From contig JAFUCM010000016.1 in NCBI GenBank assembly GCA_017459675.1, positions 1 to 36,369 of the forward strand: a DNA stretch of 36,369 nt. Reading direction: 5' to 3'. How positions within the stretch are numbered: position 1 is the stretch's first letter; every line of letters begins with the position of its first letter. The DNA comes from Eubacterium sp. GTDB taxonomy: Bacteria > Bacillota > Clostridia > Lachnospirales > Lachnospiraceae. This document shows, piece after piece, positions 1-36,369 of the stretch. Under the pieces are notes generated by a model. It saw only the letters and a program-made list of their open reading frames with translations. It ran no database searches and was not told where the DNA came from. A program made the position numbers and the translations under genes.

Positions 1-69
1 AACAAACATTTTTCATCGCTAAGCCGGATAATTCCCGACTTTTGGCGACCTAATCATCTTATTAACCCT

Positions 70-1656
70 TCATTTCCACACCTGCTTCTCTTCGATCGCA
101 ACCGTAACCAGATCGCCTGCTACATTGATCAGATTCTGGATTGCGCCGAAGAACACCTCCAGATAAACGGCCGTCGGAATCAGCACATCTGCCTTCAGAT
201 ACAGCGCGATGATTAATGTCCCGATCAGAACTGACCCGGGCTGGTTCGGCGCGCCAAGAGAAAGAAATACAACCATAATGGCAATGACCACAATATGGAA
301 CCATGAGGCATTTCTTACCATCATGAAGATGAACAGCATCCCCATCAGCATGATGAGATAGCAGTTTCCGTCAAGATTGATCTGCGCCAGAATGGTAAAC
401 TTGTCCGTGATCCTTTTGCGATCCATCCCGTAGTTTTTTTCGCAGTATCGGATGTTGAAGGGGATCGCATCGATTACAGATCCGATCTTATAATTTTCCC
501 TCAGCAAAGACGGAAGGTGTTTTAAAAACGGCCTCAGTTTCACGCCGCCGATCAGAAGCCGGATGAGATAAAACGCTGCCAGGAACACCAGACTTATTGC
601 GGATAAAACAATAATATACAGAATCCATAAAAGTAATTCGTAACCTTCTCCTAAGAGTGGATAAAGCAGTGCCAGAAAGCAGAAAAACGGAAATGCCGAC
701 ATGACGGCATGAAGCATTCTGGAGAACAGGGTATAGCAGACATCGACCGCCTCTTTCAATTTGTCGAAATATTTTCCAACCGAACAAAATGCATAGGTTA
801 CGATCAATGCGACAAAAATCAGTGGAAAAGGCATGATCGTCTCAAATGGCGTAAATATATCCGAGGGCACCATGGATTCGATCAGTTCCCGCCATGACGG
901 TCTCGCTTCAAGCCCGCCGAATCTGACAAGCTCGCCCAGTTCGGCATACAGGATGTCCGCAATGATAAATCCGGCTATAATTGCCAGAACAACCGTGATC
1001 ACTGAAGTGATGATGGTTTTTACCTGCAGTCTTCTCCCAGCAGTGTTCCGCTCAGATATCACGTAGATATCAGTGAGATTTTTTAAAAGAGAAAAAAATG
1101 TTACCGGCGCACCTACCATCAGCATCGCATTGGAAAACAGTTTTACCAGCGGAAATACGTATTCTTCCCCCAGTACAAACTGGTCTTCCACGCTCACATA
1201 TGCTCTGATCGGTATATAGACCAGAACTGCCAGAATGACCGATGCAAAACTGAAAAGCAGTGTCGTCTGAAAGCTTCTTTTCACTGTGATATGGATCAGA
1301 TTATATCCGGACTGGTAGCTGCAGTCGAACTTATCTTCATATTCCTGAAGAATCCTGTCATCTTCTGTCTGCCCGCCGGCCGCATCACTGATTGCGACAA
1401 ATTGTTTCCCTTCAAAGCCGAGGTTTATATCGAGCTCACCGAAGCTGCTCGAGGTCCTGACCGTTATTAACGTATTCTGATCAAACCCCTGCCTGAGCAG
1501 ATTACGGTACAGCGCCTCAAATACCATCAGCGTTTCCGCCTGTATTTCTTTACTGAGATTCCTCCGTTTGAACCGCTTCCTGATAAAGGATTCTGCTGTC
1601 TCCAGGTTCTCTGCCGATGCGGTGATTTCTATGGACTTTGATTTCATCAGGCTCAT
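70..1656 (-). CDS. SLC1-like (dicarboxylate/amino acid:cation) symporter with N-terminal GHKL-like domain
   Basis: A membrane transporter of 528 residues. From about residue 130 onward it is hydrophobic with many membrane segments and matches the DAACS/SLC1 (glutamate/dicarboxylate symporter) fold. INLDGN (about residue 428) corresponds to the family's NMDGT motif, and APNQPGS (about residue 470) to the hairpin-2 gate region. The first 120 or so residues are soluble and unusual for the family. EALYRNLLRQG resembles the N-box of GHKL/RsbW-type ATPase domains (EAL..N...HG) but is degenerate, with no clear G1 or G2 box. SLC1 proteins usually run 400-450 residues, so the extension accounts for the extra length. 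The ATG at 1656 is used; GGAG lies about 13 nt upstream, a long spacing, and an in-frame ATG nine bases later is an alternative. The substrate is unknown. Confidence 0.75.
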   Translation of the reverse strand: MSLMKSKSIEITASAENLETAESFIRKRFKRRNLSKEIQAETLMVFEALYRNLLRQGFDQNTLITVRTSSSFGELDINLGFEGKQFVAISDAAGGQTEDDRILQEYEDKFDCSYQSGYNLIHITVKRSFQTTLLFSFASVILAVLVYIPIRAYVSVEDQFVLGEEYVFPLVKLFSNAMLMVGAPVTFFSLLKNLTDIYVISERNTAGRRLQVKTIITSVITVVLAIIAGFIIADILYAELGELVRFGGLEARPSWRELIESMVPSDIFTPFETIMPFPLIFVALIVTYAFCSVGKYFDKLKEAVDVCYTLFSRMLHAVMSAFPFFCFLALLYPLLGEGYELLLWILYIIVLSAISLVFLAAFYLIRLLIGGVKLRPFLKHLPSLLRENYKIGSVIDAIPFNIRYCEKNYGMDRKRITDKFTILAQINLDGNCYLIMLMGMLFIFMMVRNASWFHIVVIAIMVVFLSLGAPNQPGSVLIGTLIIALYLKADVLIPTAVYLEVFFGAIQNLINVAGDLVTVAIEEKQVWK

Positions 1657-1737
1657 TTTCGTACTTTAACTCCGTTCATGAATCATGCTCTGTTTTTGTA
1701 TCTCTCTAATGTATCATAAGAGCGCTTTTCATTCCAG

Positions 1738-1770
1738 AAAAAAGACGCTCCGCAGTTAAAGCGAAGCGTC
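1738..1770 (-). terminator. Rho-independent terminator of the small Cys-rich protein gene
   Basis: On the minus strand, GACGCTTCGC pairs with GCGGAGCGTC (one mismatch, 7-nt loop) and is followed by six T residues. It lies about 45 bp past the stop of the gene at 1817-2077 and separates it from the symporter gene downstream. Confidence 0.75.
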
Positions 1771-1816
1771 TGTCTGTTCCAATTTCGCTGAAGCGGAGGT
1801 TTCCGCTGCGCGTCCT

Positions 1817-2077
1817 TTAGAACCATTCCGTGTAATCACAGTTCTCGCACCACCAGTAGATACCAAAGCATACCGTGCACAGCGATTCGGATGCTCCGCA
1901 TTTTGGACAGCTAGTGATATCAACAACTCCGATGCCGCCGTTTACAGCCGCCAGTTCCCCTGCTTCCAGCTTGCCGCTGCCGGCATACTTTGCCATATGT
2001 GCATCATATTTCTTCTTAAATTCCGGATCAATTTTTACACGTTCATCGACTTTCTTCCTTGCTTCCTGTTCTGTCAT
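1817..2077 (-). CDS. Small Cys-rich protein with a double-glycine leader (candidate RiPP or bacteriocin precursor)
   Basis: The protein has 86 residues. The start is the ATG at 2077, preceded by AAAGGAGG at good spacing; an upstream in-frame GTG is ignored. The first 48 residues are charged and helical and end in GELAAVNGG, which resembles the double-glycine cleavage sites of Nif11/NHLP-type and class II bacteriocin leaders. The 38 residues after it hold six cysteines in three CxxC pairs (CPKC, CTVC, CENC) and many aromatic residues, including a WW pair. Two readings are possible: a secreted, modified peptide whose maturation enzymes lie elsewhere, or a small zinc-ribbon protein, since the CxxC pairs are correctly spaced to bind metal. 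No modification enzyme or peptidase-type ABC transporter occurs nearby. It stands alone with its own terminator. Confidence 0.65.
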   Translation of the reverse strand: MTEQEARKKVDERVKIDPEFKKKYDAHMAKYAGSGKLEAGELAAVNGGIGVVDITSCPKCGASESLCTVCFGIYWWCENCDYTEWF

Positions 2078-2272
2078 ATGTGGCTGCCTCCTTTCAAGTA
2101 CACTTCCATAAAGGCATTGACAGTAAACTGTATTTACCATAAACTATGCCATATTTCACAGAAAAAAGAAACAAAATTATATAAAATTATTGTCTTTTTT
2201 GATCATTTCGCAACTGCAGACAAATATCTTCTGCAAACAATATGGTAATACAGTGAATTCCACTTTCCCTGT

Positions 2273-3580
2273 TTATCTCTCCCTGATAATCGAAACAATC
2301 ACAAATACCGCCAGGATAAACGGATAAAACAGATACGGGATAATGGATACGCTCGCAATTTTCGCGATATTCGCAGCCACAAGCAGCTGTGCGCCGTACG
2401 GGATGATTCCCTGCATAATGCAGGAACAGGTATCCAGCAGAGACGCTGTTTTCCTTGGCTCGACACCATACTCAGTGCTGATGTCTTTTGCAATCGGCGC
2501 CGCGATGACAATCGCAACGGTATTATTTGCAGTCGCAATATCCATGAATGCAGTCAGAAACGCAATGCCGAACATGCCGCCGCGCTTGTTGTCTGCACGC
2601 TTCCGGATCATTTCCAGAATCGCCTCAAATCCGCCGTTCTCGCGCATCAGTGCCGCGATGGATGCCACCAGAATTGTGACGATCATCGTCTCGAACATGC
2701 CATTGAGTCCTTCTCCCATGGCGGCCAGCCCGGTTGCATATGTCAGCGATCCGGTCAGCATGCCCACCAGGCCAAACAGGAGAATGCCTGCCATCAGCAC
2801 CAGAAATACGTTGATGCCCGCAACAGACATGGCAAGAACGATAAAGTACGGCAGCGCCTGCCAGATATTGAATTCAAATGTGCCGATTGCAGCGCCGTGG
2901 CTCACAATCGCGTATACAATCAGAATGACAAAGGTAATTGCGGCCGCCGGCAGGGCAACTCTGATATTGGTCCGGAATTTATCCTTCATCTCGACGCCCT
3001 GCGTCTTGGTCGCCGCAATGGTCGTATCGGAAATAAATGACAGGTTATCGCCGAACATGGCACCGCCGACAACCACGCCGATGCAGAGCGGCAGCAGCAG
3101 ACCGCCGTTCTTCGATACCGCGACCGCGATCGGGGCAAGTACCGAGATTGTGCCGACGCTGGTTCCCATCGCCATGGAAATCAGGCATGCGATCACGAAA
3201 AGGCCCGGAATCGCAAACTTGCCGGGAATGATATTCAGCAGAAGATTCGCCGTACTGGAGGCGCCGCCGGCCTCGCCGGCAATGCCGCTGAATGCACCGG
3301 CCATCAGGAAAATCAGCAACATAATGACAATGTTGTCATCACCGATGCCGCGCGCGCAGATATGAATTTTTTCATCGAACGATCTGGAACGATTCTGCAG
3401 AAATGCAGCGATCAGCGCAATCGAAAACGCAAGTACAACCGATACGACGTAAAAGCCCATCTGGCCTTCTTCCGGTTTGATGTACTCGAAAAAGATACCG
3501 TTGCCGAGATACAGAATTAAAAACAACAGAATAGGAAACAGGGCCTTTGGATTGGCCTGCTTCTGGTTTGAAGTGCTCAT
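2273..3580 (-). CDS. NhaC-family Na+/H+ antiporter
   Basis: An integral membrane protein of 435 residues with about ten to twelve hydrophobic segments. FGDNLSFISDTTIAAT (near residue 190) is the characteristic NhaC-family motif, and SMAMGTSVGTISVLAPIA fits a transmembrane core of the ion-transporter superfamily. Family members exchange sodium for protons, or swap substrate pairs such as malate/lactate, so the substrate is uncertain. The ATG at 3580 has GAGGAAGGA about 9 nt upstream; the in-frame TTG two codons earlier is too close to that site. No partner gene is adjacent. The 5' region contains a duplicated 25-bp unit. Confidence 0.85.
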   Translation of the reverse strand: MSTSNQKQANPKALFPILLFLILYLGNGIFFEYIKPEEGQMGFYVVSVVLAFSIALIAAFLQNRSRSFDEKIHICARGIGDDNIVIMLLIFLMAGAFSGIAGEAGGASSTANLLLNIIPGKFAIPGLFVIACLISMAMGTSVGTISVLAPIAVAVSKNGGLLLPLCIGVVVGGAMFGDNLSFISDTTIAATKTQGVEMKDKFRTNIRVALPAAAITFVILIVYAIVSHGAAIGTFEFNIWQALPYFIVLAMSVAGINVFLVLMAGILLFGLVGMLTGSLTYATGLAAMGEGLNGMFETMIVTILVASIAALMRENGGFEAILEMIRKRADNKRGGMFGIAFLTAFMDIATANNTVAIVIAAPIAKDISTEYGVEPRKTASLLDTCSCIMQGIIPYGAQLLVAANIAKIASVSIIPYLFYPFILAVFVIVSIIRER

Positions 3581-3605
3581 ATTCAATTATTCCTTCCTCA
3601 TACTG

Positions 3606-3816
3606 GTTTGCGGGTTGCTCTGGTTATTAAGTTTGCGGGTTGCTCTGGTTATTATATATTCGTTTTAATATATTATATTATAAGATGTTCGGGTTCTGCA
3701 GCTTTATAAGATGTTCAGATTCTGCAGCTCCTCTCAGGCACGCCTGCTCTGCAATTTTCCGGAAACATGGCTGTTTTTTCTCAAGTAGGCTCTGCAGTTT
3801 TCCGGAAAGAAAACTG
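3606..3816. repeat. Cluster of short tandem duplications between the nhaC-like gene and trmL
   Basis: Three separate direct duplications fill this gap. A 25-bp unit beginning GTTTGCGGG occurs at 3606 and 3631. A 26-bp unit beginning ATAAGATGTTC occurs at 3680 and 3706. A diverged 43-bp unit containing CTGCARTTTTCCGGAAA starts at about 3747 and 3790. No ORF is credible here. The 25-bp copies would lie in the 5' leader of the antiporter gene. Confidence 0.8.
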
Positions 3817-3845
3817 TTTTTTCAGGTCAGAGAAACAAATCCAGT

Positions 3846-4304
3846 TCAATGCAGACCCGGGAAATGGCACTGCCGCAGCGCTTCGTACAAAACAACAGCC
3901 ACGGAGTTGGCCAGGTTGAGAGAGCGGATCTCATCGCCCATCGGGATCCGGATACACCGGTCCGGGTACATCTTGCGGATCTCCTCAGGGATTCCGCCGC
4001 TTTCTTTGCCGAACATCAGGTAATCGTCAGGCCGGAAATCTGCATCCGTGTAAACCCTGCTTCCCTTTGTCGTCGCACACCAGATCCGCGCATCCGGATG
4101 CTTTTCCAGAAAATCCTCAAAATTGATATACCGGGTGACGTCGAGCCTTTCCCAGTAATCCATACCGGACCGCCTGATCTGCTTCTCCGTCAGACGGAAC
4201 CCCAGCGGCTCGATCAGATGCAGCGACGTTCCTGTCGCCGCACACGTCCGCCCGATATTTCCCGTATTACTAGGTATCTCCGGTTCATGCAGGATAATAT
4301 GCAT
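3846..4304 (-). CDS. trmL: tRNA (cytidine(34)-2'-O)-methyltransferase
   Basis: A SPOUT-class RNA methyltransferase of 152 residues, the usual TrmL/YibK length. It methylates the 2'-OH of the wobble nucleotide in tRNA-Leu using S-adenosylmethionine. Visible motifs are NTGNIGRTCAATG near the N terminus (motif 1), FGKESGGIP in the middle (motif 2) and IPMGDEIRSLNLANSVAVVL near the C terminus (motif 3, the knot that binds SAM). The ATG at 4304 has GGGAGG 7 nt upstream. It diverges from nth, with about 150 bp between the starts holding both promoters. Confidence 0.92.
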   Translation of the reverse strand: MHIILHEPEIPSNTGNIGRTCAATGTSLHLIEPLGFRLTEKQIRRSGMDYWERLDVTRYINFEDFLEKHPDARIWCATTKGSRVYTDADFRPDDYLMFGKESGGIPEEIRKMYPDRCIRIPMGDEIRSLNLANSVAVVLYEALRQCHFPGLH

Positions 4305-4455
4305 GATTTACCTCCCTGTTCATCGCTTGCTGCCCTGTGGTATACTGGTTCTTGAAATCATAATCATTCCCCGCCCGTCAGAACGGCCTCTGCTGCAGAA
4401 TCTAACGCAGTACCTTTTTACCGTATCTGCCATACAGCGTGAAAGGACTTATTTT

Positions 4456-5091
4456 ATGACGAAAAAACAACGTGCCCTTGCCGTAATTGAACGCCTGAAA
4501 CAGGAATATCCGGAGGCCTCCTGTACACTTGCCTACGAAGATGCCTGGCAGCTGCTCGTCAGTGTGCGCCTCGCCGCGCAGTGCACGGATGCGCGTGTCG
4601 ACCAGATTACACCGCTGCTCTATGAGAAATTCCCTTCCGTCGCAGCACTGGCTGCAGCAGAACCGGAAGAGATAGAGGCCATTGTCCGCCCCTGCGGCCT
4701 CGGTCCCAGCAAGGCACGCGATATTTCAAAATGCATGCGTGTTCTGCATGAGCAATACAACGACCAGGTCCCGACGACCTTCGAGGAACTTCTGGCTCTT
4801 CCGGGTGTCGGCCGCAAAAGTGCCAATCTTGTTATGGGCGATGTCTTCGGCAAGCCCGCGATTGTGACGGATACACACTGCATCCGCCTGTGCAACCTCA
4901 TCGGACTGGTCGACAACATCAAAGAACCTGCAAAGGTCGAACGCGAACTCTGGAAAATCATCCCGCCCGAAGAAGGCAACGATCTCTGCCACCGCTTCGT
5001 CCTCCACGGCCGCGCCGTCTGCGTCGCCCGCCGCCCACAGTGTGATGCATGCTGCCTGCGGGAAGTGTGCAAGTATGGGATGTCGCGGTAA
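4456..5091 (+). CDS. nth: Endonuclease III (DNA glycosylase/AP lyase)
   Basis: A base-excision repair enzyme of 211 residues that removes oxidised pyrimidines and cleaves the abasic site. The helix-hairpin-helix LPGVGRKSAN carries the catalytic lysine, and VTDTH holds the catalytic aspartate. The C terminus has the 4Fe-4S ligand pattern C-x6-C-x2-C-x5-C. The ATG at 4456 follows GAAAGGACTT; the longer frame starting at 4303 has no ribosome site and runs into the divergent promoter. Length and motifs match the family fully. Confidence 0.95.
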   Translation: MTKKQRALAVIERLKQEYPEASCTLAYEDAWQLLVSVRLAAQCTDARVDQITPLLYEKFPSVAALAAAEPEEIEAIVRPCGLGPSKARDISKCMRVLHEQYNDQVPTTFEELLALPGVGRKSANLVMGDVFGKPAIVTDTHCIRLCNLIGLVDNIKEPAKVERELWKIIPPEEGNDLCHRFVLHGRAVCVARRPQCDACCLREVCKYGMSR

Positions 5092-5163
5092 TTAGAATTG
5101 GGGTTGGGCTCTCTCTTCCATGCACGGTGCGGTAAGAGCTTGCGGTTTTCTTATTCAAAATAG

Positions 5164-5392
5164 TTCCGCCTGCCCTGCCGGCACTCGCCGGCTGGCGCTT
5201 TTTCCAATCCTGACAATTTCGCCTGCCCTAGCTGTTCTCTCTGGCTGGCACTTTTCTTGATCTTGATGATTCCGCCTGCCCCAACAACGCTCTCCGGCTG
5301 GCGCTTTTTCCAATCCTGATGATTCCGCCTGCCCCAACAACGCTCTCCGGCTGGCGCTTTTCCCAATCCTGACAATTCCGCCTGCCCGGTCA
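5164..5392. repeat. Tandem repeat, 53-bp period, about 4.3 copies
   Basis: Units start at 5164, 5217, 5270, 5323 and 5376, an exact 53-bp period. Each carries TTCCGCCTGCCC, a variable stretch, then CCGGCTGGCGCTTTTTCC. The third and fourth copies are nearly identical and the outer ones have diverged. Since 53 is not a multiple of three, the open frames across it on the minus strand are not credible genes. It fills the convergent gap between nth and malQ (5092-5407). Confidence 0.93.
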
Positions 5393-5407
5393 TTGTATCT
5401 CGTTATC

Positions 5408-6964
5408 TCATACAGGAGACAGAGAACCGTCCCCTGGCTCTACTTCTGGCTCTACTTTCGGCTCCTCTTTCGGCTGTCTTCCGTACAGCTTCGTCATATC
5501 ATAGATTGCCCGGCAGAGTTCCTGTGACAGGAGGTGTGGTGTGACGCGCCACTGCCAGTTCTCGCCCATCGCGCCCGGTGTGTTGATTCGCGCCTCATTT
5601 CCTTTGACAAGATAATCCTGGATCGGGATGATGCAGAGGTCTGCGGATGAGCGGTGTGCCTCGCGGATGAAATCCCATGTAAACTGACCGTAATCTGTAA
5701 AAATGGAATTGATGTATCTGCGCGCAAAGTCGCGGTCGTGGTCGTTGATGCACTCGATCCACGCGCGGGTGGTCATGTTATCATGCGTGCCGGTGTAAAC
5801 AACACAGTTCTTGACGTGGCGGTACGTCAGGTACTCGCTGGACTCGCTTCCGTCAAATGCGAACTGCAGCACCTTCATGCCCGGAAGGCCGGCGTCATCA
5901 CGCAGCTTCCGGATACTGTCGGTCAGGTTGCCGAGATCTTCGGCGATAATCGCAACATCTCCCAGTTCCTTGCGAATCGCATCAAACAATGCGATACCCG
6001 GTCCTTTGCGCAGTTCTCCATTCTCCGCGGTCTTCTCACCATACGGAATCGCGTAGTAAGAATCCAGTCCGTTGAAATGGTCGATCCGGATTACATCGTA
6101 GAATTCATGATTCTTTTTAATCCGGCTGATCCACCATTTAAATCCATCTTTCTTCATGAATTTCCAGTCGTAAATCGGATTGCCCCAGAGCTGTCCGGTC
6201 GCAGAAAATGCATCCGGCGGCGTGCCTGCGACATCAACAGGACGGTGATCTGCGCCGATCAGAAACTGCTCCTGGTGTGCCCATGCATCTGCGCTGTCCA
6301 TTGCAACATACAGCGGAATATCACCGATGATCTTAACACCTTTCTCTGTCGCGTATGCGTGCAGCGCATCCCACTGCATGTGGAACATATACTGCTGGAA
6401 ATAGAAAAATGCAATCTGATCTGAAAGCTCTTCTGCTGCAGCCTTCAGTGCCTTTTTATCCCTGCTGCGCAGGTCGGCATCCCAGCTGGTCCACTCCTGT
6501 CCGTCACGGCTGTTCTTAATTGCCCGGAACAGCGCAAAATCCTCCAGCCAGTATTTGTTTTCCTTAAGGAATGCAAGATATTCTTCTTCCTTCTGGCCGC
6601 CCTGCTCAACAAACCGGTCAAATGCAATGCGAAGAACTTCAAAGCGGCTGTTGTACAGCGCGCCATAGTCAACACGCTCCGGATTGCTGCCAAAATCATA
6701 CCGGCTGCATTCATCCTCCCGCAGGAGACCTTTCTTGATCAGGTCTTCAAAACAAATGAAATAAGGATTTCCCGCAAATGTCGAAAATGACTGATACGGA
6801 GAATCGCCGAATCCGGTCGGACCGATCGGCAGAATCTGCCAGTAACGCTGTCCCGCATCATGCAGAAAATCCACAAACTCATAGGCTTCTTTCGAAAAAC
6901 ATCCGATTCCGTATCTGGACGGAAGGGATGAAATCGGATATAAAATACCACTCTCTCGCAACAT
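5408..6964 (-). CDS. malQ: 4-alpha-glucanotransferase (amylomaltase)
   Basis: A GH77 enzyme of 518 residues that transfers maltodextrin segments between glucans in the cytoplasm. SSLPSRYGIG near the N terminus, RIDHFNGL (catalytic nucleophile Asp), IIAEDLG (acid/base Glu) and YTGTHDN (third catalytic Asp) are all visible. The start is the ATG at 6964, 6 nt after AGGAGAAG; the frame opens 12 codons earlier without a ribosome site. The C terminus ends in a low-complexity tail of about 25 residues rich in E, P and V, finishing GDGSLSPV. The tail is encoded partly by a palindromic repeat also found at 11577, so it is probably a repeat-derived extension and not part of the fold. Confidence 0.95.
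   Translation of the reverse strand: MLRESGILYPISSLPSRYGIGCFSKEAYEFVDFLHDAGQRYWQILPIGPTGFGDSPYQSFSTFAGNPYFICFEDLIKKGLLREDECSRYDFGSNPERVDYGALYNSRFEVLRIAFDRFVEQGGQKEEEYLAFLKENKYWLEDFALFRAIKNSRDGQEWTSWDADLRSRDKKALKAAAEELSDQIAFFYFQQYMFHMQWDALHAYATEKGVKIIGDIPLYVAMDSADAWAHQEQFLIGADHRPVDVAGTPPDAFSATGQLWGNPIYDWKFMKKDGFKWWISRIKKNHEFYDVIRIDHFNGLDSYYAIPYGEKTAENGELRKGPGIALFDAIRKELGDVAIIAEDLGNLTDSIRKLRDDAGLPGMKVLQFAFDGSESSEYLTYRHVKNCVVYTGTHDNMTTRAWIECINDHDRDFARRYINSIFTDYGQFTWDFIREAHRSSADLCIIPIQDYLVKGNEARINTPGAMGENWQWRVTPHLLSQELCRAIYDMTKLYGRQPKEEPKVEPEVEPGDGSLSPV
5415..5434. repeat. Short palindromic repeat inside the malQ 3' end (copy 1)
   Basis: GGAGACAGAGAACCGTCCCC can fold with GGGGAC pairing to GTCTCC. 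A close relative sits at 11577-11603. Here it is translated and supplies the final GDGSLSP of MalQ. Confidence 0.5.
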
Positions 6965-7115
6965 ACTACACTTCTCCTCCTCTTTGTAACGCCGCAGCAA
7001 ATAGTATTTTACACAATTTTCCCAATACCTGCAACCGCAGCGGCAGCCGGCATGGTATACTTTATTTATTAGATCCGGCGCAGTTCTTTTCTGTTTTTCC
7101 GGACAGATACCTGTT

Positions 7116-7196
7116 CCTGAACAGCTGTAACAAATAACGGTCCCTGAACAGCTGTAACAGATAACGGTCCCTGAACAGCTGTAACAGATAACGGAT
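7116..7196. repeat. Tandem repeat, 27-bp period, three copies
   Basis: Copies start at 7116, 7143 and 7170. Each contains CCTGAACAGCTGTAACA and ends in ATAACGG; the second and third are almost identical. A decayed continuation (CCACAACAACTGCATCAGGT) follows. The array lies in the divergent gap between malQ and the lipid-kinase gene (6965-7263), in what should be the 5' leader of the latter. Confidence 0.9.
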
Positions 7197-7263
7197 CCAC
7201 AACAACTGCATCAGGTATCAATTCCGAAATAACTGTATCCACATATACTTTACGAGGTGTACC

Positions 7264-8370
7264 ATGTACTACTGTATTGCCAATCCATCCGCAAGATCCG
7301 GGGGACGTGATACCGCACTCCCGCAGCTGCTTTCCTTTTTCAAAAAACAGGGAATTCCCTGCCGTCTTTACTTTACTGAGGGGCCGGGACACGCCGGCCG
7401 CCTGGCGCGCAGGGCAGCCGCACACGCTGACAGCATTGAACCGGTCAATCTGATTGTAGCGGGCGGTGACGGCACATTTAACGAGGTCATCAACGGCATA
7501 GACAATTATGACAACGTCCGGCTGGCGTTTCTTCCGGTCGGCTCAGGCAATGATCTGGCCCGCGGCCTGGATCTTCCGAAAGATCCGGCTGTTCTGATCC
7601 GGCGGATTGCAGCAGGCAAAGTCCGCAGGCATCTGGATCTGGGGGCCGTGCATTTCCATACAGTTTCTGATATCCGTTCGCGGAAGCTTGCCGGAGAGCG
7701 TGCAGCAGCCGACCCGGAAAGCAGTGCAGCAGCCGATCCGGAAAGCAGTGCAACTGTCGGCCCGGAAAACTGTACCGCAACCCGCCCGGAAAGCAGTGCA
7801 GTATATACCGGTTCCGGCGCATACAGCGGGATCGCGGCCGCCGGCCTGACACACCGGTTCGTCATCAGCTCCGGCATCGGCTTCGACGCGGCAGTCTGCG
7901 AAGAGGCACTGTCCTCCAACATCAAAAACACGCTGAACCGTTTCCATCTCGGAAAACTATCCTATGGAACCATTGCGCTGCGGCAGATTCTCTTTGCCCG
8001 CAAAACGGCCTGCGACATTCTGCTGGATGACGGCCGTTCACTGCATCTTGACAAAATGCTGTTTTCCGCATTTATGAATTGCGCTTACGAAGGCGGCGGT
8101 TATCGCTTTGCGCCGGACGCTGACCCTTCAGACGGTCGCATGACACTGGTGGCTGTCGGCGATATTCCGGCGCCAAAGGCGATCCTCTCCTTCCCGGCGG
8201 CACATGCCGGAAAATACTTCAACATCAAAGGTGTGCATCATTTTACCATCCAAAGCGCAGAAATCCGTACTGCAAAACCGCTCTGGGTTCACACCGACGG
8301 AGAAGTTTCTTATCAGTCAGACCACATTTCTGTCAAATGTCTGCCGCAGCGGCTGGCAATGCTGGTTTGA
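7264..8370 (+). CDS. Diacylglycerol kinase-like lipid kinase (DagK/YegS/BmrU family)
   Basis: A 368-residue protein of the ATP-dependent lipid kinase family; members phosphorylate diacylglycerol or related lipids at the inner membrane face. The catalytic domain shows IANPSARSGG at the N terminus, VAGGDGTFNEVING (nucleotide-binding GGDGT, about residue 67) and PVGSGNDLARG (about residue 94). The C-terminal domain is also recognisable (SSGIGFDAAVCEEA, then YEGGGYRFAPDADPSDG). Family members are usually about 290-310 residues. The extra length is an insert at about residues 140-185 containing four tandem copies of an eight-residue unit around PESSA, lying between the two domains where a loop could tolerate it. 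The ATG at 7264 follows ACGAGGTG. Confidence 0.88.
   Translation: MYYCIANPSARSGGRDTALPQLLSFFKKQGIPCRLYFTEGPGHAGRLARRAAAHADSIEPVNLIVAGGDGTFNEVINGIDNYDNVRLAFLPVGSGNDLARGLDLPKDPAVLIRRIAAGKVRRHLDLGAVHFHTVSDIRSRKLAGERAAADPESSAAADPESSATVGPENCTATRPESSAVYTGSGAYSGIAAAGLTHRFVISSGIGFDAAVCEEALSSNIKNTLNRFHLGKLSYGTIALRQILFARKTACDILLDDGRSLHLDKMLFSAFMNCAYEGGGYRFAPDADPSDGRMTLVAVGDIPAPKAILSFPAAHAGKYFNIKGVHHFTIQSAEIRTAKPLWVHTDGEVSYQSDHISVKCLPQRLAMLV
7702..7797 (+). repeat. Coding tandem repeat, 24 bp x 4, in the lipid kinase gene
   Basis: Units start at 7702, 7726, 7750 and 7774 and encode AADPESSA, AADPESSA, TVGPENCT and ATRPESSA. The period is a multiple of three, so the frame survives expansion. The first two copies are nearly identical. 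Confidence 0.92.
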
Positions 8371-8418
8371 GCCATGCTGGTCTGCGCAGTGCTGGTCTGC
8401 GCAGTGCTGGTCTGTGCA
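8361..8418 (+). repeat. Tandem repeat, 15-bp period, four copies, overlapping a stop codon
   Basis: GCTGGTYTGMGC-type units start at 8361, 8376, 8391 and 8406. The first copy contains the last codons and the TGA of the lipid kinase gene; the others follow in the untranslated tail just before the terminator. Confidence 0.85.
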
Positions 8419-8470
8419 AAAAATAATCACCGGAATCTCTGAAATGATTTTCCGGTGATTTTTCTGTTTT
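8418..8470. terminator. Bidirectional terminator between lipid kinase and cytidylate-kinase-like genes
   Basis: AATCACCGGAA at 8425-8435 pairs perfectly with TTCCGGTGATT at 8450-8460. A T tract follows on the plus strand, and a run of A residues at 8418-8423 gives a T tract on the minus strand, so it can stop both convergent genes. Between it and the next stop codon (8471-8596) there is only a diverged direct repeat of about 36 bp. Confidence 0.85.
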
Positions 8471-8596
8471 ATTTTCTTTTGCAAAATTCTGCGGGGCAGA
8501 TATTCATTCTCCGTATTTGCAGAATTACATGGGGCGAATATCATTTTCCTTATTTACGAAGTCCGGCCGCCAGGCGGACATTCCATCTCCCTGCTA

Positions 8597-9199
8597 TTAA
8601 CGGAAAATCCGTGCCAGCTGCGGTACGATCTGCTTGATCGACCTGGTGCTGGTGTTGATGAAGAGGTCATAATCCAGCAGTTCTTTCCATCTCTCGCCCG
8701 TAAATGTCTCATAGTAGTTCGCACGGTTCTTGTTGACGCGGTTAATCTGCCTGCGAAGTTCATTGTCGGTCATATGCTCATCCGCCGGTGCTTTCTCGCG
8801 GCAGCGCTTCATACGTGCGCCCATATCTGCATAGACGAAGATGCGGAACGGGTTCATGTCGCGCAGGATGTAATTTGCACAGCGTCCGACGATGATGCAG
8901 TCTGACTTCTCTGCAAGCTCACGGATGATCCGGCTCTGCGACTGGGATATCTGGCTCACCTGATTAAACATCTCATCACCGCCCAGATAGAAGCGGTTTC
9001 CGATGGTGATCGGATAAGAATAAAACGGCTTCCGGTAGAAAACGTTTCTGACATACTCTTCAGAAAGCTCTGTTTCCTCTGAGATTGCTTCGATGATCTC
9101 GTGGTCATAGTAAGCAATCTGCAGCTCTTCTGAGAGACGGCGTGCCAGTTCGCGTCCGCCGCTGCCAAATTCACGGTTTACGGTAATGATCTGATTCAT
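8597..9199 (-). CDS. Cytidylate kinase-like family protein
   Basis: A P-loop protein of 200 residues belonging to the cytidylate-kinase-like family common in Clostridia (distinct from Cmk itself). The N terminus ITVNREFGSGGRELARRLSE carries the P-loop variant GSGGRE in place of a standard GKS/T. YDHEII, CIIVGRCANYIL and an Arg-rich lid (KRCREKA) follow in kinase order. Its substrate is not established; nucleotide phosphorylation is likely but unproven. The ATG at 9199 has GAGGAAGG at proper spacing. It is monocistronic as far as can be seen. Confidence 0.85.
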   Translation of the reverse strand: MNQIITVNREFGSGGRELARRLSEELQIAYYDHEIIEAISEETELSEEYVRNVFYRKPFYSYPITIGNRFYLGGDEMFNQVSQISQSQSRIIRELAEKSDCIIVGRCANYILRDMNPFRIFVYADMGARMKRCREKAPADEHMTDNELRRQINRVNKNRANYYETFTGERWKELLDYDLFINTSTRSIKQIVPQLARIFR

Positions 9200-9252
9200 G
9201 GTTCCTTCCTCACTTCATTTATACTTGTCATTCACTGCGTCATATTTGTTTT

Positions 9253-9287
9253 GTAACCCGCCACCTGAAGAGGCGGGGGATTCCCCA
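9253..9287. repeat. Hairpin resembling an IS200/IS605 terminal palindrome (relic)
   Basis: GTAACCCGCCACCTGAAGAG and the following GCGGGGG form a hairpin (CCCGCC/GGCGGG with a CTGAAG-type loop), followed by ATTCCCC. The same layout occurs at 26965-26998 and at the left end of the IS element at 17563-17604. No transposase remains here. The gap 9200-9344 holds nothing else but two small palindromes. Confidence 0.4.
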
Positions 9288-9344
9288 CTGCATTGAATGC
9301 CCTTCGCCTGTCAGGCAGATACCTTACAGTAAAACGCGATCCTG

Positions 9345-10823
9345 TCAGGACGTTGCCTTCCGCAGGGCATCTGTCACGATTCGCAGTGCCTTCAGCCGCG
9401 CGTACCGCTTGTCGACCGATTCCAGGATATGCCAGGGAGCGAAAACAGTGTTTGTCTTCTGCAGCATCTCATCGACCGCCGCCTCATACAGATCCCATTT
9501 CTCGCGGTTCCGCCAGTCTTCATCCGTGATCTTCCACTGCTTTTCCGGCGTATTCTGGCGTGCGGTAAAACGCTCCAGCTGTGTCTGGCTGTCGATCTGC
9601 ACCCAGAATTTGAGCACGACGGCACCCCAGTCTGTCAGGATCCGCTCGAACTCATTAATCTCATTATACGCCCTCTGCCAGTCATTTTCACTACAAAATC
9701 CTTCCAGGCGCTCCACCATGACACGGCCGTACCAGGTCCGGTCAAAAATCGCAATGTGACCGGTGCGCGGGAGCCGGTTCCAGAATCGCCACAGATAATG
9801 CCGCGCCTTCTCGTGCGGCTCCGGGCTTGCAATCGGATGTACGATGTAGCCGCGCGGGTCAAGTGCACTGGTGATGCGTTTGATATTGCCGCCTTTGCCG
9901 GCCGCATCCCAGCCCTCATAGCCGATAATCACAGGTACCTTCTTCCGGTATAATTTGTTATGCAGATCTGCCAGTTCTGCCTGCAGTCTGTCCAGCTCCT
10001 GTTTGTAGGTGTCCGGATCTACCGTTTTATCCTGCAGGGAAATATCTGCAAGCTTCTCAATCGGCTGAAGCGGAAATGTATTCTGCAGAATCGGCACCGC
10101 CAGCGCCGAATTCTTCAGTGCTGTATCGATTCCCTGATTCAGAAACTGCAGCACCTGCAGCTCCGCCCACCGTTTATCCTTCGCGTCGATGATGTACCAG
10201 GGTGCATTGGACCGGTTCGTGTCTTCGAGATACTGGTCATACACCTCCCGGCAGAGCTTATAATTGGCATTTTCCCAGAGATCATCGTCATTGACGCGCC
10301 ATCGCGTGTTCTTGTCGGCCAACAGTTCCTCCAGCCGACGCTTCTGCTCCTTTCTGCCGATATGGAAGAAGAACTTCATGACAAGATAGCCGTTGTCCGT
10401 CAGCTGCCGCTCCGTCAGATTGATCTCACGGATTTTCTCCTGATACGGCGCGCCGTAGTCAATCTCACCGTTCAGGACACCGCGGGTCACGCCGCCCATC
10501 CAGCAGGTATCAAAAAATTTAAACTTGCCGGCCTCCGGAATTTCCACAAAATAGCGGTACAGGAACGGTTTGCGCAATTGATCCTCTGTCGCGGGCGCGT
10601 CCATCGTCGCAACCTGGAAGAAGCGCGGATCGATGTTCTCGATCACTTCTCCCATAACACTGCCCTTGCCGGCTGCACCCCAACCCTCAAATACAACCAT
10701 GACCGGAAGCTTCGCTTCTTTGATCTGCAGCTGCCGTGCGGCGAGCTTCTCCCGCTCAGCTGCCAGCTGCTGCCGCAGCACTTCCTTCTCCGGTTTCACT
10801 GCTTTCACAAAATCCTTCAGCAT
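9345..10823 (-). CDS. pap: Polyphosphate:AMP phosphotransferase (two-domain PPK2 class II)
   Basis: This 492-residue protein is two PPK2 domains in tandem, the arrangement of class II enzymes that make ADP from AMP and polyphosphate. The N-terminal domain has FEGWGAAGKGS (about residue 45). The C-terminal one has GYEGWDAAGKGG (about residue 300), then FDRTWYGRV and WRFWNRLP as in active PPK2. In known class II enzymes the C-terminal domain is catalytic. The two Walker A loops differ (WGA against WDA), consistent with a less active N-terminal half. The ATG at 10823 has only a weak ribosome site (GGGGTGATG). It lies 38 bp downstream of the DUF2007-like gene and probably shares its promoter. Confidence 0.93.
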   Translation of the reverse strand: MLKDFVKAVKPEKEVLRQQLAAEREKLAARQLQIKEAKLPVMVVFEGWGAAGKGSVMGEVIENIDPRFFQVATMDAPATEDQLRKPFLYRYFVEIPEAGKFKFFDTCWMGGVTRGVLNGEIDYGAPYQEKIREINLTERQLTDNGYLVMKFFFHIGRKEQKRRLEELLADKNTRWRVNDDDLWENANYKLCREVYDQYLEDTNRSNAPWYIIDAKDKRWAELQVLQFLNQGIDTALKNSALAVPILQNTFPLQPIEKLADISLQDKTVDPDTYKQELDRLQAELADLHNKLYRKKVPVIIGYEGWDAAGKGGNIKRITSALDPRGYIVHPIASPEPHEKARHYLWRFWNRLPRTGHIAIFDRTWYGRVMVERLEGFCSENDWQRAYNEINEFERILTDWGAVVLKFWVQIDSQTQLERFTARQNTPEKQWKITDEDWRNREKWDLYEAAVDEMLQKTNTVFAPWHILESVDKRYARLKALRIVTDALRKATS

Positions 10824-10861
10824 CGATCATCACCCCATTTCTGTACTGGTTTTGCCGGCCT

Positions 10862-11116
10862 TTAAACTGTATCCTCTTCCTCTTCCAGTTCATTCCACAG
10901 CCCCGTCATAATCAGCGCCTGGCAGGCATCCGCAACAGATGAAACCGGCACATAAATCTCGTATGCTGTCGGCTCATCACTCTGGTAAACAGATGCATCC
11001 TTCGGCGCGCCGACCTGAACCTGCCGCGAGCGGATCCCCTCATCCTCGAGTGCCGCTGTGATATATGCAGCCTGAATAAAACTGAACGTCTTACAAAGTA
11101 AAGTTTCGTTGTCCAT
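10862..11116 (-). CDS. DUF2007-like small protein
   Basis: An acidic soluble protein of 84 residues. The pattern of an N-terminal LLCKTFSFIQAAYITAALEDEGI followed by a short beta region (AYEIYVPVSSVADACQAL) fits the DUF2007 (putative signal-transducing, ferredoxin-like) family, which has no proven role. It ends in a run of glutamates. The ATG at 11116 follows TTGGAGA, and a strong promoter lies just upstream. It appears to be the first gene of an operon with pap. Confidence 0.6.
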   Translation of the reverse strand: MDNETLLCKTFSFIQAAYITAALEDEGIRSRQVQVGAPKDASVYQSDEPTAYEIYVPVSSVADACQALIMTGLWNELEEEEDTV

Positions 11117-11150
11117 ATCTGTTTCTCCAATTGTTATAATTCTGCTTACA

Positions 11151-11178
11151 TTTTACCCTCTGCACTGTTTTCTGTCAA
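11151..11178 (-). promoter_or_regulatory. Sigma-A-type promoter of the DUF2007-pap operon
   Basis: On the minus strand, TTGACA (11173-11178) and TAAAAT (11151-11156) are separated by about 16 nt, roughly 30 bp before the start codon. It begins within the T tract of the terminator at 11177-11205. Confidence 0.75.
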
Positions 11179-11205
11179 AAAAATAAGGATGCAGCCGCTG
11201 CACCC
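11177..11205 (-). terminator. Second terminator upstream of the DUF2007-pap promoter
   Basis: GGGTGCAGC pairs with GCTGCATCC and is followed by TTATTTTTTT on the minus strand. It insulates the pap promoter from the transcription unit at 11311-11466. The stretch 11206-11310 between the two terminators holds only weak inverted repeats. Confidence 0.7.
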
Positions 11206-11310
11206 TTCTGCCTGACTCATCTGCTCTGCAGGCACCCGGACAGATACACGTCCCTGTGTCTGCAGAACTGACGACAGCTTATATAAATGCTTACGCAAAT
11301 AAATCAAAAC

Positions 11311-11353
11311 AAAAAAATTCAGGGCTGCCGGATCATCTCGATCTGACAGCCCT
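11311..11353 (-). terminator. Terminator of the compact transcription unit
   Basis: AGGGCTG pairs with CAGCCCT around a loop of about 19 nt and is followed by AATTTTTTT on the minus strand. The stop codon of the micro-ORF (TAG) overlaps the foot of the stem. Confidence 0.85.
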
Positions 11354-11378
11354 ACCGATGAAAGTTCAGAAGTCTCAC
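11352..11378 (-). CDS. Micro-ORF, 8 residues, possible leader peptide
   Basis: A GTG start with GAGAGG 7 nt upstream reads MRLLNFHR and stops at TAG right at the base of the terminator. Its GTG overlaps the TGA that closes an upstream in-frame stretch, a layout used in translational coupling. Small size means it could be chance; the well-placed ribosome site and the exact abutment on the terminator are the reasons to list it. Confidence 0.3.
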   Translation of the reverse strand: MRLLNFHR

Positions 11379-11472
11379 TTTATAACCTCTCTTTCTATCA
11401 GATTTTTTTGGGATTTCTTATTATAGGATCCCGCCCTTTGAGCCCTGTAAAGTGGTCTCACTCCTTGATAAT

Positions 11473-11501
11473 AATATACAGTAACCTGCCGCATTTGTCA
11501 A
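11473..11501 (-). promoter_or_regulatory. Consensus promoter of the compact transcription unit
   Basis: TTGACA (11496-11501) and TATATT (11473-11478) are exactly 17 nt apart on the minus strand. The predicted start of RNA is near 11466. It is one of the best sigma-A matches in the window, although no conventional gene follows. Confidence 0.85.
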
Positions 11502-11576
11502 CCATTTTCAGAATATTTCTTTTATTTAATATATATTTCTGAATTCTTTCGGATTCGTTACGTTTTGTAACATTTT

Positions 11577-11603
11577 GGAGACAAGAGACAGTTCTCTGTC
11601 TCC
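11577..11603. repeat. Short palindromic repeat (copy 2)
   Basis: GGAGACAAGAGACAG and CTGTCTCC form a hairpin around TTCT. It is a close relative of the repeat at 5415-5434 within malQ. Here it is intergenic. Confidence 0.5.
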
Positions 11604-11604
11604 G

Positions 11605-11668
11605 AAAAAACAGACTGCAAATTCCTAAGCAGCGAATTCTATCTGAGCTGCGTGGAATTTGCAGTCTG
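11605..11668 (-). terminator. Large terminator after the AGCS symporter gene
   Basis: A perfect 15-bp stem (CAGACTGCAAATTCC at 11611-11625 with its complement at 11654-11668) is followed by six T residues on the minus strand. The loop region plus one arm is duplicated 56 bp away at 11684-11717, so a second weaker hairpin precedes it in the transcript. Confidence 0.85.
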
Positions 11669-11717
11669 TTTCCTCATTTCCAAAGCAGCGAATCCTACCT
11701 GAGCTGCGTGGAATTTG
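11628..11717. repeat. Direct repeat, 56-bp offset, around the AGCS terminator
   Basis: The segment beginning AGCAGCGAATYCTAYCTGAG, and the GCTGCGTGGAATTTG after it, occurs at 11628 and again at 11684. The duplicated unit includes one arm of the terminator stem. Confidence 0.8.
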
Positions 11718-11733
11718 TATCCTGTACTTTACT

Positions 11734-13119
11734 CTACCTCTTAATCTTCTTCTGGTACCTGTCCGCTTCTTCTACAATGACGCCGCTCAGCAGCAGCAAT
11801 GAGATCAGGTTCGGGATCGCCATCAGTGCATTGAAGATATCTGAGATGTCCCATACGATATCCAGTGCCTGTGTCGCTCCCACAAAGATAATCAGTGAGA
11901 AGAAGATTCTGTAGAAGGTGTTGTATTTTGCCGTCTTAAACAGATATTCAAATCCTTTTTCGCCGTAGTATTCCCAGCCGAGGATCGTTGAAAATGCAAA
12001 CAGGATGATGCCGATGGAAACGACGTATTTGCCGGCCGGTCCGAGGATGGATTCAAATGCCGCGGCTGTCAGGTTGACGCCCTGCAGCGGCTTTCCGTCT
12101 GCCCCGACTGTCCCAAGCACGCCGGAGGATGCGATTGTGAGGCCTGTGATCGAGCAGACAACGATCGTATCGATGAAGGTACCGGTCATGCTGATGTAGC
12201 CCTGTCTGACCGGATCTGCTGTCGTAGATGCCGATGCCGGGATTGCAGCAGAACCGAGTCCCGCCTCATTGGAAAAGACACCGCGGGCCACGCCGTAGCG
12301 GATGGTATTCATGACAGAGGCAGTCATCGTCCCAGCCACGCCGCCGCCAAAAGACTTCGGGTTAAATGCCATCGTTATAATCATATACAGGCCGTCCGGA
12401 ATATTGCGGTAGTTCAGCAGGATTACTATCAATCCTGCCGCGATATACAAGACTGCCATAAACGGAACCAGGACCGATGATACTTTGGAAATGCTCTTGA
12501 TCCCGCCGACAATAACCAGAAATGTGAGTACCATCAGTACGATGCCAATCACATAAAGCGGAATCCCGGTCATGGTATTCAGAGAAACCGCAATGGAATT
12601 TGCCTGTGACAGATTGCCGATTCCAAGTGACGCCAGAACCGTAAAGGCAGCAAACAACATGCCGAGTACGAGCCCGAACTTCTTATTTTTCAGCCCGTTT
12701 TTCATCGTGTACATCGGGCCGCCGGACACTTCGCCGTTCTCATTTTTCTCGCGGTATTTCGCCGCGAGCATGCACTCACTGAACTTTGTGCTGAGTCCGA
12801 AAAATGCCGAGATCCACATCCACACCAGCGCGCCGGGGCCGCCGGCAAACATGGCCGTCGCCACGCCGACAATATTGCCGGTCCCGATCGTCGCAGCCAG
12901 CGCTGTCATCAGCGATGCAAATGCCGACACATCTCCGTCGCCATGACTCTTCATGGAATCCTTACTGAAAATCGTCTTCAACGCGTGTCCGAGATTTCTC
13001 CACGGAAGAAACTTCAGGCGGACCGTCAGAAAGATACCAGTTCCCACAAGCAGAACCAGCATGGGCGGTCCCCAGACATATCCGTCAATCGTCGTGATCA
13101 TCTGTGCGAATTTTTCCAA
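11734..13119 (-). CDS. Sodium:alanine/glycine symporter, AGCS family
   Basis: An integral membrane transporter of 461 residues, normal for the family, which imports alanine or glycine with Na+ or H+. Diagnostic stretches include TIGTGNIVGVATA and AGGPGALVWMW (about residues 80-105), KYREKNENGEVSGGPMYT and a conserved GVFSNEAGLGSAAIPA. The start is the TTG at 13119: GAGGT is 8 nt upstream and no ATG is better placed. It follows mazG by 136 bp and has its own strong terminator. Which amino acid it carries cannot be told from sequence. Confidence 0.93.
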   Translation of the reverse strand: MEKFAQMITTIDGYVWGPPMLVLLVGTGIFLTVRLKFLPWRNLGHALKTIFSKDSMKSHGDGDVSAFASLMTALAATIGTGNIVGVATAMFAGGPGALVWMWISAFFGLSTKFSECMLAAKYREKNENGEVSGGPMYTMKNGLKNKKFGLVLGMLFAAFTVLASLGIGNLSQANSIAVSLNTMTGIPLYVIGIVLMVLTFLVIVGGIKSISKVSSVLVPFMAVLYIAAGLIVILLNYRNIPDGLYMIITMAFNPKSFGGGVAGTMTASVMNTIRYGVARGVFSNEAGLGSAAIPASASTTADPVRQGYISMTGTFIDTIVVCSITGLTIASSGVLGTVGADGKPLQGVNLTAAAFESILGPAGKYVVSIGIILFAFSTILGWEYYGEKGFEYLFKTAKYNTFYRIFFSLIIFVGATQALDIVWDISDIFNALMAIPNLISLLLLSGVIVEEADRYQKKIKR

Positions 13120-13255
13120 GATTCTTACCTCATTTACTGCTTTTACTTCTGTTGCTTCATGGCTGCTCTGTCCGACCCGGACAACAGAACACTATGCCTG
13201 TGGCAGGAAGCGTGTCCGGAACACCGTTAATTGCGCCATGGTCTGGTTTCTGTCT

Positions 13256-13849
13256 TCAGGATTCCTCCAGAAACCCCTTACGCCTGCGCGCGCGGTCAAC
13301 GAGTTCCCGCGCCTCAAGTAAGGCATCCGGAAGATAGGCGTCCATCCATTCCTTCCCGGCCTTTTCCTGCCGCTTGATCTCATCCCAGGTGAGCTGTTCC
13401 TGTGCACCTGTGCCGGCAGACTGATCCTGTGTACCGGCGCCGGCAGACTGATCCTCTGTGCCTGCTCCGGCAGAATGCTCCTGCGTTCCTGACCCGGCGG
13501 CAGAATGCTTCTTTGTATCTGCACCGGATTTCCGGGAAAATACATGCGGATGCCGCCGCACCATTTTCTCGCGGACAGTCCGGCAGACATCGTCCATCGT
13601 AAAGAGGCCTTCCTCTTCTGCAATCTGCGCGTGCATCACGACCTGCAGCAGCAGATCCCCGAGTTCTTCCTGCAGTCCCTCCGGGTTGCCGGTCTCCCGC
13701 AGAATATTAATCCCGCTGATCACTTCTGCCGCTTCTTCGATGCAGGTCGGTTTCAGTTCTTCGTGCGTCAGGGCACGGTCCCAGGGACATCCGGTCTCCG
13801 GATCCCTTAAGTCTCTTACCACCTGCTGCAGTGCTTCAAATTCAGACAT
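13256..13849 (-). CDS. mazG: MazG nucleotide pyrophosphohydrolase with an expanded repeat insert
   Basis: A single-domain MazG of 197 residues, which hydrolyses nucleoside triphosphates and can lower ppGpp or remove faulty nucleotides. CPWDRALTHEELKPTCIEEA, AEVISGI and EELGDLLLQVVMHAQIAEE hold the metal-binding EExxE/ExxD helices. RHPHVF and WDEIKRQEK near the C terminus are standard for clostridial relatives. Normally only a short linker joins RHPHVF to WDEIK. Here about 45 residues of degenerate GAGTQDQSA-type repeats lie between them. The ATG at 13849 has GGAGGGGAG at good spacing; the frame opens 8 codons earlier at a TTG inside the leader. A good promoter lies at 13881-13909. Confidence 0.9.
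   Translation of the reverse strand: MSEFEALQQVVRDLRDPETGCPWDRALTHEELKPTCIEEAAEVISGINILRETGNPEGLQEELGDLLLQVVMHAQIAEEEGLFTMDDVCRTVREKMVRRHPHVFSRKSGADTKKHSAAGSGTQEHSAGAGTEDQSAGAGTQDQSAGTGAQEQLTWDEIKRQEKAGKEWMDAYLPDALLEARELVDRARRRKGFLEES
13391..13531 (-). repeat. Coding tandem repeat, 27-30 bp, about four copies, in mazG
   Basis: Unit boundaries fall near 13421, 13448, 13475 and 13505. Each unit encodes a version of SAGAGTQDQ. All steps are multiples of three, so the reading frame is kept. The copies are about 70-85% alike by eye. Confidence 0.88.
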
Positions 13850-13880
13850 TTGCGGCTCCCCTCCTGTCAACAAATCAATA

Positions 13881-13909
13881 TCATACCATGTTTTTACCGG
13901 TCAGGCAAA
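13881..13909 (-). promoter_or_regulatory. Promoter of mazG
   Basis: On the minus strand, TTGCCT (13904-13909) and TATGAT (13881-13886) are separated by 17 nt, about 32 bp before the mazG start codon. Confidence 0.55.
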
Positions 13910-13965
13910 AAGAACCGGTTAATTATACAACCGTTATATACCGGCATATTGGCAAATGACAGCCT

Positions 13966-15282
13966 TTACCGCAACTGCCGGACACCTCCCGTTTTAAGAA
14001 TTCGTTCTGCGATTCGCCCGGCCGCATAAAATCCCTGCATTTCCAGATAGTTTCCTGCTTCATGTAAAGCCGCCTCAAATCTATTACATATTTTATCAAG
14101 CTGTTTCATGGCGAATTTCCGTCCGAGACCAGCTTCTTCTGCTGCCTGTTCAAAGCAATCTCTTGTTAACTGATCCAGGCTCCATGCATCTCCGATGCGA
14201 AAAGCCAGATCCCGCGTACTGCTTTCATAGACAGATGTACTCAACAGATCATATGCAGGCGCGAGACGCATCGCACCCAAATCCGCATGGTAAAGCAAGG
14301 AGAAATTTTTTATATGGCTGTCTGTATTTCCCAGCAAAGCGTTAAAAACAATGATATTCCAGAGACGCGTCTGATCTGTAATCGGATCGGCAGAGTACAT
14401 ACGGAGCAAATCAAACATTCTGCGCAAATACCCGTTTGTTTCTCCCTTGTCTTCCGTTTCATATTTATCAGCCGCTGAAATACCGAGTGCCTGTGCAAAA
14501 TCTTCCTGATGGAGTCGGAGCGGAACCGGCAGCCCGCCAATCATTTTTTTCTTTTTCGGAAAGATTCTGTCATAACGGGCTGTCGCCAGCAAAACACTCG
14601 CTTCACTTTCTCCGGACAGTTCTTCTGTTTCTTCCTCTGCCTTCACAATAAAGCTGTCCGGCACATCAATTCCCAGCTTAAGCGCAGTTAAAAGTGACAG
14701 CTGCTCATTGGTTACGATACTGTCGAGCCTGACATAGCTTTGCTTAAGGATATGCGTACTCGGTGCAAGTCCCATCGGCATATACCACTGCTCTGCCTGA
14801 GGTTCATAATACAGACCGACCTTTCCGGATGCGCCTGTCAGAGACAAATGTGTCTTAACCAGCAGTTCTGTAGATTTCACGGCACCTTTCTCCGCAAGTT
14901 CCCTTATTTTCTGCGGGGATATCTGCTCATAGGAAGTATGCAGCTCCGGCTGCCGGTCCGATGTAATCCGGATCGCTCCGAGACATTCATTCCCAAGGCC
15001 TTCCAGTATGGAAAGATAATCTGTTTCATCTACATGAAGCCATTGCGCAACTGTTCTTCTCGTAAATCCTTCCGGCAGGAGGCCTTCAAAAAAATTCCGG
15101 GTCTGTTCTGCCGTAAAGCTTTCCGGTCTGACCGGCAGGCTGACCGAAACAGCCCGCGCGTTCTCTTGCCGCAGATAGCTGTCTCCATAACAAAAGCAGG
15201 CATCTGTTCCGTCAGTACCTTCGATTGTTCCTGCATAAATCTGCCGGCCTTCTATTTCGATCCAGACATCAAGTTTCTTCAT
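13966..15282 (-). CDS. hipA: HipA-like serine/threonine kinase toxin
   Basis: A protein of 438 residues, the size of full-length HipA. HipA kinases phosphorylate translation factors such as GltX and cause dormancy. Visible kinase features are SLTGASGKVGL (the family's SLPGAQ-K element), NALLGNTDSHIKNFSLL (catalytic loop with Asp and the metal-binding Asn) and LAPAYDLLST (the DFG equivalent). The N-terminal subdomain is present (RNFFEGLLPEG). It overlaps the upstream HTH gene by 14 bp, the classic antitoxin-toxin order. All catalytic positions appear intact, so it should be active if expressed. Its target is unknown. Confidence 0.9.
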   Translation of the reverse strand: MKKLDVWIEIEGRQIYAGTIEGTDGTDACFCYGDSYLRQENARAVSVSLPVRPESFTAEQTRNFFEGLLPEGFTRRTVAQWLHVDETDYLSILEGLGNECLGAIRITSDRQPELHTSYEQISPQKIRELAEKGAVKSTELLVKTHLSLTGASGKVGLYYEPQAEQWYMPMGLAPSTHILKQSYVRLDSIVTNEQLSLLTALKLGIDVPDSFIVKAEEETEELSGESEASVLLATARYDRIFPKKKKMIGGLPVPLRLHQEDFAQALGISAADKYETEDKGETNGYLRRMFDLLRMYSADPITDQTRLWNIIVFNALLGNTDSHIKNFSLLYHADLGAMRLAPAYDLLSTSVYESSTRDLAFRIGDAWSLDQLTRDCFEQAAEEAGLGRKFAMKQLDKICNRFEAALHEAGNYLEMQGFYAAGRIAERILKTGGVRQLR

Positions 15283-15499
15283 GCTTCATCCCTCTGATTT
15301 CAAGCCTGCAGTCCAGTCCCAGAATATTGGACAGATACAATGCCTTTCCGAGTTCAATCGTCTTTTTTCCACGCTCCAGATCCGAAATAAAACTAATACT
15401 GAATCCGGTAAATTCTGCCAAATCTGCCTGTGTATAATGAAGTTCTTTTCTGCGCTGACGTACTGCCGCTCCAAAGCCATTTACATCTGTAACAATCAT
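15269..15499 (-). CDS. hipB: HipB-like XRE-family antitoxin/repressor
   Basis: A 76-residue helix-turn-helix protein. VRQRRKELHYTQADLAEFTG and SFISDLERGK are the two helices of a Cro/CI-type domain, which in HipB binds operators and neutralises HipA. The ATG at 15499 has AAGAGGAAAAA upstream. The inferred right end of an IS200/IS605 element lies only about 28 bp before the start codon, so the original promoter has been displaced. Expression would now depend on sequence within the IS end. Confidence 0.88.
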   Translation of the reverse strand: MIVTDVNGFGAAVRQRRKELHYTQADLAEFTGFSISFISDLERGKKTIELGKALYLSNILGLDCRLEIRGMKHEET

Positions 15500-15534
15500 C
15501 TGTTTTTCCTCTTCTTACACTTTCGCGTGAACCT

Positions 15535-15595
15535 CACATGATTAAAATCACGTGCTTCCTAATGCGGCTTACGCCGCAGGCTGCTTTAGGCAGCC
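15535..15595 (-). other. IS right-end hairpins, probable 3' part of the omega-RNA
   Basis: Three hairpins follow one another in the minus direction: GGCTGCC/GGCAGCC type at 15579-15595, GCGGC/GCCGC at 15564-15577 and CACGTGATT/AATCACATG at 15535-15554. In TnpB systems the guide RNA scaffold spans the tnpB 3' end and the right end, and the guide is the DNA just beyond. Here that would be the hipB leader (about 15505-15527). The RNA assignment is inferred from family knowledge. Confidence 0.5.
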
Positions 15596-17008
15596 GGACC
15601 TGGTTCCCCGGCGGTCCGCCTCTTTGCTTAGCTTTGCTTCTTCTGATGTTGAAACATCACCACGCAAAAGGTATCCTCCGGAAGAACTGCCTGTGCCCGC
15701 ACCGTCTCTCATGACCCGGTTAAGTCTTACCAGATCGGCCCAGACACTGGAGGTTCTGCGCTGTGCTCCCGGAACTTCTGCCGCGAGCACAGACCACTCC
15801 GTCTCCGGAATGGATTTTTCCAATTCTCTGATATAATATCTTGCCCCGATGTTGTACGATGCCGAGAGATCACAGTTGTACTGCTTTCCGTTCCGGAAGG
15901 TGGCAAGGCTGTGATTCCGGTTATCACGCTCCAGTCTGCCGCTCCCGTCATAAGCCAGCGCGCTGGTTCCCCATGGACAGATCCTCGAAATCCGGATTCC
16001 TGCCCGGTGCGCCTGATGCTCTGCTACAGACTGCACCCTTCTCTTTTTCCACATGTGCAGCTTCTGTTTGTTCTTCCCGGACCGCTTTCCCTTCATCTCC
16101 AGATGCTCGAAGACGATCACATCCACGTCATGCGCTTTTGCAAATGCAACGATGGCGGAAGCTGTCCTGACTGCGATCTGGTCATTCAGCCTTTCTGCAT
16201 ACGCCCAGAATCCAGTTATGCTTTTTGATCCATATGCTCTCTGTTTTTTCCGCACGCGGTTCAGCACATGGTACAGACGGTCTTTTTCAGCCGGAAAGCT
16301 GATGAACTTCCTTGCGGCGACAGTTCCGTCCGCTGTCATGATGCTGCAAACCGCATCCGTGTTGATCCCCAGATCAACCGCACAGATCCTGCTCTGTTCC
16401 ACAGGCGTACTGCGAAGTTTTACCTTCTCCTCAAAAGCAAACTGCAGAAAGTACTTCTTATACCGCTTTACCAGTATAGGGGATTTTTCCTTCACGCCTG
16501 TCCAGTGCCTGCGGATATATTCCAGATCTGTTTTCTTCAGCAGTACTTTCTGCCAGACCCAGTCTTTTCCGTTATACAGCTTCAGGTATACACCGTCCTC
16601 TTTTTTCCGGTACATGTTATCCCGGTAGAAAACAGGCATATAGTGGCCGGTATCGTGTCGCGAAATTCCTTCTGCGCGTTTTCCGGATATCTGCAGATTT
16701 CTCTTCTGTGTATGTGCGGAAGAAACCATTCCGATCACATGCTGCAGAACAGCGCGCCTCAGGTAGGACGGCATCTTCGGGAATGCAGCGTCAAAGAAAT
16801 ATTTTGCCAGGTTTTTCTTTGTCCCGTGGATCAGTTTCTCCGCGGCATTGAACCGGTGCTTTTCCTGCCCGATCAGAGAAAGACTGTTCCACTCCGCATC
16901 AATTACAGGCAGAAGCCAGGCGACGGCAGAACGGCAGATCGCCATCGTCTGCTTTAAGGGCTTATGAAGTTTCAGGATCTCCACTTTGTAAGAAGACATC
17001 ATCTTCAC
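15569..17008 (-). CDS. tnpB: TnpB RNA-guided nuclease of IS200/IS605, zinc ribbon degenerate
   Basis: A 479-residue protein with a RuvC-like nuclease core. AVDLGIN carries the first Asp (about residue 212), VIVFEHLEMKGKR the Glu (about 301) and NCDLSASYNIG the last Asp (about 380), so all three catalytic acids are present. The usual four-Cys zinc ribbon between RuvC-II and RuvC-III is not there: only ICPWG and a lone Cys before the last Asp remain. About 100 residues follow the last Asp, a region whose DNA probably doubles as guide-RNA scaffold. The GTG at 17008 is chosen because GGGAGG lies 9 nt upstream; an ATG two codons later is the alternative. It is uninterrupted and could be active. 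Confidence 0.87.
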   Translation of the reverse strand: MKMMSSYKVEILKLHKPLKQTMAICRSAVAWLLPVIDAEWNSLSLIGQEKHRFNAAEKLIHGTKKNLAKYFFDAAFPKMPSYLRRAVLQHVIGMVSSAHTQKRNLQISGKRAEGISRHDTGHYMPVFYRDNMYRKKEDGVYLKLYNGKDWVWQKVLLKKTDLEYIRRHWTGVKEKSPILVKRYKKYFLQFAFEEKVKLRSTPVEQSRICAVDLGINTDAVCSIMTADGTVAARKFISFPAEKDRLYHVLNRVRKKQRAYGSKSITGFWAYAERLNDQIAVRTASAIVAFAKAHDVDVIVFEHLEMKGKRSGKNKQKLHMWKKRRVQSVAEHQAHRAGIRISRICPWGTSALAYDGSGRLERDNRNHSLATFRNGKQYNCDLSASYNIGARYYIRELEKSIPETEWSVLAAEVPGAQRRTSSVWADLVRLNRVMRDGAGTGSSSGGYLLRGDVSTSEEAKLSKEADRRGTRSGCLKQPAA

Positions 17009-17506
17009 ACTTAAGCACCTCCCTGTGATACGCCTGCAGACGCTCCAGATCCTTCGGGGGACGTCCTCTGCCGCCCCAGGCTTTCTCCTTCTGGCTCTCG
17101 ATATACTGCTCGATCTGTTCCCTGCTTCTTTCACTTACGGTAACCACACAATACGAAGGATTCCACAGATGACCGCCCCACAGTTTCTGCTTCATCTCTG
17201 GATGTAGAAGAAACAGCTTCCGCGCCAGACCTCCCTTTATGATTTTAATCATATCCGGAATGAAGAAATGCGGTTTCGCATTAATGAGGAGATGCACATG
17301 ATCCGGCATCACCTCCATGGCAGGGATTTGAAATCCGTATTCCTCCGCCAGCTCATAGAGAAGCCGCTTACAGTCTGCATCCACTCCGTCTGTCAGGACA
17401 TTTCTCCTGTACTTGGTGCATCAGACGATAGATACTGAAGGGAATATACGTAACCACGACCATATGATAAATCACTATTACTAATAAAATAAATATCTTT
17501 TACCAT
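16962..17506 (-). pseudogene. tnpA: IS200-like TnpA (HUH, Y1) transposase, disrupted
   Basis: The intact part (16962-17384) has the HUH motif MPDHVHLLI and the catalytic Tyr in QIEQYIESQKEK. The N-terminal part is found by reading upstream: from an ATG at 17506 the frame gives MVKDIYFISNSDL and then GRGYVYSLQY. It then loses one base at about 17430 and meets TGA at 17421-17423, where relatives have the Trp codon of VWCTKYRR. One deletion and one nonsense change therefore separate a recognisable start from the catalytic body. A shortened product from the GTG at 17384 would lack the first beta strand of the fold and is unlikely to work. Confidence 0.85.
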
Positions 17507-17562
17507 ATGATTATTGTATCATACGAAAAAAGAGATCGCAAGACAAATCAGAACATTTGTTC

Positions 17563-17604
17563 TCCCCCGGCTAACTCACGACTGAAGTCACGAGAATGCG
17601 CCGG
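17563..17604. other. IS left-end hairpin
   Basis: CTCACGACT (17575-17583) and AGTCACGAG (17586-17594) form an imperfect stem with the loop GA, enclosed by CCGG on both sides. It resembles subterminal palindromes recognised by TnpA in this family. The hairpins at 9253 and 26965 share its layout. Confidence 0.5.
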
Positions 17605-17610
17605 TTATTT

Positions 17611-17684
17611 TTCAATCGCGATCTCTGATCGCGCACGAGCTGCGAGACGCACTTGTGCGTCTTCCCTTGCGCAGCCCTGCGATC
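17611..17684. repeat. Interspersed structured repeat, copy A
   Basis: This stretch begins TTCAATCGCGATCTCTGATC and contains GACGCAC-TT-GTGCGTC, nested in GCTGCG/CGCAGC arms. It is about 85% identical by eye to copy B at 26808-26881. It abuts the left end of the IS element. Confidence 0.75.
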
Positions 17685-17731
17685 CGCAAACGACGCTGCC
17701 CGCAGAAAACACCTTCTGCGCACTTCACATT

Positions 17732-17827
17732 CTTCGCCGTACAGCTTAATTTCTTATTACGCCATAATAATAACGCCGTACGGCTATATTTGACTGAAAC
17801 AATCATAATATAAGCCGTACGGCGAAG
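17732..17827. repeat. 96-bp palindromic element with three GCCGTACRGC boxes (MITE-like)
   Basis: The outer 17-bp arms (17732-17748 and 17811-17827, starting CTTCGCCGTAC) are inverted with one mismatch. A further GCCGTACGGC palindrome sits between them at 17775-17784. The whole could fold into one long hairpin. No T tract follows on either strand. The rest of the gap 17507-17926 contains no credible gene. Confidence 0.6.
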
Positions 17828-17926
17828 TCAAGACAGAAAGCGCTTCCTGTAAGTCTTGTCCGCATCTTCTGCTGCATTTCATTCCCGCCAATGCAGGTGC
17901 CGGTTATCTGTCACGAAATACCAGCT

Positions 17927-18403
17927 TTATTTTCTTTCATAAATGCCACTCTTCCCGCCGGATTTGCGCAGCAGCATCACTTCCTCAATCACCATGCCCC
18001 TGTCGACAGCCTTGCACATATCGTAGATCGTCAGTGCCGCGACAGATGCCGCCGTCAGGGCCTCCATCTCAATCCCGGTCTTATGCGAACAGCGGGCAGT
18101 GCTGATGATGCGCACATGTGTCTCATCAACCGGTGCGATGTCGATTTCCACCTTTTCAATCGGAATCGGATGGCACATCGGAATCAGGTCGCTCGTCTTC
18201 TTGGCCGCCATGATACCGGCGATCCGGGCGCAGGCAAATACATCGCCTTTGGGCATCGTGCCGTCACAGATCATTTTCAGCGTCTCCGGCTGCATACAGA
18301 CAACTGCCTGCGCAGAGGCCTCGCGGCGCGTCACCTGTTTTTCGCCTACATCGACCATGCGGGCCTCTCCTTTTTCGTTGATGTGCGTTAACTGATTTCC
18401 CAT
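17927..18403 (-). CDS. moaC: Cyclic pyranopterin monophosphate synthase
   Basis: A protein of 158 residues, the normal MoaC length, which converts the MoaA product into cyclic pyranopterin monophosphate in molybdopterin synthesis. [20 protein letters not shown] and [20 protein letters not shown] are the family signatures, with the active-site His and Lys regions visible. The ATG at 18403 follows AAAGGATTGCGAAGC; the frame opens 14 codons earlier without a ribosome site. It is the last gene of the minus-strand molybdenum block, separated from modC by a repeat-filled gap. Confidence 0.95.
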
Positions 18404-18481
18404 GCTTCGCAATCCTTTCCCCACTTTCCCATCTTGACATGTCAATCCGATGCGTCAACCAGTCCTGTCAGCCCGTTAAGC

Positions 18482-18612
18482 CGGCCCGCTGTATCAACCG
18501 TCACACATGTCGCTATGCCGGTCCGCCGTATCACCCCGTCACACATGTCGCTATGCCGGTCCGCCGGATCACTCCGTCGCACATGTCGTCATGCAGGCCC
18601 GCAGTATCACCC
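18482..18612. repeat. Tandem repeat, 38-bp period, about 3.3 copies
   Basis: TCACACATGTCG-type units start at 18501, 18539 and 18577, with a partial diverged copy before them. Each has GCTATGCCGGTCCGCC or a variant. The array separates modC from moaC, so it lies within the predicted transcript. Confidence 0.9.
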
Positions 18613-18619
18613 TGCGGCT

Positions 18620-19696
18620 TTAACAGCTGCATCTTCGCTGCTGCAGAAACAAAATATGTTCCTCCTGAATCCGCAGCCAGTCCGGCATGCCTTTTTGTTC
18701 CAGTTCATCCCAGACATTCCGCTGGGCAAACCATTTTACCGGCGCTGTTTCCGAACTGCCTTCTGCTTTCGTATTTATATAAAACTTCTTTTCAAACTGC
18801 AGCTCTGCACAGCCGGATACGTGTACCGGAATGCAGTTTTCCTTCTGCGCTCCCCAGACCGGCTCAAATTCATGCGCGCGGTATCCGATACAGTCAAAAG
18901 AATCCGGCAGTACTTTCTGTGTATGAACCGTAATCCCCCAGTCTTCTGCCCGGAACGTGTGATCATCTATGCGGGCTGCTGCGGAGAAATTTTTGCATCC
19001 TGTCAGAGTTGCCGCAGTCCGGCTCTGGGGATCTGCAAAGATGTCTTTTGTCCTGCCGCTGATGACTGTTTTTCCCTCATCGATAATAACCAGTTCCTCA
19101 CAGATCCTGTATATTTCGTCTCTGTCATGCGAGACCATAATAATGATGCCCGGATAAGTGTCCAGGAACTGCACCAGTTCCTGCTGCATCTGATCCTTCA
19201 GATAGACATCCAGCGCCGAAAAAGGCTCATCCAGCAGAATGACATCCGGTTCGTATGCCATAATGCGGGCAAGCGCTGCTCTCTGCTGCTGCCCGCCGGA
19301 CAATTCAGACGGAAGCCGGCCGCCAAGTCTCTCCAGATGAAACTCACGAATCATTTCTTCTGCCCGTGCCTGCTTCTGTTTCTTGGTTCCCTGCACACCG
19401 CAGGCAATGTTCTGCGCTACGGTCATCGTCGGAAACAGCGCGTAATTCTGGAACAGATACCCGATTTTCCGCGCCTGCGGCCTGACATTGATACGCCTGC
19501 CGGAATCATAAAAACAATCAGTTCCGATCTGCACCAGGCCGCTGTCGGGCGAAATGATTCCCGCGATCATGCGAAGTGTCATACTTTTCCCGGAACCCGA
19601 TGCACCGAGAATTCCGATGCGCCGCGATTCTGCCGAAAACCGGACATCCAGATGAAACGATCCGTAATTCTTAGATAAATCAACTGTGATACTCAT
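18620..19696 (-). CDS. modC: Molybdate ABC transporter, ATP-binding subunit
   Basis: The 358-residue ATPase of the ModABC importer. It shows Walker A GASGSGKS, Q-loop YLFQNYALFPTMTV, signature LSGGQQQRAALARI, Walker B VILLDEPFSALD and the switch His in VSHDRDE. The C-terminal 130 residues fit a TOBE-like molybdate-sensing extension, less conserved. The ATG at 19696 lies 5 nt after the modB stop; a GTG 12 nt earlier overlaps modB and is an alternative. The order modA-modB-modC and the flanking Moco genes support molybdate as the substrate over sulfate or other anions. Confidence 0.93.
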   Translation of the reverse strand: MSITVDLSKNYGSFHLDVRFSAESRRIGILGASGSGKSMTLRMIAGIISPDSGLVQIGTDCFYDSGRRINVRPQARKIGYLFQNYALFPTMTVAQNIACGVQGTKKQKQARAEEMIREFHLERLGGRLPSELSGGQQQRAALARIMAYEPDVILLDEPFSALDVYLKDQMQQELVQFLDTYPGIIIMVSHDRDEIYRICEELVIIDEGKTVISGRTKDIFADPQSRTAATLTGCKNFSAAARIDDHTFRAEDWGITVHTQKVLPDSFDCIGYRAHEFEPVWGAQKENCIPVHVSGCAELQFEKKFYINTKAEGSSETAPVKWFAQRNVWDELEQKGMPDWLRIQEEHILFLQQRRCSC

Positions 19697-19701
19697 ATCC
19701 T

Positions 19702-20406
19702 TTACCACCGTTTCACATGTTTCATACGCCTGCCGGAAATCAGATTCAAAATCAGTACTGCCACAAACGCAATCACAAGCACAACTGCAACCCAGAAACC
19801 AGCTGTCACATAGTCCTGATCCTGCATGACCATTGCAATCCGCTGCGAAATCGTTGCCGTTTTTCCGGGAATATTCCCCGCGAGCATGGAAGTTGCCCCG
19901 TATTCACCGAGTGCCCGGGCAAACGTCAGAATCGTACCTGAAGCAATTCCGGGGCCCGCCGTCGGAATCACAACTTTAAAGAAAATCGACCACTCCGACA
20001 TCCCCAGCGTCCGTGCCGCGTATATCAGATCCGGATCCACCAGTTCAAATGCTGCGCGGGCGTTGCGGTACATCAGCGGAAATGCAATCACCGTTGCCGC
20101 AATGACACAGCCCAGCCACGACTGTACAACCTTTATCCCAAACGTCTCAAACAGAAAGCTTCCGAACGGCCGGCGTTTACTGAAAATCAGAAGCAGAAAA
20201 AAGCCGGCGACCGTCGGCGGCAGAACCAGCGGAAGCGTCAGAATCCCGTCAAGAACAGATTTCGTTCCTTTCCCCGCATACATGATTTTCTTCGCGGCAA
20301 ACAGACCCAGAAAAAAACAGACAAACGTTGCCGCAACAGCTGTTTTCATGGAAATCAGAAGCGGACTCCAGTCCAGTTGTTTCATCACTTCGCTGAATGC
20401 ATCCAT
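19702..20406 (-). CDS. modB: Molybdate ABC transporter, permease subunit
   Basis: A permease of 234 residues with about five to six membrane segments. ARTLGMSEWSIFFKVVIPTA, followed by GPGIASG, is the EAA loop that contacts ModC, and ALGEYGATSML is typical of ModB. The ATG at 20406 has GAGAGGAA upstream. It is 101 bp downstream of modA, with a long hairpin in between, and almost touches modC. Confidence 0.94.
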   Translation of the reverse strand: MDAFSEVMKQLDWSPLLISMKTAVAATFVCFFLGLFAAKKIMYAGKGTKSVLDGILTLPLVLPPTVAGFFLLLIFSKRRPFGSFLFETFGIKVVQSWLGCVIAATVIAFPLMYRNARAAFELVDPDLIYAARTLGMSEWSIFFKVVIPTAGPGIASGTILTFARALGEYGATSMLAGNIPGKTATISQRIAMVMQDQDYVTAGFWVAVVLVIAFVAVLILNLISGRRMKHVKRW

Positions 20407-20427
20407 AACTACATTCCTCTCTTAAAA

Positions 20428-20497
20428 GGGGCCGGCGCAGCAAACGGCCAAATGCATAAATACATCATATGCATGAAGGCGTTTACTGCGCCAGCCC
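20428..20497 (-). promoter_or_regulatory. Long imperfect hairpin between modA and modB
   Basis: On the minus strand GGGCTGGCGCAGTAAACG pairs with CGTTTGCTGCGCCGGCCC over about 16 of 18 positions, with ATGCAT/ATGCAT inside the loop. It is followed by CCTTTT, a weak T tract. It could act as a leaky terminator or an RNA stability element that lets the binding protein be made in excess over the membrane parts. Confidence 0.6.
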
Positions 20498-20507
20498 TCC
20501 CAACTTA

Positions 20508-21530
20508 TCAGACTTCTGTATCAAAGTAATACTTCTGGAACACTTCCTTCATCTCATCAGATGAAACAAATTCTACAAAATCTTTTGCAGCCGCTGCCTC
20601 TGCTTCATCCGCTTCATCATTTTTGATCTGAGCGATCGGATAAATAACGTTTCCTGTTAAATCATAACTGACTTTCTCCAAAATCTCAACATCATCCTCA
20701 TAGCCATATGTATCTGAATAATAGGTTGTTCCGACTTCACAGGAACCTTCTACAACTGCTGCGAGAACCTTGCTGACATTGCCCTGCTCGCTGATCTCTA
20801 CGCCGCCGAGCGCCTCTGAAACTTCCTCTGTGGTATATGTAGACGGATCTTCAGTCTCCGGAAGAATTCCGGCATTCATCAGGGCTGTGCGGGTGTACTT
20901 GCCAACCGGCACGCTGCCGTCAGCCAGTGCAATATTTTCTGCGTCCTTCAGTGTTTCAAGGCCGGTTACTTTGGTACCGTTATCCTTCAGCGAGATCACG
21001 CACACCTGATTATTGACGACATTGGTTCTTGTACCATCTACGACAAGCTGGTCGTCATTTTCAAGGGTATCCATCTGTTTCTGTGCTGCGGAGAAGAACA
21101 CATCACATGCATAGCCTTCCTCGATCTGCGTCAGCAGTGTGCCTGAGCTGTCTGCATTGAATGTGATTTTTACTTCCGGATGCGCCTCATTGTATTTCGC
21201 AGCTACTTCCTCCATTACTTTGCTGAGACTTGCGGCGATGAACACCTGGATCTCTGTTTCTTCACCCGCTTCGGCTGTACCTGCCTCAGAAGCCGCGCTC
21301 ACAGACGAAGCTGCTGCCGCATCTTCGGACTCTGCGGAAGTGGATTCTGCCACAGAAGAAGCTGCCGATGATGCCGTTTCTGCTGCGGAAGATACTGCAG
21401 AAGATGCCATTTCTGCTGCGGAAGATGCTGCCGAGGATGCCGCCTGAGAGGAATTCCCGGAACTTCCGCAACCTGCAAGTCCAAATACCATCATGCCTGC
21501 AAGTAACAATGACAAAGCTCTTTTTTTCAC
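20508..21530 (-). CDS. modA: Molybdate ABC transporter, substrate-binding lipoprotein
   Basis: A 340-residue extracellular lipoprotein. The signal peptide ends in the lipobox FGLAGC. A Ser/Ala-rich linker of about 75 residues follows, built from degenerate SSAAETASSA-type units, and likely spans the cell wall. The binding domain starts at about residue 95 (IQVFIAASLSKVMEEVAAKY) with ADSSGTLLTQIEEG and a conserved VGTTYYSD region near the C terminus, all typical of ModA. The start is the GTG at 21530 with AAAGGA upstream at a longish spacing. Confidence 0.93.
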   Translation of the reverse strand: MKKRALSLLLAGMMVFGLAGCGSSGNSSQAASSAASSAAEMASSAVSSAAETASSAASSVAESTSAESEDAAAASSVSAASEAGTAEAGEETEIQVFIAASLSKVMEEVAAKYNEAHPEVKITFNADSSGTLLTQIEEGYACDVFFSAAQKQMDTLENDDQLVVDGTRTNVVNNQVCVISLKDNGTKVTGLETLKDAENIALADGSVPVGKYTRTALMNAGILPETEDPSTYTTEEVSEALGGVEISEQGNVSKVLAAVVEGSCEVGTTYYSDTYGYEDDVEILEKVSYDLTGNVIYPIAQIKNDEADEAEAAAAKDFVEFVSSDEMKEVFQKYYFDTEV

Positions 21531-21554
21531 TTCTGTATTTGTCCTTTCATAGAA

Positions 21555-21893
21555 TTAATTATTCTTCATATTGTTTACGATTTTCTCAGCATTTGACATT
21601 ACGATGTTGGCAAAACTGCCAATCGCATACATGTCTTTACCGCCGCCGTAACAGGTTTCTCCATATGGCACGATGATTTTATTCATTGCTTTCGCCTTTT
21701 CATAAAATGAAACTGTCTGCGGCGACTTGTCATCTGCATTATTCCCCCAGAAGATTACATCTGCTGCAAGTGCGTCATCGATCGGTTTTCCGAGGTAGAT
21801 ACATCTTCCCGGCTGGAGTGCCTGAGACATCACTTCTGCCAGCCGGCGGGTATTGTCATTTAAACTTGTATAAATAATAGCACATGTCAGCAT
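21555..21893 (-). CDS. Small flavodoxin-like protein in the molybdenum block
   Basis: The 112 residues start with CAIIYTSLNDNTRRLAEVMS, which resembles the phosphate-binding loop of flavodoxins (TxTxNT), then DVIFWGNNAD and GETCYGGG in the right order for the fold. At 112 residues it is shorter than true flavodoxins (about 140). It might bind FMN or be a degenerate relative. ATG at 21893 with AAGGGAG upstream; modA follows after 24 bp, so the two are probably cotranscribed. Its role in molybdate uptake or Moco synthesis is unknown. Confidence 0.6.
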   Translation of the reverse strand: MLTCAIIYTSLNDNTRRLAEVMSQALQPGRCIYLGKPIDDALAADVIFWGNNADDKSPQTVSFYEKAKAMNKIIVPYGETCYGGGKDMYAIGSFANIVMSNAEKIVNNMKNN

Positions 21894-21968
21894 CTGAATT
21901 CTCCCTTTTCCTGTTTCCAGATTTATCTTACTATATTCGGCGTTCTCTTGCCTGCTCTTATTCCGAAT

Positions 21969-22409
21969 TCATCCGCACTCCTGCTGCGGACCTTCTGTCA
22001 GAATCGGAACCAGATTCTCTTCATAGCAGCGCTGCATCACTGCATTTGTCTGTTCTATCATGTCATCATAGGCATACAGCAGTCTTCTCGCATACTCCGT
22101 AAGCGAAGATCCGCCGCCGTCCTGTCCCCCGGTTGTGCTGTTCAGAAGCGGCATATCCAGCGCCATCTCCGCCTGATGCAGAATTTTCCAGGCCTTGCTG
22201 TAGGAAATCCGCATGTTCTGTGCTGCCGCACGCAGGGAATGCGTCTTCTCGATCCCATGAAGAAGCTGCGACACGCCAATCCCCCAGAAGGGCTCGTCCC
22301 GCTGCAGACGGATCCGGAGCGTGCACCGCACCGGATCTGCATTTCCTGGATCTGCATTTCCTGTATGCTCAGAATCAGAAAACACCTGTGTATTCATTTC
22401 TGCGCGCAT
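21969..22409 (-). CDS. ModE-like winged-helix regulator (DNA-binding domain only)
   Basis: 146 residues resembling the N-terminal DNA-binding domain of ModE: GIGVSQLLHGIEKTHSLRAA, AAQNMRISYSKAWKILHQAE and LLNSTTGGQDGGGSSLTEYA. The C-terminal molybdate-binding TOBE domains of E. coli ModE are absent, as is common in Clostridia, so how it senses molybdate is unclear. Two starts are possible: the ATG at 22409 with AAAGGAG 10 nt upstream (used here), or the ATG at 22397 that overlaps the mog stop as ATGA. The N-terminal NADPGNADP comes from a duplicated 15-bp unit (GGATCTGCATTTCCT at about 22331 and 22346). Confidence 0.82.
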   Translation of the reverse strand: MRAEMNTQVFSDSEHTGNADPGNADPVRCTLRIRLQRDEPFWGIGVSQLLHGIEKTHSLRAAAQNMRISYSKAWKILHQAEMALDMPLLNSTTGGQDGGGSSLTEYARRLLYAYDDMIEQTNAVMQRCYEENLVPILTEGPQQECG

Positions 22410-22888
22410 TCGCTCACAGCTCCTTTCAGAACCGATACCGCATGCTCCAGCACCGGCAGAACGATTTCCATACATTCGCGGACAGCCTTCGGACTTCCCG
22501 GGAAATTGATGATAATTGTCTGCCCGCGCACGACGGAAACGCCTCTTGACAGCATCGAGCGCGGTGCTTTTACCGCAGTCTGTACACGAAGTGCCTCGGA
22601 TATGCCGGGAATCACCTTATGCGCCACCTGCATCGTAGCTTCAGGCGTCACATCCCGCGGTGAAAGTCCTGTTCCTCCTGTCGTCAGGATCACATCTGCC
22701 CCGGCTTCATCACAGAGGGATACCAGCAGTTTTTCAATCTGATCCTGTTCATCCGGTACAATCTCCCGGCTTATTACATCGTAACCCGCTTCCGGGAGAC
22801 ATTCTGCAATGGCCGGACCGCTCAGATCTTCCCGAAGGCCTGCGCTTCCTTTGTCACTGACTGTGATAATGGCGACTTTTATTTTCAT
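22394..22888 (-). CDS. mog: Molybdopterin adenylyltransferase (MogA/MoaB family)
   Basis: A 164-residue protein of the MoCF_biosynth family, which activates molybdopterin with AMP before molybdenum insertion. VSDKGSAG near the N terminus, TTGGTGLSPRDVTPEAT (about residue 69, the MPT/nucleotide loop) and INFPGSPKAVRE are diagnostic. The ATG at 22888 follows GGGAGGAAACATGTT. It overlaps the regulator gene downstream. Confidence 0.92.
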   Translation of the reverse strand: MKIKVAIITVSDKGSAGLREDLSGPAIAECLPEAGYDVISREIVPDEQDQIEKLLVSLCDEAGADVILTTGGTGLSPRDVTPEATMQVAHKVIPGISEALRVQTAVKAPRSMLSRGVSVVRGQTIIINFPGSPKAVRECMEIVLPVLEHAVSVLKGAVSECAQK

Positions 22889-22997
22889 AACATGTTTCCT
22901 CCCGGTCTGCTGCGCTCTGCTTCTGCAGCGGTGTGCCTGATGAAAGAAATTGATATCTGCTAAATCTGCTGAACTGACATTTTAGATCGAAAAGTCA

Positions 22998-23429
22998 TTA
23001 AACAATGCTGACCGGATCACCCGGATGAATCGTCCCTTCCGTCAGGACCTTTACAAAGATCCCTTCCTTCGGCATGATGCACATCCCGACCTTTTTGTAA
23101 ATCTCACAGTGCTGGTGACATTTTTTCCCGATCTGAGTAACCTCTGTCAGACATTCTCCGATCTGCAGTTTCGTTCCGACCGGAAGCGTGTGCAGTTCAA
23201 TTCCTTCTGTCGTAATATTTTCTGCAAATTTTCCGGGATCGAGGCCTTCCACGCCAAGGGCGGTCATCTTATCGATACTCTCCTGCCCCAGCAGGCTGAT
23301 CTGCCTGTGCCAGTTTCCCGCATGCGCATCCCCGATAATTCCGTGGTCAATCCGCAGTTCGGCGAACGGCACCGGATGTTTGATAATCCCTCTTCGGTCA
23401 CTGATATTGATTGCTTTTACGATTGCCAC
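22998..23429 (-). CDS. MOSC-domain protein
   Basis: A stand-alone MOSC domain of 143 residues. DHGIIGDAHAGNWHRQISLL and GKFAENITTEGIELHTLPVG are family hallmarks, and KKCHQHCEIY supplies the conserved Cys. MOSC proteins bind or transfer sulfur for molybdenum cofactors. Xanthine-dehydrogenase-family enzymes need a terminal sulfido ligand on Mo, so this protein may help sulfurate the cofactor, but that is inference. The GTG at 23429 has GGAGGATAATT upstream and sits 2 bp after the moaA stop, so it is coupled to moaA. Confidence 0.9.
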   Translation of the reverse strand: MAIVKAINISDRRGIIKHPVPFAELRIDHGIIGDAHAGNWHRQISLLGQESIDKMTALGVEGLDPGKFAENITTEGIELHTLPVGTKLQIGECLTEVTQIGKKCHQHCEIYKKVGMCIMPKEGIFVKVLTEGTIHPGDPVSIV

Positions 23430-23431
23430 AA

Positions 23432-24379
23432 TTATCCTCCGATCTGATTCATCGTCCGGTTTGAATGGAACAATTCATCAAACTGATGTTCCGCTGGTTT
23501 GGCATAGATTGCGGAACGCATCACTTTCAGTAATTGTTGTCCGTCTCCCGTAAGATACGGCATAAGCTCTGTCTCCTGTGTCCGTCCCAGACACATTTTT
23601 AATTTCCCGTCACTCGTCAGCCGGACCCGGTTGCAGTCTTTGCAGAACCTGTGGGAAATCGGACTGATCAGCCCGACACGTCCCCTGAACCCGTCTGCGG
23701 TGTAGTCCTCCGATGGCTGCGACAAATACCGCGGCTCTGCAGGATATAATTCCGGATGCCGTTCCAGAATCTCCCGGTTCATCACACGGCGTTCCCCCGA
23801 TTCTCCGAGTTTTCCAATCGGCATCAGTTCAATAAACCGGATATCCAGCGGATACTCTCTGGCCAGTCTGATAAAATCATCTGCTTCTTTGTCATTTTCT
23901 CCGCGGATCAGTACGGTATTGATTTTCACCGGAAGTTCTTCCCGGATCGCAGTCTCAACGGCGTCAAATACCTGCTGCAGATTCCCGCCTCTGGTCATTC
24001 TGCTGTAGCGCTCAGCGTCCAGCGAATCAAGACTGATATTAATCCGCTTCAGACCTGCCTGCTTCAGTTCCGGCAGCCGCGCCGCGAGCCCCTGCGCATT
24101 CGTCGTCATACTGAGATCCCTGATCTCGTCATACGCCGCAATCATCCGCACAATTTCCGTCAAATCCTTCCGCACAAGCGGTTCCCCGCCTGTCAGACGC
24201 ACTTTTCGGATCCCGAGACTGACAAACTGCCTGATCAGGATCCTGTACTGTTCTGTATTCAGTTCTTCCTTTGCCTTACAGAACGCACTTTCATCCCTGC
24301 AGTAAATGCACTTCAGATTACAGCGTTCCGTCAGAGACATTCGCAGATAATGAATATCCCTTCCCAGATGATCCAGCAC
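23432..24379 (-). CDS. moaA: GTP 3',8-cyclase (radical SAM)
   Basis: A protein of 315 residues catalysing the first step of molybdopterin synthesis from GTP. The radical SAM cluster is RCNLKCIYCRD (Cys at about residues 20, 24 and 27), followed by RLTGGEPLVRKDL. The second 4Fe-4S cluster is CKDCN plus a later Cys in LKMCLGR. The protein ends in GG, as MoaA requires. The GTG at 24379 is chosen because GAAGGAG lies 6-7 nt upstream; the open frame extends 14 codons further without a ribosome site. First gene of the block. Confidence 0.95.
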   Translation of the reverse strand: MLDHLGRDIHYLRMSLTERCNLKCIYCRDESAFCKAKEELNTEQYRILIRQFVSLGIRKVRLTGGEPLVRKDLTEIVRMIAAYDEIRDLSMTTNAQGLAARLPELKQAGLKRINISLDSLDAERYSRMTRGGNLQQVFDAVETAIREELPVKINTVLIRGENDKEADDFIRLAREYPLDIRFIELMPIGKLGESGERRVMNREILERHPELYPAEPRYLSQPSEDYTADGFRGRVGLISPISHRFCKDCNRVRLTSDGKLKMCLGRTQETELMPYLTGDGQQLLKVMRSAIYAKPAEHQFDELFHSNRTMNQIGG

Positions 24380-24429
24380 AGTACACTCCTTCCCGCGTGA
24401 TCTTTCCTCAGAATCACGCATTATCTCAT

Positions 24430-24479
24430 ATGGGGCTGCCGTAAGTAATAATTAAAAAATATAAATACGGCAGCCCCAT
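24430..24479. promoter_or_regulatory. Perfect 14-bp inverted repeat upstream of moaA
   Basis: ATGGGGCTGCCGTA (24430-24443) is exactly complementary to 24466-24479, with a 22-nt AT-rich loop. No T tract follows on the minus strand, so a simple terminator for the gene at 24552 is doubtful. It could be an operator for the moaA promoter, since a weak TTACTT-17-GATAAT pair overlaps its moaA-proximal arm, or a factor-dependent terminator. Confidence 0.5.
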
Positions 24480-24551
24480 TTAATAGAGAGATAAAGAGAA
24501 AATGTTATGGCTTTTGACTTATTTCTTTATTTAAAGGTTTTTGATCCGAAA

Positions 24552-25430
24552 TCAGTTTGCGCCAAGGCGCAGCGGATGGCTGGTACCCATCAGGTAGTTG
24601 TAGCACTTGATTACATTATTTACCTGAACGTATTCCATCATCTCCGGCTGGCCGATATCCATCGGGCAGCGCTCTGCAAAGCTGATATTTGCTGCACACT
24701 CATCAACGCTCCAGCCCTTTGAAATGCCTGCGCTGACAGCACCGAGCCACTCATAGATAAATGCGCGCTGTTTTGCGACATAGTCTTTCTTCACAACAGG
24801 ACCGTGACCCGGAATGAAGTAATCAACATCGAGTGTATCCAGAAAATCAAGAGATTTCAGAAGTGCATCGATATCTGCGGAATGCAGCCATGTCTGGCAG
24901 TCAACAAACAGGGTGTCACCGAGAATTGCAACGCGCTCTTCCGGAACGTAAACTGCGATCTGGCATGCAGAATGTCCCGGTGTGTGATACAGCTCGAAAT
25001 GTGTATCGCCGAGTTTGAGGCTCATGTGATCGTTGAATGTGATGTCCGGACGCTCCATCATAATGTATTCTCCGCGCGGCGGCATCTTGTCGAGTCCTTC
25101 TTTATCCTGGCGCTCCAGAACGTCGATGCTGTAATCATAAGCATCAAGCGGTCCCGGCACCTTCCAGAGATCATCTGCGAGCTTCTCATGTCCGATTGTG
25201 ATTGCCTCATTTGCAAACCAGTGGTTTCCAAAAATGTGGTCGATGTGTGCCTCTGTGTTGATCAGATAGCGAATCGGGCCGCGCTCAAGCGCAAATGAGC
25301 GCATTTCCAGAAGCTTCGTCAGAATCTGTGCTGTGTCAACAAATACTGATCCCTCTGTTGTAAAAACGATACTCGGATTACATCCGCGAATCGTTGTATC
25401 GGTATAAACATTCTTTGTAACCTGCTGCAT
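24552..25430 (-). CDS. Metallo-beta-lactamase-fold hydrolase
   Basis: A soluble protein of 292 residues with the MBL fold. The metal motif reads TEAHIDHIFGN, where the usual HxHxDH has Glu in place of the first His. HTPGHS, ILGDTLF and FIPGHGP provide the later ligands. About 70 extra C-terminal residues follow the core. Family members hydrolyse thioesters, lactones or esters; the substrate here is unknown. The ATG at 25430 has GGAGGG 5 nt upstream, inside the end of the CinA-like gene. It is the last gene of an operon with an FAH-family enzyme and a VOC protein, which suggests a catabolic hydrolysis step. Confidence 0.85.
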   Translation of the reverse strand: MQQVTKNVYTDTTIRGCNPSIVFTTEGSVFVDTAQILTKLLEMRSFALERGPIRYLINTEAHIDHIFGNHWFANEAITIGHEKLADDLWKVPGPLDAYDYSIDVLERQDKEGLDKMPPRGEYIMMERPDITFNDHMSLKLGDTHFELYHTPGHSACQIAVYVPEERVAILGDTLFVDCQTWLHSADIDALLKSLDFLDTLDVDYFIPGHGPVVKKDYVAKQRAFIYEWLGAVSAGISKGWSVDECAANISFAERCPMDIGQPEMMEYVQVNNVIKCYNYLMGTSHPLRLGAN

Positions 25431-26253
25431 AAAACCCTCCATTACTTTTTCGTTTTTTTTCTTCTTTGACTTCTTTAATGATGTCCTCGCCGAGAACCTG
25501 TATACAGTTCTGCGCAATAATATTGGACATGAGCGAGGCATCTCCTCTGGTCGGCGCTGCTGCCGTGATCCGGATCAGAACATTTCCTTCCTGTGCGGAA
25601 ACTTCAACCTGCGGATTCTCCAGCTGCAGAAGATCATCCAGCCGTGCGGTCACTGCCGCCTCACTGACCCGCTCAGCGGGTGCTTCCTGCGCCGTTTTCA
25701 GCCGGACAGCGACTGTAACCAGGCTTCTGTCTACCAGATTGTGCAGATAACGGTTGACACACTGTTCAAACATATCCTGCAGTTCTTTGGGCTGCCCCGG
25801 CAGAACCACTGCGATTCTGCCGTCCTGTTCCAGAACAAATCCCGGTTCTGTGCCGAATTCATTTGTCAGCACCATGGAATCTGCCGGAATCACAGCCTGC
25901 CTGCGGTGTTCTTCCGTAAGATCCTTCACGCCGAGTGCCCGGAGCCGTTTTTCGATCTGTTCAAAAGCTTTTGCATCAAACTCCGGCTGCCTGCCAAAAT
26001 AAGATGCCAGCATTTCCTTTGTCCTCTCGTCTTTTCCGGGTCCTACGGCGCCTGCAAGAATCACCAGTTCTGCACCGTTTTTGTATGCGTCATCCAGTCT
26101 GGTTCTGATCTGACCTGCGTCATCTCCGACTACGGTCTGGCAGCAGAGGTCAAATCCAAGTTCTGCAAGCCTTCCTGCAAGATACTGCGCATTCGTATTG
26201 GCAACCATGCCAAGAAGCAATTCTGTTCCTACACTGATAATCTCTGCTACCAT
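25378..26253 (-). CDS. CinA N-terminal-like MoCF-domain protein
   Basis: The frame gives 291 residues. The first 170 match the MoCF_biosynth domain of the CinA/COG1058 type: MVAEIISVGTELLLGMVANT, AQYLAGRLAELGFD, and LAGAVGPGKDERTKEM where CinA usually has TGGLGPTKDDLT. The C-terminal amidohydrolase domain of full CinA is missing. The frame runs 53 bp past the next gene's start through an A8 tract (25453-25460). A one-base slip there would end the protein at a TAA (25442-25444) just before the next ribosome site. CinA-type domains act on NMN or ADP-ribose, but MoeA and Mog share the fold. Given the Mo-hydroxylase neighbours and the absence of moeA here, a cofactor role is possible but unproven. 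Confidence 0.75.
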   Translation of the reverse strand: MVAEIISVGTELLLGMVANTNAQYLAGRLAELGFDLCCQTVVGDDAGQIRTRLDDAYKNGAELVILAGAVGPGKDERTKEMLASYFGRQPEFDAKAFEQIEKRLRALGVKDLTEEHRRQAVIPADSMVLTNEFGTEPGFVLEQDGRIAVVLPGQPKELQDMFEQCVNRYLHNLVDRSLVTVAVRLKTAQEAPAERVSEAAVTARLDDLLQLENPQVEVSAQEGNVLIRITAAAPTRGDASLMSNIIAQNCIQVLGEDIIKEVKEEKKRKSNGGFYAAGYKECLYRYNDSRM

Positions 26254-26274
26254 AGTCCTGTTCCTTTTCTGTAT

Positions 26275-26742
26275 TTATTCTGCGTTCGGAAGCTTTCCGT
26301 CATCCCAGCGCATGATCTCGATAATGTTGCCTTCCGGATCCTTTGCATAGATGAGTGTGAGTGTCTGGCCCTTGTTCTCATAGTAATGAGAAACAATCTG
26401 TCCGTCGGAGCTTCCGCCATGTGCCAGAAGGTTGTCATAGGTTGCCTGGACATCATCCACGAGAATGCCGAGATGACCAAATCCTGCATGATTGAAGATA
26501 CCTGCGCTTCCCTCGGTGGTCTCCTGCTGGAAGATCTCGAGAACAGGGCCGCCTTCTTCGTATCCCGGGAATGCAACGTGACATCCGACGACATGTGCGC
26601 CCTTCATACCGGAAGCCTTCTCGAACCATGCGCCGCCAAGATCGCGCTCCGGCGGAACAACCTTGCCCTCAAAAACGTCACAGTAAAAATCTCTCAGCTT
26701 CTTCCAGTCTTTTGCATTCAGTTCTGTGTGATGGTATCTCAT
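26275..26742 (-). CDS. VOC-superfamily protein (glyoxalase/dioxygenase fold)
   Basis: 155 residues with the two beta-alpha-beta-beta-beta modules of the vicinal oxygen chelate fold. RYHHTELN at the start, VLEIFQQ, HAGFGHLGILVDDVQA and DPEGNIIEIMRW give the H-E-H-E metal ligand order. The superfamily includes epimerases, glyoxalases, isomerases and ring-cleaving dioxygenases; an oxygenase is unlikely in an anaerobe, so an epimerase, isomerase or lyase role fits better. The ATG at 26742 follows AAAGGAG. The CinA-like gene begins 21 bp downstream. Confidence 0.83.
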   Translation of the reverse strand: MRYHHTELNAKDWKKLRDFYCDVFEGKVVPPERDLGGAWFEKASGMKGAHVVGCHVAFPGYEEGGPVLEIFQQETTEGSAGIFNHAGFGHLGILVDDVQATYDNLLAHGGSSDGQIVSHYYENKGQTLTLIYAKDPEGNIIEIMRWDDGKLPNAE

Positions 26743-26807
26743 GTTTGTTTTCTCCTTTGTGCTGTTTTATGCTTGTTGTTTTATATAATGTTTTATTTGT
26801 TCGCCTG

Positions 26808-26881
26808 TTCAATCGCGATCTCCGATCGCGCGCGAGCTGCGCGACGCACGAAGTGCGTCTTCCTCTGCGCAGCTCTGCGAT
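26808..26881. repeat. Interspersed structured repeat, copy B
   Basis: The stretch begins TTCAATCGCGATCTCCGATC, and GAGCTGCGC pairs with GCGCAGCTC around GACGCAC-GAA-GTGCGTC. It is a close copy of 17611-17684. Here it sits inside the FAH-VOC operon. Confidence 0.78.
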
Positions 26882-26901
26882 GTCTACGCTCCGCTTCGGT
26901 C

Positions 26902-27008
26902 GGCGCTAAACGAAGGTCCACTGGACCTTCAGCGCCGCCGGAGGCTCAACTCAGATGGGGAATTGTAAGTCACCGCCTATAGAGGCGGGGCACTCCCCAT
27001 CTGAGTTG
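26902..27008. repeat. Nested hairpins between VOC and FAH genes, possible relic of a small IS-derived element
   Basis: GGCGCT-AAGGTCC (26902-26919) pairs with GGACCTT-AGCGCC (26923-26936). CAACTCAGATGGGGA (26947-26961) pairs perfectly with 26994-27008, and inside it CCGCC/GGCGG forms a smaller hairpin followed by ACTCCCC. The inner part matches the layout of the hairpin at 9253-9287. Together with copy B it makes a structured insert of about 200 bp without a gene. Confidence 0.6.
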
Positions 27009-27011
27009 AAT

Positions 27012-27986
27012 TCAGTCAACTACCTTGTTGCAGATGGTGCCGATTTTCTCAATCGTAAATTCGATCTCGTCTCCGACCTGAAGCCATCTTCCAAGCTTCG
27101 AACAGGTTGCATTTCCTTCCGGAGAAGTTCCGAGGCCGATGAAATCGCCCGGGTTCAGATATGCGTCTTCGGAAATCTGTGCGACCAGCTGTCCGAGGCT
27201 GAAGAGCATGCCGGATGTCCGGTTCTCTGTGACAACTTCGCCGTTCACGCGTGCTGTCATAGCCAGGTCATCATAGTCCGGAAGCTCATCCTTTGTTACG
27301 ACGCACGGTCCCATGATCAGGCTGTTGAAGAAGAATTTTCCTTTTGCCGGTCCGAGCGCCATAACTGCCTCATCCGCCTGCGCGTCTCTTGCGGAGAGAT
27401 CGTTGAATACGGTAAATCCTGCGACATAGTCCAGCGCTTCATCCGGCTGAATATTGCAGCCGCGTTTTCCGATATAGAAGCCCATCTCAAATTCGAAATC
27501 GAACTGCTCTGTATATTTCGGCTTATGCAGCGGTGCGCCTGTTCCTGCTACGGAATCGGTGTACTGTGTATTCCAGACCGGACGTTTATAGTACCCTGCC
27601 GGGATCTCGCCGTAGTGATGTTTTACATGACCTTCGTAAACCATTCCGTCAAAGACGATTCCCGGACGTGTAACCGGTGCAAGTACCGTAACCTCTTCAA
27701 ATGTATATACAAGCTGTTGGCCTGCAAGACCTTCCTCAGGTTTCTCATCTGATACGTATTTCAGTACTTCATAGCCTGCATCCAGACTTCTCTTTCCATT
27801 TGTAAAGAAAGTGATCATATCATTCGGCAGGTTGGCATCGGCCAGCTGCTGCGGGTTGGTATCACCCTGTGCCTCATACATCTTTCCGCCTGCTGCGTTC
27901 AGATCAATCAGCTTTCCGTCCTGTTCTGCCATCAGTCTCTGGATCGCGCCGGCAGGTGTCTTGATTTCTGTCGTATATAGCCTCAT
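27012..27986 (-). CDS. Fumarylacetoacetate hydrolase-family enzyme
   Basis: 324 residues. FDFEFEMGFYIGKRG gives the metal-binding ExE and FTVFNDLSARDAQ the third acid ligand; GKFFFNSLIMGPCVV and NPGDFIGLGTSPEG are typical of the C-terminal FAH core. The N-terminal 90 residues form a small separate domain. Family members hydrolyse or decarboxylate beta-keto acids, or hydrate 2-oxo-enoates, in ring-degradation pathways. The exact reaction cannot be assigned. ATG at 27986 with AAGGAGG upstream. First gene of the FAH-VOC-CinA-MBL operon and divergent from the gldA-like gene. Confidence 0.87.
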   Translation of the reverse strand: MRLYTTEIKTPAGAIQRLMAEQDGKLIDLNAAGGKMYEAQGDTNPQQLADANLPNDMITFFTNGKRSLDAGYEVLKYVSDEKPEEGLAGQQLVYTFEEVTVLAPVTRPGIVFDGMVYEGHVKHHYGEIPAGYYKRPVWNTQYTDSVAGTGAPLHKPKYTEQFDFEFEMGFYIGKRGCNIQPDEALDYVAGFTVFNDLSARDAQADEAVMALGPAKGKFFFNSLIMGPCVVTKDELPDYDDLAMTARVNGEVVTENRTSGMLFSLGQLVAQISEDAYLNPGDFIGLGTSPEGNATCSKLGRWLQVGDEIEFTIEKIGTICNKVVD

Positions 27987-28008
27987 GGTTGCCTCCTTGT
28001 TTTTTGAT

Positions 28009-28020
28009 ATAATCGATTAT
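28009..28020. promoter_or_regulatory. Candidate operator 1: ATAATCGATTAT palindrome
   Basis: A perfect 12-bp palindrome about 12 nt downstream of the predicted -10 box of the FAH operon, in the position of a classic repressor site. Related ATCGAT-centred sites are at 28176-28187 and 36103-36114. Confidence 0.5.
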
Positions 28021-28029
28021 CTATGATCC

Positions 28030-28057
28030 ATTATATTTAATATTTTATAAAAATCAA
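28030..28057 (-). promoter_or_regulatory. Promoter of the FAH operon
   Basis: TTGATT (28052-28057) and TATAAT (28030-28035) on the minus strand with a 16-nt spacer; transcription should start near 28023, about 37 bp before the FAH start codon. Confidence 0.65.
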
Positions 28058-28130
28058 TACGCAGATTGAACAATATTCGGCTCCGGCTTTTGTAAAAAAC
28101 AGAGAATCTACATTAAATATCTGCAGTTTA

Positions 28131-28159
28131 TTGTTTTTGCATTCTGTTTGCTATATACT
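28131..28159 (+). promoter_or_regulatory. Promoter of the gldA-like operon
   Basis: TTGTTT (28131-28136) and TATACT (28154-28159) with a 17-nt spacer on the plus strand; start near 28166. TTGAACA (28066-28072) and TGTTCAA (28161-28167) form an inverted pair across this divergent region and could be sites for an activator. Confidence 0.5.
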
Positions 28160-28175
28160 ATGTTCAATATTATCG

Positions 28176-28187
28176 TTTATCGATTAT
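28176..28187. promoter_or_regulatory. Candidate operator 2: TTTATCGATTAT
   Basis: An ATCGAT-centred, AT-flanked near-palindrome 19 nt downstream of the predicted -10 box of the gldA-like operon. It differs from operator 1 only at the first and third bases. Confidence 0.45.
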
Positions 28188-28224
28188 GTGTGATACAAGA
28201 GAGATTTTTTATGGAGGATTTGAG

Positions 28225-29319
28225 ATGAGTACAATACTTGCAGCACCGGGAAAGTACATTCAGGGACGTGGTGAATTAAAGAATCTGAGCAAACATATCT
28301 CCGCGCTCGGTACAAAGGCACTGATTATCGCCAGCGAACTTGGCGTCTCCCGCATTCAGAATGCAATGGAGGGTTCTGACACATCTGACTGTGCACTGTA
28401 TTTTGAATCATTTGACGGCGAGTGCTCGATGACTGAGATCAACCGCATGCAGGACATCTTTCACAGAGAAGGCTGCGATATTATTGTCGGCGCCGGCGGC
28501 GGAAAGGTACTTGACACTGCCAAAGCGGCCGCATGCTTCCTGCACGCTCCGTGTGTAATTGTTCCGACAGCAGTATCTTCAGATGCCCCCTGCTCTGCTC
28601 TTTCTGTCATCTATCATGATGACGGAAGCCTGGATCAGCGGCTTGCCCTTCCGAAGAGCCCGGACATCATTCTGATTGATTCCGAACTGATCGCACAGGC
28701 GCCGGTACGGCTCCTGGTTGCAGGCATGGGCGATGCATTCTCTACCTATTTTGAAGCACGTGCGTGCCACGCTTCTGCCTCCGACAATATTCACGGCGGA
28801 AAATCTTCTATTACAGCGCAGGCAATTGCGAGACTCTGCTATGATGTTCTCCTTGCAGACGGCTATAAGGCAAAGCTGGCAGTCTCCGGAAAGCTGTGTA
28901 CACAGGCAGTTGAAAATATCATCGAGGCAAACACACTGCTCTCCGGCATCGGTTTTGAGAGCGGCGGCAAGGGTGCGGCACACTCGATCGGCGACGGCCT
29001 CAACACAATTGCCGCATGCAAGGGTGTGATGCACGGTGAAAAAGTTGCTTTCGGAAGCCTTGCACAGCTGATGCTTGAAAATGTATCAGAGGAAGAGCTG
29101 GACGAAGCATTCGGCTTCTGTCTCTCCGTCGGACTTCCTGTCACGCTGGAGGAACTGGGCATCACAGAGGATGTTCAGGAGACCGTTAAAAAGATTGCAT
29201 CTGTCGCGATGCTGCCGGAAAAGAGCACCTATAACATGCCGTTCCCGGTTTCTGAGGAATCTGTCGCAGACGCGATCCTTGCCGCTGATTTATACGGAAA
29301 GGCACTGAAGCAGGCCTGA
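28225..29319 (+). CDS. Glycerol dehydrogenase-like (iron/zinc alcohol dehydrogenase family)
   Basis: A metal- and NAD-dependent dehydrogenase of 364 residues. GRGELKNLSKHI at the N terminus, VGAGGGKVLDTAKAAA (NAD-binding GGGK), VPTAVSSDAPCSALSVI, AGMGDAFSTYFEA (metal Asp), KGAAHSIGDGLN (metal His) and MHGEKVAFG (second metal His) match GldA throughout. The true substrate is probably an alcohol or ketone intermediate of the linked pathway and not necessarily glycerol. The ATG at 28225 has GGAGG about 8 nt upstream; the frame opens 13 codons earlier within the operator region. The MocA-like gene follows after 19 bp. Confidence 0.9.
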   Translation: MSTILAAPGKYIQGRGELKNLSKHISALGTKALIIASELGVSRIQNAMEGSDTSDCALYFESFDGECSMTEINRMQDIFHREGCDIIVGAGGGKVLDTAKAAACFLHAPCVIVPTAVSSDAPCSALSVIYHDDGSLDQRLALPKSPDIILIDSELIAQAPVRLLVAGMGDAFSTYFEARACHASASDNIHGGKSSITAQAIARLCYDVLLADGYKAKLAVSGKLCTQAVENIIEANTLLSGIGFESGGKGAAHSIGDGLNTIAACKGVMHGEKVAFGSLAQLMLENVSEEELDEAFGFCLSVGLPVTLEELGITEDVQETVKKIASVAMLPEKSTYNMPFPVSEESVADAILAADLYGKALKQA

Positions 29320-29338
29320 ACTGCAGAAGGACTACACC

Positions 29339-29974
29339 ATGAAATACTGCGCAGTGATCACTGCTGCCGGGTGTTCGAGCCGGATGGGAACATTTAAACC
29401 TGTTCTCCCGGTTGCCGGACGCCCGGCAATTATTCACTTAACAGAGAACCTGTTTGCGGCCGGCGTATCCCATATCGTAGTTGTTACCGGTTTCAGAAGT
29501 GATCTTATTCAGGAACTTCTGCAGAACCGGCCGGATATCTCCACCGTCCACAATCCGGACTATCAGACAACGCAGATGTTTGATTCTGCAAAAATCGGAC
29601 TGCGGGAAATACCTGAGGAATATGATCAGGTACTCCTGATTCCGGTCGACATTCCCTTCGTCCGGGAAAATACCATCCGGAAAGTAATCCGGACAGACGC
29701 AGATCTGGTTTTCCCCAGTTATCAGATGCGGCGCGGACACCCGCTGAAAATCCACCGGAAATATATTCCGCATCTGCTGCAGTACGAAGGCACGAACGGT
29801 CTTAGGGGCGCACTGAATGCGCTGCCCGCAGAACCATCTTATGTCGTTGTTGATGATCCGTTTATTATCCGCGATATGGATACCCCGCAGGACTATCAGA
29901 CATTATTACAGGAATACAGGCATCAGGAGGATTTTCGCGATGACAATGCCGCTTTCCATGTGGAACTACCGTGA
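29339..29974 (+). CDS. MocA-like molybdenum cofactor nucleotidyltransferase
   Basis: 211 residues of the NTP-transferase (MobA/MocA) fold. ITAAGCSSRMGTFKPVLPV is the nucleotide-binding motif, VVVTGFRSDLI and LLIPVDIPFV carry the metal Asp, and MRRGHPLKI the product-site loop. MocA adds CMP to molybdopterin to form the cytosine dinucleotide cofactor of many xanthine-dehydrogenase-family enzymes, the type encoded at 32158-35969, so that role fits well; specificity for CTP over GTP is inferred from context. ATG at 29339 after AAGGA. The last 35 bp overlap the regulator gene. Confidence 0.85.
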   Translation: MKYCAVITAAGCSSRMGTFKPVLPVAGRPAIIHLTENLFAAGVSHIVVVTGFRSDLIQELLQNRPDISTVHNPDYQTTQMFDSAKIGLREIPEEYDQVLLIPVDIPFVRENTIRKVIRTDADLVFPSYQMRRGHPLKIHRKYIPHLLQYEGTNGLRGALNALPAEPSYVVVDDPFIIRDMDTPQDYQTLLQEYRHQEDFRDDNAAFHVELP

Positions 29975-31385
29975 CTGGTTCCGTTCCGGAAATATCCCGC
30001 ACGTATTTTCCATCAGAAGTACGGAAAATACCATTTACGGCGTCCGTTTTCATACCCATCAGGAGATTGACGGCAACTACGCGCTTCTTTCTGAAGCTTC
30101 ACCGGATTCTGAGTACCGGACGATCCTGTCACACGGGGATGACCGGATCTTTTTCCGGGATCTGTCACCGTTTGCTGTCATGAATGAAATCAGCCGCATG
30201 CACCGCCTGATCGCACACTGGGAGAAAAAGCTGTCCGAAATCAATTTGACCCACGGGTCCCTCACAGAACTTCTTGACGAAAGCACAAAGGTTCTCAATT
30301 GTCCTCTGACAGTCAGCTTCTGTGACAGGCTCCTGGCTGTTTCCACGCAGTTTGAGAAGGAATCGCGTGCACTCTGGTCTCATTATCTGCAGTATTCTCT
30401 GGAGGATCTCATCAGAGTTCTTCCTGCTGATTCGTCTGCATACAGCCAGTATGCATCTTCCGATCCGGTTCTGATCCATACACCGGTCTATCAGGGACGT
30501 CAGTGTCTTCTCTCGAATTTCACCACTGAAAACGGGAAATACATCCGTATCACGGCATTTACAAATAAATTCCCGTTTTCTCCTGGCTCTCTGCATTTCA
30601 TGCGGCGCCTCACGGATGCAATCAGGCAGAATATCCATGATCACGACGAGCGCTACAGCGCACGTCATGTTGATCTGCACGCTTTCTTTTCAGGCTGTGC
30701 TGCAGGTCATGCCATTGACCGCGCAGCTGCACTTCAGGTAATTCACCGGCTCGGCTGGAACTGTAACGATCCCTACACCGTATTTAAAATCGCACTGAAG
30801 CATCCTTCCGATACACTTTTAATCGACAAACTTTATCAGACACTCCGGTCTGTTCCGTCTTCTGTCAGCATCCGGTACAATCACGCCGTATATCTGGTCT
30901 GCAACTGCTCCGGATCCGCATCAGAGCAGCCGGCTGACCAGATTCTGAAAAAAGCATCTGCAAGACTTTTCTCCGTCTCCCAGAGCAACATCACAACAGA
31001 TTTTCTATCTCTTCCGCAGCTGTTTCTGCAGGCGGACGAGGCATTTCTTCATGCAGTGCAGTCAGAAACATTCTTCCTGTCCTTTGCAGAAATTATGACC
31101 GACTATGTTCTGCAGCGTATTCACCATAACGCACAGGCTGAAACACTGATCCATCCGGCCGTCCGGTTCCTGCAGGAAGAAGACCACAGAAACCAGACGC
31201 AGTATGCACGCTCCCTCTTTGAATGGCTCCGGCTCGGATGCAATTACAATGCGGCCGCAAAGACGCTCGACCTGCACAGAAACACACTGGTCAGCAGACT
31301 GGACAGGATCTGTACACTGACCGGCTTAAACCTGAATGATCCGGCCGTACGCGAGTCTCTGCTGCTTTCCTTCCTGCTTTTTTAA
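29940..31385 (+). CDS. PucR/CdaR-type transcriptional regulator
   Basis: 481 residues. The C-terminal 70 residues (EWLRLGCNYNAAAKTLDLHR, then NTLVSRLDRI) are the HTH_30 domain of PucR/CdaR regulators. The middle resembles their GGDEF-like domain, and the N-terminal half is a probable ligand-sensing region with no clear family. It opens MTMPLSMWNYRDWF, which closely resembles the N terminus of the partial gene at 36288. The ATG at 29940 has AGGAGG 9 nt upstream, within the end of the MocA-like gene, so translation is probably coupled. It is the best candidate to control the flanking promoters. Confidence 0.85.
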   Translation: MTMPLSMWNYRDWFRSGNIPHVFSIRSTENTIYGVRFHTHQEIDGNYALLSEASPDSEYRTILSHGDDRIFFRDLSPFAVMNEISRMHRLIAHWEKKLSEINLTHGSLTELLDESTKVLNCPLTVSFCDRLLAVSTQFEKESRALWSHYLQYSLEDLIRVLPADSSAYSQYASSDPVLIHTPVYQGRQCLLSNFTTENGKYIRITAFTNKFPFSPGSLHFMRRLTDAIRQNIHDHDERYSARHVDLHAFFSGCAAGHAIDRAAALQVIHRLGWNCNDPYTVFKIALKHPSDTLLIDKLYQTLRSVPSSVSIRYNHAVYLVCNCSGSASEQPADQILKKASARLFSVSQSNITTDFLSLPQLFLQADEAFLHAVQSETFFLSFAEIMTDYVLQRIHHNAQAETLIHPAVRFLQEEDHRNQTQYARSLFEWLRLGCNYNAAAKTLDLHRNTLVSRLDRICTLTGLNLNDPAVRESLLLSFLLF

Positions 31386-31390
31386 TCCCA

Positions 31391-31424
31391 GAAAACAAAC
31401 ACGATGCGAAATCCTTGTTTTTTC
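31391..31424. terminator. Weak bidirectional terminator between convergent genes
   Basis: AAAACAA pairs with TTGTTTT and a T run follows on the plus strand. The stem is AT-only apart from one pair, so activity is uncertain. Confidence 0.35.
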
Positions 31425-32072
31425 TTATTTTTTATACCCTGCTGCTTCCTCTGCTTCCGGCAGATATTTGCGGAATCGGCTGTTGAAAAATGCGATCACC
31501 CTGCCGACCAGAAGGCCCGCTGCCACTGTCCCGATTCCGACCGGACCGAGGCTGTGGTTACAAATCAGGCTGATCACAAGTGCGATAATAACACTCGTAA
31601 TATCTACAATGTTCTTCCCCATACCGAGGCCGAGCCCGAAGCGCTCACCCACTGCAGCAGCAAGACCGTCCGCCGGATTCGGCGCAATTTTCATATCTAC
31701 AGAAACGGCAACACCCACCCCTGTCACAATAATCGCTAGTGCAAGAACGATCAGTTTTACCGCAATCGGACTCTCTTCTGATGTCGGGATCAGATTCGTA
31801 AATGCCGCCACAAGCCTGGTAATCCCGAATCCGACCGGAAACTGGATCAGATCAAACAGCCTGAACTTCTTCGGCAGCAGCACAAACTGCAGTACAATAA
31901 ATCCCGCATAAAACAGAAACAGCATATTGGAAAATTCCCACTGCAGCAGCCCTGACAGGACACGCGGAACCGTAAGAATCGGCGCAACGCCGAGATGACT
32001 CTTTACATTCAGCGACAGGCCAAGCGACATAACCACGATACCGGCAAGGTACCAGATGACTCTTTTTTTCAT
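31425..32072 (-). CDS. YczE/YitT-type integral membrane protein
   Basis: 215 residues with about five to six hydrophobic segments. MSLGLSLNVKSHLGVAPILT at the N terminus and KIAPNPADGLAAAVGERFGL in the middle are typical of the YczE/YyaS/YitT group (DUF6198-like). These proteins have no proven transport activity, though some sit beside regulators or transport genes. ATG at 32072 after GAGGAATCGTT. It follows the hydroxylase operon's terminator on the same strand, so it probably has its own promoter. In this setting it could carry the substrate, but that is speculation. Confidence 0.75.
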   Translation of the reverse strand: MKKRVIWYLAGIVVMSLGLSLNVKSHLGVAPILTVPRVLSGLLQWEFSNMLFLFYAGFIVLQFVLLPKKFRLFDLIQFPVGFGITRLVAAFTNLIPTSEESPIAVKLIVLALAIIVTGVGVAVSVDMKIAPNPADGLAAAVGERFGLGLGMGKNIVDITSVIIALVISLICNHSLGPVGIGTVAAGLLVGRVIAFFNSRFRKYLPEAEEAAGYKK

Positions 32073-32089
32073 AACGATTCCTCTTATAA

Positions 32090-32134
32090 CAAAACAACAG
32101 CGCAGGGACTGACTGTACTACAGACCCTGCGCTG
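32090..32134 (-). terminator. Terminator of the molybdenum hydroxylase operon
   Basis: CAGCGCAGGG pairs perfectly with CCCTGCGCTG (17-nt loop) and is followed by TTGTTTTG on the minus strand, 24 bp after the FAD-subunit stop codon. Confidence 0.85.
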
Positions 32135-32157
32135 CTTAAGTGGGTAAAACACTTAAA

Positions 32158-33033
32158 TTACGTATTGATTTTCGAAACAGCTTCCCGGATCATGTGCTTC
32201 ATATTCACATAAACCATTTCTTTTCTGTATTCAGCAGAACCTCTGACATCGGAAATCGGTTTAATGGATTCTGACGCCATCTTTGCTGCTTCCTCAATCA
32301 CATCATCTGTCAGCTTCTTGCCGACAAGATATTTCTCAACTTCGTATGCGCGAAGCGGCGTCGGTGCAACAGCACCGAGTGCTACACGTGCCTTGTATAC
32401 GCAGTCATGCTCATCAAGTCCGATTCTGACACCAACACATACGATAGAAATATCTGTATCGCCGCGGATCGCATGCTTATGATAAGCAGCTTCGCATCTG
32501 TCACCCTGCTTCGGCAGTGTGAAGCTGACAACAACCTCGCCCGGTTTCAGAACTGTTTTGCCGGGTCCGACAAAGAATTCATCAATCGGAATATCACGGG
32601 CACCGTCTTTGCCCATTACATTTACGACTGCATCCGAGATCAGGAGACCCGGTGTCGTATCAGCACTCGGTGAAGCGTTGCAGTTATTTCCGCCCAGTGT
32701 CGCACGGTTGCGGATCTGGGTACTGGAGACATGGCCTGCGCACTCTGCTACGATCTCCCACTCGCTGTCACGCAGCTCCGGCATTTTTGAAAGACTCATC
32801 AGATCATGTGTTGCGCCGATCACTGCTTTGTCATCTTCTACCTTCACCTCTTTCAGCTCCGGAATTGCAGAGATGTCAATGATCGCCTTTACCTTGAGAA
32901 CCTGTGCTTTCAGACGGATGACAACATCCGTTCCGCCTGCGACGATCTTACAGTCATCTCCATACTCCTGTAAGAGCTGAAATGCCTCTTCCAGGGTTCC
33001 GGGACGAAAATATTTATCAAATTTCATTGTCAT
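32158..33033 (-). CDS. Molybdenum hydroxylase FAD-binding subunit (XdhB/CoxM type)
   Basis: The 291-residue medium subunit of a xanthine-dehydrogenase-family enzyme, passing electrons from the 2Fe-2S clusters to FAD and then to NAD or another acceptor. IVAGGTDVVIRLK (about residue 30) and RNRATLGGNNCNASPSADTT (about residue 110) are the two FAD pyrophosphate-binding motifs. ALGAVAPTPLRA marks the C-terminal CO_deh_flav_C domain. ATG at 33033 after GGGGGAAATAGATT, 15 bp past the 2Fe-2S subunit gene. Last gene of the operon. Confidence 0.93.
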   Translation of the reverse strand: MTMKFDKYFRPGTLEEAFQLLQEYGDDCKIVAGGTDVVIRLKAQVLKVKAIIDISAIPELKEVKVEDDKAVIGATHDLMSLSKMPELRDSEWEIVAECAGHVSSTQIRNRATLGGNNCNASPSADTTPGLLISDAVVNVMGKDGARDIPIDEFFVGPGKTVLKPGEVVVSFTLPKQGDRCEAAYHKHAIRGDTDISIVCVGVRIGLDEHDCVYKARVALGAVAPTPLRAYEVEKYLVGKKLTDDVIEEAAKMASESIKPISDVRGSAEYRKEMVYVNMKHMIREAVSKINT

Positions 33034-33048
33034 AATCTATTTCCCCCT

Positions 33049-33540
33049 TTACGCCTGTGCATTCATCTGATCACGTGCAGCTTCGATCGCTTCAATGATC
33101 TTCTTGTAACCGGTGCAGCGGCACATGTTGCCGTGCATTGCTTCACGGATATCCTCTTCTGTCGCATTCGGATTCTCATCCAGCAGTGCCTTTGCAGAGA
33201 GGATCATGCCCGGTGTGCAGAATCCGCACTGAATTGCGAAATGATCGATAAATGCCTGCTGCAGCGGATGGAGGCCGTTTTCGCCCTCGAGTCCTTCGAT
33301 TGTCGTAACCTTTGTTCCCTCTGCCTGGCCGATCAGGATGGAACAGGATTTGACTGCCTTGCCGTCCATGATAACTGTGCAGACGCCGCAGTTCGAGTCG
33401 TCACATCCGTGCTTGACACCTGTCAGGCCGAGATCTTCACGCAGTACATCCAGAAGTGTTCTGTTCGGCTCTACCATCAGTTCTACCGGTTTGCCGTTCA
33501 CTTCAAATGAAACAATAATTCTGTTCTCAAATTTATTCAC
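33049..33540 (-). CDS. Molybdenum hydroxylase 2Fe-2S subunit (XdhC/CoxS type)
   Basis: 163 residues with two 2Fe-2S clusters. The plant-ferredoxin-type cluster is formed by Cys46, Cys51 and Cys54 ([10 protein letters not shown]) with Cys66. The second uses CGFC (105 and 108) and CRC (140 and 142) in [17 protein letters not shown] and [11 protein letters not shown]. The usual GCG-x-G-x-CG-x-C stretch has Asp-Asp-Ser-Asn here; this loop does vary in the family. The start is the GTG at 33540, overlapping the large-subunit stop as GTGA, with AAGGAGG about 10 nt upstream, so the two subunits are translationally coupled. Confidence 0.95.
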
Positions 33541-35969
33541 TGTGCAGACACCTCCTTAGCTTTCTTCTCTTTAATCAGTGCGAGAATACGCTCTGCCGTC
33601 ATCGGGAAGTATGTCGGACGGATGCCGACTGCATTGTAAAGTCCTTCGCAGATCGCCGGTGCGATCGGAATTGTGATGGACTCTGCCATACCCTTTGCTC
33701 CGTAAGGTCCGTCCGGAAGCGGATCCGGATTGATCATGGAGTGGAAATTCTCCTGCAGCGGGCTGAGTGTCATATCTGCGATACGGTAATCAGAAAGTCC
33801 CGTATTTGCAACCGCGCCGGTCTTTTCATTGAAAATGCATCCTTCCTGAAGGACATATCCTGCTGCCAGGATGACGCCGCCTTCGATCTGTCCCTCGACC
33901 ATCTTCGGGTTGATCGGATTTCCTGTATCTGCAGAGCAGGCAACCTGAAGCAGTTTAATCTGTCCGGTTTCCTCATTCACTGCAATCTCAATTGCTGCTG
34001 CCGCATACTGGAACCAGTTCCACATACGTTTGGTAAGTCCGTCATGTCCCCAGGAACGGATCGGTGCCGGGCAGAATACGCCGTGTCCGACGACCGGTGA
34101 GAATCTCTGCAGTCCCCAGTTGCCCTGTGCATACGGAGAGGTGTTCTTGAAGAGGGTGGAAAGTTCAATCTCCTGGATATCCGATCCCAGAATGGTTGCC
34201 TTGTCGCCGTGGATAATGACTTTGCTCTTATGTACGCCGACCTCTCTGGCTGCTGCTTCCTGCAGTTTGTCAACGACTTCCTCTGCTGCAATCTTAACAG
34301 CATTACCGGTTGTATAGGTCGTACGGGAAGAAGCGGAATAGTTATCAAACGGGGTAACGAGTGTATCTCCCTTGATTACTTTGATCTTCTCGATCGGCAG
34401 TTCCAGAACGCTGGCTGCGATCTGTGCCATAACCGTTGTAGCGCCCATACCGTTCTCGTCGCAGCTGATCATAACTTCTACGCTGGAGTCGCTGTAGTAG
34501 CGGACAACTGCCTCTGCACGTCCGAGCGGTGTGTTCTGCTTGCCGCCGACCGCACAGCCCTTACCGCGCTTCCATACCGAACCATCCTGTACGGAAGGTG
34601 TGTCGAGATCGATTTTTTCTGCGCATGCGCGGAGACATTTCTCAACGCCGATGGATGTAATCCGCTCGCCGTATCCGTTCTCGCCGCCGTTTTTGATGAA
34701 GTTCTTTGCACGGAGTTCAACTGCACTCATGCCGAGCTCGTCTGCCAGCTCGTTCATCATGCACTCCATACCGAATTCAGACTCCGGACATCCGAGTCCG
34801 CGGTACGGTCCGACCGGCATTGTATTTGTTACAACAGCTGCTGTATCCATATGAATGTTGTCGATATCATAGACACAGACAGCGCCGGAAGATGAAAGGC
34901 GTCCGGTGTAGGAAACGTTATTCTGGATTGCGCCGACTTCTTCTACGCAGTCATAATCCTGTGCGATGACGCGGCCGTCTTTTGTTGCGCCGAATTTAAC
35001 ACGGGAATAAACCGGCCATGCGTGCGGAGATCCTGTGAACTGCTCTGCACGGGTGTACTGATAGGAGCAGCTTCTCTTCAGATACAGGGACATCATTGCA
35101 CAGAGTACTTCAACGTACGGTGTAAGACGTCCGCCGAAGGAACCGCCGATGTACGGCTGAATCGTACGAACCTTTGTCTCCGGCACTTCGAAGATGTTAA
35201 CAAGTGCGGACTTGATTACACCGTGAACGCCGCAGCCGCTTCCGTATACCGTAATGCTGTCATCTGATCCGTACTTGCAGATTGCCGTTGCGAGCTCAAG
35301 CTGGCAGTGTGTTCTTCTGTCCATACAGAATTCGCGTTCGACAACAACATCTGCTTTTGCCATCGCCTCTTCTGTATTTCCCTTGTCGAGAACATAGTTA
35401 CCGACGATATTCGGAGATACACCCTCACCTGTATATTTGCTTTCAACAACATCCAGTCGCCCGATACCTGCCCACGGGTTGGAAGCATCAACTGTACCGT
35501 CGCCATGACCGGAAGCCGGGTCGATAATGGACTTCGGATTCGGATCAAGAGCTTCATAGACGTTCAGAATATGCGGCAGCTGCTCGTATTCAAGTTCAAT
35601 CGCATTCACTGCGTCCTCAGCAAGTTCAACGCTCTCTGCGGCAACGATTGCGATCGGCTGGCCTGCCCAGATACACTCGCCGTCAATCGGAAAACGGACA
35701 GACTCCGGAAGTCTTTCCATGTGGAACGGAGAACGCTCCATCGTAAAAATTTTCGCAACACCCGGCATTGCTTCCGCTTTGCTCAGGTCCAGTTTTGTGA
35801 TCTTACAATGTGCAACCGGGCTGCGCAGGATCTTTACATACAGCAGATCCGGAATGAACTTATAATAATCACTTGCAAACAGCCCCTTGCCAGTTGCCTT
35901 GTCATACGCATCTACACGAGTAGGTGTTTTGCCAATGTAACTGGTTTTTTCATTTGACGTATTGCTCAC
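33537..35969 (-). CDS. Molybdenum hydroxylase catalytic large subunit (XDH/aldehyde oxidase family)
   Basis: 810 residues, typical of the Mo subunit in three-subunit enzymes. The a/b hammerhead domain occupies about the first 130 residues (TGKGLFASDYY). Mo-cofactor contacts are visible at QPYIGGSFGGR (275-280), GPYRGLGCPESEF (387-391) and GAKGMAESITIPIAPAI, where Glu at about 763 is the conserved active-site base. These enzymes hydroxylate C-H bonds next to ring nitrogens or carbonyls with water, and some run reductively to dehydroxylate phenols. The motif AKGMAES differs from the AKGVGEPP of many purine or nicotinate dehydrogenases, so substrate transfer from those families is unsafe. The GTG at 35969 has AGGAGGT 6 nt upstream; an upstream frame to 36032 has none. 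Confidence 0.93.
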   Translation of the reverse strand: MSNTSNEKTSYIGKTPTRVDAYDKATGKGLFASDYYKFIPDLLYVKILRSPVAHCKITKLDLSKAEAMPGVAKIFTMERSPFHMERLPESVRFPIDGECIWAGQPIAIVAAESVELAEDAVNAIELEYEQLPHILNVYEALDPNPKSIIDPASGHGDGTVDASNPWAGIGRLDVVESKYTGEGVSPNIVGNYVLDKGNTEEAMAKADVVVEREFCMDRRTHCQLELATAICKYGSDDSITVYGSGCGVHGVIKSALVNIFEVPETKVRTIQPYIGGSFGGRLTPYVEVLCAMMSLYLKRSCSYQYTRAEQFTGSPHAWPVYSRVKFGATKDGRVIAQDYDCVEEVGAIQNNVSYTGRLSSSGAVCVYDIDNIHMDTAAVVTNTMPVGPYRGLGCPESEFGMECMMNELADELGMSAVELRAKNFIKNGGENGYGERITSIGVEKCLRACAEKIDLDTPSVQDGSVWKRGKGCAVGGKQNTPLGRAEAVVRYYSDSSVEVMISCDENGMGATTVMAQIAASVLELPIEKIKVIKGDTLVTPFDNYSASSRTTYTTGNAVKIAAEEVVDKLQEAAAREVGVHKSKVIIHGDKATILGSDIQEIELSTLFKNTSPYAQGNWGLQRFSPVVGHGVFCPAPIRSWGHDGLTKRMWNWFQYAAAAIEIAVNEETGQIKLLQVACSADTGNPINPKMVEGQIEGGVILAAGYVLQEGCIFNEKTGAVANTGLSDYRIADMTLSPLQENFHSMINPDPLPDGPYGAKGMAESITIPIAPAICEGLYNAVGIRPTYFPMTAERILALIKEKKAKEVSAQ

Positions 35970-36102
35970 AATATTACCTCCTCTTCCTGAAAGATTTGTC
36001 TGTATTATAAAAAATACGTCTCCCTGCAACATCGTTCATATCCGCTATTTTTCGTCAGGTTCCTGTGCATGAATTGGCACTTCCATCTATTAAATATGAT
36101 AT

Positions 36103-36114
36103 ATGATCGATAAT
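36103..36114. promoter_or_regulatory. Candidate operator 3: TATGATCGATAAT region
   Basis: ATCGAT at 36106-36111 lies 9 nt downstream of an extended -10 box (TGCTAAAAT on the minus strand, TAAAAT at 36121-36126) that probably drives the hydroxylase operon. It has the same centre and AT-rich flanks as the sites at 28009 and 28176. Confidence 0.4.
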
Positions 36115-36120
36115 ATATAA

Positions 36121-36129
36121 ATTTTAGCA
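36121..36129 (-). promoter_or_regulatory. Extended -10 element, probable promoter of the hydroxylase operon
   Basis: On the minus strand TGCTAAAAT matches the TGnTATAAT extended -10 pattern at five of six box positions. No good -35 box is visible at the usual distance, which would fit an activator-dependent promoter. The leader to the GTG at 35969 would be about 145 nt. Confidence 0.4.
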
Positions 36130-36154
36130 CCGAACCGCTGTTTTTATATGGATT

Positions 36155-36275
36155 TTGCGCACAGTCTACATCCGCATATTGTGCATTGATTTAATTGTTA
36201 TGAAATTGACGAATTTTTGTGCGGGTTTTATAATAATTTCAAAAAGATGAACTGTAATATAATGCAAATTGCGCA
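36155..36275. promoter_or_regulatory. Four TTGYGCR motifs in the hydroxylase/regulator divergent region
   Basis: TTGCGCA at 36155, TTGTGCA at 36179, TTGTGCG at 36217 and TTGCGCA at 36269 lie within 121 bp, flanking the plus-strand promoter. Repeated half-sites of this kind could bind one of the PucR-type regulators. Confidence 0.3.
36206..36234 (+). promoter_or_regulatory. Promoter of the second PucR-type regulator
   Basis: TTGACG (36206-36211) and TATAAT (36229-36234) are 17 nt apart on the plus strand, about 50 bp before the ATG at 36288. Confidence 0.8.
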
Positions 36276-36287
36276 TGGAGGCACTGC

Positions 36288-36369
36288 ATGCTTTTTTCAC
36301 TCTGGAATTTCAAAGACTGGTTTGACCGGGAAGGAATCGAACTCTCTTATATGATCAGCCGGACAGCTG
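36288..36369 (+). CDS. Second PucR/CdaR-type regulator, 5' fragment
   Basis: Only the first 27 codons lie in the window. They read MLFSLWNFKDWFDREG and continue in frame to the end. LWNFKDWF aligns with MWNYRDWF at the start of the regulator at 29940, so the two are probably paralogues. ATG at 36288 with GGAGG 6 nt upstream and a strong promoter before it. It diverges from the hydroxylase operon, the usual place for that operon's own regulator. The domain content beyond the edge is unseen. Confidence 0.6.
   Translation, partial: MLFSLWNFKDWFDREGIELSYMISRTA

Follow-up and report, generated by a model that had tools for sequence, protein, structure and literature searches.

A candidate molybdenum-hydroxylase catabolic regulon with a changed active-site loop and an exchangeable downstream module in uncultured Clostridia-type bacteria

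The window, meaning the whole 36,369-nucleotide stretch that was analysed, is one entire contig (G000:C59) of a MAG, a congener of which is classified in the Lachnospiraceae. An earlier note on this DNA had described, next to a mod/moa block, a three-subunit XDH-family enzyme together with MocA, FAH, VOC, MBL, GldA, CinA/MoCF and YczE proteins, and this gene set was confirmed, since all listed genes are open frames at the positions given below with family matches from NCBIfam and Pfam. Of the two PucR-type regulators it reported, one is complete and the other is present only as a start.

17927..21530, reverse strand: modABC and moaC
21555..24421, reverse strand: moaA, mosC, mogA, modE and a flavodoxin-like protein, syntenic in genomes G014 and G004
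24552..25430, reverse strand: MBL-fold hydrolase (Lactamase_B)
25378..26253, reverse strand: CinA-like protein with MoCF and KH domains (Pfam)
26275..26742, reverse strand: VOC protein (Glyoxalase PF00903), 83-97% identity across five genomes
27012..27986, reverse strand: FAH-family enzyme (PF01557)
28009..28034, no strand: operator array before FAH, an exact ATAATCGATTAT plus repeats spaced 7 bp (PWM 19.6; training site)
28169..28187, no strand: operator array before GldA (PWM 15.4 and 15.0; training sites)
28186..29319, forward strand: GldA-like dehydrogenase (NF006941, 468 bits, exceeding the cut-off of 336)
29339..29974, forward strand: MocA-like cofactor nucleotidyltransferase (NF045665, 195 bits; TIGR03310, 136.2 bits with a cut-off of 186.45; both below cut-off)
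29940..31385, forward strand: first, complete PucR-type regulator (HTH_30, 55.6 bits)
31425..32072, reverse strand: YczE/DUF6198-like membrane protein (NF052291, 41.9 bits of 205; PF19700, 37.1 of 27)
32158..33033, reverse strand: FAD subunit (NCBIfam)
33049..33540, reverse strand: 2Fe-2S subunit (NCBIfam), 77-91% identity among seven island genomes
33537..35969 (open frame to 36032), reverse strand: XdhA, the molybdenum-cofactor subunit (MoCoBD_1, 205.8 bits; MoCoBD_2, 184 bits; also alignment and tree)
36103..36114, no strand: operator-like site between xdhA and PucR2 (14.9 by the PWM from the FAH|GldA regions, shuffle p=0.0075)
36288..36369, forward strand: start of the second PucR-type regulator (PucR2), cut by the contig end, N-terminus MLFSLWNFKDWFD..

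Judging from sequence, XdhA probably begins at the GTG at 35969, which is preceded by GGAGGT, and comparison with relatives suggests that MBL and the first PucR probably start at about 25430 and 29940. The island FAH falls within the FAH superfamily (180.3 bits against a PF01557 gathering score of 23.9); like HpaG/HpcE and diketo-deoxyrhamnonate hydrolase it has the PF01557 fold, and its best solved relative is an HpaG-type isomerase/decarboxylase, followed by other FAH-family enzymes. It reaches no NCBIfam equivalog cut-off. The metal-site motifs of MBL are kept in 8 of 8 proteins (ExHxDH, with Glu replacing the first His, PGH, GD and GHGP), and the CinA-like motif TGGLGPTKDD is degenerate in the window (AGAVGPGKDE) and lost in five of eight genomes. 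For the first PucR, the best matches in island genomes are only 22-35% identical; the PucR2 N-terminus resembles PucR2 genes divergent from xdhA at loci L045, L046 and L047. YczE-like relatives lie beside MBL at L042 (58%) and beside modA in G004 (41%), and XdhC- and NifS-type proteins are encoded on contig C200 of the window's genome. There is no transporter gene within the island, and neither CoA ligase, carbamoyltransferase nor deaminase appears among the family matches of the scanned island genes.

XdhA has the features of the xanthine oxidase family, namely both MoCoBD domains (MoCoBD_1, MoCoBD_2) and partner subunits for 2Fe-2S and FAD, and its NCBIfam search returned 13 families, none of which reached its cut-off. 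Scores stayed below the cut-offs of the purine XdhA equivalogs (NF043082, 370.6 of 780; PRK09970, 346.7 of 916) and of 4-hydroxybenzoyl-CoA reductase (TIGR03194, 359.9 bits; cut-off 994.55). Close homologues (80-86% identity) occur at seven loci of other MAGs, and beyond this clade the best matches drop to 31-35% identity. In a tree that included E. coli XdhA, XdhD and 4-hydroxybenzoyl-CoA reductase (HBCR), with nicotinate dehydrogenase and Ucdh sequences outside its sampling, the clade is isolated (support 100/100, stem of 1.86 changes per site) and groups with neither E. coli protein. XdhA is encoded in a single frame (about 810 codons), unlike the molybdenum subunit of nicotinate dehydrogenase of the Eubacterium barkeri type, which is split between two chains (425 and 330 residues in 3hrd).

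Closer inspection of the active site, with near-duplicates and the truncated proteins L030, L047 and L057 left out of the alignment and residues C267, L413, M529 and E784 numbered on the 831-aa frame starting at 36032, revealed that the catalytic Glu column, which we take to be Glu1261 of the bovine enzyme, is kept (E784; Glu in 47 of 47 proteins). The active-site Gln, presumably Gln767 of the bovine enzyme, is absent from its loop in all seven clade proteins and present in all 40 other XDH-family proteins aligned, and printed alignments place Gln in the same loop of four solved homologues (1rm6, 4zoh, 8uem and 1t3q). The replacing residue depends on gap placement (Cys in 7/7 by MAFFT, Cys267 in the window; Gly268 by HMMER), so that only a loop without Gln is certain; C267 is invariant in 8/8 clade proteins of a second alignment that included L047. 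The RGFG/RGYG and GQG/GTG motifs are likewise changed in 7/7 clade proteins and in 0/40 others, and from the sequence alignment the changed loop would be expected to stand near the molybdenum. A conserved Arg matching Arg880 of the bovine enzyme was rejected, the column being Ser in E. coli XdhA and Cys in XdhD in an alignment without the bovine sequence.

The holders are uncultured bacteria (MAGs), mostly from animal gut as far as records tell, one of them from horse faeces, and in several the contigs end inside the island. The order MocA-GldA-FAH-VOC-CinA-MBL-moaA-mosC-mogA-modE-flavodoxin-modABC-moaC is repeated in another genus (G014), and XdhA, MBL, FAH, VOC and GldA all show dN far below dS; this recurrence and constraint indicate that the gene set is not a chance assembly. 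A family survey of 397 genomes found XdhA in two, both with FAH, and FAH in three. The earlier note had staked its reading on co-occurrence of the two operons, which was found in part: FAH accompanies XdhA in four of eight XdhA-clade genomes, but three carry a set based on a 3-hydroxyacyl-CoA-dehydrogenase-type enzyme (HADH) and one carries neither, MBL being the constant partner. The downstream cassette is FAH-VOC-GldA in five genomes and HADH-based in three, the latter comprising HADH with or without lactonase, Zn-ADH and a glycyl radical enzyme. MBL is present in 8/9 island genomes, in 0/3 congeners without XdhA and in 1/245 genomes of the class, that one being the window's own, and both MBL and the flavodoxin-like gene accompany XdhA under either cassette. 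G004 has an MBL 87% like that of G799 yet FAH, VOC and GldA like those of the window. Collectively, these computations support XdhA and MBL as a constant core to which the later steps are attached as an exchangeable module.

The operons also share a 12-bp operator, ATAATCGATTAT, for which a PWM was built on 18 12-mers that five genomes carry in their FAH|GldA gaps. Sites occur in 5/5 of these training gaps and precede xdhA in 7/7 genomes (shuffle p 0.0025-0.010), and within the window all four sites with a PWM score of at least 14 fall in two island gaps (FAH|GldA and xdhA|PucR2); the 13 control loci, 208,950 bp in all, contained two. Outside the training set, 19 of 26 gaps reached shuffle p <=0.010, although p-values beyond the complete xdhA set are optimistic because the motif seed was chosen after viewing both gaps and the 26 gaps were listed after earlier matches. 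Sites at this threshold precede GntR in G801, G804 and G799 (score 13.1), moaC in G004 and G802 (score 13.5), mosC in G799 and moeA on C200 of the window's genome, and lie in MocA|CinA or MBL gaps of G799, G801 and G804. The seven gaps that missed it were those of moaC, modA (0.032), VOC (0.020), moaA|MBL and PucR/YczE in the window, GntR on C200 (0.13) and moaC in G803 (0.077). The same operator stands at both operons, and therefore the xdhA operon and the FAH-VOC and GldA-MocA-PucR operons probably form one regulon. With the survey result that both XdhA genomes also carry FAH, this supports the earlier proposal that the two operons serve one pathway, and does so more strongly than the note itself could. 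Coincidental neighbours are rejected by the synteny in another genus, the co-occurrence and the common operator. As a separate observation, a pyruvate/acetoin-dehydrogenase-type complex and a sigma-54 regulator lie behind operator sites at L090; a link to acetoin was set aside, as the stretches available from other island genomes showed no such arrangement.

We propose that the island works as a single regulon with which scattered Clostridia-type MAGs degrade one class of small organic compound anaerobically, and we put the probability at about 0.6 that its four elements hold jointly: an isolated clade whose active site has changed, an operator common to the operons, an XdhA/MBL core with an exchangeable module, and a catabolic role. 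A sulfurated MCD cofactor would be made with MocA and the XdhC- and NifS-type proteins, and XdhABC would oxidise an oxygenated carbonyl or O-ring compound that carries no CoA. The oxidation product, a lactone or other ring, may then be hydrolysed by MBL, VOC may isomerise what results, and FAH may cleave or decarboxylate the oxo-enoate or 1,3-dicarbonyl so formed. The products of that step would probably be pyruvate, or an acid like it, and a small carbonyl that GldA would reduce, balancing NADH. The GntR protein, the PucR pair or both would sense the effector. We regard the exact chemistry of these steps as doubtful, and the ring-type or keto-acid substrate of the earlier note is likewise an inference. 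A bolder reading, rather improbable, is a new form of XDH-family catalysis in which the otherwise invariant Gln beside the molybdenum is lost, probably to Cys, within an undescribed CoA-free anaerobic pathway under one operator whose plug-in second half is FAH-VOC-GldA or an HADH-type enzyme, lactonase and a glycyl radical enzyme with its radical domain as a separate protein. Our search of the open-licence PMC literature found no description of such an island. A known system comparable to the HADH module is the anaerobic phloroglucinol pathway of Clostridium scatologenes, with a 'cyclase'-family hydrolase, a reductase and a keto-acid cleavage enzyme, which likewise opens its ring CoA-free before a 3-hydroxyacyl-CoA-dehydrogenase-type enzyme acts (PMC10470551). 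A pathway of that type was rejected, since beyond the similar dehydrogenase step the other enzymes described there are absent from the family matches of the window's island.

The catabolic assignment of individual proteins leaves room for another reading, in which MBL, the CinA-like protein and the flavodoxin-like protein are maturation or electron-transfer partners and only VOC-FAH-GldA, or the HADH set, is catabolic. MBL and the flavodoxin-like gene remain with XdhA whichever module is present, and CinA has a MoCF fold whose motif has decayed in most of the genomes compared. In this reading MBL and CinA could act in maturing the cofactor and have no catabolic part. The metal-site motifs of MBL are nevertheless retained throughout, and MBL is not known as a molybdenum-cofactor factor; we consider this reading rather improbable.

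Reductive dehydroxylation of a plant phenol, modelled on 4-hydroxybenzoyl-CoA reductase or on Ucdh, which acts on urolithin C, is unlikely. In its favour, the alpha subunit of 4-hydroxybenzoyl-CoA reductase (1rm6) is the best solved homologue (263-275 bits), with separate subunits and an XDH fold as in the island, and a horse-faeces MAG is among the holders. HBCR, however, retains the Gln and GQG that the clade lacks, stands elsewhere in the tree and acts on a CoA thioester, which the island has no CoA ligase to make, and the downstream hydrolases and dehydrogenases suit breakdown of a carbon skeleton better than a single dehydroxylation. Ucdh, compared with the island by description only, is an XDH-family enzyme that a gut Clostridium employs on urolithin C, co-expressed with molybdate uptake, cofactor and XdhC genes; its cluster differs in having a methyltransferase and a transporter, and the part of the source consulted does not mention FAH, VOC or MBL (PMC12771579).

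That the island degrades an N-heteroaromatic (for example vitamin B6 or a related compound), with the XDH hydroxylating the ring and a lactonase and HADH-type enzyme following as in aerobic pyridoxine breakdown, is a distant alternative. At L042, the HADH has 4om8, the FHMPC dehydrogenase of vitamin B6 breakdown, as its best solved relative (115.7 bits), and the lactonase has 4-pyridoxolactonase as its best NCBIfam model (63.8 bits). Both matches are weak: the lactonase barely exceeds its AiiA score (61.3 bits) and has another protein, 8x78, as best solved relative (109 bits), while solved 3-hydroxybutyryl-CoA dehydrogenases reach 103-109 bits for the HADH, whose NCBIfam 3-hydroxyacyl-CoA dehydrogenase score (174.4 bits) surpasses that for FHMPC dehydrogenase (155 bits). 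Moreover, HADH relatives in the window's genome reach only 35% and 24%, and both lie outside the island.

Also very improbable is a standard purine (or nicotinate) dehydrogenase whose neighbours are there by accident: the island resembles XdhABC (NF043082, PRK09970) in subunit make-up, MocA/XdhC/NifS-type accessory genes and the intact catalytic Glu column, and of the five neighbourhoods inspected by eye around the closest proteins outside the clade (L035 and L060-L063), all except L062 carry purine- or allantoin-type genes (carbamate kinase with carbamoyltransferase, or permease/fdrA/DUF1116-type), but the clade stands apart from E. coli XdhA, XdhD and that outside group, its Gln loop and its RGFG/RGYG and GQG/GTG motifs are altered, the window has neither purine ring-opening genes nor ygfK, ssnA or hydantoinase, and FAH shares an operator with XdhA. 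Purine is therefore unlikely as the substrate, and the earlier view that this is not a characterised purine enzyme agrees with family scores, tree and active-site columns alike.

Gut XDH-family enzymes are being matched singly to diet-derived compounds, and the island offers a clear target, a clade outside the NCBIfam families with a core of XdhABC and MBL. The operator can be used for finding the rest of the regulon, and the two alternative cassettes limit what the intermediate can be. Should the loss of the Gln prove important, the view of which residues are needed at the molybdenum site of this family would have to be revised.

Recent transfer into the window's genome finds no support in base composition, because the GC of the island (0.497) is like that of the first 15.5 kb (0.505); island loci overall span 0.41 to 0.61. 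The housekeeping gene nth and XdhA nevertheless rank the relatives in different orders, their identities to the window being 83% and 81% in G004, 54% and 87% in G802, and 37% and 83% in G804. This does not prove transfer because nth is one gene, which G802 matches only in part and which in G804 may be a paralogue. On these identities, the island is likely to have moved between genomes by transfer.

We read the island, the XDH-MBL-FAH gene set with its mod/moa neighbours, as a new subfamily of XDH under a regulon of its own, with component parts that come from known superfamilies, and we found no description of this gene combination in the literature searched. The window is contig C59 (36,369 bases), one of the 220 contigs of a 2.98-Mb MAG (completeness 91.79%, contamination 6.85%), and its island genes are laid out as follows.

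36288, cut by the contig end, plus strand: PucR-type gene, start only (sequence read)
In order from the right end, minus strand: xdhA, 2Fe-2S subunit, FAD subunit, YczE-like membrane gene (ORFs, family matches)
Plus strand: GldA, MocA, complete PucR gene (ORFs, family matches)
Minus strand: FAH, VOC, CinA/MoCF, MBL, then moaA, mosC, mogA, modE, flavodoxin-like gene, modABC, moaC (ORFs, family matches)

Of the two PucR-type regulators described in the earlier note, one is thus a complete gene and the second is present as a start only. The window held no tRNA, and Rfam gave no match at gathering score. By eye, an IS200/IS605-like tnpB/tnpA pair (15569-17384) separates a hipA-like gene from moaC, directly outside the conserved block, and the MazG-like and diacylglycerol-kinase-like proteins (13256-13873 and 7264-8370) carry short tandem repeats mid-protein.

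For XdhA, the Mo-cofactor large subunit, the best NCBIfam model scored 370.6 bits, where its cut-off is 780. Among 397 family genomes, only the window's and that of a congener, G004, carry it at E 1e-120 or better; at 1e-90, nine of 391 class genomes matched, eight of them distantly (31-35%), and the 2Fe-2S subunit at 1e-68 matched one of 392 order genomes, the window's own. The earlier note had suggested that the pathway may be new, to be checked with a large-subunit tree against purine-type and 4-hydroxybenzoyl-CoA enzymes, among others, and the tree agrees for the enzymes it contains: among 48 rows, the seven island XdhA proteins cluster together (support 100/100, stem 1.86), separate from E. 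coli XdhA, XdhD, PaoC and 4-hydroxybenzoyl-CoA reductase. We are unsure of the sister, a Rhizobium plasmid protein on a long branch (93/85). The group labelled as the purine neighbourhood holds seven rows, and purine- or allantoin-type genes lie beside four of the five proteins whose gene neighbours were examined.

We then compared active sites in a 47-protein alignment. The active-site Gln column holds Cys in 7/7 island proteins and Gln in 40/40 others, the GQG/GTG motif reads GMG in all seven (M in 0/40 others), the RGFG/RGYG motif reads RGLG in all seven (L in 0/40), and the catalytic Glu is present in 47/47. Because the Gln loop of the clade is one residue longer than in the other rows, its gap can be placed elsewhere; the HMMER alignment to 4-hydroxybenzoyl-CoA reductase sets Gly268, not Cys267, opposite Gln. 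Cys267 is invariant in 8/8 clade members, and all four solved homologues whose alignments were obtained have Gln in the loop. Judged from the loop itself (GSGCGVHG or alike), we are sure that the clade lacks this Gln. Family membership, separate clade and lost Gln are all supported for XdhA.

In the GTDB genome collection, XdhA relatives 80-86% identical turned up at seven loci, all MAG-derived. One is G004, filed as an uncultured Lachnospiraceae bacterium; one record title names horse faeces, and the RUG, SUG and RUI names presumably denote rumen catalogues. G004 carries the window's gene set on a single 31.6-kb contig, plus NifS, XdhC-family, MoeA-like and GntR genes. There the island leads on to a cluster of the bacterial-microcompartment/ethanolamine type (EutP, BMC protein, EutH, PTAC; L034:10232-16592), which directly adjoins moaC. 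In G014, from another genus, the MocA-GldA-FAH-VOC-CinA-MBL-moaA-mosC-mogA-modE-flavodoxin-modABC-moaC run is intact on a contig that begins within MocA; a search for XdhA in G014 found none. For the pairs tested, dN was 0.03-0.17 for XdhA, 2Fe-2S, FAD, MBL, FAH, VOC and GldA, with dS from about 1 up to saturation; constraint was looser on HADH (0.18), CinA (0.12-0.22), MocA (0.46) and PucR (0.70).

The expectation that FAH, VOC, CinA and MBL would accompany XDH genes elsewhere held in part. The set recurs in G004 and in two further XdhA genomes, G800 and G802, where FAH, VOC, GldA, CinA and MBL keep their order on contigs other than XdhA's. FAH (76-90% identity) is present in these three, the window's genome and G014, and no relative was found at 1e-10 in G799, G801 or G804, where an HADH-type dehydrogenase adjoins the XDH-MBL set instead; that of G801 is just 43-47% like the other two. 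In G799 and G804 the set further includes an MBL protein resembling lactonases, a dehydrogenase of the Zn-dependent type, and a glycyl radical enzyme together with its activase. Neither module was seen in G803, whose contig is cut within xdhA. MBL occurs in 8/9 island genomes (eight with XdhA plus G014; absent in G803), in 0/3 congeners without XdhA and in 1/245 class genomes. The G004 MBL is closer to its G799 counterpart (87%) than to the window's (61%), and the flavodoxin-like gene of G004 reaches 67-73% with the G799 and G804 genes versus 53%; G004 thus combines a G799-like MBL with the FAH-VOC-GldA cassette. At minimum, two module changes are needed on the XdhA tree and two on the MBL tree, of which starred branches enforce two and one, respectively. 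We read XdhA and MBL as the constant first half and the second half as replaceable, and this core-and-cassettes arrangement is supported.

The glycyl radical enzyme is split over two genes in two genomes (L042:2840-5419, L089:10091-12670): the large part (755 aa, GCVEP motif) is closed by a stop codon, and the glycyl radical loop RVAGYSVYF lies in its own 100-aa ORF behind a ribosome-binding-site-like sequence (L089 copy: Pfam Gly_radical, 72.6 bits). An orphan protein of 116-127 aa with a transketolase C-terminal domain lies behind NifS in G004 (L034:1779-2162) and, in G804, within the HADH set (L089:15657-16007). Shorter matches follow the FAD subunit in island loci L045 and L046, and none was seen in the window.

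The FAH|GldA gap contains ATAATCGATTAT, common to five genomes and repeated in 7-bp steps. From five such gaps we built a weight matrix of 18 12-mers of that kind, the seed being picked with the xdhA gaps also in view, i.e. not blind, and ran it on other gaps, with p-values against 400 Markov shuffles. A site lies between xdhA and PucR2, the divergent second PucR-type gene, in 7/7 genomes (p 0.0025 to 0.010 each). Overall, 19/26 gaps tested reached p <=0.010, the gaps being selected partly after matches were seen. Among the 19 are MocA|CinA or MocA|MBL, MBL, GntR, mosC and moaC gaps from several genomes, as well as that of moeA on C200, another contig of the window's genome (16.6, p=0.0025). 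Failing p 0.010 were moaC, modA (p=0.032), VOC (9.3, p=0.020), moaA|MBL and PucR/YczE in the window, GntR on C200 (8.2, p=0.13) and moaC in G803 (11.0, p=0.077). Thirteen control loci gave two sites scoring >=14 in 208,950 bp; the window has four (28009, 28169, 28176, 36103), all within two island gaps. An independent count allowing up to two mismatches found six matches versus 1.72 expected (1/100 shuffles reached as many), and five of the six fall in those gaps. These sequence matches support co-regulation of the xdhA and FAH/GldA operons as one regulon, in keeping with the earlier proposal that both form one pathway. Since sites also precede the GntR gene itself in G801 and G804 (16 or more) and, more weakly, in G799 (13.1), GntR is the better candidate regulator. 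G801 also has a gap with three sites scoring >=14, from which an E1-E2 complex of the pyruvate/acetoin-dehydrogenase type and a sigma-54 regulator diverge (L090:1809-7693); the complex therefore seems to belong to the same regulon.

In the pathway we propose, XdhABC would oxidise a CoA-free oxygenated substrate, MBL would open a ring or lactone, and VOC, FAH and GldA would carry out isomerisation, cleavage and reduction, respectively. No CoA ligases, deaminases or carbamoyltransferases occur among the island genes, which argues against benzoyl-CoA-type and purine-type routes. Transporters and further steps may be located on other contigs. C200 carries MosC-, MogA-, MoeA-, NifS-, XdhC- and GntR-like genes, 34-52% like the G004 proteins, its mosC and mogA being 53% and 47% like the window's; by gene content, C200 and the window together represent the supply set found on one G004 contig. 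C200 also holds a second XDH large subunit in pieces (L037:9303-10830) that abuts a truncated mosC. The CinA-like protein (window 25378-26253) has lost its TGGLGPTKDD motif in 5/8 island genomes while the gene is retained, which suggests a binding role instead of catalysis.
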